Below are positions 1 to 64,000 of a DNA stretch of 64,000 nt, piece after piece. Below the pieces are notes generated by a model. The model saw only the letters and a list, made by a program, of their open reading frames with translations. It did not search any database and was not told the DNA's origin. A program made the position numbers and the translations under genes. The DNA comes from Streptosporangium sp. NBC_01495 (GTDB taxonomy: Bacteria > Actinomycetota > Actinomycetes > Streptosporangiales > Streptosporangiaceae), in contig NZ_CP109430.1 in the NCBI RefSeq assembly GCF_036250735.1, positions 5,022,001 to 5,086,000 of the forward strand, written 5' to 3'. Numbering within the stretch: position 1 is the stretch's first letter; every line of letters begins with the position of its first letter.

Positions 1-206
1 GCCGACATGCGCGGGTCGGCGAGCAGTCGCCGTGCCTGCGCGTGCCCGGTCACCATCCAGATGGACTTTCCGTCCCACAGCCGTACCCGGTGCAGTGTTC
101 CCCGCTCCCCCAGGTCCTGGTAGCCGGAGGACGGCTGCCAGGGACAGCTCCGGTCCTGGGGGTAGGCGAAGAGCCGCTCGTCCTCGGCCGGGATGGGAGT
201 GTTCAC
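1..206 (-). CDS. Cytochrome P450, N-terminal part (cut by window edge)
   Basis: This is the first 68 residues of a P450. The sequence opens with a GTG start (MNTPIPAEDERLF...) preceded by AGGAGG nine bases upstream. It resembles the N-terminus of the complete P450 at 1711-2898: both contain a Cys-Pro-rich start, a GYQ(D/E)(L/I)GERG segment and WMVTG. That layout is usual in CYP105-like actinobacterial P450s. The heme-binding and I-helix regions lie outside the window, so activity cannot be judged. It is the last gene visible in the leftward tetronate cluster. It probably oxidises the polyketide using the ferredoxin at 1498-1704; abyssomicin-type clusters typically carry two P450s and one ferredoxin. 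The substrate position is unknown. Confidence 0.85.
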   Translation of the reverse strand, partial: MNTPIPAEDERLFAYPQDRSCPWQPSSGYQDLGERGTLHRVRLWDGKSIWMVTGHAQARRLLADPRMS

Positions 207-267
207 GATGTGGTGCCTCCTGTCGTCTCGTTTCCGCTCGTCTCCGTGTGGGCGTGAGAGGGGATGG

Positions 268-1440
268 TCAGCTCGCCGGTTCGGGTGAAGGTGAAGGGGT
301 GTCCGGCTGTAGCGCGCCGGCGACCGGCCGGGGCGGGGGGCCAGGGCGGGGGCGGGCCCACGCGCGCATGGCGGGTTCCTCGACGAGGCGGTTCAGCGCC
401 CACGCCACCACCGTCGTGACCCCGAACAGGACCGTGATGACACCGAGGGCGGCCGGAGCGTCCCATGTCCGGCCGGCGCCGATCGCGATGTGCCCGAAAT
501 GCAGGACCAGGAAGTGCGCCAGGTAGGACGCGTACGAGATCCCGCCCAGCCACTGCAGGGTCCGGCCGCGGAACGGCGTGGGCGCGCCCCGCTCGTCCGC
601 GGCGGCCACGGCCGCGATCAGCAGGGCCAGTGGCAGGGCGATCGTCGCGGTGAGCCCGTAGACGCTCGGCCACAGGTACGCCTGCAGGGCGAATCCGGCC
701 GCCAGGACCAGTAGCGCCCGGCCCACGCCCAGCGGGATCCACCGGCCCGTCAGCACGATGCGGGCCATGATGATGCCGAGGACGAAGTCCAGCGCCCGGA
801 TCGGCGGGAAGGAGACCAGGAACCAGTTCTGCACGAACGACATGTCCTGGCCGGGCAGCCGGGGCGTCCCGGGCAGGGCGAGGAGGGCGACGGCGGGAAG
901 CAGCGCGATCACGGCGGCGACGGCGCCGGCCGCCCACCACAGCCGCCGGACGGGGATCCTGCGGACGAGCGCGTGCAGGAAGGGGAAGGCCAGGTAGAAG
1001 AGCAGGTCGCAGGCGAGGGACCAGGTGACGACGTTGATCGTGATGACCACGTCCATCTGGGGGAGCCAGGTGTGCACGAGCAGCAGGCTCGGCAGCAGCT
1101 TGGGCAGGTCCACGGCCTGGCCCGCCCACACGGCCAGGCCGAGCGCGGCCAGCCAGGTCACCACGTGGACCGGGTAGACCTTGACCAGGCGCCGGCGCCA
1201 GAAGCCCGTCCTGGACTGCCCCTCCCGCGCCGACCAGGTCAGCACGAACCCGCTCAGCACGAAGAAGAACTCCACCCCGAGCCAGCCCGAGGCGAAGGCG
1301 AAGGTCTGCAGGGAGGCGGCGGTCTCCTGGTGGAAGAAACCCAGGACGCAGGCGTGGCACACGAACACCAGGAACGCCGCCACGAATCTCATCCCGGTCA
1401 ACGAGGGAAGCCGCACGGCCTCCCGCGACGAGTGCGTCAT
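268..1440 (-). CDS. Acyltransferase-3 family membrane O-acyltransferase
   Basis: This 390-residue integral membrane protein has the acyltransferase-3 (OafA/MdmB) pattern. The N-terminus reads SLTGMRFVAAFLVFVCHA, with the conserved R and H of this family, followed by an FFVLSGFVLTWS segment and about ten hydrophobic helices. The C-terminal tail is proline-rich and polar. In macrolide clusters, relatives such as MdmB/AcyB1 attach acetyl or propionyl groups to a sugar or aglycone hydroxyl. Here it sits between a ferredoxin and a P450 in the same direction, so acylation of a P450-installed hydroxyl on the tetronate product is a reasonable inference. GGAG lies about 12 bases before the ATG, slightly far. 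A cell-surface polysaccharide O-acetylase role cannot be excluded. Confidence 0.8.
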   Translation of the reverse strand: MTHSSREAVRLPSLTGMRFVAAFLVFVCHACVLGFFHQETAASLQTFAFASGWLGVEFFFVLSGFVLTWSAREGQSRTGFWRRRLVKVYPVHVVTWLAALGLAVWAGQAVDLPKLLPSLLLVHTWLPQMDVVITINVVTWSLACDLLFYLAFPFLHALVRRIPVRRLWWAAGAVAAVIALLPAVALLALPGTPRLPGQDMSFVQNWFLVSFPPIRALDFVLGIIMARIVLTGRWIPLGVGRALLVLAAGFALQAYLWPSVYGLTATIALPLALLIAAVAAADERGAPTPFRGRTLQWLGGISYASYLAHFLVLHFGHIAIGAGRTWDAPAALGVITVLFGVTTVVAWALNRLVEEPAMRAWARPRPGPPPRPVAGALQPDTPSPSPEPAS

Positions 1441-1497
1441 ATTTTCTGCTTTCTCCGGACGGCCTCCGTGCGGGGCCGGTCCGGACCTGTGGGAAGG

Positions 1498-1704
1498 TCA
1501 GCCCTCCGGTGGTTTCTCGCTGATCCGGATGGCCTGTGCCGGGCAGAGGAAGGCGGCCCTGCGGACCAGCGCCTCCTCCTCCGGCGCGGGCGACGGGGTG
1601 AGCACGACGACCAGGCCGTCATCGTCCTGGTCGAAGACGTCGGAGGTGGCGGCCATGCAGCGCCCGCCGCTGATGCAGCGCTCCCGATCCGCCCGCACCC
1701 ACAT
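1498..1704 (-). CDS. [3Fe-4S]-type ferredoxin
   Basis: This is a 68-residue single-cluster ferredoxin. Cysteines fall in CISGGRC (residues 10-16) and in the C-terminal FLCPAQAI motif. The order and spacing are those of the small 3Fe-4S ferredoxins that serve actinobacterial CYP105 enzymes. It begins six bases after the stop of the P450 at 1711-2898, so the two are almost certainly co-transcribed and form a redox pair; it may also serve the P450 at 1-206. In abyssomicin-type clusters the equivalent is AbyW. No ferredoxin reductase is visible in the window, so electrons must come from an enzyme encoded elsewhere. Confidence 0.88.
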   Translation of the reverse strand: MWVRADRERCISGGRCMAATSDVFDQDDDGLVVVLTPSPAPEEEALVRRAAFLCPAQAIRISEKPPEG

Positions 1705-1710
1705 CCGGCG

Positions 1711-2898
1711 TCACCACTCGACCGGCAGCTGCAGCACCCGCTGCACGGTGCCCGCGCCGAGGATGGGCAGCTCGTCCACGGGCACGGCCAGCCGTAGTCC
1801 CGGGATCCGGGTCAGCAGCTGGTGCAGGGCGATCTCCAGTTCGAGCCGGGCCAGGTTCTGGCCGAGGCACTGGTGGATGCCGAACCCGAAGGTGAGGTGA
1901 TGGGTGTCCTCGCGCAGGACGTCGAACTCGTGGGCCCGCAGGTGCACCTGATCGTCCCGGTTGGCCAGCGTGCCCGAGACGAGCACCCCCTCCCCCTCCC
2001 GGATGAGGTGACCCGCGATCTCGATGTCCCCCTTCGCGACGCGGGTCGCGACGAGGTCCGTGGTCGCGATGTAGCGCAGGAGTTCCTCGATCGCGCCGGG
2101 CAGGCGGGCGGTGTCCTCCCGCACCCGCGCCAGCTGGTCCGGGTGCTCCAGCAGCGTGATGATGCCCAGCGCGAGGGACGAGGAGGTCGTCTCGTGGGCG
2201 GCGATCAGGAGCACCAGCGCGATCGAGACCAGTTCGTCGTGTCCGACGTCGCCGGGGATGACCCGCTCCCGCACCAGCGTGCCGAGCAGGCCGTCGGTGG
2301 GTTCCTTGATCTGCGCGGCCACCAGCCGGTCGATGTAGTCGACCAGGTCCTGGGCCGCCGTCGCCGACTCCTCCTCGGTGCCCAGCATCACCTTGCCGCT
2401 GGCGTCCTGGAAGAAGTCGTGGTCCTCGTACGGGACGCCGAGATGGCGGCAGATCACCAGGGACGGGAGCGGCACCGCGAGCATCGGCACCAGGTCGGCG
2501 GGAGAGCCGTGGTCGATGATCGCGTCGATGTACCCGGACACGATGTCCTCGAGCTGGGGGCGCATCCCGCGGACCGTCCTGAGGCTGAAATGCGGGTTGA
2601 GATAGCGCCGGTAGGTGTCGTGAACGGGCGGGTCCATGGCGATGAGCGCCAGGTTGCGGGCGATCTGCGAGCGGAACCTGGGCGCGACGATGGGGAACCC
2701 GGGATGGGTGCGTTGCGAGGACAGGTTGGGGTGGGTCAGGATCTCCCGCGACTCCCGGTACCCCGTCACCATCCACGCCTCGCGGCCGTCGAAGAGCGTC
2801 ACCTTGAGCACCGGTCCCCGCTCACCGATCTCCTGGTATCCGGGCGGCGGCTCGTAGGGACATGTGCGTTTCTGCGGATACGGCGGAGCTTCCGTCAT
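1711..2898 (-). CDS. Cytochrome P450 (CYP105-like)
   Basis: This is a complete P450 of 395 residues. The I-helix motif AAHETTS lies at residues 233-239, with Ala where Gly is commoner. The ExxR motif is EELLR at 271-275, and the heme-binding loop FGFGIHQCLG has the proximal Cys at 344. I chose the ATG at 2898 because GGATGGAA lies at a good distance; a longer frame from 2958 lacks a ribosome site. The ferredoxin follows after six bases. By position in a tetronate cluster it is a tailoring oxidase, the counterpart of AbyV or AbyX (hydroxylation or epoxidation of the cyclohexene or polyene). Which of the two it matches cannot be settled by eye. Confidence 0.93.
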   Translation of the reverse strand: MTEAPPYPQKRTCPYEPPPGYQEIGERGPVLKVTLFDGREAWMVTGYRESREILTHPNLSSQRTHPGFPIVAPRFRSQIARNLALIAMDPPVHDTYRRYLNPHFSLRTVRGMRPQLEDIVSGYIDAIIDHGSPADLVPMLAVPLPSLVICRHLGVPYEDHDFFQDASGKVMLGTEEESATAAQDLVDYIDRLVAAQIKEPTDGLLGTLVRERVIPGDVGHDELVSIALVLLIAAHETTSSSLALGIITLLEHPDQLARVREDTARLPGAIEELLRYIATTDLVATRVAKGDIEIAGHLIREGEGVLVSGTLANRDDQVHLRAHEFDVLREDTHHLTFGFGIHQCLGQNLARLELEIALHQLLTRIPGLRLAVPVDELPILGAGTVQRVLQLPVEW

Positions 2899-2990
2899 TT
2901 CCATCCTTCGGCCAGACAAGAAAGGAACGGCGCCATTGCCGTGCGACGACAACGACATTAGGCAGGAACGAAATATGGGGCAAGGCCGGT

Positions 2991-4769
2991 TCAGCGAGGT
3001 TTAAGAATTGCTTGTGCGTCGGCCGGACCAGCCCGATGGAGCTGGGGAACCGCGTCCAGAAGGGCCTTTGTGTATTGGTGCTCCGGGGCTTCGAATACCT
3101 TTCTCGTGTCGCCGTACTCGACCACTCTCCCGTCTTTCATCACCACCACTTCGTGACTGATCCGGCGGACGACGCCCAGGTCGTGGGAAATGAATACGTA
3201 GGCCACGCCGAGCCTTTCCTGGACGTCGGCCAGGACGTCGAGCACCTGCGCCTGGATCACCGCGTCCAGGGCCGAGACCGGTTCGTCGCAGATGATGACG
3301 TCCGGTCGCGGGGCGAGCGCCCGCGCGATGGCGAGGCGCTGCCGCTGGCCTCCGGACAGCTCCCGTGCCCGCCGGCCGAGCACCTCCTCGTCGAGGCCGA
3401 CGTGCTCCAGCAGCTCCGCCACCCGCCGCGCGCGTTCGGCGGCGGGGACGCGCTCGGCGCGCAGCGGCTCCTCGAGGAGCCGTCGCGCGGTGTACCGGGG
3501 ATCGAAGGAGGCCAGCGGGTGCTGGTAGATCATCTGAATCCGGCGGCGGGCCGTCCGCCGCTCGGGGCCGCGCAGCTCGGTCCAGGGCCGCCCGTTCACC
3601 TCGACCCGGCCGGCGTCCGGCGCGACCAGTCCCAGCAGCAGTCGGCCCACGGTCGTCTTGCCCGACCCCGACTCGCCGACGATCCCGAGCGTCTCACCGG
3701 CCCGTACCTCGACCGACACCTCGTCCACCGCGGTGAACGCGCCCCTGCCCGGCAGCCGGTACCTCTTGACCAGCCCGTCGGCGCGCAGCACCACCCGTCC
3801 GGGACCGGGGTCCGGTCCGGCGGGCGCGGCGCCCCGCGCGGGCCCGCGTCCCTGCCCGAGCGCGGCGGCGACCAGGGTCCTGGTGTAGGGGTGGGACGGC
3901 GCCTGGAGCACCTGCCGCGCCGGGCCGTCCTCGACGAACCGCCCGTCCTTCATCACGTACACGTGGTCGGCGATCTCCGTGACGACACCGAGGTCGTGGC
4001 TGATGAGCAGGATCGCCGTGCCTTCGCCCGCCCGCTCGCGCAGCAGCCGGAGCACCTGCCGCTGCACCGTCGCGTCCAGCGCCGTCGTCGGCTCGTCGGC
4101 GATCAGCAGGTCCGGCCGCGCGGCCAGGGCCGAGGCGATCAGGGCGCGTTGCCGCAGCCCGCCCGACATCTCGTGCGAGTACTGCCGGGCCCGGCTCCCG
4201 GGCAGGGGGACGCCCACCGAGTCGAGCAGCCGTACGACCTCGTCGCCGATCTGTCCCGCGGGCACGATCCGGTGCTCGCGCAGGGGCTCGGCCACCTCGG
4301 CGCCGACGCGGCGCAGCGGGTCGAGGGAGCCCAGGGCGTCCTGCAGGACGAAGCCGATGCGCCGCCCTCGCAGCGCGCGCCAGCGGCGGCCCCGTACCCG
4401 GCGCAGGTCGAGCCCGCCGAACACGAGTTCCCCGGCCCGCACGTCGGCACCGTCGCCGGCCAGTCCCACCAGGCTGCGCGCCGTGACGCTCTTGCCGGAG
4501 CCGGACTCACCGACGATCGCCACCACCTGCCCGCGGTCGATCCGGAAGGACACGCCCCGCACCGCGTCGACGTGCCCGCGGCCCGTCGCGAAGGCGACGG
4601 TGAGGTCCCGGACGGAGAGCAGCTGCCTCGGGTTCCCGGGTACCGGGCTCATGTCCGTCTCCGCTCGATCCGCCGTCTCCGCCGCGTCCCCGGAAGCCGG
4701 GCCCATGTCCGCCCCCGTTCGGTCCACCGTCTCCACCGTCTCCGCCGCGTCCCCGGAGGCCGGGCTCAT
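2991..4769 (-). CDS. Oligopeptide-type ABC transporter, two ATPase domains fused
   Basis: This 592-residue protein fuses DppD-like and DppF-like ATPases. Domain 1 has Walker A GESGSGKS, signature MSGGLRQRA and Walker B LLIADEPTTALD. Domain 2 has Walker A GESGSGKT, signature LSGGQRQRL and Walker B VIICDEPVSALD. The start at 4769 overlaps the permease stop as ATGA. The first ~40 residues are low-complexity and repeat a PASGDAAET-type unit, and two further in-frame ATGs (MGPAS, MSPVP) could be used. It energises the two permeases just upstream in the operon. Comparable four-gene oligopeptide-type transporters occur in abyssomicin-type clusters (AbyF1-F4), where export, uptake or self-resistance is proposed. 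Confidence 0.9.
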   Translation of the reverse strand: MSPASGDAAETVETVDRTGADMGPASGDAAETADRAETDMSPVPGNPRQLLSVRDLTVAFATGRGHVDAVRGVSFRIDRGQVVAIVGESGSGKSVTARSLVGLAGDGADVRAGELVFGGLDLRRVRGRRWRALRGRRIGFVLQDALGSLDPLRRVGAEVAEPLREHRIVPAGQIGDEVVRLLDSVGVPLPGSRARQYSHEMSGGLRQRALIASALAARPDLLIADEPTTALDATVQRQVLRLLRERAGEGTAILLISHDLGVVTEIADHVYVMKDGRFVEDGPARQVLQAPSHPYTRTLVAAALGQGRGPARGAAPAGPDPGPGRVVLRADGLVKRYRLPGRGAFTAVDEVSVEVRAGETLGIVGESGSGKTTVGRLLLGLVAPDAGRVEVNGRPWTELRGPERRTARRRIQMIYQHPLASFDPRYTARRLLEEPLRAERVPAAERARRVAELLEHVGLDEEVLGRRARELSGGQRQRLAIARALAPRPDVIICDEPVSALDAVIQAQVLDVLADVQERLGVAYVFISHDLGVVRRISHEVVVMKDGRVVEYGDTRKVFEAPEHQYTKALLDAVPQLHRAGPADAQAILKPR

Positions 4770-5566
4770 GTCCGCCCCCGCTCGATCCGCCGCTGCAGGT
4801 GCCCGCCGACGACGGTGACGGCCAGGACCGCGACGGTGATGGCGACCCCGGGGAACGCCGCCGGCCACCAGGCGATCGCGAGAAACTCCTGGCTGTCGGC
4901 CAGCATCGCGCCCCACTCCGCGGTCGGCGGCTGGGGGCCGAGGCCCACGAAGCTCAGCGAGGAGCCCGCCACGATCATCGCTCCCAGGGTCACCGTCGCC
5001 AGCACCATGACCGGGCCGAGCGCGTTGGGCAGGATGTGCCGCAGGACCACCTGGGCGCGCGACCAGCCGAACCCGTGGGCCGCCTCGACGTAGTGCGCTC
5101 CGCGCAGCCTGATCACCTCCGCGCGGGTCACCCGGGCGAAGCCCGGCAGGGAGATCACCGCCAGGCCCACACTGGCCGGGCCGCCGCCGGGTCCCAGGAC
5201 CGCGACGACCAAAAACACCAGCAGCAGGCCCGGGACGGAGAGGATCACGTCGAGCGACCTGCTGAGCACCTGGTCCATGGCCCGGCCGAGCTGGGCGGCG
5301 GCGACCCCGACCAGGACGCCCGCGACCAGCGCCAGCCCGACCGCGCCGGCGCCTATCAGCAGGGAGGGGCCGGCTCCGTGCACGATCCTGGCGTACAGGT
5401 CCCGGCCGTTCTGGTCGGTGCCGAGCCAGTGCGCGCCGCTCGGCGGCTGCAGCGTCGCGTTCAGGTCCGCCGCGTCAGGGTCCGTCCCGGTGAACAGCGA
5501 CGGGAAGAGCGCCATCACGGCCAGTAGCGCCAGCACGATCGCCCCGGGCCAGAAACTCTTGGCCAT
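4766..5566 (-). CDS. ABC transporter permease, DppC/OppC type
   Basis: This 266-residue inner-membrane permease is of the dipeptide/oligopeptide type. It opens with a short N-terminal helix and the family landmark HWLGTDQNGRDLYARIVHGA. The permease loop (EAAHGFGWSRAQVVLRHILPNALGPV) is characteristic, and about six helices are visible. The ATG at 5566 lies two bases after the stop of the preceding permease and has GGGGAG upstream. The 3' end overlaps the ATPase start by four bases. A much longer open frame extends upstream but only reads through the neighbouring gene. It forms the heterodimeric channel with the protein encoded at 5569-6567. Confidence 0.9.
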   Translation of the reverse strand: MAKSFWPGAIVLALLAVMALFPSLFTGTDPDAADLNATLQPPSGAHWLGTDQNGRDLYARIVHGAGPSLLIGAGAVGLALVAGVLVGVAAAQLGRAMDQVLSRSLDVILSVPGLLLVFLVVAVLGPGGGPASVGLAVISLPGFARVTRAEVIRLRGAHYVEAAHGFGWSRAQVVLRHILPNALGPVMVLATVTLGAMIVAGSSLSFVGLGPQPPTAEWGAMLADSQEFLAIAWWPAAFPGVAITVAVLAVTVVGGHLQRRIERGRT

Positions 5567-5568
5567 GG

Positions 5569-6567
5569 CTAGCTCCCCGCCTCTCGCGTCCTGGGGTCGA
5601 TCATCCAGACGAGGATGTCGACCACGATGTTGACCAGCACGAACACGACCGCGGTGAGCAGCACGATCGCGATCACCACGGGCATGTCCTTGTTCTCCAC
5701 CGCGAACAGCACCAGCCGGCCGATCCCCTGCCGGGAGAAGACGATCTCGATGATCACCGCGCCCCCGATGAGCGAGCCGGCGATCCAGCCCAGGAGCGTG
5801 GTGGCGGGCAGCAGCGCGTGCCGCAGCACGTGCCGCAGGCGCAGCGCGAGCTCGCCGATGCCCCGCGTGCGGGCGGTCACCACGAACGGCTCCTCCAGCG
5901 CGCGCAGCAGCCCGTCCCGCAGCACCCCCGTCATCACCGCGACCGGCCCGGCGGCCAGCGCGGCGGTCGGCAGCACGAGGCCGGAGAGGGAGGAGGACCC
6001 GATGGCCGGGAACCAGTGCAGGTTGAAGGAGAACACCGTGAGCAGCAGCAGTCCGAGCCAGAAGGGCGGCAGCGCCACCACCAGCGACTCGGCCGCGGAG
6101 AACGACGACCGCACCCACCACCGGCGGTTCGCGCTCACCACCGCGAGCAGGACGGAGGCGACCAGCGTGACCAGCAGGGTCGCCAGGACCAGCAGCAGGG
6201 TGTGGGGGAGCTGGGATCCGATCGCGTCCCACACCGGCCTGCGCAGCACGTACGACTCGCCGAACTCACCCTGCGCGATCCTGCCGAGGTAGGCCAGGTA
6301 CTGCGTCGCGAGCGGGTCGTCGAGCCGGTAGTCGGCGATGATCCGGGCGCGCACCTCCGGGGTCACGGCGGACCTGGCGAGCAGCACGTCGGCGGTGCCG
6401 CCCGGCATCACCCGCAGCAGCAGGAACGTCGCCGTGACCGCTCCCCACAGCACGGCGGCCGAGGCGGCCACGCGCACCAGCACGAGACGCGCCGGGCCGG
6501 TGCGGCGGCGTGGAGGAGGGTCCACGGCCACCGCCTCGGCCACGGGCGCCTTCAGGACGCCAGCCAT
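5569..6567 (-). CDS. ABC transporter permease, DppB/OppB type
   Basis: This 332-residue permease has the usual DppB architecture. A first helix is followed by an extracellular loop containing RVMPGGTADVLLAR and YRLDDPLATQYLAYLGRIAQGEFGESY, then five more helices. The cytoplasmic loop VVTARTRGIGELALRLRHVLRHALLP is the EAA-like contact with the ATPase. The start overlaps the end of the binding-protein gene by 16 bases, showing translational coupling. With 4766-5566 it makes the membrane channel of the cluster's transporter. The N-terminal ~25 residues are proline- and arginine-rich and probably cytoplasmic. Confidence 0.9.
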   Translation of the reverse strand: MAGVLKAPVAEAVAVDPPPRRRTGPARLVLVRVAASAAVLWGAVTATFLLLRVMPGGTADVLLARSAVTPEVRARIIADYRLDDPLATQYLAYLGRIAQGEFGESYVLRRPVWDAIGSQLPHTLLLVLATLLVTLVASVLLAVVSANRRWWVRSSFSAAESLVVALPPFWLGLLLLTVFSFNLHWFPAIGSSSLSGLVLPTAALAAGPVAVMTGVLRDGLLRALEEPFVVTARTRGIGELALRLRHVLRHALLPATTLLGWIAGSLIGGAVIIEIVFSRQGIGRLVLFAVENKDMPVVIAIVLLTAVVFVLVNIVVDILVWMIDPRTREAGS

Positions 6568-8243
6568 GCGCCGTACAGGTCGGGCGTGCCGTCGGCGTTG
6601 AAGCCGATCTCCCGGACGCCGTCGCGCACGGTCACCGTGGACAGGGGTGAGTAGACGGGCAGGACCGCGGCGTCCTCGGTGATGAGCTTCTGCACCTCGG
6701 CGTAGGCGCGGTGCTGCTCGGCCTGGTCCTTGGCGTCGAGCGCGCGCCGGAAACCGGCCTCCACCGCCGGGTTGTCGTAGCGTGCCATGTTGTTGCTGAT
6801 CCCGCGCTCGGGCGTGGGGATGTTGTCCGCGCCGAACAGGACGCGCAGCACGTCCGGGCCGGGGGCGGTGAAGCTGGTGTCGATCAGTTCGTAGTCACCG
6901 GCCAGCAGGCGTTTGACGAAGGTCCCGCCGTCGAGGTTCTCCTCGACCAGTTCGACGCCGAGCTGCTTGGCCGCGGACTGGATCTGCGTGGCGAGGTTGG
7001 CCACGGATCCGTCGGACCACATGTGGCGCAGGGTCAGCCGCCTGCCGTCCTTCGTCCGGTATCCGGCCTCGTCGCGCCCGGTCCAACCGGCCTGGTCGAG
7101 CAGCCGCGCCGCGCCGGCCGGGTCGTGGGCGTACGCCTGGGCCAGCGAGCCGTCGTAGCCGGGCGTACCGGCCGAGAGCACGCCCTGGGCCCCCTTGTAC
7201 ACCCCGAAGTAGACGTTCCGTACGATCTGTCCCCAGTCGATGCCGGCACGCAGCGCCCTGCGCACGTTCACGTCGCTGAGCGGGCCGTTCGCGGTGTTCG
7301 GCCAGTAGCTGTAGTTGATCCCGGGGTAGGGCGTCGAGTGCAGCGTGAACCCGGGCAGGTTCTTGACGGTGTTGAGGCTCGTCGGCGACAGCGCGGTGAC
7401 CGCGTCGACCTGGCCGCTGGTGAGGGCGCCCAGCCGGGCCGCGTTGTCCGGCACGACCTTGACCTCGATCCGGTCCAGCCGCGCCTGGCCCTGGCGCCCC
7501 TCCGGCGCCGAGTTGTAGGAGGTGTTCCTGACGTAGTCGATGCCCTTCTGCGGCACGAACCCCGTGTCACTGCGGAACGGGCCGGTTCCGACGATCTTCG
7601 CGCACAGCGTGGAGGGGGAGCCCTTGAGCGTGCGGGGGGATTGGATGCCCAGGTTGGGCAGGGCCAGCGCGCCGAGGAATCCCGAGTCGGGCCGCTTGAG
7701 CCTGACCTCGACCGTGGAGGGGCCGGCGGCCTTGGCCGACCGGTAGGCCGCGAGCAGGCTGCCGGCGAGCAGCGACTTCGTCTTCGGGTCCACCACGTGG
7801 TCGAGGTTGTCGACCACCGCCTGGGCGTCGAACCTCTCCCCGTCGGTGAACGTCACGCCCTGGCGGAGTTCGAAGGTGTAGGCCAGCCGGTCCGGCGAGA
7901 CCTTCCAGCTCGTGGCCAGCCAGGGACGGATGCTCCCCTGCGCGTCCTGGTGGACCAGCGAGTCCAGGATCGGCCGGGTGAGCGCACGGGCGGACTCGGT
8001 GGGGCTCTGGTGCGGGTCCAGGCACTCCGGTTCCTTCTCGACGGCCAGGCGCAGCGTGCCGCCGCTCCTGGGCTCCCCGGTGGCGCTCGCGCCCCCTGTC
8101 GTGGCGCTCCCGCCCCCCGTCGTGGCGCCGTCCGCGCCGGCGGAGCATGCGGTGGCCAGTGCCAGCGTCAACGCGGCGGCCCCTGCCGTGGTGGCAGGCT
8201 TGCGTGACCGGGACCTCGTAGCAGCACCCATCCTCATCCTCAT
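6552..8243 (-). CDS. Extracellular solute-binding lipoprotein (SBP family 5)
   Basis: This is a 563-residue family-5 (OppA/DppA-like) binding protein. It begins with a basic segment and a hydrophobic stretch ending in LATACSAG, a lipobox with the lipidated Cys near residue 33. A Gly/Thr/Ser-rich tether follows. The mature part holds GTLRLAVEKEPECLDPH, PWLATSWKVSPDRLAYTFELRQGVTFTDG and DVNVRRALRAGIDW, all typical of the family. Three ATGs (8243, 8237, 8231) are in frame; the third has the best purine-rich leader, so the protein may be four residues shorter. It is the first gene of the transporter operon and captures the ligand, whose identity is unknown. Confidence 0.9.
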   Translation of the reverse strand: MRMRMGAATRSRSRKPATTAGAAALTLALATACSAGADGATTGGGSATTGGASATGEPRSGGTLRLAVEKEPECLDPHQSPTESARALTRPILDSLVHQDAQGSIRPWLATSWKVSPDRLAYTFELRQGVTFTDGERFDAQAVVDNLDHVVDPKTKSLLAGSLLAAYRSAKAAGPSTVEVRLKRPDSGFLGALALPNLGIQSPRTLKGSPSTLCAKIVGTGPFRSDTGFVPQKGIDYVRNTSYNSAPEGRQGQARLDRIEVKVVPDNAARLGALTSGQVDAVTALSPTSLNTVKNLPGFTLHSTPYPGINYSYWPNTANGPLSDVNVRRALRAGIDWGQIVRNVYFGVYKGAQGVLSAGTPGYDGSLAQAYAHDPAGAARLLDQAGWTGRDEAGYRTKDGRRLTLRHMWSDGSVANLATQIQSAAKQLGVELVEENLDGGTFVKRLLAGDYELIDTSFTAPGPDVLRVLFGADNIPTPERGISNNMARYDNPAVEAGFRRALDAKDQAEQHRAYAEVQKLITEDAAVLPVYSPLSTVTVRDGVREIGFNADGTPDLYGAWLAS

Positions 8244-8330
8244 CGCTCAGACGTCGTCTCACGCCGGAGGCGGTTCTCCGGCTGGACACACAGTGCTCGG
8301 CGGTTCTAAAGCCGGACTGAACGCGGGTGA

Positions 8331-8376
8331 GGACAGGCGAGGACAGGTGAGGGCAGGCGAGGGCAGGCGAGGGCAC
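8331..8376. repeat. 10-bp tandem repeat upstream of the transporter operon
   Basis: Four and a half copies of GG(A/G)CAGG(C/T)GA lie between the solute-binding-protein gene and the terminator hairpin of the monooxygenase gene. The array falls in the probable leader or promoter region of the ABC operon. Copy number may vary between strains. No regulatory function is evident. Confidence 0.8.
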
Positions 8377-8380
8377 TGCC

Positions 8381-8404
8381 GGCCGGTGCTGGGGCGCACC
8401 GGCC
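8381..8404 (-). terminator. Hairpin terminator after the flavin monooxygenase
   Basis: GGCCGGTGC and GCACCGGCC form a perfect 9-bp stem with a 6-base loop. It lies ten bases beyond the stop codon of the gene at 8414-9400. There is no strong U-tract, as usual in high-GC actinomycetes. It separates the monooxygenase transcript from the ABC-transporter operon. Confidence 0.65.
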
Positions 8405-8413
8405 CGTGCGGAC

Positions 8414-9400
8414 CTACAGGGATGAGACGATCTTGGCGAGCAACTCGTACGAGCGGATCCGGGCACCGTGGTCGGGCACCTGGGTGAGCACGAACAACTC
8501 GTCGGCGCGGGTCTGCCGCAGCAGCCCGGCCAGGCGGGGGGTGATCCGGTCCGGGGAGCCGACGAACTGCGGGTCGATCCGCTCGCGCAGGAAGCGCTCC
8601 TCCTGCGGGGTGAACGTGTGCGCCGCCGTCTCCTCCTCGGTGGGAAGCACGGTGCCCGGGTCCACGGTGCGCATCAGGATCTGGCCGAACACGAAGGAGG
8701 CGGCCAGCCGGTACGCCCGCTCGTCGGTGTCGGCGGCGACGACGATCACCGCCACGCACGCGTGCGGTTCGGGCAGTTGCGGCGAGGGCCGGAAGGCCCG
8801 GCGGTAGGCGTCGAGCGCCTCGGGGGCGCCGCCCCCCACGATCGCGTGCGCGTAGACGTAGGGCAGGCCCAACCGGCCCGCGTAGGCGGCGCTGCCGGCG
8901 CTGGAGCCCACCATCCACAGCTCTGGCGGGATCGCCGGCTCCGGGATCGCCCGCACGCCGCCGCTGCCTCCGGCGAAGTACTCGCGCAGCTCGTTCAGCG
9001 CGTCGCCGAAGTCCAGCCGGCGCGGGTCGGCGATGCGGGCCGTGATCTCGCCCGAGCCGCCCGGGGCGCGCCCGAGTCCCAGGTCGACCCGGCCGGGGTA
9101 GAGACCGGCCAGGACCCCGAACTGCTCGGCGATCACCAGGGGCGAGTGGTTCGGCAGCAGCACCGCGCCCGAGCCGACCCGGATGCTGGAGGTCGCCTCC
9201 AGGATGGGCCCGGCGAGCACCGCCGGGCTCGACGCCGCCAGCGCCGGCGTGTTGTGGTGTTCGGCCACCCAGTAGCGCCGGTAACCGAGTGCCTCCACGG
9301 CCTTGGCCAGGTCGATCGAACGGCGCAGCGCGTCACCCGCCGTGTCGCCGCGCCAGACCGGCGCGGTGTCGTGCACCGAGACCGTGATTCCTTCGGGCAA
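8414..9400 (-). CDS. Luciferase-like (LLM class) flavin-dependent monooxygenase
   Basis: This is a 328-residue TIM-barrel flavin enzyme of the bacterial-luciferase superfamily (MsnO8-like group). Landmarks are the early VWRGDTA region, the YWVAEHHN motif, IRVGSGAVLLPNHSPLVIAEQFG, LDLGLGRAPGG-like sequence and ELWMVGSSAGSAAYAGRLGLPYVYAH. I placed the start at the TTG at 9400 because AAGGAG sits six bases before it; an ATG at 9415 is upstream of that site. Abyssomicin-type clusters carry a similar enzyme (AbyE). The likely role is oxygenation of the polyketide with FMNH2, though family members in this group are poorly characterised. It has its own consensus-like promoter and a hairpin terminator. 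Confidence 0.85.
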   Translation of the reverse strand: MPEGITVSVHDTAPVWRGDTAGDALRRSIDLAKAVEALGYRRYWVAEHHNTPALAASSPAVLAGPILEATSSIRVGSGAVLLPNHSPLVIAEQFGVLAGLYPGRVDLGLGRAPGGSGEITARIADPRRLDFGDALNELREYFAGGSGGVRAIPEPAIPPELWMVGSSAGSAAYAGRLGLPYVYAHAIVGGGAPEALDAYRRAFRPSPQLPEPHACVAVIVVAADTDERAYRLAASFVFGQILMRTVDPGTVLPTEEETAAHTFTPQEERFLRERIDPQFVGSPDRITPRLAGLLRQTRADELFVLTQVPDHGARIRSYELLAKIVSSL

Positions 9401-9457
9401 TGTCCTCTCCTTCATCCTGTTCGCGCACATGCGGAGGCTTCCTCACGTTATGTCCGC

Positions 9458-9488
9458 AAGTTAAATCGAGGATGCCTCAGCTTGTCAA
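9458..9488 (-). promoter_or_regulatory. Sigma-70-like promoter for the flavin monooxygenase
   Basis: On the minus strand a perfect TTGACA (9488-9483) is followed after 18-19 bases by TTAACT/TAACTT (9464-9458). It sits about 60 bases before the TTG start at 9400 and overlaps the 3' end of the FkbH-like gene. The near-consensus -35 box is unusual for this GC-rich context. Confidence 0.55.
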
Positions 9489-11432
9489 CGCCGATTCCGT
9501 GCCCCCGCCGCCCCCGCCGCCCCCGCCGCCCCCGCCGGGCCCCCGCCGGTCCGGCACCACCCGGCCCGCGACCTCCAGCGTGAGATGGCCCGGCACGCCG
9601 ACGATCTCGCCGAGGTCGTGCTCGTACCGCGACCGCCGCGGCGTCGTCTCCGTCACGGTGAATCCGTAGTGCGGGTAGAAATCCGCCACCTTGGCGTTCT
9701 TCGCGCTCGCCACGTAGTGACCGCGCACCGCGGGAAAGCCCGCGGCGCGCGCCTGGTCGAGCACCGCGGCCAGGCACGCCTGCTCGATCCCCCGGGCGAA
9801 CACCCGGCAGCTCAGCAGGAGGTTCTCGATCAGCAACCCGTCCGGCAGCGCCCGCAGGAAGACCGCTCCGACGATCCCGTTGCTCCCGAACCGGTCGGCC
9901 GCCGACAGCGTCAGCACCCGCGAGCCTGGCCGCTCCGCCCGCTCACGCACCGCCTCCGGGGACAGGCGTTCCGTGGTGAGGTTGAACTGGTTGGTGCGCA
10001 GGGTGATCTGCGACAGCCTCGCGACGTCGGCGCCGGTGGCGGGCGCCAGCCGTACGGACACCCCCAGCCCGCGCAGGAACTCCTCGGCCGACCCCGCCGC
10101 GGACAGGAACTCCGACCGCGCCGCCTCCTCGTGGTAGCGCCGCGTCCGAACGCGATCCTCCGTGGTCACCTGGTTCGTGGTGAACCAGCCGTCGGCCAGC
10201 AGCCGGGTCGCGTGCAGCGCCGGGTCGCCGTCCAGGTGGATCACCGCGGTCTCCGGCAGCTCCGCCGCGACCGCGGCGCATTCGTGGACGCTGTCGTCGG
10301 CGAACACCACGCTGTCCCCGCCGAGGTTCAGCTCCCGCACCAGGACGCGCAGGTTCGCCGGTTTCGGCTGCCAGTTGGCGAGGATCCGGACGAAGGCGTC
10401 CTCGCGCACCACCATGTCGGGGTGCTCCCGCAGCGCGGCGAGCACGGTGTCGTGGTCGTTCTTGCTCACCGCGGCCAGCAGGACGCCCTGCGACTGCAGC
10501 TGCGCCACCACACCCTGGAACCGGCGGAAGGCCTCCCCCCACCGGCCGTGGGCCACCTCGATGCCCTCCACTCCGTCGTCACCCAGGACACCGCCCCACA
10601 GCGTCTGGTCGAGGTCGACGGCCAGCACCTTCCTGGCGCGGCCCGTCCGGGCCCGCACCAGGTGGACCAGTTCGCGCGCGTACGCGCCGAGCAGGGCGTC
10701 CGACAGGTGCGCGCGGGCGTAGACCTCGAAACGCGGATCGGACAGCTCGACCGGCGTCGTCAGCAGCGGGTCGAGGTCCATCACCACGACCGCGTCCACC
10801 GACTCGCCGAACGCCAGCAACTCGGCGTTGGCCCGCCGCCAGACCGCGCCGAGCCGCGCCCTGGACGGGTAGTCCAGCAACTGCGCCTGCCACACCCGGG
10901 GCAGCGGGACGGTGTTGAGCACGAGCGTGCCGGACCCGCTCTCGCCGAACTGCGCCGCCAGCCGCCGCCACAGCGCCAGCTTCCCCTCCAGCACGCGCTC
11001 CACGTCGTCCACCGTGAACGGCACACCGACCTCGTCGAACACGGCCGCGTGGTCGAGCACGCAGACGGTCACGTCGGGCCGCCCGGCGTACAGCGCGCTG
11101 CCGGGATCACCGAGCTCGAACGCGTACGAGCCGAAGTCCGCGAGCCGGACGTCGGGCAGATACCCGTGGCGGGCCAGCTCGCCGGTGAGCGCGGTGCGCA
11201 GCGTGCCGAGCGTGCCGTACCCGGTGATGGTCACGCTCGCGAACGGGAGCCCGGGGTGGTGTCCGCGGGCGGCCTCCACGTCGACCCGGTCCAGCAGCCG
11301 CGCCGACCGGGCGGCGTCCTCCTCGTCCATCGCGGCCAGCAGTGCCGCGACCTCGTCGTAGCGCGCCGCGAGCGCCCCCTCGCGGTGCAGCGAGCGCAGG
11401 CACGCGCGCGCCTCGGCGCTTTTCATGGTCAT
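9477..11432 (-). CDS. abyA2: FkbH-like glyceryl-ACP synthase (HAD family)
   Basis: This is a 651-residue protein of the FkbH family. It dephosphorylates 1,3-bisphosphoglycerate and loads a D-glyceryl unit onto a stand-alone ACP. The HAD nucleophile motif [10 protein letters not shown] has Asp at 273 and 275. It is followed by VSKND, KPANL and VFADDS, the other HAD motifs. The C-terminal third is GNAT-like ([15 protein letters not shown]..., [17 protein letters not shown]). The gene starts at ATG 11432, overlapping the PKS stop as ATGA with GGAGAAG before it. The tail carries a run of 12 glycines, which is odd. Together with the ACP, KAS III, E2-like protein and hydrolase at 29562-32653, this marks tetronate formation rather than methoxymalonyl-ACP synthesis, because no FkbI/K dehydrogenases are present. 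Confidence 0.93.
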
Positions 11433-14400
11433 CTCTTCTCCAGCAGTGCCGGCGCGTGCTCCGGGCCGAGCAGTTCCTCCAGCCGGAACGCGAGTTCGCG
11501 GGCGGTGCCGTGGTCGAGCACCAGCCCTACCCGCACGTCGACGCCGATCTCCCGGGAGAGCCGGGCGGCGATCTCCAGCGCGCCGAACGAGGTGATGCCG
11601 ATCTGGGTCAGGTCGTCCGCCGGGTCGATCGTGCCGTGGGAGTGCCCGAGCGCGTCGGCCACCGCCGTCAGCACCAACGACGCCAGGAGGTCGTGGCGCT
11701 CGCCCTCGGGCAGGTCGAGCAGCGGCGAGGCGGCCGCACCTTCGAACGGCGTCACCGGGAGCCCGTACGGCGGCCGGTCCTGCCCGTGCCTTCTCGGCGG
11801 GATGAGCCAGTAGCGTTCGTGCCGGAACGGGTAGGTCGGCACGGTGGCCGGGTCGGCGGCCGATCCCTCGCCGAGCACCTTCTCCCAGTCGACCCGCACA
11901 CCGCGCGCATGGGCCTGCGCGACGCCGCGCAGTACCGATCGGGCCTCCGCCGCGGGGTTCCGCACCAGCGGGATCGCCGCCGCGCCGTCTCGCTCCCCGG
12001 CCAGGCAGTCCGCGATCATGCCGGTCATCGTGGTGTCGGGCCCGATCTCGACGAAGGTGTCGACGCCGAGGCCCCGCAGGGTGAGCACGCCGTCGTGGAA
12101 GCGGACCGTGCCGCGCATCTGGGCGGCCCAGTAGTCCGGTGCGGCCAGTTCGTCCCTCGTCACCACCCGGCCCGTCCCGTTGGAGACCAGGATCGTCGCG
12201 GGTTCGCCGACGGCCAGTTCCGCCGCCGCCTCCACCAGCCGGGGCAGCGCGGGGTCCATGTGCGGCGAGTGGAAGGCCTGGCCGACCGCGAGCGCCTTCG
12301 TGCGCGCTCCCCGCGAGCGCCACCGGGCGGCCAGTTCCCGCACCGCGTCGGCGTCGCCGGAGACCACGGTCGACCGCGGCCCGTTGACCGCGGCCACGGA
12401 CACCCGTCCGCCCAGGTCCGCAAGGGAGACCCGTACCTCCTCCTCGGTGGCCCGCAGCGACACCATGCCCCCGCCTTCCGGCGCCGACTGCATCGCCAGT
12501 GCCCGTACCACGACCAGGCGCGCGGCCTCGTCCAGTGAGAGCACCCCGGCGACGTGCGCCGCGGTGAGCTCGCCGATGGAGTGGCCGAGCAGCGCGTGGG
12601 CGACCAGGCCCAGGTGCTCGGCGAGCCGGCAGAGCGCGAGCTGGGTGGCGAACAGCGCGGGCTGGGCGAACTCGGTGCGCCGCAGCAGTCCTCCCAGCGG
12701 ACCGTCGGCCGGGGCGGACACCACCTCGCCCAGGGGCGGGCCCTCGGCGTGGTGGAGTTCCCTGGCCCGGTCCAGCGCGGCGCAGGCGGTGTCGAACGCC
12801 TCGGCGTAGACCGGGAACCGTTCGTACAGCTCGCGTCCCATCCGCGCCCGCTGGGTCCCCTGGCCGCTGAACACGAACGCCACCTTCGGCGCCGGGCCCG
12901 CCGTGGCGATCGGGCTGGACGGCCCGGCGAGCGCGTCCAGCTCGCGGGCGAGTTCGGCGGCGCCGGAGCCGAGCGCCACCGCCCGGTACCTGAACTCCGA
13001 CCGCCGCCCCACCAGGGTGCGGGCCACAGCGGCGGGATCGACCTCCGGCCCGGAGCGCAGGAGGTCACGCAGCCGGGCGGCCTGCGCGCGCACCGCCTCG
13101 GGCGTCTTCCCTGACAGGACCCAGGAAACGGCCACCGGCGCGTTCCCCGCCACCGCCCCGGAGCCCGGCGATCCCGCCCCGGAGTCCGAGGCTCCCGTCC
13201 CGGAGTTCGAGGCTCCCGTCCCGGCGTCCGGCGCCTCCTCGACGACGAGGTGCGCGTTGGTCCCGCTGATCCCGAACGAGGAGACGCCGGCCCGGCGCGG
13301 CCGGTCGCCGCGCGGCCAGGGGCGGGAGCGCTCCAGCGGCTCCACCCCGCCGCCGGCCCAGTCGACCAGCGCGGACCGGTCCGCCACGTGCAGCGTCGCC
13401 GGCAGCACGCCGTGCCGCAGCGCCTGCACCATCTTGATCACACCGGCGACCCCCGCGGCGGCCTGCGTGTGCCCCAGGTTCGACTTGACCGAACCGAGCC
13501 ACAGCGGTCGCCGGCGGTCGGCGGCGCCGTAGGCCGCGATCAGGGCGCCCGCCTCGATCGGATCCCCGAGAGCGGTGCCGGTCCCGTGCGCCTCGACCGC
13601 GTCCACGTCGGCCGGGGACAGCCCCGCGCCGCGCAGAGCCGCCTCGATCACCTTCTCCTGGGCGGTCCCGCTCGGTGCGGTGAGCCCGTTGCTGGCCCCG
13701 TCGGAGTTGATCGCCGAGCCGCGGATCACCGCCAGGACGGGGTGCCCGTTGCGCAGGGCGTCCCCGAGCCGCTCCAGCACCAGCACCCCCACGCCCTCGC
13801 CGAAGCCGGTGCCGTCGGCCGCGTCGGCGAACGCCTTGCAGCGGCCGTCCGCGGCGAGCCCACCCTGGAGGGCGAACTCCACGAAGACCCGGGGCGTGGC
13901 CATCACCGTCACCCCGCCGGCGAGCGCGAGGTCGCACTCGGACCGGCGCAGCGAGTCGGCGGCCAGGTGGATCGCCACGAGCGAGGACGAGCAGGCGGTG
14001 TCGACGCTGATCGCGGGCCCCTCGAAGCCCAGGGTGTACGCCACCCGCCCGGACGCCACACTCGCCGCGTTGCCTGTCATGAGGTACCCGTCGAGCTCGG
14101 GGGGCACGTCGTCGATCGCGGGCGCGTAGTCCTGGTAGATCACGCCGGTGAACACCCCGGTCCGGCTGCCCCGCAGCGACCGCGGGACGATCCCGGCGCG
14201 CTCCAGGGCCTCCCAGGAGACCTCCAGCAGCTGCCGGTGCTGCGGGTCCATCGCCACGGCCTCCCTGGGGGAGATCCCGAAGAAGGCGGCGTCGAATCCG
14301 GCCGCGTCGTCCAGGAAGCCGCCGGCCCTCGCCCGCTCCCGCAGGGCCGGGTCCCAGCCGCGGTCCTCCGGCGGCTCGCCGACGGTGTCGACACCGTCGG

Positions 14401-14572
14401 CGAGCACCCGCCACAGGTCCTCGGGCGAGCGCACCCCGCCCGGGTAGCGGCAGGCCATCGCGACCACGGCCACCGGGTCCGGGCTCGACAGGGCGGCCAG
14501 CTCCCTCTTCACCCGGGCGAGTTCGCCGGTCGTCCACCGGAGGTACTCGACCAGCTTCTTCTCGTCAGTCAT
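11429..14572 (-). CDS. Modular PKS, terminal module: KS-AT-ACP, no thioesterase
   Basis: This is a 1047-residue single-module PKS. The N-terminal coiled-coil docking segment ([21 protein letters not shown]) matches the C-terminal docking helix of the upstream PKS. The KS has Cys194 in DTACSSS and the EAHGTGT and KSNLGH histidines. The AT has Ser665 in GHSIG and QAFHSPH, a malonyl-type signature. There is no reductive domain. The ACP (Ser995) has the unusual motif GITSFGALE in place of [10 protein letters not shown] chain leaving this module would be a beta-ketoacyl-ACP, which is what tetronate ring closure needs; the absence of a TE domain agrees. It corresponds to module 6 of abyssomicin-type PKSs. 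A Ser/Gly/Ala-rich linker separates KS and AT. Confidence 0.92.
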
Positions 14573-14586
14573 GCCGTCCGCCGTCC

Positions 14587-17500
14587 CTAGGATCGAAGCT
14601 CGGAGTCGATGAACCGGAACAGCTCCTCGGCGGTCGCCGGGACCTCCTCGGCCGCCTGCCCGCCCGGTCCCGGATCGCTCGGTCCCGGGTCGCCCGGGGC
14701 GAGCCGGCCGAGCAGATGGTCGGCCAGCGCGGCCGGGGTCGGATGGTCGAACACGACGGTCGCGGGGAGCCGCAGCCCGGTGACCTTGCCGAGCCGGTTG
14801 CGCAGCTCGACCGCGGTCAGCGAGTCGAAGCCGAGCTCCTTGAAGCTGCGGCCCTCCTCGGCTGCGTCCCCGGCGTCCCCGGGAGCCCGCCCGAGGACCG
14901 CCTCCACGTACTGGAAGACCGTCGCGGTCATCAGCTCCGCGCGGCGCGCCGGCTCGGTGTCGGCGAGCATCCGCGGCAGCGCGGGCCCGGCCCCGGAGGG
15001 GTCGTCGCCGGCCTTGGCCGGGAGTGCGCGACCGCGTACCAGGGCTCGCAACGGCGGGGCCGGATCGGGGATCTCCGCCAGCCTCGCGAGGTCCAGCCGG
15101 ACCGCGGCCAGCGACGGCTCCGCCGCCGCCATCGCCGCGTCCAGCAGCGCCAGGCCACGTCCCGGTGACAGCGGCAGCAGCCCGGACCGCGCCATCCTGG
15201 CCCGGTCGACGGCGGAGAGCGAACCGGTCATGGCGCTCTCGGACCGCCACAGTCCCCAGGCGATCGAGGTGGCGGGCAGCCCCTCGCGGGTCCTGGCCGC
15301 GGCGAGGGCGTCGAGGAAGACGTTGGCCGCCGCGTAGGCCGACTGCCCGGCGCTGCCCACGATCCCGGCCGCGGAGGAGAACAGCACGAACGCGGCGAGG
15401 TCGAGGTCCCTGGTGAGCTCGTGCAGGTTCCAGGCGCCGTCCACCTTGGGCCGCAGTACCGCGTCGAGCCGTTCCGGGACGAGGTTGGCGAGCGTCGCGT
15501 CGTCCAGGACCCCGGCCGCGTGCACCACGGCCGTCAGGGGGTGCTCGTCCGGGACGTCCGCGAGCACGCGTGCCAGCGCGCCGGCGTCCGCCACGTCCGC
15601 GGCGGCGATCGTCACCTTCGCGCCGAGCCCTTCGAGCTCCTCGCGGAGCCGTCCGGCGCCCTCCGCCCGAGCGCCCCGCCTGCTCAGCAGCAGCAGGTGC
15701 CGGGCGCCGTGTTCCCCGGCCAGGTGCAGTGCGACGAGCCTGCCCACGCCGCCGGTCGCGCCGGTGACCAGGACCGTGCCGTCGGCCCGGATCGGCCGGG
15801 GAATCCGGAGCGCCACCTTGCCCACGTGCCGGGCGAGGCCGAGGTGGCGGACGGCGTCCGGCGCCCGCCCGGCGTCCCAGGAGGTGACCGGGAGCGGCGT
15901 CAGGATCCCGCCCTCGAACAGGCCCGCGAGCTCGGCGAGCATCCGGCCGATCCGGTCCGGCCCCGCCTCGGCCAGGTCGAACGCCCGGTAGTGCACGCCG
16001 TACCGGGCGCGGACCTCATCGGGGTCTCGTACGTCCGTCTTGCCCATCTCGACGAACCGCCCGCCAGGTGCGAGCAGTTCGAGCGAGGCGTCCACGAACT
16101 CGCGGGCCAGCGAGTTCAGCACGACGTCCACGCCGCGCCCGCCGGTCGCCGCCCGCACCGCGTCGGCGAAGGACAGGTCGCGGGAGCCGGCGATCCTGCC
16201 GGGGGGCAGCCCCGCTCCTTCGAGCGCGGGCCACTTGGCGGGACTCGCGGTGCCGAACACGGTCAGCCCCCAGTGGCGCGCCAGCTGGATCGCCGCCCCG
16301 CCGACGCCACCGGCGGCGGAGTGGACCAGGAGCCACTCCCCCGGGCGGGCGCCGGCGAGGTCGCGCAGGGCGTAGTAGGCGGTGAGGAACACCGCGGGCA
16401 CGGTCGCCGCCTGGGCGAACGACATCCCCGTGGGGATGGGCACCAGCAGACGGTGGTCGGTGACGGCCTCCGGCCCGATTCCTCCGGGGATGAGGCCCAT
16501 CACCCGGTCGCCCGGCTCGATACCGGTCACGTCGTCCCCGACCGCGAGCACCACCCCGGCGCCCTCGGTGCCCAGATCCGCCGCGCCCGGGTACATGCCC
16601 AGGGCGAGCATCGCGTCACGGAAGTTGAGACCGGCGACGCGGACGGCGACCCTGACCTCCCCGGCGCCGAGGAGCCTGTCCTCGACGGGCCGGTACGCCA
16701 GGTCGTCGGCCACCCCGCTCTCGGCCGCCTCCAGGCGCCAGTTGGCCGCGCCGGACGGTACCGGGTCGCACCGCCGGAGCCGGAGCCGGGGCACCAGTGG
16801 CCCGCCGTCCCTGATCGCGAGCTGCGGCTCGCCGGACGCCACGGCGTCCAGGACCTCGGAGAGCGGTGTGGAGGCGGTCTCGGTGTCCACGACGACCACC
16901 CGGCCGGGTTCCTCGGCCTGCACGCTGCGGACCAGGCCCCAGACGCCGGCGCCGTCGAGCGCGCCGGCGCGCTCGCCCGGAACCGCCTCCACGGCGTGGC
17001 GGGTACGCACCACGAACAGCGTGCCGGCCAGCCTGCCGTCGGCCAGCCCCCGCCGGAGCGTGCCGAGCACCCGCAGCAGGGCGGCCCGGACCGCCTCCGG
17101 CACGGGCCCGGCCTCTCCTCCCGCCGGGACGACGAGCACCTCGGGCGCGGGTTCCCCGGCGTCCAGCGCCGCGAGCACCGCGCCGAGCTCCTCCTCAGTG
17201 TCTCCGGCGTCTCCGGCGTCTCCGGCGTCCCCGACGTCCCCGGTGGCGCCGAGGATCCGCGCGCGTTCGCGCGGAACGCCGGCGCCGGGGCGCACCGGTT
17301 CCCAGGCGAGCTCGTACAGCGGGTCCTCCGCGCCCGCCGCGGTGAGGTCCGCCGGGTCGGCCGCGCGGAACGTCACGGCCTCGACGCCCGCCACCGGGTC
17401 GCCCTCGGCCGTGGCCAGGTCGACCGCGACCGTGTCGTCCCCGGTGCGGCGCACGCGCACCCGCACTGCCGCGGGCGCGTCGGCGTACCGGGTGAAGCCA

Positions 17501-20500
17501 CGCCAGGCGAAGGGCAGCCGTACGGCGCCGTCGTCGGGGAACAGACCCGCGAGCCCGACGGCGTGCAGCGCGGCGTCCAGCAGCGTGGGCGCGACGCGGT
17601 ACCCGGGCGGGCCCTCCAGGAACACCTCCGCGAGGACGTCCTCCCCCGACCGCCACGCCCCGCGCAGGCCGCGGAAGGCCGGGCCGTAGTGGTAGCCCCT
17701 GGCGGCCAGGTCCTCGTACAGCCCGCCGACGTCGACGGGCACGGCGCCGGGCGGCGGCCACACGGCCGGAACCGGCCGGGCGGCGGATCCGGGGAGCGGG
17801 GCGAGCGAGCCGACGGCGTGCACCGTCCACGGCGCGCCCAGCGGATCGCCGGTGTCCGCGGGCCGGGCGTGGATCCCGACCGGGCGGAAGCCGTCCCGCT
17901 CCGCCGGGCCCACGGTCACCTGGATCTCGACCGCGCCGGAGCCGTCGAGCACCAGCGGGCGCCGGAGGGTCAGCTCGTCCACCCGCGCGGCCCCGGCCAG
18001 CTCCCCCGCGTGTCCCGCCAGTTCGGCGAGGACCGCGCCGGGGACCAGGACCGCGCCGTCCACCACGTGATCGCCCAGCCACGGCTGGCCGTCCAGGGAG
18101 AGCCGGCCGAAGAGCAGCAGGCCGTCCTCGGACGCCGCGCGCACGACCGTGGTCAGCAGCGGGTGCGCGACCGGTCGCGTGCCCGCCGGGGTCCCGGCGG
18201 GCACGCGACCGGCCGCCGCCGCGTCCAGCCAGTACCGGTGCCGGTCGAAGGCGTAGGTCGGCAGGACCGGCACCCGTTCCCGGCGCTCGCCGAGGTGCCC
18301 CGGCCAGTCGACCCGGACGCCGTTCACCCAGGCCTCGGCCACCGACGTGAGCACCCGTGCCATGCCTCCGTCGTCCCTGCGCAGCGTGCCCAGCACGGCG
18401 GGCCGCTCGACTCCGGGAACTGCCTCCAGGATCTCCTGAACTCCCATCCCGACGACGGGGTGCGGGCTCACCTCGACGAACACCTCGTGCCCGGCCGCGG
18501 CGGCCGCCTCCACCGCGGACTGCAGCAGCACCGGCCGGCGCAGATTGCGGTACCAGTACCCGGGGCTCCCGAAGCCGGTGCCGTCACCCGGCTCGATCCG
18601 CGCGCCGGTGACGGTGGAGAAGACGCCGACGGTGAACGTGCGGCCCGGCGCGGGCCGGGGCAGGATCTCCAGCAGCTCCGCCTCGAGCGCCTCGACCTGG
18701 GGCGAGTGGGAGGCGTAGTCCACGTCGACCGGCCGCACGCGCACGCCCCGCTCCTCCAGCTCCCGCCGCACGCGGTGCACCGCCCCGACCTCGCCCGCGA
18801 CGACGGTCGAGGCTGGCCCGTTGAGCGCGGCGACCGACACTGTGTCCCCTGCGTCCCCGACGTCCCCTGCGTCCCCTGCGTCCCCTGCGTCCCCTGCGTC
18901 CCCGGCGTCCCCAGCGTCCCCGGCGTCCCCCGAGACGCCGAGCGCCTCAAGAACCGCGCATACCCGCTCCCGCGAGGCCGCGACCGACAGCATCGCCCCG
19001 CCGCCCGCGATCGTGCGGATGGCCCGGCTGCGCAGCGCCACCACCGCCGCCGCCTCCTCCAGCGACAGCGCGCCCGCGGTGAGCGCGGCGGCGATCTCGC
19101 CCTGCGAGTGGCCGATGACGGCGGCGGGCCGTACGCCGAAGGACTCCCAGAGCGCGGTCAGCCCGGTCATCACGGCCCACAGGACCGGCTGCACCACGTC
19201 CACGCGCCCCAGGTCGGCGCCGCCGCGCAGGGCGTCCAGCAGCGGCCACCCGGTCACCGGGTCGAGGGCCGCGGCGCACTCGCCGACCCGCCGGGCGAAG
19301 ACCGGGGACTCGGCGAGCAGCGCGCGGGCCATGCCCTCCCACTGCGTGCCCTGGCCGGGGTAGAGGAGGACCGGCACGCGCGGATCCCTCGCGTGCCCGG
19401 TCACCGCCGAGGCCGACGGCGCCCCGTCCGCGACGTCGGCCAGGGCGGCCAGCGCCTCCTCGCGGTCGCCGGCCACGACGACCGCGCGGTGGCCGAACTC
19501 GGCCCTGGTGGTCACCAGGGCCGCCGCGACGTCGGCCAGGGCGGCCTCCGGATACCGTTCCAGGTAGGCGCGCAGCCGCCGCGCCTCGCCCCGGAGCGCG
19601 CGCGCCGACCTGGCCGACAGGACCAGCGGGACCGGGCCTTCGAAGGGTTCGGGCTCCGGCGCGGGAGCGATCTCGGGCGCGGGCGGCTCCTCGATGACGA
19701 CGTGCGCGTTGGTCCCGCTCATGCCGAAGGCGGAGACCCCGAACCGCCGCGGACGGTCCCCCGCGAGCCAGGGGGTGTTCTCGGTGAGCAGCGCGACACC
19801 GCCCCGGTCCCAGTCGACGTGGCGGGACGGCCTGTCGACGTGCAGCGTGCGCGGCAGCGTCCCGTGCTCCAGCGCCAGGACCATCTTGATGATCCCGCCG
19901 ACGCCGGCCGCCGCCTGGGTGTGCCCGATGTTGGACTTGAGCGAGCCCAGCCTGAGCGGCGGGCGGTCCCCGCGCGCCGCCCCGTACGTGGCGAGCAGCG
20001 CCTGTGCCTCCACCGGGTCGCCCAGGGTGGTGCCGGTGCCGTGCGCCTCGACCGCGTCCACGTCGGCCGGGGAGAGGCCCGCGGCGCGCAGGGCCTCCTC
20101 GATCACCCGTTCCTGGGAGGGGCCGTTGGGCGCGGTGAGCCCGTTGCTGGCGCCGTCCTGGTTCACCGCCGATCCCTTGACCACTGCCAGCACGGGATGC
20201 CCGTTGCGCCGCGCGTCCGACAGCCGTTCCACCAGCAGCAGCCCGACGCCCTCGCTGAAGCCCGTCCCGTCGGCGGCGTCGGCGAACGCGCGGCACCGTC
20301 CGTCGGGTGAGAGCCCGCGCTGGCGGCTGAACTCCACGAAGGTCGCGGGCGTCGCCATGAGCGTGGCCCCGCCGACCAGCGCGAGATCACACTCCCCGCC
20401 GCGCAGCGCCTGCTCCGCCAGGTGGAGCGCCACCAGCGAGGACGAGCAGGCCGTGTCCACGGTGATCGCGGGCCCCTGCAGGCCGTAGGTGTAGGCGATC

Positions 20501-23500
20501 CGGCCCGACGCCACGCTCCCGGCGCTGCCGGTGCCCAGGTACCCGCCGTACTCGCGCGGATCGTCGGCGGCGGCGGCGGCGACCGGCGCGGCCGGCTCCC
20601 GCGGCTCGTCTCGCGTCCCGGCGCCGGTCGCCTCGTCGAGGAAGCGGACCAGGGCGACCGGGTTCGGGTGGTCGAAGACGATCGTCCCCGGCAGGCGGAC
20701 GCCGAGCTCGTCGCTGAGCCGGTTGCGCAGCTCCACCGCCGTCAGGGAGTCGAAACCGAGGTCGCTGAAGGAGCGTTCCGGGTCGACCTCCGCGCCGCCG
20801 GCGTGCCCGAGCACCGCCGCGACCGCGTCGAGCACGAGGTGGGAGGTGTTCGGCGCCGGTGTGACCGGCGCGTCCGTCGTGTCCGGTGCCGGCGCCCGCC
20901 GTACGGCCGCGGGCCCGCGGTGCCGGTCCGCCGCCCGCGGGTCGAGGCGCGCCGCGACCACCGCGGCGGTGTCCAGCCGCAGGACTCGGTCGAACAGCGC
21001 GGTCCCGTCGGCCTCGCTCATCGGCTTGATGCCCGCCCGGCCGAGCCTGGCGACGTCGCGGTCGGTGAGCTCGGCGCCCATGCCGGCGCCGATGTCCCAC
21101 AGCCCCCAGTGGACGGTCACCCCGTGCCCGCCGGACAGCCGCCGCCGGTGGGTGATCGCCTCCAGGGCCGCGTTGGCCGCGCAGTAGCCGCCCTGCCCGG
21201 CGGTGCCGACGACACCGGCGACCGATCCGAACAGTACGAACGCGTCGAGGCCGGCGTCGCGCGTGGCCTCGTCCAGGTTGCCGGCGGCCACGGCCTTGGC
21301 CTCGATCATCCGGCGGAGCGCGCCAGCGGAGAGCCGTTCGATGGGCGCGTCCTCGATGACGCCCGCGGCGTGCACCACACCGGTCAGCGGGGTGTCCAGA
21401 GCGGCCAGCAGAGCGGCGAGGGCGCCCCGGTCGGACGGGTCGCAGGCCCGGATGGCGACGCGGGCGCCGAGCCCGGTCAGCTCGGCCTCGGCGCGGGCGG
21501 CGTCGGGGTGCCCCTCGCCACGGCGGCTGACCAGCAGGAGGTCGCGCACGCCGTGCCGCGTGACGAGGTGGCGCGCGATCCGGCGGCCGAGCGCGCCGAG
21601 GCCGCCGGTGATCAGCACGGTGCCGCCCGCGGCGCTGCGCGGCCAGGCCGCTCCGCCCGTCACGGCCCCGGCCCCGGGCTCAACCTCGGCGCCAGGCTCT
21701 GGCGCTGACTCGGGCTCGGGCTCGGGCTCGACCTGGACCTCGGCTCCGGGCTCGGTCTTGGCCCCGGGCTCGGGCTCCAGCTCGGGCGACAGCCTGGGGA
21801 CCCGCGGCACGCCGTCGCGGAGCGCGGCCTCGGGCAGCTCGGTCCCGATCGCCGCGAGCAGCGCGGGGTCGGCGGCGTCGTCATCGCCGAGGTCCAGCAG
21901 CGCAAACCGGCCGGGGTGCTCGGCCCGCGCCGCCCGTACCAGGCCCCACAACGCGGCGGTCGAGGGCCGCGCCGTCTCGCCGTCGTCGACCGCGAGGCCG
22001 CGGGTGAGGAAGACCAGCCTTCCGCCTTCCGCCTCGGCCAGCCACCGCCGGACGGCCCGGCGTGCCGCCTCCACCTCGGCGTACGGGTCGTCGCCGTCGG
22101 CTGTGAGGGCGAGCAGCACGGTGCCCGCGAGCCGCTCGGGGAGGGACCCGGCCACCGTGAAGTCACCGGCCGCGGGCGCCGGTGGTGCCACGGCCTCCCA
22201 GCGGAGGCGGTACAGCCCCGCGGCGGACGGCAGCGGGCGCAGCCGCAGCCGCTCCACGGTCAGCACGGCCTGCCCGTCGTCGCCGACAAGGTCGACCCGG
22301 TAGGTGTCCGGGTCCGTCGGAGCCGCCGGGGTCAGGTGTGCCCGCACCCTGGTCGCGTGCGCGGCGTGCAGCCGCACGCCGTCCAGGGCGTAGGGGACGC
22401 GCCGCGGCCCGTCGATCCCGTGCAGCGAGATCGTGTGCAGGACGGCGTCGAGCAGAGCCGGGTGCAGGCCGTACCGGGTGGCCTCCCCCCGGAGCGGCGC
22501 GGGGAGCTCCGCCTCGGCGTAGAGGTCCGTCCCGTCCAGCCAGGCCGCGCCCAGTCCCTGGAACGCCGGCCCGTACTCGTAGCCGTGCTCGGCCAGCAGC
22601 CGGTAGGCCGCCTCGGGACCGCCCGCGTCGAGGCGGGTTCCGCGCCCGAGGGGCAGTGCCGTGCGGCTGGGCGTGACCTCGCCGTCGGTGAGCACCGCGG
22701 TGACATGGGACGTCCATCCGGCGCCCGCGGCGCGACCGCGCAGGGTGAGTTCCCCGGCCGCGGACACGCTCACCTGGAGCTGGGTCTCCGCGGTGCCGTC
22801 CAGCTCCAGCGGTGCGTGCATCACGAAGTCGCCCAGTGCCGGACGGCCGGCGCTCGCGCCGATCGCCAGGGCCAGCTCGGCCAGCGCCGCGGCCGGGACG
22901 AGCACCCGTCCGTCGACGCGGTGCTCGGCCAGCCACGGCTGCCTGCGCGCGGACAGCGCACCGGTGAACAGCCGCGCCCCGTCCGGCAACTCGGTCGAGG
23001 CCGTGAGCAGCGGATGCGGGGAGGCGTCCAGCCCGTAGGTCGCGGGCCGCCCGTCGTCCTCGGCCGGCAGGAGCCAGTAGTGCCGTGTCTCGAACGGGTA
23101 GGTGGGCAGGTCCACCAGCCGGCCACCGGACAGGAGCGGCCCGAAGTCGACCGGTACGCCCGCCGCGTGCAACCGGCCCAGCGCGGTCCTGAAGGTGGCC
23201 GCCTCCGGCCGTCCGGGCCGTAGCAGGGGTACGGCGAGCACCCCGCCGGCGCTCTCCCGCGCCATCGCGGCGAGCGATCCGTCCGGCCCCAGCTCGGCGA
23301 ACCGGGTCACCCCGGACCGGTGCGCCGCGCGTACCGCGTCGGCGAACCGCACCGTCCCGCGGAGTTGCGCGACCCAGTAGTCCGGCGCCGACATCTCCCG
23401 CTCGCCGGCGAGCGCCCCGGTCACCGTCGAGATGACGGGGACGCGGGGGGCGTGGAAGGACAGCCCGGACACCACCCGGCGGAACTCGTCGAGGACACCG

Positions 23501-26500
23501 TCCATGTGCGCGGAGTGGAAGGCGTGACCGACCTTCAGCCGCGCGGCCTTGCGCCCGGCGTCCCTCCATCGCCCGACCAGGCGGTCGATCTCGTCCGCGT
23601 CGCCGGACAGCACCGTCGCCACGGGGCCGTTGACGGCGGCGATCTCCACCCTGCCGTCCGAGGTGGCGGCCAGCTCCACGGCCTCGGCCTCGGTGGCGGC
23701 GAAGGCGGCCATCGTCCCGCCCTCCCGGGCGGACTGCATCAGCCTGCCCCGCGCGGCGACCAGCGCGCAGGCGTCGGCCAGGCCGAGGACGCCCGCGACG
23801 TGGGCGGCGGCGAGCTCGCCGACGGAGTGGCCGATCAGGAAGTCCGGCCGCAGCCCGTGGGACTCGGCCAGCCGGTACAGGGCGACTTCCAGGGCGAACA
23901 GCGCCGGCTGGGCGTGTTGGGTCCGCCGCAGCGGGTCCGGGTCGCCGGTGACCAGTTCCCGCAGGCCGACGTGGAGGAGCGGTTCCATCGACGCGGAGAT
24001 CTCGTCGAACGCCTCCGCGTAGGGTGTGGACGTCTCCAGCAGCTCCGCGCCCATCCCGGTCCGCTGGGTGCCCTGCCCGGAGAAGAGGAACGCGAGCCGC
24101 TGGTCGGGAAGGGCGCGTCCGTCCTCGACCCGGGGGTGACGCCCGCCGTCGCGAAGCGCCGCCAGCGCGGTCGCCGCGTTCGCGGCGTCGGCGTCGACGA
24201 CGGCCCGGTGCTCGAACCGGGGGCGCCGGGCGAGGGTGAAGCCGATGTCGCGCAGCGCGGGCGCCGTGCCCGAGGTGAGGGCGTCGTGGAGCGCCCCGGC
24301 CTGTGCCCGCAACGCCGTCGCGGTCTTCGCCGACAGGACGAGCGGCACCTGGCCTCCGCCGTCCGGGACGTCCCCGGGTTCCGGGTCCACGGGTGCCTGT
24401 TCGAGGATGACGTGGGCGTTGGTGCCACTGATCCCGAACGACGACACCCCCGCCCGCCGCACCCCACCCCGCTCCGGCCAACCCACCGGATCACGAAGCA
24501 ACTCCACCCCCGACCCGTCCCACCCCACCAACGGCGACACCTCCCCCACATGCAACGTCCGCGGCAACACCCCCCGCCGCAACGCCATCACCATCTTGAT
24601 CACACCACCCACACCCGCCGCCGCCTGCGCATGACCGATGTTCGACTTCAACGACCCCAACCACAACGGCACCTTTCGACCCCGCCCATACGCCGCGATC
24701 AACGCCTGCGCCTCAATCGGATCCCCCAACCGCGTCCCCGTCCCATGCGCCTCCACCACATCCACGTCGACCGGGCTCACGTTCGCGTCCGCCAACGCCC
24801 GCGCGATCACCTCCTCCTGCGCCCGCCCGTTCGGCGCCGTCAACCCATTACTCGCCCCGTCCTGATTGACCGCCGACCCCGCCACCACCGCCAAAACCCG
24901 ATGCCCCAACACCCGCGCCCGCGACAACCGCTCAACCGCCACGACGCCTACGCCTTCGGCCCACCCCGTCCCATCGGCTCCCGCCCCAAAAGCCCGGCAC
25001 CGCCCATCGGCCGACAACCCCCGCTGACGCGAGAACTCCACGAACATCCCCGGCGACGCCATCACCGCCACCCCACCCGCCAACGCCAGCGAACACTCCC
25101 CCGACCGCACCGACCGCACCGCCAGATCCAACGCCACCAACGACGACGAACACGCCGTGTCCACCGTCAACGCCGGACCCCGCAACCCCAGCACATACGC
25201 GATCCGCCCCGACGCCACACTGATGCTGCCTCCGGTGAGGAGGTAGCCGTCAGAGGCGCCGTCGCCCTCGTGGAGCCGGGGTGTGTAGTCCGACGCGGTC
25301 GCGCCGACGAAGACGCCCGTGTCGCTCTCCTTCAACGACAGCGGATCGATGCCCGCCCGCTCCAGCGCCTCCCACGCCACCTGCAACAAAAGCCGCTGCT
25401 GCGGATCGGTGGCCAACGCCTCCCGCGGACTCATCCCGAAGAACCCGGCGTCGAACCCACCCGCCTCCCGCAGAAAACCGCCGTGCCGGGTGTAGGAGGT
25501 GCCGGGACGCTCGGGGTCGGGATCGTAAAGGGTCTCCAGGTCCCAGCCGCGATCGGCCGGGAACTCCCCGATCGCGTCGGTCCCCGACGACACCAGCTCC
25601 CACAACTCCTCCGGCGAGGCCACCCCGCCCGGGAACCGGCACCCCATCCCCACGATCACCACCGGATCGGCGCCGTGACCGGCCGTGGCGGCCGGCGCGT
25701 CCGGGACGTCCGGGGCCGTACCGCCGGTCAGGTGCCGGACCAGGGCGGCGGTGGTGGGATGGCCGAACAGCGTGGCGGCGGGCAGGTCGACATCCAGGGC
25801 GGCGCCGACCCGGTCGCGCAGCTCGACCAGGCCCAGCGAGTCCAGGCCCAGGTCCTTGAAGGTGGCGTCCTGGTCGACGCGGGCCGGATCCGAGAAGCCC
25901 AGCACCGCCGCCACCTCGTCGAGGACGCGGCGCTCCACGTCGGCCGTCCCGGCCGTCCCGGCGGGAACGGCGGGAACGGCGGGAACGGCAGGAACGGCGG
26001 GAACGGCGGGAACGGATCCCCGGCCGGGAGCCGGGTTCTCGACGGCGGCCGGCCCCTGGACGGGACCGACGTCCAGCCAGTGGTGCTCACGCTGGAAGGG
26101 GTAGGTGGGCAGGCCGACGCGGGGACCGCCGGGCGGGAACACCGCGTCCCAGTCCAGCGGCACACCGGCGGTGAACAGCCGCCCGACGGCGACCTCGACC
26201 TCGTCGTGTCTGCCGAGGACCGGCACGAACGTCGCCGCCCCGCCCTCCGCCTCCCGGCCGAGACCGCTCAGGACCGCCCCGGGGCCCGCCTCCACGAGGA
26301 TCCCGGCACCCAGCTCGCGAAGCCGGGCGAGCCCGTCGGCGAACCGCACCGGCCGGCGGGCGTGCTCCACCCAGTACTCCGGATCAGTGCTCTCGACGAG
26401 CTCACCGGTCACGGTGGACACGAACGGGATCCGGGATCTGCCGAACGGGATCCCGGCGAGCACCTCCCGAAAGTCGTCGAGCACCGGGTCCATCAGCGGG

Positions 26501-28710
26501 GAGTGGAACGCGTGGCTCACCGAAAGCCGGCGCGTGCGGTAGCCCCGCGCGGCACCGAGCGCGGCGACCTCCCCCAGCGTGCGCGTCTCCCCCGCGACGA
26601 CCACGGACTCCGGGCCGTTGACCGCGGCGATCACCGCGGTCCCGCCGGCCCTGGCGACCAGCTCGGCGACGTCCGCCTCCCCGGCGCCCACGGCGAGCAT
26701 GCCGCCGCCCGCGGGCAGCGACTCCATGAGCCGGCCTCTGGCGACGATCAGCTCCGCGGCGGAGGACAGGTCCAGGATGCCCGAGACGTGTGCGGCGGCC
26801 ACCTCTCCGATGGAGTGACCGGCCAGGAAGGACGGTTCGACGCCCAGGGAGGCCAGCAGGCGGAAGGTCGCCACCTCGACCGCGAAGATCGCGGGCTGGG
26901 TGAAGGCGGTCCGGTCGAGCAGCCGGGCCTCGGCGCTGTCCGGCTCGGCCCAGACGACGTCCTTGATCGGGCGTGGTAGCCGATCGTCCAGGGCGGCGGC
27001 CACCTCGTCGAACGCCGACCGCCAGACCGGGAAGTCCCGGTGCGCCCGGCGTCCCATGCCGAGCCGCTGACTGCCCTGCCCCGGGAACAGCACCGCGACC
27101 GGCGCGGTCCCGGACCGTCCCGTCACGACCCCGGCCGCCGGACGGCCGCCGGCCAGCGCGTCCAGTCCGGCCGGCGCGTCACCGGCGACGGCGGCGCGCC
27201 ACTCGAACGCGGTCCGCGTGGTGGCCAGGCTCCGCGGCAGCCCCGGGGGGATCTCGCCGTGCTCCGCGATGAGGTCCCGCAGCCGCGCCGCCTGCTCCCT
27301 CAGCGCGGGCTCGGTCCTGGCGCTGAGCACCAGGGGGGTCCGCGGCGCGCGGGCGTCCGGCTCCCGGGGAGATTCGGGCGTCTCAGGACGTCCGTACGGC
27401 TCGGGAGCCTCTGCCACCACGATGTGGCAGTTGGTCCCGCCCATACCGAAGGAGCTGACGCCGGCGACGAGCCGCTCGTTCTCCCGTGGCCAGGCGCCGC
27501 CCCGATCGCGTACCGCCAGGCGCCAGGCGTCCAGATCGATGTCCGGGTTCGGCTCGGAGTAGTTGAGGCTCGCGGGCAGCCGGCGTTCGCCGACGCTGAG
27601 AACGGTCTTCAGCAGGCCGGCGATCCCGGCCGCGCCCTCCAGGTGCCCGATGTTGGTCTTGACGGAGCCGACGTGCAGCACCGGACCCCCGTTTCGGGCG
27701 AGGTCGAGGGCCCTGGCCTCCACCGGGTCCCCGACCCGCGTGCCGGTGCCGTGCAGCTCGACGTACTGCACGTCGGACGGCGACACCTCGGCCGCCGCCC
27801 ATGCCCTCCGGATCACCTCGGCCTGCGCCTCCGCGCTCGGCACGGTGAGCCCGTCGGTCGTGCCGTCGTTGTTGACGGCGCTCCCGAGCAGCACCGCGTA
27901 AACGCGGTCACCGTCCTCGACCGCCGCGTCCAGCGGCTTGAGCAGCACCAACCCGGCGCCCTCACCGCGAACGTAGCCGTTGGCCCGGCGGTCGAAGGTG
28001 TGGCAGCGCCCGTCAGGGGACAGCCCGCCGAAACGCGCGACCGCGGCGGTTCCGGCCGGGTCCACGATCAGATTCACGCCGCCGGCGAGCGCGAGCCGGG
28101 TCTCGCCGCGCCGCAGGCTCTCGACGGCCAGGTGCACCGCGACCAGCGACGACGACTGGGCGGTGTCCACCGCGATGCTCGGCCCCCGCAGGCCGAGGGC
28201 GTAGGACACCCGGTTGGCGATGATGCCCCTGGTCGTCCCCGTGAGCGTGTGACGCCCGATCGCCGAGGCGCGCGACAGCGCGGCGTACTCGTCGGCGATG
28301 GAGCCGACGAACACGCCGGTCGCGCTGCCCGAGAGCGTGGCGGGGACCAGGCCCGCGTCCTCCAGCGCCTCCCAGGCCAGCTCCAGCACAAGCCGCTGCT
28401 GCGGGTCCATCGCCGCGGCCTCGCGCGGTGAGACGCCGAAGAACCCGGCGTCGAACCCGCCGATGTCATCGAGGTAGCCGCCGTACCGGACGCCCGGGTT
28501 GTCCCGGGCGATTCCGGCCAGGACGGCGGAGGAGTCCCGGTGTCCGGGGATCTCGCGGACGGCGCCGCGCCCCTCGTCGAGCAACCGCCAGAAAGCGCGC
28601 GGGTCCGGCGCCCCCGGGAGGCGGCACGCTGTTCCGATCACCGCGATCGGCCGGGACACCTGCTGGTCGTTGCTGCTCAACTGCTGCCTCACTCTCGCTC
28701 GTGACGGCAT
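14587..28710 (-). CDS. Modular PKS: KSQ loading module plus two extension modules, second KS truncated
   Basis: This is a 4707-residue PKS. The loading module has KSQ (Gln185 in DTAQSSS), malonyl-type AT (Ser633, HAFH) and ACP (Ser958), giving an acetyl starter. Extension module A has KS (Cys1187), malonyl-type AT (Ser1629), DH (His1930, HxxxGxxxxP), KR (Tyr2509) and ACP (Ser2655). Extension module B has a KS with active Cys2755 but no N-terminal part, methylmalonyl-type AT (GHSQG Ser3202, YASH), DH (His3548), ER (near 4027), KR (LDD motif, Tyr4459) and ACP (Ser4630), then a docking helix [13 protein letters not shown] begins directly after the linker at DDP (2718) and lacks about 134 residues relative to KS-A. 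The two extension modules match abyssomicin modules 1 and 5; modules 2-4 are absent. The ATG at 28710 has a weak ribosome site; GTG or TTG codons a few residues on are alternatives. Confidence 0.93.
17200..17241 (-). repeat. 9-bp in-frame tandem repeat in the DH-ER linker of PKS
   Basis: TCTCCGGCG-type units encode a GDA/GDV tripeptide repeat ([14 protein letters not shown]) in the linker after the dehydratase of extension module B. It keeps the reading frame and probably makes a flexible spacer. Confidence 0.85.
18845..18930 (-). repeat. 9-bp in-frame tandem repeat inside the methylmalonyl AT
   Basis: Nine to ten copies of a TCCC(C)TGCG-type unit encode a long Gly-Asp-Ala repeat. Unlike the other repeats this one lies within a catalytic domain, between the AT large subdomain (after [12 protein letters not shown]) and [15 protein letters not shown]. 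Normal ATs have only a short loop here, so it is an expanded surface loop. Confidence 0.9.
24440..25670 (-). other. KS tract with foreign-looking codon use (mosaic)
   Basis: Most of the KS of extension module A is written with TTG leucine, GGG/GGT glycine, GTG/GTT valine, AAT and AGT codons. The flanking domains use GGC, CTG, GTC/GTG and AAC. The shift is abrupt near 24440 and 25670, with an ordinary-looking patch at about 25220-25310 that codes for the variable substrate-side region. The encoded protein stays a normal KS, so this looks like a gene-conversion tract from another PKS rather than an insertion. Confidence 0.7.
25961..26013 (-). repeat. 9-bp in-frame tandem repeat in the AT-ACP linker of the loading module
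   Basis: About six copies of GGGAACGGC encode a Val-Pro-Ala repeat ([19 protein letters not shown]) between the loading AT and its ACP. Pro-Ala repeats make stiff, extended tethers. Confidence 0.9.
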
Positions 28711-28732
28711 GACGGCGTGGCCGTACGAGGCC

Positions 28733-28764
28733 GTGGGTGTGCGGTGTCGTGGGTGTGCGGTGTC
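28733..28764. repeat. 16-bp direct repeat upstream of the large PKS gene
   Basis: Two exact copies of GTGGGTGTGCGGTGTC stand head to tail in the 90-base gap between the thioesterase stop (28801) and the PKS start (28710). A protein-binding role is possible; a simple duplication is equally likely. Confidence 0.85.
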
Positions 28765-28800
28765 GTGACGGTGCGCCGCGCGGCGGGAGGAACGGCGGGG

Positions 28801-29565
28801 TCAGTCCCGGCCGGTGAGCGCCAGCCACACCGTCTCCGCCACGTCCCGCGACCGCGGGGTCAGGTAGAAGTGATCCCCGGGGAAGGTCCTGAGCCGGAAC
28901 CCGCCGGAGGTGTTGTCCCGCCACCGCTCCACCTCGGCGACGGCCGCCAGCGGGTCGCGGTCCCCGGTCAGCGCCACGATCGGGCAGCCGACCCGCGCGC
29001 CCGGCGCCGGGACGTACGCCCGCAGGGCGCGGTAGTCGCTGCGCAGCGCCGGAAGGACGAGATCGCGCAGGTCCTCGTCCTCCAGTGCCAGGGGGGAGGT
29101 CCCGCCGAGGCGTACGACCTCCTCGATCAGGGAGCGGTCGTCACGCAGGATCGCCGGGTCGACCCGGGTCAGGGCCGGAGCGCGCCCGCCCGAGACGAAG
29201 AGCAGATCCGGGGCGGCGCCGAGGCTCCGCCCGCCGAGCAGCGCGGCCTCGAAGGCCACCAGGGCGCCCATGCTGTGCCCGAAGAAGGCGAGGGGCGCGG
29301 CCGGCCGCTCCTCGGCGACCACCGCCGCGATCCGGCGGGCGAGTTCCCGCAGGTCCTCGACGGCCGGTTCGCCGCGCCGGTCCAGGCGGCCCGGGTACTG
29401 GACGGCGAGCACGCGCACCGCCGGCGAGAGCTCCTGGGCCAGCGGGACGAAGAAGCCGGCCGACCCACCGGCGTGGGGGAACACCACCACGCAGGGGGCA
29501 CCGGCGACGGCCGGGGCGAACTGCCGCAGCCAGTCGCTCCTGGTCGACGTCCCCGTCGCGGTCAT
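28801..29565 (-). CDS. abyT: Type II thioesterase
   Basis: This 254-residue alpha/beta hydrolase of the external (type II) thioesterase family removes stalled or mis-primed acyl groups from PKS carrier proteins. The nucleophile is Ser98 in FFGHSMGA. The oxyanion region reads VVFPHAGGSAGFF. The downstream acid is in LTGDRDPL and the catalytic His in FPGDHFYL. The start overlaps the hydrolase stop as ATGA. It lies just before the large PKS gene and is translationally coupled to the tetronate cassette, so it is made together with the machinery it edits. It cannot replace an offloading domain. Confidence 0.92.
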   Translation of the reverse strand: MTATGTSTRSDWLRQFAPAVAGAPCVVVFPHAGGSAGFFVPLAQELSPAVRVLAVQYPGRLDRRGEPAVEDLRELARRIAAVVAEERPAAPLAFFGHSMGALVAFEAALLGGRSLGAAPDLLFVSGGRAPALTRVDPAILRDDRSLIEEVVRLGGTSPLALEDEDLRDLVLPALRSDYRALRAYVPAPGARVGCPIVALTGDRDPLAAVAEVERWRDNTSGGFRLRTFPGDHFYLTPRSRDVAETVWLALTGRD

Positions 29566-30644
29566 CGGCCCGTCCTCGCGCGGGCCGCCCCAAGGGCGGC
29601 GGTGAGCGCCGCCGTGACCCGGGGGTCGGCGTCGGGCCGCATCTCCTGTATCGCGAGCAGGCTCCACACCCGGGTCTCCGCCAGGTACGACGGGGCGCCG
29701 TGCACGTCGGGGTGCTCGATCAGCCTCAGGTCGCGCACGGAGCGCCTGAGCCGCTCGGTGTCCCCCGGGGGGATTACCTCGTCCCCGGTCGCGGTCACGG
29801 CGGCGAACGGGATCTCCAGGTCGCGCAGGCTCCGGTCGTCGAGCGCCCAGTGCCGGATGTGCGCGAACACCGCGTCGGGCGACACGCCCGCCAGGTGCGC
29901 CAGGGTGTCCCTGGTGATCCTCGGCACCCGCGCCTGCCAGGCGGTGTCGGTGAAGAAGTCGTGGATCGGCGTCCCGTTGCCGACCAGGCCACGGATCCGC
30001 CGATCGCGCAGCGCGGCGGCGATCGCCAGATGACCGCTGAAACTCAGCGCGAGCAGATACGTCTCGGACACCTTCGCCCGCCCGGCCAGGGCGTCCAGTA
30101 TCGCCGGGAACAGCCGCCAGCCGTCCGGGCCGTACCGCAGGGGGCTCTCGCCGACGCCGGGGAGTTCGGCCACGACCCCGGCCATCCCGAAGGCCGCGAT
30201 CTGCGGCAGCACCGGGGCCCACTGCTCCTTGGGGCTCACGATGCCGCCGGTCACCACCAGCAGCGGGCGAGGCTCCTGGGCGGACAGGCCCGTGGCCCAC
30301 ACCTTGACGGGGAGCCCGCCGACCTCGACGGTGACCGGTTCGATCCCGGGCTGCTCCCGCCGCCAGCGTTCGAACGCCTCGACGCAGCGCGCGAGGGCCC
30401 GTTTGCGGCCCGGACCGTCGACGAACGGGAACCGTCCCATGTTGTAGTACTGGCAGGCCGCCAGCGTCTCACCCGCGGCCTCCGCCTCCTCCCCCGCGCG
30501 GATCCACTCGTGGGGCCACGAGCCCGGCTCGTCACCGGTGTCGGAGGTGATCCGCTCCAGCAGGCTCGCGTAGTGGCCGGCGGGCAGGTTCTGTGAGATC
30601 GCGTGCGCCACCACGAACCGCTTGAGCTCGGACAGGTCGTTCAT
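29562..30644 (-). CDS. abyA5: Alpha/beta hydrolase of tetronate cassette (acetate-eliminating, AbyA5/Agg5-like)
   Basis: This 360-residue FrsA-like alpha/beta hydrolase has a helical N-terminal cap (~100 residues). The core contains VVTGGIVSPKEQW, ELPGVGESPLRYGPDG and the nucleophile elbow ALSFSGHLAIA with Ser203. An Asp (TATGDEVIP) and a His (LIEHPDVHG) follow in triad order. The elbow is S-x-S-x-H rather than G-x-S-x-G. In agglomerin and abyssomicin biosynthesis this family eliminates acetate from the acetylated hydroxymethyl tetronate to create the exocyclic double bond. GGAGG stands six bases before the ATG, so the start is firm even though it overlaps the preceding gene by 113 bases. Confidence 0.88.
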   Translation of the reverse strand: MNDLSELKRFVVAHAISQNLPAGHYASLLERITSDTGDEPGSWPHEWIRAGEEAEAAGETLAACQYYNMGRFPFVDGPGRKRALARCVEAFERWRREQPGIEPVTVEVGGLPVKVWATGLSAQEPRPLLVVTGGIVSPKEQWAPVLPQIAAFGMAGVVAELPGVGESPLRYGPDGWRLFPAILDALAGRAKVSETYLLALSFSGHLAIAAALRDRRIRGLVGNGTPIHDFFTDTAWQARVPRITRDTLAHLAGVSPDAVFAHIRHWALDDRSLRDLEIPFAAVTATGDEVIPPGDTERLRRSVRDLRLIEHPDVHGAPSYLAETRVWSLLAIQEMRPDADPRVTAALTAALGAARARTGR

Positions 30645-31392
30645 CGAATGCCTCCAGCGCGTCCTTGATCTCGGTGAGTACGTCGGCGCCCTCCGCGCCG
30701 TCGATCACGCGGTGGTCGAACGCCATGGAGAGCCGCATGACCGGGGCGATCCCGATCGCGCCGTCCCGGACGACCGGGCGGTCGGCGATCCGGCCGACCC
30801 CCAGGGTGATCGTGGTGCCGCCGACGGAGTGGAAGCCGTCGATCGCCCGGTGACCGAGCGAGGTGACGCTGAACGTCCCGGTGACGGCGGGCCGCCGGTC
30901 GAGCAGTCCCGCCGCCTCCCGGAACCGGTCGAGCGCCACCTGCCACGGGAGCCGCCGCAGGGCCCGGATACCGGCGAACTCCTCGGCGGTGTCGGGGTCG
31001 GCCTCGATCGCCCGGTCCAGGTGCGCCTGGACGTCGGCGAGGCTCGCGCTCTCCAGGCGGGGGATCACCGTCGCCAGCACGACCCGGCGGCCGTCCAGCG
31101 TCTTGTCGAGGGTGACCTTCGCGGCGACGGTGTCGTACGTGGCGACGACCGGGTCCAGTCGGCCCTGGATCGCCGCGTTCGCCTCTGGGTGCTTGCGCAG
31201 CACGTCCGCGGCCGCGTGCACGACGTAGGAGACGACCGACCGGCGCTCACCCGCCCGCCGGGCCCGCTCGCGGCCCGCGACGATCGCCGTCGCGTCCACC
31301 TCGGTGTCGAGGAAGACCGGCGAGAAGTCACGGATCTGGTCGAGGAAGAAAAGGGTGTGGCGGCGCTGGGTGGCGAAAGGCTGCTCGGTCAA
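30532..31392 (-). CDS. abyA4: 2-oxoacid dehydrogenase E2-like acyltransferase (AbyA4/Agg4-like)
   Basis: This protein of about 286 residues is the catalytic domain of a dihydrolipoyl acyltransferase without lipoyl or E1-binding domains. It has an ERRSVVSYVVHAAADVLRKHPEANA core, a TGTFSVTSLG segment and the catalytic MAFDHRVIDGAEGADVL motif near the end. In tetronate pathways such stand-alone E2 domains acetylate the primary hydroxyl of the new ring. The start appears to be TTG at 31392, overlapping the ACP stop; the open frame continues upstream only through the ACP gene. The last ~37 residues are arginine/proline-rich, run 113 bases into the next gene, and look unlike an E2 C-terminus. An additional base or a late frameshift is possible. 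Confidence 0.85.
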   Translation of the reverse strand: MTEQPFATQRRHTLFFLDQIRDFSPVFLDTEVDATAIVAGRERARRAGERRSVVSYVVHAAADVLRKHPEANAAIQGRLDPVVATYDTVAAKVTLDKTLDGRRVVLATVIPRLESASLADVQAHLDRAIEADPDTAEEFAGIRALRRLPWQVALDRFREAAGLLDRRPAVTGTFSVTSLGHRAIDGFHSVGGTTITLGVGRIADRPVVRDGAIGIAPVMRLSMAFDHRVIDGAEGADVLTEIKDALEAFDERPVRAQAVRGGARDLTEPARRPLREPAGADHLRHR

Positions 31393-31622
31393 CGGTTCAC
31401 CATCTCGTAGATCGATTCGAGGTTCGCCGCCTCCAGGAAACCCGGTAGCGACAACGGCTTTCCCAGGTGCTTCTCCAGCAGGATGAGCATCGCCAGGAGC
31501 CGCACCGAGTCCCAGCCGGAGAGATCGTCGAAGGCCCGCCCCAGGTCCCCGGCGTCGATGTCGAGCCCGATCTCGTCCTGGAGCAGGTCCACGAACTCCG
31601 CCCGCGAGATCCCGGCCGTCAT
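31389..31622 (-). CDS. abyA3: Stand-alone acyl carrier protein (glyceryl carrier)
   Basis: This is a 77-residue discrete ACP. The phosphopantetheine serine lies in LSGWDSVRLLAM, a variant of the GxDS motif seen in carriers served by FkbH enzymes. It receives the glyceryl unit made by the protein at 9477-11432 and presents it to the KAS III enzyme. The ATG at 31622 overlaps the KAS III stop (ATGA) and its own stop overlaps the E2-like start, so the four cassette genes are translationally linked. A longer frame from 31658 would run into the KAS III gene. Confidence 0.92.
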   Translation of the reverse strand: MTAGISRAEFVDLLQDEIGLDIDAGDLGRAFDDLSGWDSVRLLAMLILLEKHLGKPLSLPGFLEAANLESIYEMVNR

Positions 31623-32653
31623 CGGCCACGCTCCAGCGCGAGGCCGGCCTTGATCCACTTACTCGACTCGATGGCCACCGCGACCGCGCGCGACGGCGCC
31701 GTCATCTCGGACAGCAGGCGGTCGAGCTGGAAGAACAGCAGGGCGTTGCCGTTGTTGCCGGTCTCGCCGACGCAGGAGATCTCCTTGGCCGACGAGAAGT
31801 CCAGCCGCTTGGCGATCTTGCCGGTCATGGTTACGGACAACTGGGGAGGCAGCAGGTAGTCGACCTGGTCCCGCTCCCAGCCGAGGTCGTCCAGCAGTTC
31901 CTCGGCGACCTCCTCGGCCAGGACGGGCACGAGCCTCTCGATGGCCTTGTAGTCCTCGCTCGCCGACGCCTCGGCGGCATCGCGGTCCGCCAGGCCGTAC
32001 CACCGCAGGATCTGGCCGGGGGCGCGGTCCAGGCCCGACAGTCTGGTGAGCACCGACCGGACCACCGGCGCCTGGGGGTGGTCCTCGGTGCTGAGCACCG
32101 CGGCGCCCGCGCCGTCACCGAACAGCAGGTAGTTGACCACCTCGTCGGGCGGCAACGCGGCCAGGTCGACCTTGACGTCGTAGTGCTTGGCGATGACGTC
32201 CCCGCCGATCACCAGCGCGGTCCGGTATCGGCCGGTGGCCAGCAGCGCGGCCGCCACGTCGAAGGTCTGCACGGCTCCCGAGCAGCCCGACTGGAGCTGG
32301 AAGGTCGGCACGCCGTCGATGCGCAGCCGGTCGGCGATCACGTTCACGGTGGTCGGCATCAGCGTGTCCGGCGTGGCGGTGCCGAGTACCACCACGTCGA
32401 TCTCCTCGGCGGAGATCCCGGCGCGGGCGAGGGCCTGGACCGCCGCGAGCTCGCCGAGATCGGCCAGGTCGTGGCGGCGCTCGCCCGATTTCAGGTCGAT
32501 CGCGAGGTGCCGGGTCCGCGTGCCGATGAAGGTGTCGACCCACTGCTGCCAGAGGCGGTCCATGCCGAAACGCTCGGCCAGTGCGGCGGTGTCGATGGGA
32601 GGCCCCGGCAGGGCCGTCCCCACGGACAGAACTCGTATCGGGCTTTCCCCCAT
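31619..32653 (-). CDS. abyA1: KAS III-like tetronate-forming ketosynthase
   Basis: This is a 344-residue KAS III (FabH-like) protein. The active-site Cys124 lies in LQSGCSGAVQTF, and the fold landmarks VVVLGTATPDTLMP, LLFGDGAGAAVLS and GETGNNGNALL are present. Where FabH has the catalytic His of the HQAN motif, this protein has LLPPQLS (Pro270); the Asn counterpart is Asn300. In tetronate clusters this enzyme joins the polyketide beta-ketothioester to glyceryl-ACP, making the C-C and ester bonds of the ring. GGAGGAGC precedes the ATG. It is the first gene of the leftward cassette, with a regulatory region at 32654-33021. Confidence 0.9.
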   Translation of the reverse strand: MGESPIRVLSVGTALPGPPIDTAALAERFGMDRLWQQWVDTFIGTRTRHLAIDLKSGERRHDLADLGELAAVQALARAGISAEEIDVVVLGTATPDTLMPTTVNVIADRLRIDGVPTFQLQSGCSGAVQTFDVAAALLATGRYRTALVIGGDVIAKHYDVKVDLAALPPDEVVNYLLFGDGAGAAVLSTEDHPQAPVVRSVLTRLSGLDRAPGQILRWYGLADRDAAEASASEDYKAIERLVPVLAEEVAEELLDDLGWERDQVDYLLPPQLSVTMTGKIAKRLDFSSAKEISCVGETGNNGNALLFFQLDRLLSEMTAPSRAVAVAIESSKWIKAGLALERGR

Positions 32654-33021
32654 GCTGCTCCTCCATCGAGCCGTGTCCGCGTCACGCGTGTCGTCGTCAG
32701 GCGGTCCGGTCCGGCAACTCCCGAGGTGGCGCCGCGGATCCCACGTCGGCCTTCCGCGTCGGAACGCTAATGACGCCTGCTAAAGCAGCACTAAGCGAGC
32801 GATGAACCGCCCTGCCGGAGGGGCCGGCGACAGAACGCCCCCGTCCCGGCCCCACCGGGGAGCGGGCCCGCCAGGGAGCGGGCCCGACGGGACTTCGGGG
32901 GCGGAGCCGAGACCGGGGCGGTGCCGTCCGTCCGCCCGCGAGGCTCGCCCGCCGATCCGGACCCGGCCGGTGGACGGTGGTGGGGTCGTCCCGCACGGGC
33001 CCGGCGAGGTCCTGGCCGACG
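32654..33021. promoter_or_regulatory. Promoter region of the tetronate cassette with TTAG repeats and an inverted repeat
   Basis: This 368-base gap lies between the KAS III start and the helR stop. On the minus strand TTAG occurs three times (32794, 32783 and 32770 as first bases) at 11- and 13-base spacing. One copy is inside the inverted repeat CTGCT-AA-AGCAG (32777-32788). This is the AT-richest spot nearby and a likely operator/promoter for the cassette. Direct repeats at about 11-bp spacing recall SARP binding sites, but the motif itself is not the usual one. A 13-bp direct repeat GGGAGCGGGCCCG (32858-32870, 32874-32886) lies nearer helR. I see no gene in the gap. Confidence 0.45.
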
Positions 33022-35166
33022 TCAGGAGCTCGTGAGGATGACGAGTCGCTGGGTCGCCCGGGTCATCGCGACATAGCGGTCGACCGCTCCTTCGACGCCC
33101 CCGCCGAACGCCTCCGGGTCGATGAGGACGACCAGGTCGAACTCGAGCCCCTTCGACAGCTCCGGGGTCAGCGACCGGACGCGGGACGTCGCCCGGAACG
33201 TGGGATCGCCGATGACGCAGGCGATCCCGTCGGCGTTCGCGGCGAGCCAGGTGTCGAGGACCGAGCTCAGCTCCGAGGTGGATCCGTGGACGACGGGGAC
33301 GCCGCCGCTGCGGATGGAGGTCGGCACGTTGGCGTCCGGGAGCACGGCCCTGATGACCGGCTCGGCCTCCGCCATGATCTCCTCCGGCGTCCGGTAGTTG
33401 ACGCTCAGGGAGGCCAGGTCGATCCGGTCGAGCCCGATCCGCTCGAGCCGTTCCCGCCACGACTCCGTGAACCCGTGCCTGGCCTGGGCGCGGTCCCCGA
33501 CGATGGTGAAGCTCCGGGACGGGCAGCGGAGCAGCAGCATCTGCCACTCCGCGTCGGTCAGTTCCTGGGCCTCGTCCACGACGACGTGCGCGAACGGGCC
33601 GGCGAGCAGGTCCGGGTCGGCGCCGGGCGGCGTGGTCCCGTCGACCAGGGCATCCTTCAGGTCCTGTCCGCGCAGCATCGTCACCGCGCCCTCACCGTCG
33701 TCGTCGGCCTCGAGCAGGATGTCGACGACCCTGTCCATGTGCTCGCGTTCCGCGGCGACGGAGGCTTCGTGCCGGCGCCTGCGTCGCGACGCCTCCGGGT
33801 CGCCGAGTCGCTGCCGTGCCGCGTCCAGGAGCGGCAGGTCGGACACCGTCCAGGCCTGGGCGTCCGCGCGCCGCAGCCTCCGGACGTCGTCGGGGCCGAG
33901 CCAGGGCGCGCACATCCGCAGGTAGGCGGGTACCGACCACAGGTCTCCGACGAGGTCGGCCGCCTCGATCAGCGGCCACGCGCGGTTGAAGGTCGTGAGC
34001 AGCCGCCTGTCCCGCAGCAGCGACTTGCGGAGCAGGTGCTCCGGCGCGTCGCCGTCGTGCTTGTCCACCAGGATCGTGAGCAGCTCCTCCCAGATCCGGT
34101 CGCGCGCCTCGTTGTGCGGGGTACCGGGTTCCGCCGCCTCGAAAGCCTCGGCCCAGTCGTCGGCGCTCAGCCAGATGTCGGACCAGTCGGTCGTGACCGT
34201 CATCCCCTCGGCGGGCGGGTTCTCGTAGAACCTGACGGCCGGCTCGATCGCCTTCACCAGGTCCGCGGACGACTTCAGGCGGGCCACGTCCGGGTCGGTC
34301 TCGATCGCCGCCGCGGCTCCCTCGGCGACGAGGTCCCGCAGGGTGCAGGTCCGCACGCCCTCCTCTCCGAGGCTGGGAAGGACGTCGGCGACGTAGGCCA
34401 GGTAGGGCTGGTGCGGACCGACGAACAGCACGCCACCCCGGCGGTGACCGAGGCGAGGGTCGGAGTAGAGGAGGTAGGCCGAGCGGTGCAGGGCGACGAC
34501 GGTCTTCCCCGTACCCGGACCGCCGTCGACGACGAGGGCGCCGCGGGATCCCGCGCGGATGATGGCGTCCTGGTCGGCCTGGATGGTGGCGAGCACGTCT
34601 CGCATCCGGGCCGACCGGTTTCCGCCCAGGCTCGCGATGAAGGCGGACTGGTCGTCGAGCGCGGCGTGTCCCTCGAACCCGTCCGCGGTGAACACCTCGT
34701 CCCAGTAGTCGCTGATCCGGCCGAGGGTCCAGCGGTACCTGCGGCGGCTCGCCAGACCCATCGGGTTGGCGTGGGTCGCCCCGAAGAACGGCTCGGCCGC
34801 CGGGGAGCGCCAGTCGAGCAGCAGCCGGCGGCCCGCGCTGTCCGTGAGGCCGAGCCGTCCGACGTACACGGGCTCGGGATCGTCCTCGCCGACCATGCGT
34901 CCGAGGCACAGGTCCAGGCCGAAGCGCCGCAGGGCTCGCAGGCGGGCGGTGAGCCGGTGGATCTCCAGGTCCCGGTCCAGCGCCTGCCGGCCTTTGCCGC
35001 CGGGCGACTTCCGCTCGGCGTCGAGGCGGCCGGACAGGTCGGTGATCGACTGCTGGAGGCTCTCCGCGATGGCCGCGAAGTGCTGCTCGTCGCCGGCGAT
35101 CAGCGCCGGGTCGGCCTTGGGGGTGAGGTGGTCGGGAAGGTCAAACGCGCTGTCGGTCACACGCAC
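33022..35166 (-). CDS. helR: HelR-type RNA polymerase recycling helicase (rifamycin tolerance)
   Basis: This is a UvrD/HelD-like motor of about 714 residues. It has Walker A VVDGGPGTGKT (residues 212-222), an N-terminal antiparallel helical arm (LEIHRLTARLRALRRFGLDLCLGR), Walker B-like VVVDEAQELTD, GDRAQ and the C-terminal VAMTRATQRLVIL. HelD-class proteins pull RNA polymerase off DNA; HelR proteins displace rifamycins from the polymerase. I placed the start at GTG 35166 because GGGGAA lies six bases before it and because the frame upstream runs through the regulatory element at 35225-35243. That element is the rifamycin-associated element, which strongly supports HelR over a housekeeping HelD. 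It is probably not part of the polyketide cluster although adjacent to it. Confidence 0.88.
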   Translation of the reverse strand: MRVTDSAFDLPDHLTPKADPALIAGDEQHFAAIAESLQQSITDLSGRLDAERKSPGGKGRQALDRDLEIHRLTARLRALRRFGLDLCLGRMVGEDDPEPVYVGRLGLTDSAGRRLLLDWRSPAAEPFFGATHANPMGLASRRRYRWTLGRISDYWDEVFTADGFEGHAALDDQSAFIASLGGNRSARMRDVLATIQADQDAIIRAGSRGALVVDGGPGTGKTVVALHRSAYLLYSDPRLGHRRGGVLFVGPHQPYLAYVADVLPSLGEEGVRTCTLRDLVAEGAAAAIETDPDVARLKSSADLVKAIEPAVRFYENPPAEGMTVTTDWSDIWLSADDWAEAFEAAEPGTPHNEARDRIWEELLTILVDKHDGDAPEHLLRKSLLRDRRLLTTFNRAWPLIEAADLVGDLWSVPAYLRMCAPWLGPDDVRRLRRADAQAWTVSDLPLLDAARQRLGDPEASRRRRRHEASVAAEREHMDRVVDILLEADDDGEGAVTMLRGQDLKDALVDGTTPPGADPDLLAGPFAHVVVDEAQELTDAEWQMLLLRCPSRSFTIVGDRAQARHGFTESWRERLERIGLDRIDLASLSVNYRTPEEIMAEAEPVIRAVLPDANVPTSIRSGGVPVVHGSTSELSSVLDTWLAANADGIACVIGDPTFRATSRVRSLTPELSKGLEFDLVVLIDPEAFGGGVEGAVDRYVAMTRATQRLVILTSS

Positions 35167-35224
35167 TTCGTATTCCCCGTTTCCGCAGGTTCCGGCTTCG
35201 GCGGATGATTCTGCAGCACGACCC

Positions 35225-35243
35225 GGGTCTTGCCGCAAGCCCC
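35225..35243 (-). promoter_or_regulatory. Rifamycin-associated element (RAE)
   Basis: GGGTCTTGCCGCAAGCCCC, read on the minus strand, is GGGGCTTGCGGCAAGACCC. It differs at one base from the palindromic RAE (GGGGCTTGCGGCAAGCCCC) found upstream of rifamycin-inactivation and helR genes in actinomycetes. It lies about 60 bases before the helR start, just downstream of a possible -10 (TATAGC, near 35250-35255). Confidence 0.88.
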
Positions 35244-35455
35244 CCGGTGCGCTATACGTTGAGAGTGGAAAGGAGCGGTTGCTCCCCTTTCCCCTCATCG
35301 TCCGTCGTGGACGGACAGGCCCTTCGCGAGGCGGCGGCACTCCGCGCGCGCCGGTGGCGTCGGCCCGGGAGGATCACCACAGGCCTACGCGGCAGCCGCC
35401 CCGGCCGGTGACGACGACCTCGGAATACCCGGTGTACGGGCGTCCGGACGTGCGG

Positions 35456-36148
35456 TCAGGTCATCTCCATCCGGTCACGCAGGATCGCGACGCCGTCGCC
35501 GCCGAGTTCGTCACAGTACGTCGTGCGCCCGGTCATGGCCATCGTGAGCGCCAGGGTGGTGCCGGACACGAGCGCGCCGGAGCCGGTCGCGAAGGGGCCG
35601 TCGTCGGCGACGAGCCGCAGGCCACGGATCCGTTTCCCGGTCGGAACGACGAGGTCGGAGCCCTGGTAGTACTCGGCCAACAGGGTGAGGGTCGTGATCG
35701 GGTAGTCGCGGCGAATGCCCAGCGGTCGCCGGATGTCCTCCGCGTGCACGATCACTTCGCCCAGCATCGCCGCGACCGGCAGAAGCGGGCTGGTCGTGCT
35801 CGTGACGACGCGGCGGAACCTGTCGTGCGTCTCGGCCGCGTTCGCGCCCAGCTGCTCGGCGAGCCGCATGGCGACCTGCTTGTCAAAGTCGAACCGGCAG
35901 CGGATCACGCCCGCCAGCCACCGCGCCGGAGTGATGCCCGCCCCCGAGGCGAGGTGCGCCAGCACCTCGCGCACGGTCAACCCGGTACACAGTGACGGCG
36001 TCGCCCACTGCTCGTCGGTCAGATTCGCCAGGTCGGCCGCGAGGGCCGCCCGCTCGGCGTGGACCAGTGGCCAGATGCCGGACGCGCGGCGCCGGCTCGC
36101 CTTCGGCGCCGGATCGGCCATTTCGGGCGGCGTGTTGTCGTGGGTCAT
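35456..36148 (-). CDS. DinB-fold / maleylpyruvate isomerase-like protein
   Basis: This 230-residue protein belongs to the actinobacterial mycothiol-dependent maleylpyruvate isomerase-like (TIGR03083, DinB four-helix) family. It shows IWPLVHAERAALAADLANLTDEQWATPSLCTGLTVREVLAHLASGA, the family's N-terminal signature, and an AEDIRRPLG segment with a possible metal-binding His/Asp set. GAGGA stands six bases before the ATG. Such proteins are often thiol-dependent enzymes of unknown substrate, frequently near exporters. The neighbour is an MFS exporter in the same direction, but 171 bases separate them. I cannot name a reaction. Confidence 0.8.
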   Translation of the reverse strand: MTHDNTPPEMADPAPKASRRRASGIWPLVHAERAALAADLANLTDEQWATPSLCTGLTVREVLAHLASGAGITPARWLAGVIRCRFDFDKQVAMRLAEQLGANAAETHDRFRRVVTSTTSPLLPVAAMLGEVIVHAEDIRRPLGIRRDYPITTLTLLAEYYQGSDLVVPTGKRIRGLRLVADDGPFATGSGALVSGTTLALTMAMTGRTTYCDELGGDGVAILRDRMEMT

Positions 36149-36319
36149 GGGAGTCCTCGTGGCAGTCGGCGGGAACGGTCACAGGGTGAGACCTGCGCCA
36201 CGGGGCGAAGTCGTCGCTCGTGAGCAATCTTTTCGCAGGTGATCCGGGTTGTCGTGGGTGCCCCTTCGGGTCGTCGGCGATCGCGGCGGTCAGGGCCGCG
36301 GAGTCGGCGGTCGTCGCGA

Positions 36320-37720
36320 TCAGTGCGCGGGTGACGCCGCCCGGGGGTCGTCCTCCTCGGGCTTCTCACCGCGGGCCTCCTCGGCGCCGGTGTCGTCCGG
36401 CCCCGAGCCGCCGGCTCCGCCGCTCGCCTGGTCGAGTGGGTGGGCGATCTCGTCGGCCGGCATCCGCGCGAGCAGGATCGCCAGGATCGCGATGGGGAGC
36501 GGCAGGAGACCGGCGATGACGAACGTCGGGCCGAGGCCGATCACGATGCTGATCGGACCGGCGAGCGCCATCGACACGGGCATGAAGACGAGCGAGACGA
36601 AGAAGTCGAGGCTCGACACCCGGCCGAGCAGGGCGGGCGGCACCCGGCGCTGCAGCAGCGTGCCCCAGATCACCATCGGCGCGCTGAACAGCGCGCCGGT
36701 GATGAACGTGCCGAGGGCGATCACCCAGACGTCGTCGGCCAGCCCGATCAGCACGAACGGGAGACAGGCGACGCCCCACATCAGGTTCATCGTGGTCAGG
36801 TAGCGCCTCGGCAGCTTGCGGGACGCCATCGCCAGCGAGGCCAGCGCACCGCTGACGCCGAAGGCGGCCATCACGATCGCGTGCTCCTTCGGCCCGCCGC
36901 CGGCGCCGTCCTTGACCGCGAACGGGATCAGGACCTCTATCGGACCCATCGTCACGAGGATCATCAGCGAGGCGAAGATCAGCGTCGCGAACAGCCACGG
37001 CGTCCTGACCATGTAGACGAAGCCCTCGCGCAGGTCGGTCAGCATCGACCGTACGGGATGCCGCAGCTCGTCCGGGCTCCGGTCGCGCCGGAGCGGAACG
37101 GGCCGCAGCAGGACCAGGAAGATCGTCGCCGCCACCTGCGTCACGGCGCCCGCGGTCAGCGCCGCCGCCGGCGAGTAGGCCGCCACCATGAAGCTCGCGA
37201 CCGCCGGGCCGGCGGCCTGCATGACGATCGGCCGCAACGTTCCCTCGACACCGTTGGCGGCGAGCAGGTGGTCGGCCGGCACGATCGAGGGCAGCATCGC
37301 GGAGTAGGCCGGGTAGTAGAAGCCGCTGCCGACGCCCCGGAGGAACGCGATCGCGGCGAGGTGCCAGATCTCGATCACGCCCAGCAACGCGAGTGCCGCG
37401 ATCAGGATGGCCGCCCCCGCCAGGACCAGTTCGGTGACCAGCAGGACCCGGCGCTGCGGCAACCGGTCGGCGATCACGCCACCGAGCAGGACCGTGGCGA
37501 CCATGCCCACGGCCGAGCCGGTTGACACGATCGAGAGCTCGGCGGCTCCGCCGTCGAGCGCGATCACCTGCCACACCATGGCCATCAGCCACAGGCCCTC
37601 GCCCAGCATTGACGCCGTCAGGGAGCCGACGAGCAGGCGATACTGGCCGTGCTGGAACGGCCGGAGTGGCCCGCGAAGCCATCGCGGGGCGGTTCCACCG
37701 GCAACGGTCGGTTCGGTCAT
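36320..37720 (-). CDS. MFS drug/siderophore exporter (MFS_3, EntS-like)
   Basis: This 466-residue permease has twelve predicted helices. The pattern is that of the MFS_3 (EntS-like) group: FQHGQYRLLVGSLTASMLGEGLWLMAMVWQV in helix 1, GGVIADRLPQRR between helices 2 and 3, and VSSLDFFVSLVFMPVSMALAGP near helices 10-11. The C-terminal ~45 residues are a charged Gly/Asp/Glu/Pro-rich tail. The ATG at 37720 has GAGGAG seven bases upstream. It may export a siderophore, given the uptake operon beyond, or a drug. No regulator is adjacent except the broken MarR remnant at 37841-38063. Confidence 0.88.
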   Translation of the reverse strand: MTEPTVAGGTAPRWLRGPLRPFQHGQYRLLVGSLTASMLGEGLWLMAMVWQVIALDGGAAELSIVSTGSAVGMVATVLLGGVIADRLPQRRVLLVTELVLAGAAILIAALALLGVIEIWHLAAIAFLRGVGSGFYYPAYSAMLPSIVPADHLLAANGVEGTLRPIVMQAAGPAVASFMVAAYSPAAALTAGAVTQVAATIFLVLLRPVPLRRDRSPDELRHPVRSMLTDLREGFVYMVRTPWLFATLIFASLMILVTMGPIEVLIPFAVKDGAGGGPKEHAIVMAAFGVSGALASLAMASRKLPRRYLTTMNLMWGVACLPFVLIGLADDVWVIALGTFITGALFSAPMVIWGTLLQRRVPPALLGRVSSLDFFVSLVFMPVSMALAGPISIVIGLGPTFVIAGLLPLPIAILAILLARMPADEIAHPLDQASGGAGGSGPDDTGAEEARGEKPEEDDPRAASPAH

Positions 37721-37840
37721 GCACCACTCCTCAAACCAGCGCCCGGTCTCTGCCCGCGCTCGCAGAAACCCTGTCAATGACCCGACCGTAGAACCTCTAC
37801 CTCGGTTCAGGGCAAACCCGGGCGGTGCTTCACCGGTTCG

Positions 37841-38063
37841 TTAACCGGCGTGCCGGCGGCCGTGTGGGTGGCGGGGGCGCCTGGTGTCCAGGTTGCCGGT
37901 CAAGATGTTGAGGATGCCGGGGAGTTCCGCCACCGTCTCGGCGGGCAGGCCGGTCACGGTCTCCTCCGCCAGGGCGCACCACAGTCACTTGACCTGGTCG
38001 GCCGGCGCTCTGCCGCTGTCGGTGAGTTCGACGACGCTCGCGCGCCGCCGGCCCGCGTCCGTT
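37841..38063 (-). pseudogene. MarR-family regulator remnant
   Basis: On the minus strand a fragment translates as DAGRRRASVVELTDSGRA, the wing of a MarR winged helix. It continues as ADQVK, a TGA stop, then LWCALAEETVTGLPAETVAELPGILN, a MarR C-terminal dimerisation helix. It ends at TAA 37841. The recognition helices are missing and the fragment begins right at the stop of the siderophore ATPase gene. It is a decayed gene, probably truncated when the neighbouring operon was joined here. It may once have controlled the MFS exporter. Confidence 0.75.
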
Positions 38064-38837
38064 CTAGGCGGGCACCACGATGGGAGTTCCGGCGACCGGG
38101 TCGGGGACGATCAGGCAGGAGAGGCCGAAGACCTTCTCGACCAGCTCTGCGGTGACCACCTCGCTCGGGGGCCCCTCGGCGACGATGGCGCCGTCGGCCA
38201 TGGCGATGATGTGGTCGCAGAAGCGGCAGGCGAGGTTGAGATCGTGCAGCACGGCGACGATGGTCTTGCCGGACTCGGCGTTGAGCCGGCGCAGCAGCCG
38301 TAGCAGCTCCACCTGATGGTTGATGTCCAGGAACGTGGTGGGCTCGTCGAGCAGCAGCAGGTCGGTGTCCTGGGCCAGCGCCATGGCGACCCAGACCCGC
38401 TGCCGCTGCCCGCCGGAGAGAGCGCGCAGCGGGCGGTCGATCAGATCGGCCGTGTCGGTCGCGGCCAGTGCCCGGGTCACCGCCTCGTGGTCGCGGTCGG
38501 TCCACCGGCGAAACCAGCCCTGGTGCGGGTAGCGGCCACGGGAGACCAGGTCGGCGACCGTGATGCCGTCAGGCGCCACGGGGGTCTGCGGCAGCAGGCC
38601 GAGCACCTTGGCCACGTCGAGAGTGCTCAGCTCGCCGAGCGTCCTGTCGTCGAGATACACGGTTCCCCCGCGTGGTTTGAGCAGCCGGGCCAGGCCGCGC
38701 AGCAGTGTCGACTTGCCGCAGGCGTTGGCGCCGACGATCGCGGTGACCTTTCCGTCGAGTACGGAGACGTCGAGGTCGTTGATGACGGCTCGATCGTCGT
38801 AGCCCAGGGACAGGCCCTCGGCGCGGAGACGGCTCAT
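38064..38837 (-). CDS. Siderophore ABC transporter ATP-binding protein (FepC/FecE-like)
   Basis: This is a 257-residue ATPase. Walker A is VGANACGKST (Ala-Cys where Gly-Ser is usual, as in many FepC proteins). Q-loop region LLPQTPVAP, signature ALSGGQRQRVW, Walker B LLLLDEPTTFLDINHQ and the switch VLHDLN follow. DEPTTFLDI is typical of iron-siderophore importers. The ATG at 38837 overlaps the permease stop (ATGA). Last gene of a four-gene uptake operon under the iron box at 41993-42011. Confidence 0.93.
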   Translation of the reverse strand: MSRLRAEGLSLGYDDRAVINDLDVSVLDGKVTAIVGANACGKSTLLRGLARLLKPRGGTVYLDDRTLGELSTLDVAKVLGLLPQTPVAPDGITVADLVSRGRYPHQGWFRRWTDRDHEAVTRALAATDTADLIDRPLRALSGGQRQRVWVAMALAQDTDLLLLDEPTTFLDINHQVELLRLLRRLNAESGKTIVAVLHDLNLACRFCDHIIAMADGAIVAEGPPSEVVTAELVEKVFGLSCLIVPDPVAGTPIVVPA

Positions 38838-39889
38838 CCGCCTGCTCCTTGTCGGTTCGTGGTGGCCAGCAGCCACAACAGGTACGGTGCGCCGACCGCG
38901 CCGGTGACCACACCGGTGGGCAGCGCTGTCGGCAGCAGATGCGCGGCGACCAGGTCGGCGGTGAGCAGAACCACCGCACCCACCAGGGCGGCGGCGACCA
39001 CGCCACCGCTGGCGGGCCCCAGCAGCCGGTTGGCGATCGGTCCCGCGACGAGCGCGACGAAGACGAGGGGCCCGGCCGCCGCGACGGCCAGCGCGACCAG
39101 GACCACGGCGATGGCCAGCAGACCGGCGCGGGCGAGCTCGGTGGGCACGCCCAGTCCCCGCGCGGCGTCGTCGCCGAGTTCGAGCACTCGAAGCTGCCGT
39201 TGCAGCAGCACGGCCAGGGGCAGCAGGACGACCAGCGCGCCGAGCAGGAGCCGCAGCTCGGTGTCGCTCGCCTGGCCGACCGAGCCGGTCAGCCAGTGCA
39301 TCGCCTGGCGTGCCTCGAACAACTGGGCCCGGGTCAGCACGAACCCGGTGAGCCCCTCGAAGAAGGCCGCCACACCGATGCCGATCAGGATGAAGCGGTA
39401 GCCGCTCACGCCGTCGCGCCAGGCGAGCACGTACATCAGCAGCGCGGCCACGATGGCCCCGCCCAGCGCGAGCCCGGCTATGGCGATCCCGCCGACGTGC
39501 AGGAACACCAGGCCGCTCACCGCCGCCAGGCCGGCGCCCGAGGAGATGCCCACGAAGTCGGGTGAGGCGAGGGGATTGCGGAGCAGCTGCTGGAAGATCG
39601 TCCCGGACGCGCCGAGCGCGAGCCCGACCGAGAGCGCGGTCGCGGCGGTGGGGAGCCGCAGGCCCAGGACGACGAAGTCGAGGCTCGGGTCGTCGATCGT
39701 ACCCAGCAGCGACCCGACCACCTCGGCGGCGGAGAGACGGAAGCTGCCCACCATCATGGTCACCACGAACAGGGTGGCGACGGTCGAGGTCAACGCGAAG
39801 ATCACTACCACGATCCGGGCCGTACGGCCGCGCCGGGTGGCGCGAACGGCGTCGGAGACGGTTCTGAGGGCGTCGTGAGTCATGGCCAT
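38834..39889 (-). CDS. Siderophore ABC transporter permease (FepG/FecD-like)
   Basis: This 351-residue BtuC/FecCD-family permease has about ten helices. Family motifs are LRLPTAATALSVGLALGASGTIFQQLLRNPLASPDFVGISSGA and, later, GPLVFVALVAGPIANRLLGP. GGAGG lies ten bases before the ATG at 39889. It pairs with the permease at 39895-40920 to form the channel for the ferric siderophore captured by the lipoprotein at 40930-41952. Confidence 0.92.
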   Translation of the reverse strand: MAMTHDALRTVSDAVRATRRGRTARIVVVIFALTSTVATLFVVTMMVGSFRLSAAEVVGSLLGTIDDPSLDFVVLGLRLPTAATALSVGLALGASGTIFQQLLRNPLASPDFVGISSGAGLAAVSGLVFLHVGGIAIAGLALGGAIVAALLMYVLAWRDGVSGYRFILIGIGVAAFFEGLTGFVLTRAQLFEARQAMHWLTGSVGQASDTELRLLLGALVVLLPLAVLLQRQLRVLELGDDAARGLGVPTELARAGLLAIAVVLVALAVAAAGPLVFVALVAGPIANRLLGPASGGVVAAALVGAVVLLTADLVAAHLLPTALPTGVVTGAVGAPYLLWLLATTNRQGAGG

Positions 39890-39894
39890 CCGGG

Positions 39895-40920
39895 TCACAC
39901 CTCCGACAGTCGGCCGTAGCGCACGATCACCACGAAGACCGGCGCGCCGAGCACCCCGAGGACCACACCGACCTGCAGCTCCCCGGGGGCGCCCACGACC
40001 CGGCCGAGCACGTCGGCCAGCAACAGCACGACCGGCGCCAGGAGCATCGAGTACGGCAGGATCCACCGGTGGTCCGGCCCGCAGAGCGCCCGCGCGAGGT
40101 GCGGCACCACCAGCCCGATGAAGACGATCGGCCCGCAGGCCGCCGTGGCCGCGCCGGCGAGTATCGCGACGACCCCGAAGGCGACGGCCCTGGTGAGGCC
40201 GACCCGCTGGCCGAGCCCTCGCGCGACGTCCTCGCCGAGCGCGAGCCCGTTGAGCGCCCTGCCCAGGCACAGTGCCGCGACCAGGCCGGCGAGCAGGAAC
40301 GGCGCGACCCCGGTCAGGATCGGCGCGTACCGGCCGGCGAGCGATCCGACCTGCCAGAAACGCAGCTCGTTCAGCGCGTCGACGTTGGTCATGATGATGC
40401 CGGAGGTGACGGAACCGAGGCCGGCGGTGACCGCCGCGCCGGCCAGGGCCAGTTTGACGGGGGTGGCGCCTTCGCGGCCCAGCGACGCGATCGCGTACCC
40501 CAGCAGGGTCGCGACGATCGCGCCCGCGAAGGCGAACCAGATGTACACGCCCACGCCCCGGATCCCCAGGACCGTGAACGCGAAGACCACGAGGACGGCC
40601 GCGCCGGAGTTGATCCCCATGATCCCGGCATCGGCCAATGGATTGCGCGTGACGCCCTGCAGGATCGCGCCCGCGAGGCCCAGGGCCGCGCCCACCAGGA
40701 TGCCCAGGAGCGTGCGCGGCACGCGCAGCTCCAGGGTCACCGTACCGGCGATCGACTCGTCGACGTCGAGACCGCCCAGTGCCCGCAGCACGTCGGGCAG
40801 GCCGATGTCACGCGAGCCGAGGGTCACGCTGAGGAACGCCACCGCGGCGAGCAGGACGCAGAGCGCAGCGAGCCCGAACCCGAGGACCGGGGCCCGTCGT
40901 ATTGAAAGTGTGCTGGGCAT
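39895..40920 (-). CDS. Siderophore ABC transporter permease (FepD/FecC-like)
   Basis: This 341-residue FecCD-family permease has LELRVPRTLLGILVGAALGLAGAILQGVTRNPLADAGIMGINSGA and GPIVFIGLVVPHLARALCGPDHRW, hallmarks of the FecCD family. Nine to ten hydrophobic helices are visible. It starts nine bases after the stop of the binding-protein gene and ends six bases before the next permease, so the four genes are one operon. Confidence 0.93.
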   Translation of the reverse strand: MPSTLSIRRAPVLGFGLAALCVLLAAVAFLSVTLGSRDIGLPDVLRALGGLDVDESIAGTVTLELRVPRTLLGILVGAALGLAGAILQGVTRNPLADAGIMGINSGAAVLVVFAFTVLGIRGVGVYIWFAFAGAIVATLLGYAIASLGREGATPVKLALAGAAVTAGLGSVTSGIIMTNVDALNELRFWQVGSLAGRYAPILTGVAPFLLAGLVAALCLGRALNGLALGEDVARGLGQRVGLTRAVAFGVVAILAGAATAACGPIVFIGLVVPHLARALCGPDHRWILPYSMLLAPVVLLLADVLGRVVGAPGELQVGVVLGVLGAPVFVVIVRYGRLSEV

Positions 40921-40929
40921 CGGAGAGGA

Positions 40930-41952
40930 TCAGTCGCCGAGGTTCTCGTCAGCGACCTTGATCGCCTCGGTGAGCTTGTCCACCTCGGTGGCGAAGTCGC
41001 CGAACGTGTGCAGCCAGTACGCCGGCCAGGCCGCCACCGCACCGGCCTTGGCCGCCTTGATCTTGAACCAGGTGGGCTGCTTCTTACCCCACTCGGCGTT
41101 GACCGTGGGCGTGAAGGACCTGCCGTCCCACAGGATCAGGTCCGGCTGGTACTTGTCGGCGTTCTCCCAGCTGAGGTTCTCCCAGTACGGGAAACCCGGG
41201 TCCGGCTTGGCTGGATTGATCACCTTCAGGCCCCAGCGCTGGAAGTCCAGCAGTTCGGGCGCGTACTCGGGGTTGGCGACATACACCTGGTCGTCGGCGG
41301 GCGACATGCCGAGGGCCGTCAGCCCGGGTTTGCCCGCGACCGCCGCCTTGAACTTCTCGACGGACTCCTCGAAACGCTTCTTGTTCGCGGCGATCTCGGG
41401 AGCGTCCACCTTGGCGCCCAGGCTCTTGGCGAGGCTCTCGTACCCCTCGGCCAGGTCCTCGATGGACTTGCCCTGGGCGACGCCCACCACCGGAGCCAGC
41501 TCGGCGAGCTTCTTGCTCTTCTCGTCGGCGCCTTCCTCCAGGCCGCTGTGCGCCTTCTCCGCCGGCCACCAGTCCGCGACGATCAGGTCCGGCCGCAGCG
41601 CGGCCGCCTTCTCCACGTCGATCTTCCCCCACTCCTGGCCGAGGATCTCGATCCCGGAAAGGTCGAGGTTCTTCAGGTTGGCGTCGGTCTTGATCGACTC
41701 GTCGGCGTAGACGCCGACCGGTTTGATGCCGAACGACATCAGCGCGGCCGCTTCACCCGCGTGCGCGATGATCCGGGTGGGGATCCTGTCGGCCTTGACC
41801 GTCTCACCGGAGCCGTTGGTGAACGACCACGGACCGGACGACGAGGGCTGCGTGCCCGCCGAGGGCTGCGTGCCCGGGGAGTTCTGTGCACCGCAGCCGG
41901 TGAGCGCGAGGCCCAACGCCGCCACGGCGAGAACCCGACGCGACGTGCGCAT
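40930..41952 (-). CDS. Iron-siderophore binding lipoprotein (FecB/FhuD class)
   Basis: This 340-residue extracellular binding protein has a short signal peptide ending in ALTGC (lipid-anchored Cys20) and a Gln/Ser/Gly/Pro-rich tether with a repeated PGTQPSAGTQP. The mature domain contains RIIAHAGEAAALMSFGIKPVGVYAD, LRPDLIVADWW and YQPDLILWDGRSF, the class III binding-protein pattern. It is the promoter-proximal gene of the uptake operon and has an iron box 41 bases upstream, so iron-repressed expression is expected. The siderophore is not identifiable; Trp-rich AWPAYWLHTFG near the end is conserved in some actinobacterial members. Confidence 0.9.
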   Translation of the reverse strand: MRTSRRVLAVAALGLALTGCGAQNSPGTQPSAGTQPSSSGPWSFTNGSGETVKADRIPTRIIAHAGEAAALMSFGIKPVGVYADESIKTDANLKNLDLSGIEILGQEWGKIDVEKAAALRPDLIVADWWPAEKAHSGLEEGADEKSKKLAELAPVVGVAQGKSIEDLAEGYESLAKSLGAKVDAPEIAANKKRFEESVEKFKAAVAGKPGLTALGMSPADDQVYVANPEYAPELLDFQRWGLKVINPAKPDPGFPYWENLSWENADKYQPDLILWDGRSFTPTVNAEWGKKQPTWFKIKAAKAGAVAAWPAYWLHTFGDFATEVDKLTEAIKVADENLGD

Positions 41953-41992
41953 GCGGTGTTCCTATCTCGCAAGGGGAAACTTCGCCACAAAG

Positions 41993-42011
41993 TTAGGTTA
42001 GCCTACCCAAA
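41993..42011 (-). promoter_or_regulatory. Iron box (IdeR/DmdR-type operator)
   Basis: Read on the minus strand, TTTGGGTAGGCTAACCTAA matches 17 of 19 bases of the consensus TTAGGTTAGGCTAACCTAA. It lies just upstream of the siderophore-uptake operon and between that operon and the divergent condensation-domain gene. It could therefore influence both. Confidence 0.85.
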
Positions 42012-42186
42012 ATAGCAACCTCGGGCCCTGGCGACCGCGCACCGACCCCCGGAACGATCACCGGCGTGACGCGGGTCGGGAACGACGAGCGAGGCGCGGA
42101 AACCACGGCGGACAAGGGCTTGCCGCCTCTCCGGCGGACGTGATTCACTGACGTCACCCTCGAAACTGTAAGCAAACTTTCCAATA

Positions 42187-42492
42187 ATGGACCTTCCGGT
42201 TTGGCGGCTTCCCGTGGCACAACCGCTCTCGTTCGAGCCGGAACGGCTCCTGCTCCCGCACCGGTCCGATCCGCCGGACCGCTCCTCCGCCACCCGTCAC
42301 CCGTACCGGACGCGCGACGCGTCCGACGCCCACCGGGAGCCCTCGGACGCCCGGCGCGGCGGCGTCCCCGGTGGCGCTTTCGGTGACGTTTTGGGTGACG
42401 TTTTCGGTGACGGGGAGCGGCGCCCGGAGTACGCCGAGCGGACGCGGACCGGCGTCCGGCCAAAGATCCGGCCGAAGAGCGGCGGCCGGTGA
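42187..42492 (+). CDS. Possible small protein upstream of and overlapping the condensation-domain gene
   Basis: This is an open frame of 101 codons that starts at ATG 42187 and ends in TGA overlapping the GTG of the next gene (GTGA). That arrangement often marks real coupled genes. The product is proline/arginine/aspartate-rich with a tetrapeptide repeat (GDVL, GDVF, GDGE) encoded by the 12-bp repeat at 42369-42416. No ribosome site stands before the ATG and I recognise no family. It may equally be a leader region that is open by chance. Confidence 0.35.
   Translation: MDLPVWRLPVAQPLSFEPERLLLPHRSDPPDRSSATRHPYRTRDASDAHREPSDARRGGVPGGAFGDVLGDVFGDGERRPEYAERTRTGVRPKIRPKSGGR
42369..42416. repeat. 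12-bp tandem repeat, four copies
   Basis: CGGTGACGTTTT occurs as four adjacent units: a degenerate copy at 42369, two near-perfect copies at 42381 and 42393, and a partly diverged copy at 42405. It sits about 75-120 bases before the GTG of the condensation-domain gene. Confidence 0.9.
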
Positions 42493-44246
42493 CCGCCGCG
42501 CGCTTCTCCGGTCTGACGGCGCGCCACGGCCCGTTGACGACGGGCCAGGCCAACATGGTCCGCTGCATGCTCACCGATCCGCCCGAGCACATGAACTACC
42601 GCGTCGTGCGGGCCGTCCAGCCGGGCACGACGCTCGCCGTGATCACCGAGGCCGTGATCCGGCTGGTGACCCGGCACGAGTCCCTGCGCACCATCTTCCA
42701 CGACGACCTCCAGCGGGTCCTGGCCGCCGGAGGCGTGGCCATCGAGGTCCACGACACCGGCGAGCCCCCGGCCGGACCGGACGCCGCCGGGGACCCGGGC
42801 GACGCCCCGGTGAGCGTCGGCGGCACGGAGATCGGAGAGGCCGGAGGCGCGGAGGCCGAGACACGCGACACCGACCTCGCGGAGGAGGTCGCGCGGCGGC
42901 TCCACGGGACGCGCTTCGCGCTGGACACCGAGATCCCTCTCCGGGTCGCCGTGATCACCTCGGGCGGTGTGCCGCGACAGGCCGTCCTGGTGACCACGCA
43001 CAGTGCCATGGACGCGGCCGGGCTGGCCGTACTGCTCGGCGAGTGGGACGAACTGCTCCTCGGCAAGCCGCTCGCGCCGGTGACCGCGCCGCAGCCGCTC
43101 GATGTCGCGGCGGCCGAGCGCACCCCGGCCGGCCTGCGGCGGTCCGAGGCGGCGCTCCGCTACTGGGAGGGCCACCTGCGCAGGGTGCCCCGGTCCACGC
43201 TGACGGTCCCGGTCGACGGCGAGACGGACTGGCTGCTCCCCCGGCTGCGGGTGCGCTCGGTCCCGGCGGCCAGGGCGCTGGGGCGGATCTCCGCGCGTAC
43301 CGGGGCGAGCCCGTCGGCGGCGGTGCTCGCGGCCCTGGCGGTGCTCGCCGGGGTGCGGGCCCGCCTGCGGACGGTCGTCGTGCTGTCCATCTCGGCGAAC
43401 CGGTTCCGGCCCGAGCTGCGCGAGTACGTCGGGCCGCTCGCCCAGGACGCGCTGATCCCCGTGGAGGTCGGCGAGGACGGCTTCGACACCGTGCTGCGCG
43501 GCGCACGCTCGGCGACGATGGCCGCGTACCAGAACAGCCGGTTCGACTCGGCCGCCCTCATCCGGGTCATGGAGGACGTCCAGCGGGAGCGTGGCCTCTT
43601 CTTCGCCCGGGACATCGTGTTCAACGACATGAGCGTCCCCGGCCGGGGCACGCGGGTCAGCCGTACCGGCGAGGACGTTCACTCGGTCTGGCTCCCGCCG
43701 GCCACCCTGCCCACGCGCACCTCGCTCTGGGTCCACCGGCTGCACGGCGAGCTCGACGTCACCCTGTGGGCCGACCCGCGCTGCCTGCCCCGCGGCGACA
43801 CCTCGGCCCTCGGCGAGGGGATCGCCCGGCTGCTCATCGAAGCGGGTGATCGGAACGTGCCACTGACCGAGCTGACCGCCCTCACCGGCGTCGTCCCGGT
43901 TCCCCGGGACGACGGCTGGCTGCCGGTCGACGGCTGCTGGGTCCACCTCCCCGAGGTCGAACGCCTGACGACGGACGCGCTCGCGCGGCTGGCCGGCGAC
44001 GGCGAGGCGACCCCCACCGCCGCGACGGCCGTCATCGCCGAAGCCGACGGGCGGCTCGGGCATCGGCTGGTGTGCTTCACCTCGGCCGGGACCACGCCGG
44101 AGGCGCTGCACTCCGCCTGCCTGAGCCTGCTGTTCGGCCGCATGTCGGCCATGGCCCCGCACCACTACGTCGTCTGCGCGACCGCCCCGCCCCCGGGCGC
44201 CTCCTGGCAGGATCTGCCGAGAGTCGCCGAGGGCTCCGGACGCTGA
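42489..44246 (+). CDS. Free-standing NRPS condensation-domain protein
   Basis: This 585-residue protein has the condensation-domain fold without adenylation or carrier domains. N-terminal landmarks are PLTTGQANMVRCML and VIRLVTRHESLRTIF. The catalytic motif is TTHSAMDAAG (about residues 169-178): the second His and the Asp of HHxxxDG are kept, while the first His is Thr and the Gly is Ala. RYWEGHLRRVP and FNDMSV (near the usual bridging region) follow. An acidic insertion of about 40 residues (GPDAAGDPGDAP...) interrupts the N-lobe. It may be a free-standing acyl- or amide-transferring enzyme of a siderophore or lipopeptide pathway, but no NRPS is nearby. It is divergent from the iron-uptake operon across a shared iron box. 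Confidence 0.8.
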   Translation: MTAARFSGLTARHGPLTTGQANMVRCMLTDPPEHMNYRVVRAVQPGTTLAVITEAVIRLVTRHESLRTIFHDDLQRVLAAGGVAIEVHDTGEPPAGPDAAGDPGDAPVSVGGTEIGEAGGAEAETRDTDLAEEVARRLHGTRFALDTEIPLRVAVITSGGVPRQAVLVTTHSAMDAAGLAVLLGEWDELLLGKPLAPVTAPQPLDVAAAERTPAGLRRSEAALRYWEGHLRRVPRSTLTVPVDGETDWLLPRLRVRSVPAARALGRISARTGASPSAAVLAALAVLAGVRARLRTVVVLSISANRFRPELREYVGPLAQDALIPVEVGEDGFDTVLRGARSATMAAYQNSRFDSAALIRVMEDVQRERGLFFARDIVFNDMSVPGRGTRVSRTGEDVHSVWLPPATLPTRTSLWVHRLHGELDVTLWADPRCLPRGDTSALGEGIARLLIEAGDRNVPLTELTALTGVVPVPRDDGWLPVDGCWVHLPEVERLTTDALARLAGDGEATPTAATAVIAEADGRLGHRLVCFTSAGTTPEALHSACLSLLFGRMSAMAPHHYVVCATAPPPGASWQDLPRVAEGSGR

Positions 44247-44309
44247 GGACGCTGAGGACGCTGACGCGTTTTACCGGTCCCGGCCCCGATCTGGGGGCGA
44301 GGGGGGCCG

Positions 44310-45167
44310 TCAGGACCAGGGGTCGAAGGGGATGCCGCCGGGCTTGGCGCGCGAGAGGAGGTCCTCGAACCTGCCATTGTTGATCTTGATGGTCGCGGCG
44401 CCGAAGTTCGCGTTCATCAGCCTGTCGCGCAGCGAGGTGCTGGGCCAGCCGTTCCAGTCCACGAGCGGAGGGTAGCGCCAGTTGTGGTAGTGGTTCTCCG
44501 GCGGCTCGTCATTGCCGTTGGCGAGCCGGAGGAAGTGCGTGGACGCCCCGTCCTTGTGATAGACGACCTTGGGGTGCGACCCGTCGAAGCGCACCTGCGA
44601 GCGCGGGTAGGTCACGACGCTGCTGTGTTGCGTGGTCGAAAGGTATTCCACCTGGTTGGACGCCTGGTTGATCCAGGAGATGACGTGTTCCCAGTCGTGA
44701 CGGTGGCCGCCGAGGCTGATGCCGGACAGCGCCTGGTCCTTCTCGAAGTAACTGGCGTACACGACGGCGCACCAGCCGTTGTTGCACTTGGCGCGGGCGT
44801 AGGTCTGTGAGTTGTCCAGGTCCGACTGGTCGCGGCAGTTGCCGTTGACCGCGCCGGTCGGGTTCAGCCCCGGGGCGAGCGTCCCGTCCGGCCCGATGGC
44901 GGGGGTGGCGTAGCAGCCGTCGCCGTCGTAGTCGTAGGCCGGTGAGAACGAGGCCTCGTACCCTCCGGCCGACTGGGGCAGGTTGTGCGGCGGATCGGCG
45001 TAGGCCGCCGACGCGGGGATCACGACCCCCAGAACGGTGGCGCCGAGCACGATCCCGAACCGGGAACGCCTGCGGGTGAGGAACGTGCGGGAGGACTCGC
45101 CCCCCTCTGACACGGTTGCCGACTTCGATGCCTTCGCGGTGGACGTGAATGACGACAGCTTTCGCAT
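44310..45167 (-). CDS. Secreted NLP / NPP1-family necrosis-inducing protein
   Basis: This is a 285-residue protein with an export signal: basic TRRRSRF (Tat-like), a hydrophobic core and AYA cleavage site before DPPHNLP. The mature part contains the NLP hallmark heptapeptide GHRHDWE at residues 154-160, plus CNNGWCAVVYASYFEKDQ and paired cysteines (GDGC, GNC, KCNNGWC). NLPs are best known from plant-associated microbes. They bind a divalent metal and plant sphingolipids and can lyse dicot cells; many bacterial copies have unknown roles. I started at ATG 45167; the frame extends upstream without a signal sequence. It is monocistronic and convergent with the condensation-domain gene. Confidence 0.88.
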   Translation of the reverse strand: MRKLSSFTSTAKASKSATVSEGGESSRTFLTRRRSRFGIVLGATVLGVVIPASAAYADPPHNLPQSAGGYEASFSPAYDYDGDGCYATPAIGPDGTLAPGLNPTGAVNGNCRDQSDLDNSQTYARAKCNNGWCAVVYASYFEKDQALSGISLGGHRHDWEHVISWINQASNQVEYLSTTQHSSVVTYPRSQVRFDGSHPKVVYHKDGASTHFLRLANGNDEPPENHYHNWRYPPLVDWNGWPSTSLRDRLMNANFGAATIKINNGRFEDLLSRAKPGGIPFDPWS

Positions 45168-45526
45168 TCTTCCGCTTTCTCGAAGAACTGCTCCAAGATC
45201 TGACAGGACCTGACAGCGCGTCGGTGTGGTGGAGGCACCGGCGGCGTTCTCCGCGCCGATGTGAGCACATCTCGCACTTTTCCGGCACCACGGAATCATG
45301 GAACCGACGCTTGATCAAGTTCCTTGAACCAGATGACGCCGGCATGTATCGGCGACGGTCGAAAGGTGAATCACGAGCGAAGGCTTACGAATCGCCTCCC
45401 GGCGAAGCAGGGGCGCCAAGGGCCGGGAGCAACCGCGTCCACCGTGATTTCCCGGACTCCGGTCTCGTCGGCCGGGCCGCGGGTGAGCACGAAATGTTGA
45501 CTCCCGGCCATGACCGGGCCCGCCCA
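45168..45526. other. Intergenic region upstream of the NLP gene
   Basis: About 360 bases without a convincing gene. It holds a perfect inverted repeat GATGTG-AG-CACATC at 45258-45271 and the palindromic patches TTGATCAA and GTTC-CTT-GAAC near 45312-45328. These are plausible operators for the NLP gene, but no -10/-35 pair stands out. Confidence 0.4.
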
Positions 45527-45542
45527 GCCGCCCCGGGGCGGC
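45527..45542 (-). terminator. Palindrome after the SDR gene
   Basis: GCCGCCCCGGGGCGGC is a perfect 16-base palindrome 33 bases beyond the SDR stop codon. The stem is GC-only with no true loop or T-tract, so termination is only probable. Confidence 0.45.
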
Positions 45543-45574
45543 ACGGTGATCGGCGTCGGCCGCGCCGAGGCGCG

Positions 45575-46402
45575 CTAGAGGCGCAGCAGGTGGCCGGTCA
45601 GGTCGTACAGGCGGCGGGCGGCGGCCGGGTCGAGCGAGGGCAGGGACGGGTCGAGCGGGCGGCGGCGGTCGTAGGCGAGCAGGCCGCCCTCGCCCGGCGG
45701 GTCGTCCATCAGCTCGACGATCGGCGCGATGGCCTTCTCGACCGGCTGGGCGGCGAACCTGGCCAGCAGCCTGACGACGGTCCTGGCGGGCTGCTTGAGG
45801 TTGTCGGTGCCGCTGTCGGTGAAGCCGGGGTGGTGCAGCAGGTAGCGGGTGCGGGCGTCCGGGTGATTGGCGGCGTACGCGACGCCCAGGAGGTCGGTGG
45901 CGCGCCCGCCCTGCAGCATGGCCTTGATGCCGCCGTAGCCCTGCTTGAGCGACAGGTCGTCCCAGTGGACGCGGCCCTTGGTGACGCCGACGCCGCAGAC
46001 GTTCACGATCATCGGGTTCTCCCCGCGCTCCAGCAGGCCGGTCAGGCCGTAGGCGAGCAGGAAGCGGCTGACGTAGTAGAGGGCGAAGGTGGCCTCGTGA
46101 CCGTCGGGGGTCTCCACCCGCCGCGGGAAGTGACGGATCGCGGTGGACACCAGGCCGTCCAGCACGTCGTGCCGCGCCCTGATCTCCTTGATCACTCGCA
46201 CGTTCTCCGCCACCGACGCCAGGTCGGCCCGCAGGAACGCGGCCCGCTCCGCGGCGCCCAGCCCGGCGGCCTCGTCGAGGAGACGCCGCCCCCTGGCCGG
46301 GTCGCTGCCCACGACCGTCACCCGGTCACCCCGGCGCAGGAAGTGCAGGGCGAGCCCCCGGCCCATGCCGTTCGTACCGCCCGCCACGACATACGTCCGC
46401 AT
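45575..46402 (-). CDS. Short-chain dehydrogenase/reductase family protein
   Basis: This 275-residue Rossmann-fold protein has the N-terminal glycine motif VVAGGTNGMGRGLA and the active-site pair Tyr-x-x-x-Lys in QGYGGIKAM. Its NAD(P) specificity is suggested by VGSDPARGR, where an Arg could bind the NADP phosphate. The region around the usual catalytic Ser reads NVCGVGVTKG, so Ser may be replaced. It is divergent from a TetR regulator across a perfect inverted repeat and is the likely target of that regulator. Such TetR/SDR pairs commonly handle small lipophilic or aromatic compounds. The substrate is unknown. Confidence 0.85.
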   Translation of the reverse strand: MRTYVVAGGTNGMGRGLALHFLRRGDRVTVVGSDPARGRRLLDEAAGLGAAERAAFLRADLASVAENVRVIKEIRARHDVLDGLVSTAIRHFPRRVETPDGHEATFALYYVSRFLLAYGLTGLLERGENPMIVNVCGVGVTKGRVHWDDLSLKQGYGGIKAMLQGGRATDLLGVAYAANHPDARTRYLLHHPGFTDSGTDNLKQPARTVVRLLARFAAQPVEKAIAPIVELMDDPPGEGGLLAYDRRRPLDPSLPSLDPAAARRLYDLTGHLLRL

Positions 46403-46410
46403 AGTTCACT

Positions 46411-46438
46411 CCATAAGTCATCGAACGCTGACTTATGG
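46411..46438. promoter_or_regulatory. TetR-type operator between the SDR and its regulator
   Basis: CCATAAGTCA-N8-TGACTTATGG is a perfect 10-bp inverted repeat. It starts nine bases upstream of the SDR start and just before the regulator's -10 region. This position would let the TetR protein repress both genes. Confidence 0.85.
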
Positions 46439-46459
46439 GAACGTAGCACAGCGTCCGCA

Positions 46460-46465
46460 TACAAT
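46460..46465 (+). promoter_or_regulatory. -10 element of the TetR gene
   Basis: TACAAT is a near-consensus -10 box. It overlaps an in-frame ATG at 46464, which therefore cannot be the start. This supports the TTG at 46500 as the start. No clear -35 box is seen; the operator arm occupies its place. Confidence 0.6.
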
Positions 46466-46499
46466 GTCAACGATCGATGACCGAGCGAGGGAGCCCGCG

Positions 46500-47096
46500 T
46501 TGCCGAAGAGGGACAGGGAGGCCACCCGGGCGCGCCTGCTGGAGGCCGCCAGGCTGCGCTTCGCCCGCGAGGGTTACGACGCCACCAGCGTCCGCGACGT
46601 CGCCAGGGACTCCGGGGTCGACGCCACCCTCATCTTCCGCTACTTCGGCTCCAAGAAACAGCTCTTCGACGAGGCCAGCGCCGCCGACCTCCCGGCCGGC
46701 CTGCTCGAAGGCCCGCAGGAGGAATTGGTCGCCCGCATGGTGCGCACGGTCGTCGACCACGACTGGACGAAGTACGGCGGCGAGCACCCCCTGGTCGCCA
46801 TGCTGCGCTCCTCGGCCCACGAGGACGCCCGCCTGCGCATCCGCGAGGAGGTCTGCAACACCTACGTCAACGCCCTGCGGGACCTGGCCGAGGGCGAGGA
46901 CGCCGAGCTGCGGGCCGAGCTGCTCAGCGCCTGGATGGTCGGCATCGGCATCCTGCGCTCGGTCGTGGGCACCCCCGCCCTGGCCGAGGCGCGGGCCGCC
47001 GACCTGGCCCCGCACGTCGCGGCCGTCGCCACGGACCTGCTGGGCCGCCCGATGTCGGGAACCGTGGACCGGGAGGGCGGGTCCGGCCAGACCTGA
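46500..47096 (+). CDS. TetR-family transcriptional regulator
   Basis: This is a 198-residue repressor. The helix-turn-helix is ATRARLLEAARLRFAREGYDATSVRDVARDSGVDATLIFRYFGSKKQLFDEA, a textbook TetR N-terminus. The rest is the helical ligand/dimer domain with the TetR_C-like WMVGIGILRSVVG. I start at TTG 46500 (GAGGGAG upstream) because the ATG at 46464 lies within the -10 box. It probably represses itself and the divergent SDR through the inverted repeat at 46411-46438. The ligand is likely the SDR substrate. Confidence 0.88.
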   Translation: MPKRDREATRARLLEAARLRFAREGYDATSVRDVARDSGVDATLIFRYFGSKKQLFDEASAADLPAGLLEGPQEELVARMVRTVVDHDWTKYGGEHPLVAMLRSSAHEDARLRIREEVCNTYVNALRDLAEGEDAELRAELLSAWMVGIGILRSVVGTPALAEARAADLAPHVAAVATDLLGRPMSGTVDREGGSGQT

Positions 47097-47160
47097 CGTC
47101 CCGCCGATTGCGGTCGTCCGGTTTGTCGAAATTCCCCGGATCCGGTTAGGCTCCCCTTAA

Positions 47161-47179
47161 TTAGGACAGGCTAACCTGT
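47161..47179 (+). promoter_or_regulatory. Iron box upstream of the ABC exporter pair
   Basis: TTAGGACAGGCTAACCTGT matches 15 of 19 bases of the IdeR/DmdR consensus. A second weaker half-match (GGTTAGGCTCCCCTTAA) directly precedes it at 47144-47160. The pair lies 150-180 bases before the ABC gene start. Confidence 0.65.
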
Positions 47180-47325
47180 TGCAGGCGAGCTCTCCGTCCC
47201 CGCCCGTGCAGAGCCGCCACGAAAGAGCCCCCCATGCCCCCCGCACCCCGTACAGGTCGGCTCCGGGCCCGCCTGGGTCCACTGGCCCTCACGTGTGCGC
47301 CGGGCACCACCGGACAGGCGCGAGC

Positions 47326-49011
47326 ATGACCGGGGCGGGCGTTCTGCGCAGGGCCATGCGGCGTAACGCCGCCCGCCTGGGCGCGGGAACCCTGCTGCTC
47401 AGCCTGCACCAGGTGTGCGAGGCGAGCGTGCCGATCCTCATCGGTGTGATCGTCGACCGCGCGATCGGTCCGGGCGACACCGGGTCGCTGCTGTGGTGGC
47501 TGGCCGCGCTGGCCGCGCTGTTCACCGCCCTGACCCTGGCCTACCGCCACGGCGCGCGGACCCTCATGCGCGCCATCGCCCACGAGGCCCATCTGCTGCG
47601 CCTGGAACTCGCCGCGAAGATCATCGACCCGCGCGGCCTGGACACCGGCCTGCGCACGGGCGAGCTGCTGACGATCTCCTCCAACGACGCCGACAACACC
47701 TCCGAACTCCTGGACCACCTGCCGCGCGCGGTCGGGGCGCTGGTCGCGGCGGCGGTGTGCGCCACGACGCTGCTGCTCATCGACATCCCCCTCGGCGTGG
47801 CCGTCCTGGTGGCCACTCCCCTGACGCTGCTGGCGCTGCACGTCGGCACGCCGTACATCACCCGGCACGTCGCCGCCCAGCAGGAGCTGGCCGGTCAGGC
47901 CGCGTCACTCGCGACCGACCTGGTCAGCGGTGTCCGGCCGCTGCGGGGCATCGGCGCCGAGGCGGCGGCCTCCCGGCGGTACGCGCGGGTCAGCCGGCTC
48001 TCGCTGGCGGCCGCGCTGCGGGCCGCCCGTACCCAGGGAATCTACGCGGCCGTCTCCGGCGCGGGCGGTGCGCTGCTGGCGTGCGGGGTCGCGGTGCTCG
48101 CGGGATGGTTCGCGCTGCGCGGCCAGATCTCCGCCGGCGAGTTCCTGACTGTGATCGGGCTGGCGCAGTTCCTGATGGAACCCGTGGGTACGCTGACGCT
48201 GGTCCCCGGCTGGATGGCCGAGGCGCGCGCCTCGGCCGACCGGGTGGCGCGCGTGGCCGGCGCGCCCGTGGTGCTGCCCGGCGGCCCGCCGCCCGGTGAC
48301 GCCGGCGCGACGGCCTCGCCGGACGGAGGGACCCCCGGGCTGGAGGTCTCCGGGCTGAGCCACGACGCGCTCACCGGGGTGGACCTGGTGGCCGGGCCGG
48401 GCGAGTTCGTCGGCGTCATGGCCCACCGCCCCGCCGACGCCGACGCGCTGGTACGGGTGCTGTCCGGGCGGGTGAGTCCCGCCGAGTACGGCGGAAGCGT
48501 ACGGATCGGCGGCCGGATGCTCGTCGAACCCCACCACACCGACCTGTTCGAGGGCACCCTCGCCACCAACCTGACCGTGGGCGGCCGGCCGGGGAACCCG
48601 GAGGAGCTCGCGGCGGTCCTGGCCGCCTCGGCGGCCGACGACGTGGTCGCCGCCCATCCCGACGGCCTGGAACACCGGGTGGTGGAGCGGGGGGCGAGCC
48701 TGTCGGGCGGCCAGCGCCAGCGGGTGGCCCTGGCCAGGGCGCTGCTGGCCCGCCCGCCGATCCTGGTGCTGCACGACCCGACCACCGCCGTGGACGCGGT
48801 CACCGAGCAGGACATCGCCCGGGGCCTGCGCTCCCTGCGCCACCCCGAGGGCGATGACACCTTCACCACCGTGGTCGTGACCGGCAGCCCCGCCCTGCTC
48901 GCCGCCACCGACCGGGTGTTCGTACTGGACGGCGGCAAGGTGGTCGCCGAGGGATCACACGCCGACCTGGGCGCCACCGACGACGACTACCGGCAGGCGG
49001 TACGGCGATGA
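47326..49011 (+). CDS. ABC exporter half-transporter with degenerate nucleotide site
   Basis: This is a protein of about 561 residues: six transmembrane helices followed by one ATPase domain. The Walker A region reads GEFVGVMAHRPADAD and has lost the GxxGxGKS/T loop altogether. Walker B is ILVLHDPTTAVD, with His and Asp where Asp and the catalytic Glu belong. The signature LSGGQRQRVALARA is perfect. It can therefore complete the partner's ATP site but not bind ATP normally itself. It overlaps the partner gene by ATGA. The pair resembles actinobacterial siderophore-linked ABC exporters or importers of the IrtAB type, and an iron box is upstream. ATG 47326 is chosen; an open frame from 47179 lacks domain content. 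Confidence 0.85.
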   Translation: MTGAGVLRRAMRRNAARLGAGTLLLSLHQVCEASVPILIGVIVDRAIGPGDTGSLLWWLAALAALFTALTLAYRHGARTLMRAIAHEAHLLRLELAAKIIDPRGLDTGLRTGELLTISSNDADNTSELLDHLPRAVGALVAAAVCATTLLLIDIPLGVAVLVATPLTLLALHVGTPYITRHVAAQQELAGQAASLATDLVSGVRPLRGIGAEAAASRRYARVSRLSLAAALRAARTQGIYAAVSGAGGALLACGVAVLAGWFALRGQISAGEFLTVIGLAQFLMEPVGTLTLVPGWMAEARASADRVARVAGAPVVLPGGPPPGDAGATASPDGGTPGLEVSGLSHDALTGVDLVAGPGEFVGVMAHRPADADALVRVLSGRVSPAEYGGSVRIGGRMLVEPHHTDLFEGTLATNLTVGGRPGNPEELAAVLAASAADDVVAAHPDGLEHRVVERGASLSGGQRQRVALARALLARPPILVLHDPTTAVDAVTEQDIARGLRSLRHPEGDDTFTTVVVTGSPALLAATDRVFVLDGGKVVAEGSHADLGATDDDYRQAVRR

Positions 49012-50765
49012 GCACGCCATGGGAAGGGGACCCGCTCCCGGTCGCGGACGGCGGGGAGACCTGGCGGTGGTTGCGCGCCCACCTGCGCGAGCGCCGCGGC
49101 GCGGTGGCCGTGACGCTGCTGGTGGGCGTGCTCGGCGCGACGGCGTCGGTCATCCCCGCCTACGTGATGGGCATCCTCGTCGACCGCGTGCGCGAGCAGT
49201 CGGGCACCACCGTGATCGTCGCGGTCGCCGTGGCCATCGCGCTGTCGGCCCTCGTCGGCGGTGCGGCCACCGGCCTCACCTCCTACCTGGTGGCCAGGCT
49301 GGGCGGCCAGATCCTGGCCGTCCTTCGCGAGCGTACGGTCGCCAGAGCCCTCACGCTCCCGCTCACCAGGCTGGAACGCGCGGGCAGGGGCGACCTGCTG
49401 TCGCGCGTCAGCGCGGACGCCGCCGAGGTCACCAAGGCCGTCTCCGACGTCGTCCCCGGCGTGATCGCCTCGGTCCTGCTCGGCACGCTGAGCCTGGCCG
49501 CGATGGTCGGCCTCGACTGGCGGCTCGGCCTGGCGGGCGCCGTCTCGGTGCCGCTGTACACGCTGGCGCTGCGCTGGTATCTCCCCCGGGCCGCCCCCTA
49601 CTACGCGAGACAGCGCGCCGCGGTCGCCCGCTCGTCGCAGCGGCTGGTGGAGAGCATGCAGGGCGTGCGCACGGTCCACGCCTACCGCCTGGAGAAAGGC
49701 CACCTGCGCGCCATCGAGACCGCCTCGCACGACTCGAAAGAGGTGTCGGTGGGGGTGCTGGACCTGTTCACCCGGTTCGTGGGCCGGGTCAACAGGGCCG
49801 AGTTCTGCGGCCTGACCACCATCCTGGTCGCCGGCTTCCTGCTGGTCCGCGCGGACGCCGTCACCGTCGGCGAGGCCGCCGCCGCGGCGGTGCTGTTCCA
49901 CCGGCTGTTCAACCCGATCGGCATGTTGCTGTTCGTCTTCGACGAGGTGCAGGCGGCCGGGGCGAGCCTGGCCAGGCTGGTCGGCGTCGTCCACCTGGAG
50001 TCCGAGCCGGAACCCGAGGGGGGACCGGCGCCGGCCGACGCCTCCCTCGACCTGGCCGACGTGCGCTTCAGCTACGACGGCTCCGCCGAGGTCCTGCACG
50101 GCGTCACCCTGCGCGTCCCCGCCGGGGCCCGGGTGGCCCTGGTCGGCTCGACGGGCGCGGGCAAGTCGACCCTGGCCGCCGTCGCGGCCGGGTCACTGCG
50201 CCCGACCGGCGGCAGCGTGCTGATCGGCGGGGTTCCCCCCTCGTCGCTGAGCACGGCGAGGCTGCGCGGACACGTCGCGATCATCACGCAGGAGACCCAC
50301 GTCTTCGCCGGGCCCCTCGTCGAGGACCTGCGCCTGGCCCGCCCCGGCGCGACGGCCGAGCAGGTCGCCTCGGCGCTGGAGACGGTCGGGGCACTGCCGT
50401 GGGCGCTGGCGTTGCCCGAGGGCCTCGACACCGTGGTCGGGGAGGGCGGCCACGAGGTGTCACCCGCCCAGGCGCAGCAGCTCGCCCTGGCCCGCCTGGT
50501 ACTGGCCGACCCGGCCGTCGCCGTACTGGACGAGGCCACCGCGGAGGCGGGCAGCATGGGCGCGCGCCTGCTGGAGGACTCGGCCGCCGCGGCCACCCGC
50601 GGCAGGACCACCCTGGTCGTGGCGCACCGGCTGACCCAGGCCGTCTCCGCCGATCGTGTCGTCGTCCTGGAGCACGGGCGGATCGTCGAGGAGGGACCCC
50701 ACGAACGGCTGATCGCCGCCGGAGGCCGTTACGCCCGCCTCTGGGAGGCCTGGGAGTCGCGCTAG
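49008..50765 (+). CDS. ABC exporter half-transporter with canonical Walker motifs
   Basis: This 585-residue half-transporter has six helices and an ATPase domain with Walker A VALVGSTGAGKST, Q-loop AIITQETHVFAG and Walker B VAVLDEATAEAG with catalytic Glu. Its signature is degenerate: VSPAQAQQLALAR instead of LSGGQ. Together with the protein at 47326-49011, one composite ATP site is canonical and the other is dead on both faces. The substrate is unknown; the iron box upstream suggests a siderophore or metal-stress molecule. A terminator hairpin follows. Confidence 0.9.
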   Translation: MSTPWEGDPLPVADGGETWRWLRAHLRERRGAVAVTLLVGVLGATASVIPAYVMGILVDRVREQSGTTVIVAVAVAIALSALVGGAATGLTSYLVARLGGQILAVLRERTVARALTLPLTRLERAGRGDLLSRVSADAAEVTKAVSDVVPGVIASVLLGTLSLAAMVGLDWRLGLAGAVSVPLYTLALRWYLPRAAPYYARQRAAVARSSQRLVESMQGVRTVHAYRLEKGHLRAIETASHDSKEVSVGVLDLFTRFVGRVNRAEFCGLTTILVAGFLLVRADAVTVGEAAAAAVLFHRLFNPIGMLLFVFDEVQAAGASLARLVGVVHLESEPEPEGGPAPADASLDLADVRFSYDGSAEVLHGVTLRVPAGARVALVGSTGAGKSTLAAVAAGSLRPTGGSVLIGGVPPSSLSTARLRGHVAIITQETHVFAGPLVEDLRLARPGATAEQVASALETVGALPWALALPEGLDTVVGEGGHEVSPAQAQQLALARLVLADPAVAVLDEATAEAGSMGARLLEDSAAAATRGRTTLVVAHRLTQAVSADRVVVLEHGRIVEEGPHERLIAAGGRYARLWEAWESR

Positions 50766-50788
50766 AGGGGCGATCTCACGACAGATCA

Positions 50789-50808
50789 CCGGCCCCGCTC
50801 CGGGCCGG
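50789..50808 (+). terminator. Hairpin terminator after the ABC exporter operon
   Basis: CCGGCCC and GGGCCGG form a perfect 7-bp stem with a 6-base loop, 23 bases after the stop codon at 50765. Confidence 0.6.
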
Positions 50809-50884
50809 AGCCGACCGCCATGATCTTGCCCGTGAACTCGGGGCGGGTCTTCTTCGCCTCGGAGTTCAGCCCGGCGGAGAAGGG

Positions 50885-50903
50885 GAAATCCCGGCCGGAT
50901 TTC
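50885..50903. promoter_or_regulatory. Inverted repeat upstream of the membrane-protein/zinc-uptake genes
   Basis: GAAATCC-CGGCC-GGATTTC is a perfect 7-bp inverted repeat in the 248-base gap before the first membrane-protein gene. Its AT-rich arms stand out locally. It is not a good match to the Zur box as I know it. The rest of the gap (to 51013) shows a short CCCGG-TAT-CCGGG palindrome near 50919-50931 and no gene. Confidence 0.45.
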
Positions 50904-51013
50904 GCTGACCTGCGTGATCCCGGTATCCGGGTACGAGGTTCACGCATCCGGCCGCGACGGCCGGAGGCATGATCGCTGTTTCGGTCTTCTCGGCGGGCCA
51001 CCCGGCTGACAGG

Positions 51014-51580
51014 ATGTCGTTCGTGACCCCTACGGCGTCGGCGCTGCGCGTGCCACGGGCCGTCGTCTTCGCGACGATGTGCCTCGTGGTCTCCGCGGGC
51101 GGCCACGCCCTGGCCGGGGGCGGCCTGATCCCGCCGCACCTGGCCGTTCTGGGCGCGCTGGTCGCCTTCTGCGTGGCGTACGCGCTGAACGGGCGCGAGC
51201 GCGGGGTGGAGGTCGTGCTCGGCGCGACCACCGGCGCGCAGATCCTGCTGCACGAGCTGTTCGGCCGCGCCGCGCCCGCGCCGCAGACGACGCTCTCCGC
51301 CGAGCACGGCCATTCCGGCCTGGGCATGACGGTGATCCATCTCGCGGTGGCGCTGGGCACCGGGTGGTGGCTGCATCGCGGCGAGAGCGCGGTGTGGCTG
51401 ATGATCCGCCTGTACGGCGGGCCGAGGCCGCTGATCCGGCTGTTGCTCGCCGTCCCCGCCGAGGTGTCCTCGCCGGTGTGGCGGGCCGTTCCGGCCGCCG
51501 AGGTACGGCCGTACGGCGGCTGGGAGATCCTGCCGGTGCTGCGGCGGCGCGGCCCGCCCGTGCCGCGACACGCCGGCTGA
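51014..51580 (+). CDS. Membrane protein with His-containing loop (paralogue 1)
   Basis: This protein of about 188 residues has four to five predicted helices. It contains GGHALAGGGLIP, a GRERG turn, QILLHELFG, a loop HGHSGLGM and WWLHRGESAVW. I recognise no named family. The gene at 51877-52440 encodes a clear paralogue with the same order of conserved His, GER and RGExxxW positions. Placement beside a zinc-type ABC uptake operon and the regularly placed histidines suggest a metal-related role, but this is inference. The start could be ATG 51014 or GTG 51023. Confidence 0.7.
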   Translation: MSFVTPTASALRVPRAVVFATMCLVVSAGGHALAGGGLIPPHLAVLGALVAFCVAYALNGRERGVEVVLGATTGAQILLHELFGRAAPAPQTTLSAEHGHSGLGMTVIHLAVALGTGWWLHRGESAVWLMIRLYGGPRPLIRLLLAVPAEVSSPVWRAVPAAEVRPYGGWEILPVLRRRGPPVPRHAG

Positions 51581-51876
51581 AGGACCTGGAGGAAGGGTCC
51601 GGCGGGCGGCGTGCCCCCGTGACCACGACGCCCTCCTTTCTCCTTCCCCCGGAGGCGTCCCTTCCGTTCTCGCCGGTCCGCGCCGAGGGCACGGCGAGAG
51701 GTTTCCTCTGGAGCCCACGATGGCGTCCCCGCCACGATCCGCCCGCACGACCGCTGTCACCGCCCCGTACCGTGCCGTCTCCGTCCTGCCCGCCGCGCCC
51801 GCGGTGGCCGGGGCGGGCATCGGGTCGCGGACCGCTCGCCGGGACCGTCCCGGCGGCGCGGAGTGATCCGCCGGCC
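51581..51876. other. Gap between the two paralogous membrane-protein genes
   Basis: About 296 bases with no convincing gene. An open frame crosses it on the plus strand but is Pro/Arg/Ala-rich and lacks domain features. No strong hairpin or operator was seen. Confidence 0.4.
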
Positions 51877-52440
51877 ATGCCCGCAAACCTGACGTTACGT
51901 CTCGCCCGCGCCGCGACCTTCGCCGTGGTGTGCCTGGGGCTCGGCGTGCTCGCCCACGTCTCCGGCGGCGGCGTCGTCTCCGCCCCGGCGGCGGCGTGCG
52001 CCCTGGCGCTGGCGTTCCTGGCGGCACTGCCCGCGACCGGCGGCGAGCGCGGCCTGGCGACGATCTGGCCGTTGCTGGCGGCCACGCAGGTGGCACTGCA
52101 CCTGCTCTTCTCCACGGTTCACCTCATCGCGCCACTGGCCGAGACCGGCGGGCACGCGCATTCGGGTTCCGGGCTGGTCCCCGGACTGGGCATGGTGGTG
52201 GCGCACGGCTGGGCGGGAGCGCTGGCCGCGCTGTGGCTGGCGCGCGGCGAGGCCGCGCTCTGGGCGGTGCTGCGCCGCCTCGCCGTCCGGCTGCGCCGCC
52301 TGCTGAGGATCCGGTGCGGCCGGACAGCCGCGCCCGCCCGCCCGTGGCGTGCGACCTCCCCCGCGCCGCCGCTCCCGCGGTCCGCGCTGTTGCGGTACGC
52401 GCTCGGCGGGCGGGCCCCGCCGCCCCCGATCCGCGGCTGA
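51877..52440 (+). CDS. Membrane protein with His-containing loop (paralogue 2)
   Basis: This 187-residue protein has about four helices. It shares with paralogue 1 the pattern AHVSGGGV, GGERGLATIW, QVALHLLFSTVHL, GGHAHSGSGL and LWLARGEAALWAVLRR. The C-terminal ~45 residues are Arg/Pro-rich and cytoplasmic. The start is the first ATG giving a clean hydrophobic N-terminus (MPANLTLRLARAATFAVV). It is 120 bases ahead of the ATPase gene of the metal transporter. Function unknown. Confidence 0.72.
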   Translation: MPANLTLRLARAATFAVVCLGLGVLAHVSGGGVVSAPAAACALALAFLAALPATGGERGLATIWPLLAATQVALHLLFSTVHLIAPLAETGGHAHSGSGLVPGLGMVVAHGWAGALAALWLARGEAALWAVLRRLAVRLRRLLRIRCGRTAAPARPWRATSPAPPLPRSALLRYALGGRAPPPPIRG

Positions 52441-52560
52441 GCCGCCCCCCTCACGGGCCCGCCCCTTACCGGCGGTCCCGTCTCCTCACGGTGCCCTCCC
52501 GGGCGGACCTGGTCCGCCCGGCCGCCGCCGTGCCCCTACCCCCCGACCCGGAGTACGCCC

Positions 52561-53235
52561 ATGCCCGTCCCCCCTCCCGACTCCCCTCCCGGCTCCCCGG
52601 TGAGCGCCGCCGGCCTGCGCCTGTCCGCCGTGAGCTGCCGGCACGGCAGGCTCCTCGCGGTGGACGCCGTCGACCTGACACTCTCCCCCGGCGAGCATCT
52701 GGCCATCACCGGCACCAACGGCTCGGGCAAGAGCACGCTGCTGCGCGCGCTGCTCGGACTGCACCGCGAGGTCTCCGGTGTGATCGAGGTCTCCGGACGG
52801 CGGGCGCGCACGCCGGCCGACTGGACCCGCCGCCGCGCCGAGGTCGCCTGGATCCCGCAGCGGCAGGCCGCCGGACGCTTCCCGCTGCTGGTCCGCGAAC
52901 TGCTGGCCAGCGGCGGACACGCCGAGCGGGCGTTCGCCGCGGCCGGGGACCTGGGGGTGGCCGCCCTGCTGGACCGCCCCCTGTCCACCCTTTCGGGTGG
53001 TCAGCTGCAGCGCGCCTACCTGGCGCGGGCGCTGGGACAGGTCGCGGCCGGGGCGGGGCTGGTGCTCGCCGACGAGCCGACCGCGGCCCTGGACTTCGCC
53101 GGCCAGGAGCAGGTCGCCGGCGTGCTGGCCGCTCTGGCGGTGAGCGTGGTGGTGGTCACCCACGACCGGGTGGTCGCCCAGGCGTGCGGGCGGGTGGCCG
53201 AGATGGCCGCCGGGCGGCTGCGGGAGGTCCGGTGA
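52561..53235 (+). CDS. Zinc/manganese-type ABC transporter ATP-binding protein (AztA/ZnuC-like)
   Basis: This 224-residue ATPase has Walker A ITGTNGSGKST, Q-loop WIPQRQAAG, signature LSTLSGGQLQRAYLARA, Walker B LVLADEPTAALD and switch VVVVTHDR. The first ~15 residues are proline-rich. GGAG lies seven bases before the ATG. Its stop overlaps the permease GTG. Gene order ATPase-permease-binding protein and the short ATPase are typical of the AztABC/Znu family. Confidence 0.9.
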   Translation: MPVPPPDSPPGSPVSAAGLRLSAVSCRHGRLLAVDAVDLTLSPGEHLAITGTNGSGKSTLLRALLGLHREVSGVIEVSGRRARTPADWTRRRAEVAWIPQRQAAGRFPLLVRELLASGGHAERAFAAAGDLGVAALLDRPLSTLSGGQLQRAYLARALGQVAAGAGLVLADEPTAALDFAGQEQVAGVLAALAVSVVVVTHDRVVAQACGRVAEMAAGRLREVR

Positions 53236-54047
53236 ACTCGATCTGGACGCTGCTGGAGATCCCCTCGGTCCGGCTGGCCCTGCTGGCGCTGCTGCTCGGC
53301 TCGGTGGCGCTGCCGATCGTCGGGGTGTTCATCGTGGGGCTGGACATCATGCCGGTCCGTTTCGCGATGATGCACGTCGCGCTGCTGGGCATCGCGATCG
53401 GCCTGCTGACCGGCCTGGACCCGCTGCTGTGCGCGCTGGTGCTGTGCGCGCTGACCGGCGGCGCGCTCACCCCGCTGGCCCGCAGCAGCGCGGGGTTGTC
53501 AGGGGCGATGGGCCTGCTGATGACACTGGCCATCGCGGCGGCGCTGCTGGTGCTGTCGATCTCCGGGGTGAACGCCAACGGGGCGTTCGAGCTGCTGTGG
53601 GGATCGATCCTGGCGACCCGCCCCGGTGACGTGGCCGCGCTCGCCGTCCTGGCCGTGCTCGTCCCGGTGCTGTACGGGCTGCGCAGAAAGGACCTGGCCC
53701 TGCTGCTGCACGACCGTGAGCTGGCCGTCTGCTCGGGGGTGGCCGTGGAGCGGCTCACGCTCGTCCTGCTGGTGGTGATCGCGGTGGCGATCGCCTCGGC
53801 CATCCGGCTGACCGGGGCGCTGCTGGTCGACGCGCTCACCCTGCTGCCCGCCCTGGCCGCGCGCCGGGTCGGCCGGTCGCTGTCGGCCATGGTCGGCTGG
53901 TCGGTCGTCTTCGGGCTCGCCTTCAACCTGGGCGGCTTCCTGCTCGCCCTGCTCCTCGACCTCCCGCCCGGCCCGGTGCTGGTGCTGGTCGGCGGGCTCT
54001 GCACGGTCCTCCTCTACTCGATCCCGGAAAGGATCCTCACGAAATGA
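53232..54047 (+). CDS. Zinc/manganese-type ABC transporter permease (AztB/ZnuB-like)
   Basis: This is a 271-residue ABC-3 family permease with seven to eight helices, starting at GTG 53232. VALPIVGVFIVGLDIMPVRFAMMHVALLGIAIG and IRLTGALLVDALTLLPALAARRVGRSL are diagnostic of metal ABC-3 permeases. The start overlaps the ATPase stop (GTGA) and the end overlaps the binding-protein ATG (ATGA). A long open frame upstream in the same phase is only read-through. Confidence 0.9.
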   Translation: MNSIWTLLEIPSVRLALLALLLGSVALPIVGVFIVGLDIMPVRFAMMHVALLGIAIGLLTGLDPLLCALVLCALTGGALTPLARSSAGLSGAMGLLMTLAIAAALLVLSISGVNANGAFELLWGSILATRPGDVAALAVLAVLVPVLYGLRRKDLALLLHDRELAVCSGVAVERLTLVLLVVIAVAIASAIRLTGALLVDALTLLPALAARRVGRSLSAMVGWSVVFGLAFNLGGFLLALLLDLPPGPVLVLVGGLCTVLLYSIPERILTK

Positions 54048-54838
54048 TCATCTTGCGCCGATTCCGTCTCACCGCCCTGGCCGCCGTCGCCGCGCTGGCC
54101 ATGCTGGTCACGGCCGCCTGCGGGAGCACCCGGGAGACCTCCCCCGCGGCTTCGCCCTCGGAGGGCGGCCTGAAGGTCGTCGCCGCCTCCACCTGGGAGG
54201 CGGGATTCGCCAAGGCCGCGGGCGCGACCGACATCACGGTGATCGTCCCGCCCGGCGTGCACCACGCCGCCGACTACGACCCCAAGCCCTCGGACCTGGC
54301 CACGGTGGCCGAGGCCGACGTGGTGCTGTACGCCGCCTTCGAAGGCTTCGCCGGCAGGCTCAAGGAGGCCGCCGGATCCGGGGCCAAGCTGATCGAGGTC
54401 TCCCTGGACAACGCCCCCGACAAGGTCAAGGCCGAGGTGCGGCGCCTGGGAGGCGAGTTCGGCACCGCCCGGGCCGCCGAGGCGTGGACCGCGGCCTTCG
54501 ACACCGAGTACGCCGCGTTGAAGGAGAAGGTCACCGCCGCCACCGGGGGCACCGCGCCGGTGATCGTCTCGCAGGCGTTCGTGGCCTGGGCAGCCGACCT
54601 GGCCGGTACCCGGCCCGCCGGGGTGTTCGGCCCGCAGCCGCCCACCGCCGGCCAGATCTCCGAGCTGGCCGCGAAGAAGCCCCGGCTGGTGCTCGACAAC
54701 TCCGCCATGCCCGGCGGGGACGCGCTGTCCGGCGTGCGGGCCGAGCGCGTGGTCATCGACAACTTCCCCGGCCGGGGGCTGGATCTGATCGCCGTGTACC
54801 GGGCAGGCGCCGACGCGCTGGCCGCGGCCCTGGGCTGA
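54044..54838 (+). CDS. Zinc/manganese-type ABC transporter binding lipoprotein (AztC/ZnuA-like)
   Basis: This 264-residue cluster A-I binding protein has a signal peptide ending in LVTAAC, with the lipidated Cys near residue 26. Candidate metal ligands are in PPGVHHAADYDPKPSDL, Glu/His positions are sparse afterwards, and the C-terminal GRGLDLIAVYRAGADAL helix is typical. It lacks the long His-rich loop of many ZnuA proteins. As the third gene of a coupled operon it delivers the metal to the permease. Zn or Mn cannot be told apart by eye. Confidence 0.85.
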   Translation: MIILRRFRLTALAAVAALAMLVTAACGSTRETSPAASPSEGGLKVVAASTWEAGFAKAAGATDITVIVPPGVHHAADYDPKPSDLATVAEADVVLYAAFEGFAGRLKEAAGSGAKLIEVSLDNAPDKVKAEVRRLGGEFGTARAAEAWTAAFDTEYAALKEKVTAATGGTAPVIVSQAFVAWAADLAGTRPAGVFGPQPPTAGQISELAAKKPRLVLDNSAMPGGDALSGVRAERVVIDNFPGRGLDLIAVYRAGADALAAALG

Positions 54839-54846
54839 CCGCTCGG

Positions 54847-54875
54847 GCGGGGCGGCTTCGCGCGAGCCGCCCCGC
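54847..54875 (+). terminator. Hairpin terminator after the metal-uptake operon
   Basis: GCGGGGCGGCT and AGCCGCCCCGC form a perfect 11-bp stem with a 7-base loop, beginning nine bases after the stop codon at 54838. Confidence 0.8.
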
Positions 54876-54972
54876 GTTCCTCCGGTTTTCAGAGAAGGAG
54901 GCACGTGGACGTTCCCGTGCTCGCCGCCGCTCCGCTCCCCGGACGTGCCGAAACCGCCGTCGCGCCGGCTGC

Positions 54973-56007
54973 TCAGCAGCTGAAGGGACTGATCACTCCG
55001 GTGAGGATCGCCAGGCCCACGGCCAGGAAGAAGTCGCCCCACACCAGTTCGTGGCGGGTGGCCACGCCGTGCTCGAGGTCGTAGCACCCGTCCAGGAGGC
55101 GGCCGTCGCGCAGGTGCGCCGTGACCAGTTCGCGCAGCACGGCGACGGCGCGCTCCCGCAGCCGGGCCGCCGTCCGCGGGCGGGTGGCGAAGGCTCGCGC
55201 GGCCAGTTTGAGGGCGGCCACGGCCTCGATCGCGGCCGCCGAGGTGTCGGGGGGGCCGCCGGGACGTGCCGGGGGGACGGCGGGCGAGGTCGCCGCGAAC
55301 CGGCCGGCTACCCGGGGGTGGCCCAGCAGCTCGCGTCGCGCCGCCTCGTCACCGGCGTCGGCGACCGCGAGCGACAGCCACGCCACCGTACGGCTCCAGC
55401 CGGGCGCCGGATCGCGATGGTGCTCCCAGGTGCCGTCCGGCCGCGCCCGCCAGGCCGGGCGCGGTTCCCGCTCCCCGAGCGTCAGCCCGAGTTGCAGTCG
55501 GAGCTGGTCGCGGGCGGCGGTGATCCCGCCGGGTCCTCGCAGGCGCAGGAGTTGCGGGAGGCCGGGCAGCCCGTCGACCCGGGCCACCTCGCGGGGGCCG
55601 CCGAACGCGCCGCCCCAGGGCACCAGCCCGAGCCCGGGGTCGTAGGCGTCCAGGCAGGCCCGCGCCGCACGGTCGCGAAGCTCCACCGCCGCGGCGTCCC
55701 CGCCCATCACGCCGAACGCGGTGCCGTACCAGAGGATCAGGCCCCGGGTCGCGGTGTCGGCCTCGATCCAGGGGGCGAGCAGCGCGGTGCGGCCGGTCGC
55801 GGCGGCCCGGTCGGCGGGATCGCCGCTCACGATCGCCCGCAGCCAGAGCAGGCCCGCCCAGAAACCGCCGGTCCATGACCCGCGGGCGGTGGTCGTCCAG
55901 TGGCCGGAGCCGGGATCGGCGTGCAGCGGCCACCGCCCGGCCACTTCGGCTTCGGTGGTCCCCACCCGGACGAGAATCTCCGCCAGTGCCGTCCGCGCCC
56001 AGATCAT
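54973..56007 (-). CDS. GH88-like (unsaturated glucuronyl hydrolase) family protein
   Basis: This 344-residue (alpha/alpha)6-barrel-type protein has ARGSWTGGFWAGLLWLRAIVSGD, resembling the SGGFFPG segment of GH88 enzymes, RGLILWYGTAFGV and the terminal RHELVWGDFFLAVGLA. GH88/GH105 enzymes hydrolyse unsaturated uronic-acid ends of polysaccharide fragments. No export signal is evident, as is common for GH88. The start overlaps the MFS stop as ATGA, so the transporter and hydrolase are coupled. The catalytic Asp pair cannot be fixed by eye. Confidence 0.72.
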   Translation of the reverse strand: MIWARTALAEILVRVGTTEAEVAGRWPLHADPGSGHWTTTARGSWTGGFWAGLLWLRAIVSGDPADRAAATGRTALLAPWIEADTATRGLILWYGTAFGVMGGDAAAVELRDRAARACLDAYDPGLGLVPWGGAFGGPREVARVDGLPGLPQLLRLRGPGGITAARDQLRLQLGLTLGEREPRPAWRARPDGTWEHHRDPAPGWSRTVAWLSLAVADAGDEAARRELLGHPRVAGRFAATSPAVPPARPGGPPDTSAAAIEAVAALKLAARAFATRPRTAARLRERAVAVLRELVTAHLRDGRLLDGCYDLEHGVATRHELVWGDFFLAVGLAILTGVISPFSC

Positions 56008-57212
56008 CGGCGCGCCCCGGCCCGCAACCGCAGCGGTGCCGCGACGGCGGCGGCGACCGCGAACTCGGCGGCCACCAGCACCCAGCCCGGCCCGTACCCC
56101 GCGGCCTCGACGAGGACGGCGAACAAAGGTGGCCCGGCGGCGAATCCGGCGAAGAAGCCCGCCGAGACGAGCGCGGAGTCGCGACCGGCGCCACGAGGGT
56201 CGGCGCGCTTGATCACGGCGACCATCGTGACCGCGTTGCCCGCGACGGCGAAGGCGCCGACGGCCGCCGCCCCCGCCCAGACCAGGATGGGGGCCGACGA
56301 GGCCGCCGCGAGCAGCAGGGCGGCCCCGCACGCTCCCGCCGCGAGGGGGGCCAGAAGTACTTCGGCCCGGCCCGGACGGCCGGCCCGCCGCGACCAGCCG
56401 ACCCGGCCCGCCACGCCGGTGACGCCCAGCGTGGCGATCAGCCACGCCGCCACGACCGGTCCCAGTTCCAGCCGCTCGACCCCGAAGAGCGCGAGGTAGG
56501 TGTTCACCGCGGCGATCCCGCAGCCGAGCAGGAAGGAGAACAGCGCCAGCCGGCCGACGCGGGCGCGCGGCACGTCCCGGGGTGGCGGAGCCTGCGCGGG
56601 GCCGGGGTCGGGCGGCAGCGCGCGAAGGGCCCAGCAGGCGATGAGGACGGCGAGCGCGGCGGCCGTCCACACCGAGCCGCGCCATCCCGTCCAGGCGGCG
56701 AGCGCCGCCAGCGGCAGTCCCGCCGCGAGGGCGCCGAACTGCACCCCGGACTGTTTCCAGCCGGTGACCGCGCCGCGCCCGGCCGGTTCGACCACCGCCA
56801 CGATGATCTTGTTGGTGGCGGGGTTGGCCAGCGCCTGCGGCAGCCCGCCCAGGGCCACCGCCGCCAGCAGGACGAATGTGTTCGAGGCGGCGCCGATCAG
56901 GGCCAGCGCCACCGCGGCCAGCAGCAGCAGGGCGACCAGGCAGCGGCGGGCGCCCAGCCGGTCCACCCAGCGACCGGCGGTGAGCGAGAGCAACGCGGCG
57001 ACCCCGAACCCGGCGGTCGTGGTCAGGCCGATCGCCGTACGGGAGATGCCCGCCTCCCCGACCAGGCGCGGGCCGAGCGCGCCGATCAGGAAGAGCTGAA
57101 GCATCGACACGCCCATGGCCGCGGTGAGCAGGGCGGTCACCCACCGTTCCCCGGCCGTACCGCGTCCTGGGCGTCCTGGGCGTCCGGGGCGTGCCGGTCG
57201 TTCCAGCCGCAT
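56004..57212 (-). CDS. MFS transporter (CynX/NimT-like)
   Basis: This 402-residue permease has twelve helices. It has a short Arg/Pro/Gly repeat N-terminus ([13 protein letters not shown]), GRWVDRLGARRCLV between helices 2 and 3, GLPQALANPATNKIIV and VAVIKRADPRGAGRDSALVSAGFFAGFA. AAGGAGG stands five bases before the ATG, so the start is firm. Coupled to the GH88-like gene, it may import the sugar acid or its oligomer, or simply be a solute transporter of the CynX group. Confidence 0.85.
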   Translation of the reverse strand: MRLERPARPGRPGRPGRGTAGERWVTALLTAAMGVSMLQLFLIGALGPRLVGEAGISRTAIGLTTTAGFGVAALLSLTAGRWVDRLGARRCLVALLLLAAVALALIGAASNTFVLLAAVALGGLPQALANPATNKIIVAVVEPAGRGAVTGWKQSGVQFGALAAGLPLAALAAWTGWRGSVWTAAALAVLIACWALRALPPDPGPAQAPPPRDVPRARVGRLALFSFLLGCGIAAVNTYLALFGVERLELGPVVAAWLIATLGVTGVAGRVGWSRRAGRPGRAEVLLAPLAAGACGAALLLAAASSAPILVWAGAAAVGAFAVAGNAVTMVAVIKRADPRGAGRDSALVSAGFFAGFAAGPPLFAVLVEAAGYGPGWVLVAAEFAVAAAVAAPLRLRAGARR

Positions 57213-57477
57213 CGCGGCCTCCTTCCCCTCGCGGAGTCCTCGCGACGACCGCGCTCCAGACAGTCGCCCGCGGACCCGCCGGGGTTCCCGTGACGGCGGA
57301 CGCGATGACGCGGCCCGAGCGAGGGGCCCTCCGGCCGCCGCACGCGCCGCGACCCCGCGGCCCGCCTCCCCGGGCCCGTGGCCGCCCCGCGCCCCTGTCT
57401 CCTCCACCAGCCCGTCAGGGGCCACCCATCTCCGGACCGTGTATCCGTTCTGCACCGCGACCCGAGGAACGATCATC

Positions 57478-58077
57478 ATGAGTTCTGTCACGCGCGATCA
57501 CCGCGCACCCGACCATGACACCACCGCCTGCTCCGACGAGCAGCTGACGGTGCTCGCACTGGCCGCGCGCGGAGGAGCGCCCGCGGACGTCGAGGCCTTC
57601 ACCCGCGCGGTCTACACCGACGTGCGCAGGTTCGTCGCCTACCTGGCCGGGACCCCGTCGGCCGAGGACCTGACCCAGGAGACGTTCGTGCGCGTCCTGC
57701 GCAGCCTGCCCCGCTTCGCCGGCCGCTCGTCGGCCAGGACCTGGCTGCTGTCCATCGCCCGGCGGGTCGTCGTCGACCGGTTCCGATCGGCGTCCTGCCG
57801 TCCCAGGATCGCCGATCTCGCCGACTGGCAGACCGCCGCCGAGCGATGTCAGCCCCGCGGGCTACCGGGACGCGAGGACGGGGTGGCCCTGGCGGACCTG
57901 CTGGCCAAGGTGCCGCACGAGCGGCGGGAGGCCTTCGTGCTCACCCAGGTCGTCGGCCTGCCCTACGCCGAGGCCGCCTCGCTGATCGGCTGCCCCATCG
58001 GCACGGTGCGCTCCCGGGTGGCGCGAGCCCGCACCCAGCTCATCGAGTCGCTGGAGGCCGCCGACCGGGCCGCCTGA
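57478..58077 (+). CDS. ECF-type RNA polymerase sigma factor
   Basis: This is a 199-residue extracytoplasmic-function sigma factor. Region 2 is FTRAVYTDVRRFVAYLAG...AEDLTQETFVRVLRSLPRFAGRSSARTWLLSIARRVVVDRFR, with the usual -10-binding and core-binding residues. Region 4 is LADLLAKVPHERREAFVLTQVVGLPYAEAASLIGCPIGTVRSRVARAR. It resembles the SigC-like group. GAGGAA lies ten bases before the ATG. No anti-sigma gene is adjacent. The 265-base gap upstream is shared with the divergent MFS gene and shows no clear promoter. Confidence 0.9.
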   Translation: MSSVTRDHRAPDHDTTACSDEQLTVLALAARGGAPADVEAFTRAVYTDVRRFVAYLAGTPSAEDLTQETFVRVLRSLPRFAGRSSARTWLLSIARRVVVDRFRSASCRPRIADLADWQTAAERCQPRGLPGREDGVALADLLAKVPHERREAFVLTQVVGLPYAEAASLIGCPIGTVRSRVARARTQLIESLEAADRAA

Positions 58078-58085
58078 GCGAGACT

Positions 58086-58121
58086 CCCTCCCGGGCCGAA
58101 GTCGCCTCCGGCCCGGGAGGG
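58086..58121. terminator. Bidirectional terminator between convergent genes
   Basis: CCCTCCCGGGCCG and CGGCCCGGGAGGG form a perfect 13-bp stem with a 10-base loop. It fills the 45-base gap between the sigma-factor stop and the synthetase stop and can serve both. Confidence 0.85.
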
Positions 58122-58122
58122 T

Positions 58123-59751
58123 TCACGCTGTTTCCCGGTGTCCGCCGAGCAGGAGATCGCGCAGCGCGTCCCGGTCGGGTTTGCCGGCCGGGGTCAGCGG
58201 CACCTCCGGCACCAGCAGCAGGCGCTCGGGGTGCTTGCCCCGCTCGAGTCCCCGCTGGAGCAGATGGGAGGACAGGCCGGGCAGGTCGGGAACGCGCCCG
58301 GGGCGCGGCACCACGCAGGCCGCCAGCCGCTCCCCCATCACCTGGTCGGGCACGCCCAGGCACACCACCTCGCGCACCTCGGGATGGTCCGCCAGCGCGC
58401 GCTCCACCTCGGCCGGGCTGATGTTGGCGCCACCGCGGATGACGACCTGCTTGAGCCTGCCCATCAGGCGCAGCCGCCCGTCGGCGTCGATCACCCCCAG
58501 GTCGCCGGTGCGGACCCAGCCGTCCGCCGTGCGGTAGCGCCGGTTCAGCTCCGGCGCGCCGACGTAGCACATCGGGGTCATCGGGCCACGGGCGATGATC
58601 TCACCGAACCTCTCCCCGTCCGGGGGCGCGGCGATGCGGATCTCCGCCACCCGGGGGTCGGGCAACCCCACCACCACACCGGGGCCGGCATCGCCCGCCG
58701 TGGCCGGGCGGAATCCGCTGTGGCAGTTCACCCCGTCGGCGGAGCCGTACAGGTTGATCACCGGGCAGCCGAACGCCTCGCCCGCCTCGGCCGCGGTGGC
58801 CGCGTCCAGCTCGGCGCCGCCCAGCACCAGAGCCGTCATGGGCGGTGTCGGCCCGGCGTCCGGCTGGTCGAGCATCATGCGGACCATGGTCGGTACGGCC
58901 AGCACGTGGGTGGGCCGATGCTCACGGATCGCCGCCAGCGCGGCCCGGGGAGAGAAATGGTCGAGGAGCACCAGGCAGCCGCCGTGCCGGGCCAGGGTGA
59001 CGGCGGTGCCGTTGCTGCCGAAGGCCGAGGCGAGCGGGACCAGGAACAGGCAGCGCGGCGTGCTCCCGCCGGGAATGAGGGTGGCCATGAAGTTGCCCCG
59101 CCCGCCGGCGAGCGCGTTGTGGGAGTAGGCGACCATCTTGGGTTCCGACTCCGACCCCGAAGAGACCAGGATGCGGGCCGCACCGTCGGGGTCGGGCCTG
59201 GCCGGGACGAAGGCGCCGCCGTCGGCCGACAGCACCTCGCTCCAGGCGACGCTGCCCGGCGGGGGCTCCTGCGGCCCGGCGGCGATCACCGCCCGCAGGC
59301 CCGGCAGGTCGCCGGCGGCGGATACCAGCTCGCGGGCATGGGCGCTGCCCCGATGGTCGACGGCGGCGACGACGGCCCGCGCGCCGGAACGGCCCAGCAG
59401 GGAGGCCGCCTCGGCCACCCCCCGCCCCGCGGGGAACGGCAGTGCCACCGCGCCGAGCGCCGCCACCGCCAGGTCCGCCACGACCGCGTCCCGGCCGTTG
59501 GGCAGCTGGACGCCGACGACGTCGCCCTCGCAGACGCCGAGCCGGCGCAGCCCGGCCGCGGCCGACCGGGCCAGGCGGTCCAGTTCGGCGTAGGTGAGCT
59601 CGCCCGCCGTGTCGATCACAGCGACCCGGTCCGGGGCCGCCAGGCGGCGGGTGCGGAACAGGGCGTACAGGTCGAGATCCGGGCAGGTGCCGTCGGCGGC
59701 CCACCGGCGTCTCAGGGCGGCGGGTACCAGGTCGTCCAGGCGCAGGGTCAT
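58123..59751 (-). CDS. Acyl-CoA synthetase (AMP-forming, CaiC-like)
   Basis: This is a 542-residue adenylate-forming enzyme. The P-loop-like motif reads ILVSSGSESEPKMVAYSHNAL, less canonical than TSGTTGxPKG. The rest is regular: INLYGSADG, YRTADGWVRTGDLGVIDADGRL, GRLKQVVIRGGANISPAEVE and the C-terminal catalytic Lys in PLTPAGKPDRDAL. It activates a carboxylic acid as its CoA thioester. The start overlaps the CoA-transferase stop (ATGA). With 59748-61559 and the acyl-CoA dehydrogenase it forms a CaiCBA-like acid-metabolism set. Confidence 0.9.
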   Translation of the reverse strand: MTLRLDDLVPAALRRRWAADGTCPDLDLYALFRTRRLAAPDRVAVIDTAGELTYAELDRLARSAAAGLRRLGVCEGDVVGVQLPNGRDAVVADLAVAALGAVALPFPAGRGVAEAASLLGRSGARAVVAAVDHRGSAHARELVSAAGDLPGLRAVIAAGPQEPPPGSVAWSEVLSADGGAFVPARPDPDGAARILVSSGSESEPKMVAYSHNALAGGRGNFMATLIPGGSTPRCLFLVPLASAFGSNGTAVTLARHGGCLVLLDHFSPRAALAAIREHRPTHVLAVPTMVRMMLDQPDAGPTPPMTALVLGGAELDAATAAEAGEAFGCPVINLYGSADGVNCHSGFRPATAGDAGPGVVVGLPDPRVAEIRIAAPPDGERFGEIIARGPMTPMCYVGAPELNRRYRTADGWVRTGDLGVIDADGRLRLMGRLKQVVIRGGANISPAEVERALADHPEVREVVCLGVPDQVMGERLAACVVPRPGRVPDLPGLSSHLLQRGLERGKHPERLLLVPEVPLTPAGKPDRDALRDLLLGGHRETA

Positions 59752-61559
59752 GCGAACCTCCAGGGAGCGGGTACGGCCAAAGCCCCGTGCTCGTCACGGG
59801 TGAGGGCGGAGGCGAAACGCGGGTCGGCGGGCAGGGCGTCCAGGGCGGTCGTCACGGTGGTGGCCCGCAGCCCCCGGCGCCGGAGCGAGGCGAGAACCTC
59901 GGCCGAGGTCATCGCGGTGGTCTCCGGGAGGCCGGCGAGCATGTCGGGAGAGGCCGCGCCCGCCTGCCCGGCGGGGCCGTCGGCGACGCTCACCCAGCCG
60001 TCCGCCGTCCGCAGGGGACGGCGGAAACCCTCCGGAGCGCGCGAACCGCCGCCCTCGGCGGCCCGGCGCAGGGCAGGCCCGGTGAGCACCTCGGCCGCGC
60101 CGAGCAGCGAGGAGTCCACCCGCACGCCGCGGCCGTCGCGCTCGCGCAGCAGGAGCCCGGCGAGCACCGCCTCGGCGCCGAGCAGGCCGCCGAGGACGTC
60201 CAGCAGGGTCATCAGCGACGGCGCGGCCGGCTCACCGGCGGGCCGTACGGCCTCGCCCACGCCGGTGCGGGCCTGGACCATGAAGTCGGTTCCCAGCGGC
60301 ACGTCGGCCAGCCGCCCGGCCCAGCCGCTGGTGTAGGCGTAGACCAGGCCGGGGTTGACCGCCGACAGGTCGCCGTCGTCCAGGCCGAGGCGCTCGGCCG
60401 TGCCCGGCGCCCAGTTGTGCACGAAGACGTCCGCGTCCGCGACCAGGTCGCGGAGCCCGGCCCGGCCCGCGGCCGACTTGATGTCGATCTCCACCGCGCG
60501 TTTGCCCCGGTTGAGCGCGAGCCACCGGGCCGACAGGTCACCGCACATGGGCGGCATGCCGCGCAGCGGATCCCCGCCGGGCGGCTCGACGCGCACCACG
60601 TCCGCGCCGAGCAGTCCCAGCAGGCAGGCGGTGAGCGGCGCCTGGATCCGCCTCCCGGCCTCCAGTACCGTGAGCCCGGCCAGCGGGCGGGCGGTCTCGG
60701 CAGCCGCGCCCCGCGAGGGCGGCCCGGCAACCGGCAGCAGCGGCGACAGCCGCCAGGGCGCCGCCGGGCGGGGCTCGGTCAGGCGATCGGAGAGGGACCG
60801 CAGCGCGCACACCGAGGCTCCCGACTCCTTCGCGGCCCGCCGCACGCCCTCCCAGTCCGCCGCGCGAGCCCGCGCGTGCAGTTCCCCGGGGAGCGGGCAG
60901 CAGGCCGTGGCGTAGCGGAACTGGAAGGACCTCCACGCCGATCCGGCGAGGCGCTCGGCCACCCCCAGTGAACGCCAGAAGGCCACCCACGCGGCCGGGT
61001 CGAGGGTCTCGACCTCGAAGCACACGTCGTCGGCCGTGGTGAAGGGCGGCCCGCCGGGTGAGAACGGCACCGCCTCCTCGTCCCCTGCCGTGGCGGCGGC
61101 CAGATACTGGCCGACGGCGAGCAGCCCGGCCAGGTCCACACCGGTCCGCACGGTCTCGACCGCGCAGCCGCGGGCGCGGCCGACCAGGGCTGCCAGGAGT
61201 CCCTGGACGGCCAGCACCGAGCACGCGGTCGTCAGGTAGTCGGCGGCCAGGCCGCGCGGCTCGCCGTCGCGGCGGCCGTGCACGTGGGCGACCCCGGTCG
61301 CGGCCTGCGCGGTGGCCTCGTCGCTCACCTCCTCCTCCGGGGCGAGGTCGGCCCAGACGATCTCGGCGGTGAGCGGGCGTCCGTCCGTACCCCTGAGTGA
61401 CACGATCCCGGGGCCGTCCGACGCGGTCGATCCGAGGTCGTCGGCGCCCAGCAGGGCCAGGTGCCGGGCGGCGACGGCGGTGAGGGCGGGTGGCCCTACC
61501 GCCCGCAGGCCGAGGCCGTCGAGCGGGTGCGCCGCCGTGACGGTGACGGGGTGTGCCAT
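59748..61559 (-). CDS. CaiB/BaiF-type CoA transferase, double-domain
   Basis: This 603-residue family-III CoA transferase is larger than the usual 400-residue form. The C-terminal ~330 residues are the regular domain: LAGLTVLEAGRRIQAPLTACLLGLLGADVVRVEPPGGDPLRG, RWLALNRGKRAVEIDIKSAAGR and FVHNWAPGTAERLGL. The N-terminal ~270 residues look like a partial, diverged copy (AADYLTTACSVLAVQGLLAALVGRARG). The catalytic Asp is hard to fix; candidates lie near LGTDFMVQARTG. GGAGAG precedes the ATG. The divergent acyl-CoA dehydrogenase gene shares its promoter region (61560-61696). Confidence 0.82.
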   Translation of the reverse strand: MAHPVTVTAAHPLDGLGLRAVGPPALTAVAARHLALLGADDLGSTASDGPGIVSLRGTDGRPLTAEIVWADLAPEEEVSDEATAQAATGVAHVHGRRDGEPRGLAADYLTTACSVLAVQGLLAALVGRARGCAVETVRTGVDLAGLLAVGQYLAAATAGDEEAVPFSPGGPPFTTADDVCFEVETLDPAAWVAFWRSLGVAERLAGSAWRSFQFRYATACCPLPGELHARARAADWEGVRRAAKESGASVCALRSLSDRLTEPRPAAPWRLSPLLPVAGPPSRGAAAETARPLAGLTVLEAGRRIQAPLTACLLGLLGADVVRVEPPGGDPLRGMPPMCGDLSARWLALNRGKRAVEIDIKSAAGRAGLRDLVADADVFVHNWAPGTAERLGLDDGDLSAVNPGLVYAYTSGWAGRLADVPLGTDFMVQARTGVGEAVRPAGEPAAPSLMTLLDVLGGLLGAEAVLAGLLLRERDGRGVRVDSSLLGAAEVLTGPALRRAAEGGGSRAPEGFRRPLRTADGWVSVADGPAGQAGAASPDMLAGLPETTAMTSAEVLASLRRRGLRATTVTTALDALPADPRFASALTRDEHGALAVPAPWRFA

Positions 61560-61696
61560 GGCTCTCCTCTCCCGCGGCGGTGACCGCGAGTCGTGCCTGC
61601 CGCGAACGGGAACTCCGCCGCTCGTCCACGCGACCTGTTCCACAGCAGGAAGTCGGATGAATTTTTCAATCAGTTCCCGACATGTCTGGAGTTGGA

Positions 61697-62905
61697 ATGT
61701 CACAGCAGGCCGTCACCATGACCGGCGTCGAACCGCCCGGCCGGGACACCTGGGGGGCGCCCGCCTGCCCGGCGCGGGTGCTCACGCTGCGCGAGCGGGT
61801 GGCCGGATTCGTCCGCGAGCAGGTCATGCCGCACGAGGCGGAACTGGACGCGGGCGGCGCGCCCGCGCGCGAACTCCTCGCCCGGCTCAGGCACCGGGCG
61901 CGCGCCGAAGGGCTCTGGGGGCTGCCGCTGCCGGCGGAGCTGGGCGGCGCGGGCCTGTCACTGACGGAGTACGCGCACGTGGCCGAGGCGGAGGGCGCGA
62001 GCGATCACGGTCCGGGCGTGCTCGGTTCCACCGCGCTGCTGGACGTGACCACCCTGGCCGGGCACGCCGAACCCGCCGTACGGGACCTCTACCTGCCCCT
62101 GCTGGCGAGCGGGCGGCTGACCATGTGCAACGCGATGACCGAACCGGACGCGCCCGGCTCGGAACCCGGCCTCACCACCACCCGGGCCGTCCAGGAGCCC
62201 GACGGCTCCTGGACGGTCCACGGGCGCAAGTGGTTCGTCACCGGCGCGGGCGACGCGGACCTGGCCGCCGTACTCGCCCGCACCTCCGGCGCTCCGCCCT
62301 CCACGACCGGCCTGTCCCTGCTGCTCGTGCCCACCTCCGCCCCCGGCTTCCGCGTGGTCCGCGAGCTGCCGATCCTCGGCGCGGGCGGCCAGTGGGAGAT
62401 CGCCCTGGACGCGGTCACCGTCCCGCCCGGCCATCTCCTCGGGGAACCCGGACGAGGACTGCGCGTGCTCGCCGAACGGGTGCGGCTCGGCCGCCTGCTG
62501 CGCTGCCTGCGCTGGCTCGGCCAGGCCGAGCGCGCCTTCGCCCTCATGCGCGAGCGGGCTCGCTCACGGCCGACGGCCTCAGGACGGCTCGCCGACCTCC
62601 AGCTCGTCCAGGCGCTCGTCTTCGACGCCCTGCTCGCCATCAGGACCACCCGGCCGCTGGTGTTCGAGGCCGTGGCCCTGGTGGAGGCGGGACTGGACGC
62701 CAGAGTCGAGACCGGCCTGGCGAAGGTGGCCGCCGCCCGGATGCTGCAGCAGGTCACCGACGCGGCCATCCAGGTCCACGGCGCGGCCGGGCTCGGCCCC
62801 GGCACCCCGCTGCCCGCGCTGTTCCGTACCGGCCGGATGGCCCGCCTCCTCGACGGCCCCGACGAACTGCACATCGGCGCGGTGGCCCGCCGGATTCTCG
62901 GGTGA
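61697..62905 (+). CDS. Acyl-CoA dehydrogenase family protein (CaiA-like)
   Basis: This is a 402-residue flavoprotein of the acyl-CoA dehydrogenase fold. It has an N-terminal helical domain (PLPAELGGAGLSLTEYAHVAEAEG), a middle beta domain (MCNAMTEPDAPGSEPGLTTTRAV, WTVHGRKWFVTGAGDADLAAVLART) and a C-terminal helical domain ending QQVTDAAIQVHGAAGLGPGTPLPALFRTGRMARLLDGPDELH. The ATG at 61697 has TGGAG five bases upstream. Divergent from the CoA transferase, it probably oxidises the acyl-CoA made there. The substrate is unknown. Confidence 0.9.
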   Translation: MSQQAVTMTGVEPPGRDTWGAPACPARVLTLRERVAGFVREQVMPHEAELDAGGAPARELLARLRHRARAEGLWGLPLPAELGGAGLSLTEYAHVAEAEGASDHGPGVLGSTALLDVTTLAGHAEPAVRDLYLPLLASGRLTMCNAMTEPDAPGSEPGLTTTRAVQEPDGSWTVHGRKWFVTGAGDADLAAVLARTSGAPPSTTGLSLLLVPTSAPGFRVVRELPILGAGGQWEIALDAVTVPPGHLLGEPGRGLRVLAERVRLGRLLRCLRWLGQAERAFALMRERARSRPTASGRLADLQLVQALVFDALLAIRTTRPLVFEAVALVEAGLDARVETGLAKVAAARMLQQVTDAAIQVHGAAGLGPGTPLPALFRTGRMARLLDGPDELHIGAVARRILG

Positions 62906-63098
62906 GCCTCACCCCCGCGGCCTCCGCCGAGGTACGGCCCCGTCATCACCGGCCGAAGGCCCGGACCGGGTGCGGTGCCGCCGGCGAACCGGTCATCCTG
63001 CCCTGTCCGCCGGTTCCAGGGCGACGCCCTCGTATCATTGGACTTTCTGTGTAAACTTTGGCGGAATTTCCACCTGTTGACGAGGACGTACCTTCAAA
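62906..63098. other. Gap before the MerR gene
   Basis: About 193 bases. An AT-rich stretch at 63030-63075 (TATCATTGGACTTTCTGTGTAA and following) is the probable promoter of the MerR gene, but spacing does not give a clear -35/-10 pair. Confidence 0.35.
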
Positions 63099-63785
63099 AT
63101 GCGGTTGCGGCCCATCGATCTGGCGCGCGAGCACGGCCTGTCCACGCAGGCGGTGCGCAACTACGAGGAGGCGGGGATCCTGCCGCCGGCCGAGCGTTCG
63201 CCGCACGGCTACCGCGTCTACGCTCCGCGCCACGCGGCGGCGTTGCGGACGTTCCTGGCGTCGATCCCCGCGCACGGCCACGCGACCGCGGGGGCGATCA
63301 TGCGGGCCGTGAACGGCGGCGCGGTCGAGGAGGCGCTGCGGCTGATCGACGAGAGCCACGCGCAGCTGGCCGGCGACCGGCACACGCTGGAGGCCGTGGA
63401 ACGGGCGCTGCGCGACCTGGCGCCGCCGCGCGAGGCGGAGCCGGGGGTGACGTTCATCGGGCCGCTGGCGCGCAGGATCGGCATCCGGCCGGCGACGTTG
63501 CGCAAATGGGAGCGGGCCGGGCTGATCGTACCCGGGCGCGATCCGCGCACCGGCTACCGCGTCTACACCTCCGCCGACGTGCGCGACGTGCTGCTCGCCC
63601 ACCAGCTGCGGCGGGGCGGGTACGGGCTGGAACAGATCGCGCGGGTGCTGGAGCGGGTACGGGCCGCAGGCGGGCCGGAGCCGCTGCAGGCGACGCTGCG
63701 GGACTGGCACGACCGGCTGACGGCGCGGGGCCTGGCGATGCTGGCGGGCGCGGCCGCGCTCGACACCTATCTGGGGACGCCATAG
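63099..63785 (+). CDS. Double-MerR (TioE-type) transcriptional regulator
   Basis: This 228-residue protein carries two MerR winged-helix domains. The first (residues 1-60) reads LRPIDLAREHGLSTQAVRNYEEAGILPPAERSPHGYRVY. The second (about 117-190) reads FIGPLARRIGIRPATLRKWERAGLIVPGRDPRTGYRVY and keeps the typical LAHQLRRGGYGLEQI dimer helix. There is no Cys-based metal site. The arrangement matches the TioE family named after the thiocoraline cluster, often found near exporters or resistance genes. Its target may lie to the right, outside the window. Confidence 0.88.
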   Translation: MRLRPIDLAREHGLSTQAVRNYEEAGILPPAERSPHGYRVYAPRHAAALRTFLASIPAHGHATAGAIMRAVNGGAVEEALRLIDESHAQLAGDRHTLEAVERALRDLAPPREAEPGVTFIGPLARRIGIRPATLRKWERAGLIVPGRDPRTGYRVYTSADVRDVLLAHQLRRGGYGLEQIARVLERVRAAGGPEPLQATLRDWHDRLTARGLAMLAGAAALDTYLGTP

Positions 63786-63893
63786 CCCCTGACGGCGAGT
63801 TCACCGGCGGTACGCGCCGGGGAGGAACACGCGACGTCCCAGGACGGCGCGCATCCGGAGCGGACGAGCCGATGGTACGTGACGGCGGCGGGG

Positions 63894-64000
63894 CTAGCCG
63901 TGGCTACCCTCGGGGATGGTGTCCGCGGACATGCCGCCCTCTCCCGGAGCGCCCGTCAGATAGACGTGCTGGTGACCCTTGCCGGCATCGACGTTGATCT
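63894..64000 (-). CDS. 3' end of an unidentified gene (cut by window edge)
   Basis: On the minus strand the last 35 codons of an open frame enter the window and end at TAG 63894. The peptide contains DAGKGHQHVYLTGAPGEG and ends TIPEGSHG. Codon use is normal for the genome. The family cannot be recognised from this piece. It is convergent with the MerR gene, with 108 bases between the stops. Confidence 0.45.
   Translation of the reverse strand, partial: INVDAGKGHQHVYLTGAPGEGGMSADTIPEGSHG

Follow-up and report, generated by a model that had tools for sequence, protein, structure and literature searches.

A probable recent natural deletion derivative of an abyssomicin-type polyketide synthase in Streptosporangium sp. 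NBC_01495

The window analyzed here is the whole 64,000-nucleotide stretch of Streptosporangium sp. NBC_01495 contig NZ_CP109430.1, positions 5,022,001 to 5,086,000. It contains an abyssomicin-type polyketide synthase (PKS) with three extension modules, one of which carries a truncated ketosynthase (KS), and its layout is not the six-module one. The PKS features, identified from ORF translations, domain and Pfam matches, alignments, trees and segment comparisons with relatives, are listed below (LM, loading module; M1 to M6, extension modules of the relatives).

11429..14572, minus strand: third PKS gene (AbyB3-like), docking domain and KS6-AT-ACP, intact (domains, Pfam, segments)
14587..28710, minus strand: fused PKS gene of 4707 aa, LM(KSQ-AT-ACP) - KS_A-AT-DH-KR-ACP - KS5 remnant-AT-DH-ER-KR-ACP (ORF P0001, translation, domains)
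14716..19674, minus strand: rest of module B (AT, DH, ER, KR, ACP), orthologous to the relatives' M5 (segment comparison)
19675..20565, minus strand: KS5 remnant of 297 aa, with the Cys and both His motifs, first 133 KS5 residues absent (Pfam, alignment, tree)
20560..20565, minus strand: inferred second join, DD codons (GACGAT) common to the pre-KS linker and the KS5 interior (alignments with relatives)
20626..24390, minus strand: rest of module A (linker, AT, DH, KR, ACP), orthologous to the relatives' M2 (segment comparison)
24391..25674, minus strand: KS_A, full length, KS1/KS2 clade, inferred site of the first join (segments, identity runs, tree)
27421..28656, minus strand: loading-module KSQ (DTAQSSS; motif and domains)

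Around the PKS lie genes like those of a tetronate pathway, named by resemblance to the published abyssomicin cluster.

9477..11426, minus strand: AbyA2-like protein, 649-aa frame (76-77% in G089, G090 and G073; no Pfam family found)
28801..29562, minus strand: type II thioesterase, AbyT-like (Pfam Thioesterase; 71-72% in G089, G090 and G073)
29562..30644, minus strand: AbyA5-like hydrolase, the marker used to locate relatives (Pfam FrsA-like)
30532..31629, minus strand: AbyA4-like acyltransferase, ORF as listed (Pfam 2-oxoacid_dh; 79-80% in relatives)
31619..32653, minus strand: AbyA1-like KAS III (Pfam ACP_syn_III; 80-82% in relatives)

By Pfam, A1, A4 and A5 are present in the expected order; the true start of the AbyA4-like gene is probably inside the listed ORF. 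The AbyA2-like gene encodes a candidate FkbH (glyceryl-loading) protein, and a crude motif search of the 60-260 aa frames below 36 kb gave no candidate for the discrete ACP A3. A PF18678 match of 121.5 bits lies some 2.4 kb ahead of the first position of the window (G000:C1:5019253-5019621). PF18678 is the family of the Diels-Alderase AbyU, and by this match an AbyU homolog adjoins the cluster. Beside the P450 genes, a 121-aa frame lies in part over the PF18678 match, on the opposite strand; no solved structure was found for it, and it may be a shadow frame. Outside the PKS, the cluster genes compared are open, syntenic and 62-86% identical in G089, G090 and G073; two rows at 56-60% were set aside as shadow frames lying antisense to the thioesterase and A2 genes. 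Among 83 plasmid records searched for a relative, the best match covers 18%.

Relatives were located with the AbyA5-like marker. Of 345 genomes in the order, 45 gave a match; these include the genome of the window but no other member of its genus, of which 15 more were covered. Six were used. All four relatives for which the entire PKS was fetched (G089, G090, G073 and G031) have the arrangement LM-M1-M2-M3 / M4-M5 / M6, the same module count (loading module plus six extension modules) and gene split as those given for abyssomicin in the part of the published account used here (PMC3625739). The window instead runs LM, a single KS1/KS2-type KS, the remainder of M2, M5 without the first 133 KS residues, and M6. 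Across 31 window segments, those of the LM, module B and M6 had the LM, M5 and M6 as top match in each relative with a match (one module B segment had none in G089); module A gave M2 in 4/4 relatives from the post-KS linker onward, and M1 or M2 inside its KS. The retained modules stand in the same order in the window and in all four relatives. In the KS tree, the KS5 remnant groups with the M5 KS (support 98/94) and the N-terminal part of KS_A with the M1 KS (93/86). The smaller number of modules in the window, and the likeness of KS1 and KS2 in the relatives, as after a duplication, would fit a history in which the short line is ancestral and the relatives expanded by module duplication. This is barely credible, since the six extension modules are all present in G031, the most distant relative of the four, whose M3, M4, M5 and M6 KS each form a clade with their counterparts from the other relatives, and since a KS short of a third of its length is improbable as an ancestral state.

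The first-pass annotation had noticed a KS lacking its N-terminal third. This KS lies in ORF 14587-28710, and the profile search bears the observation out: the Pfam ketoacyl-synt match of the KS5 remnant covers profile positions 139-252 of 252 only, and the complete N-terminal domain is absent. Translation likewise placed the active-site Cys 37 residues past DDP, as had been stated, with the frame kept across the join and no stop in the ORF. Past ACP_A and a poly-Ala linker, the reading frame goes on into DDP, the first D codon starting at 20565 on the minus strand, and the remnant keeps its Cys-His-His motifs. Counted by eye from the listing, 30 of the 31 KS in ORFs of at least 1000 aa in the window's own genome span from profile position 4 or lower to at least 251, the KS5 remnant being the exception (12 rows in shorter ORFs were excluded); by the same reading, 46/46 KS in such ORFs of three other genomes are full length, ending at 250 or beyond (26 rows excluded). 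Within the lost third, 42 positions are invariant across the five intact KS aligned, again counted by eye, and the Pfam profile search found no KS match in the genome covering the N-terminal part alone. The remnant is predicted neither to fold nor to accept a chain.

Little decay was seen in the remnant. Against G089, G090 and G073 its dN/dS was 0.08-0.09, and none of the 16 segments compared had a lower value; against G031 it was 0.158 and not the lowest (KS_A, 0.104). There were 4 window-specific changes in 244 columns invariant across the four relatives. With an assumed branch length, a neutral simulation dated the loss to about the final 8% of the branch. The loss is therefore either recent or an assembly error, and the low dN/dS fits the one as well as the other. 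It would also suit a shortened line that still works, with the remnant tolerated or bypassed (for example by transfer from ACP_A to KS6) and a small acyl tetronate made, as would the open frame, the retained catalytic motifs, and the intact last PKS gene with its docking domain. Such a line is quite improbable in view of the 42 invariant positions lost, the lack of any separate N-terminal KS match in the genome, and a KS5 that is full length in all four relatives.

At the flagged join near 20.56 kb, about 10 kb of DNA is absent (9660-10122 nt in 4/4 relatives). The deletion would have taken out M3 and M4, the gene boundary that separates them, and 133 residues from the start of KS5. DDP had been read as the usual KS start. 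It is indeed linker-like, and linkers preceding KS also end in DD, but the 16-residue stretch here is native KS5 interior in 4/4 relatives, at residue 133; the join would thus fall in 6-9 nt common to both sides, and the shared DD codons are probably its site. The two sides are otherwise non-homologous. A microhomology-mediated event may be proposed from the relatives' flanks, which stand in for the ancestral left flank. Next to the join, at 20565-20596, is a GC-rich array that is weak and of short period (TRF score 43). No Ku match was found in the genome, so Ku-dependent end joining would be unavailable and was rejected as the deletion mechanism. Among the matches listed in a DNA search of the 16 genus genomes, only the window itself crosses the junction; every other listed match starts no earlier than query base 520 and falls in the KS of a different PKS.

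A second loss is suggested within KS_A, whose N-terminal part is nearer M1, while everything past the KS is M2. A join inside KS1/KS2 would have removed M1, about 5.4 kb (5331-5484 nt in relatives). In G089, and likewise in G090, a stretch of 838 nt is identical between KS1 and KS2. The two KS resemble each other less in G073 and G031, where the longest such stretches measure 298 nt and 57 nt. By analogy with the relatives, recombination between KS1 and KS2 may have caused the loss of M1. At the DNA level the N-terminal part of KS_A is mixed (15 M1-like, 12 M2-like and 3 neither), so the crossover is poorly placed. In place of the earlier estimate of roughly 14 kb lost at one join, the relatives give about 10 kb at the flagged join and about 5.4 kb in KS_A. 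Three modules are gone relative to abyssomicin, as had been proposed, but they are not modules 2, 3 and 4: the body of M2 is kept, and what is missing is the M1 body, M3 and M4 together with the N-terminal third of KS5.

Both contigs of the genome were searched, and no orthologs of the M1, M3 or M4 bodies were found elsewhere. Full-length matches to the missing modules reached 41% (M1) and 45-47% (M3), and partial ones 52-53% (M1, M4); short AT pieces matched at 55-61% and KR pieces at up to 66%, some of them inside the window itself. This absence weighs against an assembly artefact, in which the strain would have the full seven-module line and the assembly would have dropped M1, by collapse of KS1 and KS2, and some 10 kb around M3-M4. 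The assembly join that the first-pass annotation offered beside a deletion scar has points in its favour: the KS_A join could lie inside a near-identical repeat, as the long identical runs in G089 and G090 indicate; the contigs of three draft assemblies (G088, G094 and L047) stop inside KS1; the remnant is little decayed; and without Ku a non-homologous deletion in the cell is somewhat less expected. PKS misassembly is a known problem (PMC7176366), and fragmentation led to the resequencing of two abyssomicin-like clusters (PMC11812412), in the portions of these papers drawn on. An artefact is nonetheless judged unlikely. Six 16S copies on one contig of a two-contig genome suggest long reads; the flagged join connects non-homologous places with no repeat to collapse; and with a 20-nt exact seed, only one repeat family, 69-71% identical, was found in 14.0-29.5 kb. 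A deletion scar, with three modules and the KS N-terminal third missing and the frame kept, fits the join better.

The cluster is thus a deletion derivative of an abyssomicin-type spirotetronate cluster and no complete member, and its PKS is probably a recently shortened natural allele, and the pathway probably dead. The ancestor would have had a loading module and six extension modules in three genes. M1 may have been lost by recombination between the similar KS1 and KS2, so that a single intact KS now leads into the remainder of M2; a short-homology deletion of about 10 kb, placed from the relatives' flanks, may also have run from the M2-KS3 linker into KS5, taking M3, M4 and 133 KS5 residues and fusing the first two PKS genes in frame. 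The resulting line would load acetyl, carry out one extension on module A and then stall at the KS5 remnant, which is expected neither to fold nor to take over the chain. Stalled chains could be cleared by the type II thioesterase, and the tetronate, tailoring and export genes, which look intact, would probably be without substrate. If real, the locus is a natural and roughly datable snapshot of a modular antibiotic assembly line dying, by one tidy module loss via twin ketosynthases and one untidy loss that broke a ketosynthase, while the tailoring genes have stayed open. It would warn genome miners that a cluster of this kind would be annotated as a tetronate pathway despite a core that is probably broken. 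It would also allow a natural test of whether a module works when its ketosynthase is incomplete. Were the shortened line functional, a two-step natural deletion would have turned an abyssomicin line into a small acyl tetronate line.

Neither this cluster nor a naturally N-truncated KS was described in the titles and abstract beginnings of the open literature searched. Within the part of the Verrucosispora maris abyssomicin report considered (PMC3625739), the window resembles AbyB1-B3 in its loading module, DH-KR modules and DH-ER-KR module preceding a last KS-AT-ACP gene, and resembles the cluster in its tetronate genes, type II thioesterase, luciferase-like monooxygenase, P450s, ABC transporter and nearby PF18678 match. 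It differs in having three extension modules rather than six, the first two PKS genes fused, a KS5 without its N-terminal third, and A2 placed after the PKS genes. Unlike the window, the intact clusters of G089, G090, G073 and G031 (the last on contig NZ_JAJLQY010000008.1, matched to Actinocorallia sp. API 0066) keep M1, M3, M4 and a full KS5; in G031 the comparison covered the PKS and the A5 marker. In the rapamycin PKS "accelerated evolution" study (PMC5663706), modules were lost in the laboratory when similar PKS repeats recombined, much as is proposed here for M1. Those strains still made shortened products via homologous recombination, whereas the second join in the window is non-homologous and cuts a KS.

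The window carries one fused polyketide synthase (PKS) gene, found as an open reading frame and translated:
14587-28710, minus strand, fused PKS gene, 4707 aa
It encodes a loading module (LM) with KSQ, module A (KS-AT-DH-KR-ACP) and module B (KS remnant-AT-DH-ER-KR-ACP), and the neighbouring next PKS gene encodes a docking domain plus KS-AT-ACP. The module B ketosynthase (KS) matched only positions 139-252 of the 252-position KS profile and was the sole exception in its own genome, where 30 of 31 KS matches were full length, as were 46/46 from three other genomes (ORFs of at least 1000 aa, counted by eye; rows in shorter ORFs omitted: 12 and 26, respectively). The first-pass annotation of a KS lacking its N-terminal third was thus confirmed.

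Relatives were identified among 345 genomes of the order by an A5-like tetronate-type gene adjoining the PKS (E 1e-40 or better). This marker was matched in 45 genomes, the window's own among them; its genus, with 15 further genomes, gave no other match. Sequence stretches were fetched from six positive genomes (G089, G090, G073, G031, G088 and G094). All four relatives with a whole PKS (G089, G090, G073 and G031) have extension modules M1-M6 in three genes, LM-M1-M2-M3, M4-M5 and M6, the module count and gene split also given for abyssomicin in an excerpt of PMC3625739. With the queries used, no KR was found in the relatives' M4, whereas the abyssomicin M4 KR is described in that excerpt as present and inactive, and no DH was found in G031 M1-M3. 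Three draft contigs, including one from Streptomyces (L047), stop inside the KS of M1 (KS1), the behaviour expected for a near-identical repeat:
G088:C32, contig end, inside KS1
G094:C248, contig start, inside KS1
L047, contig end, inside KS1

The 28 modules of these relatives served as references for 31 segments cut from the window proteins. LM segments best matched LM, module B segments M5 (one short segment had no match in G089) and the last gene M6. Module A was mixed: its KS (KS_A) resembled both M1 and M2, with the N-terminal piece closer to M1 in 3/4 relatives, while M2 was the best match after the KS in 4/4, by one bit in the G031 linker. Hence M3 and M4 are absent, as annotated at first pass, but M2, also listed there as missing, is kept after the KS and the M1 body is lost. 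In-frame short tandem arrays of Gly-Asp-Ala repeats occur at 18840-18930 and 17200-17252, within AT_B and between DH_B and ER_B; GDAGDAG is missing from M5 in 4/4 relatives.

KS_A was scored by eye at the protein positions that distinguish M1 from M2 in three relatives: the first 12 were 8 M1-like, 2 M2-like and 2 neither, and the later 75 were 7, 46 and 22. The DNA of the N-part was mixed (15 M1-like, 12 M2-like, 3 neither). In KS trees the N-part grouped with the M1 KS (93/86), the C-part fell within the KS1/KS2 clade with its placement there not resolved, and the KS5 remnant grouped with the M5 KS (98/94). KS1 and KS2 share 93%, 93%, 96% and 81% DNA identity in G089, G090, G073 and G031, where their longest uninterrupted identical stretches measure 838, 838, 298 and 57 nt. 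They look homogenised within the first three genomes (L033-L038, L040-L042); the C-parts are identical in G073. Recombination between KS1 and KS2 would remove one module, 5331-5484 nt in relatives, and leave one intact KS, matching the window.

The flagged join, at ~20.56 kb, runs from the ACP_A linker into the KS5 interior. DDP had been read as the usual KS start; relatives' linkers before KS1 and KS2, and before KS3 in 3/4 (G031 has DPDG), do end DD, but DDPREYGG in the window belongs to KS5 itself, as a 17-residue stretch of the relatives' KS5 shows, and lies 133 residues into that domain. Judged from the relatives' linkers and from the window linker, which ends AAAAADD, the DD codons (6 nt) were probably common to both sides; the overlap may have reached 9 nt, had KS3 begun with DDP before its loss. 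A weak GC-rich tandem array (20565-20596, score 43) adjoins the join. The stretch lost here is 9660-10122 nt in relatives (4/4), so the loss, first put at roughly 14 kb at one place, is better read as about 10 kb here and about 5.4 kb at the probable KS1/KS2 join. Ku-dependent end joining, documented for Streptomyces in an excerpt of PMC5869714, is an unlikely route because no Ku family match was found in the whole 11.1 Mb genome; slippage or another short-homology pathway would be likelier.

The KS5 remnant had the lowest dN/dS of 16 segments versus G089, G090 and G073 (0.08-0.09); versus G031 it was 0.158, with KS_A lower (0.104). Of 244 columns that do not vary among the four relatives, 4 are changed in the window alone, against 14 of 221 for the KS6 C-part. 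A neutral-drift simulation, in which the window branch was assumed to hold half of dS 0.55, put the probability of at most 4 changes at ~0.3 for drift over 4% of the branch, 0.09 over 6% and 0.005-0.015 over 8%. The loss is therefore recent, barring continued selection on the remnant or an error of assembly. In favour of an assembly artefact are this slight decay, the KS1/KS2 similarity, the draft contigs ending in KS1 and the lack of Ku, as well as excerpts of PMC7176366 and PMC11812412, which respectively warn of PKS misassembly and describe fragmented abyssomicin-like clusters. An artefact accords poorly with six 16S copies in one contig of a two-contig genome, which suggests long reads, with the flagged join offering no repeat to collapse, and with the lack of any stray piece orthologous to a lost module. 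We consider an artefact improbable and real deletions likely.

With G089 queries, the own genome held no ortholog of the post-KS parts of M1, M3 or M4. Non-orthologous matches were 41% (M1) and 45-47% (M3) at full length and 52-53% (M1, M4) when partial; short ones reached 55-61% for AT and up to 66% for KR pieces, versus 72-80% for retained modules' AT/KR pieces against G089. Genes in G090 and G073 are open and syntenic with the window cluster from A1 through a regulator ~9 kb outside the window on its start side, and G089 synteny extends as far as the ABC transporter. Identity to relatives is 62-86% for sense frames, 76-77% for A2 and 71-72% for the thioesterase. Families include KAS III, 2-oxoacid acyltransferase, luciferase-like monooxygenase, ABC transporter parts, P450s, aldo/keto reductase, regulators, an MFS transporter and type II thioesterase; a crude motif search of 60-260 aa frames below 36 kb found no discrete ACP. 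An AOC_like protein matching PF18678, the family of the Diels-Alderase AbyU, adjoins the cluster (G000:C1:5019253-5019621; L062 17253-17621). The sole PF18678 match in G089 lies ~1.4 Mb from its cluster.

The KS5 remnant retains the Cys and both His motifs. The absent first third holds 42 positions invariant among five intact KS and strands of the N-terminal core of the thiolase fold. Most likely, module B would be unable to condense, with the chain stalled on ACP_A and the pathway silent; a bold alternative is bypass from ACP_A to KS6. Among the titles and abstract openings listed in searches of an open library, none described this cluster or a naturally N-truncated KS. PKS module loss through recombination of similar repeats is known from the laboratory (excerpt of PMC5663706). 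The window cluster is thus probably a shortened form, by deletion, of a familiar cluster type, and the process behind it is of a familiar type as well.
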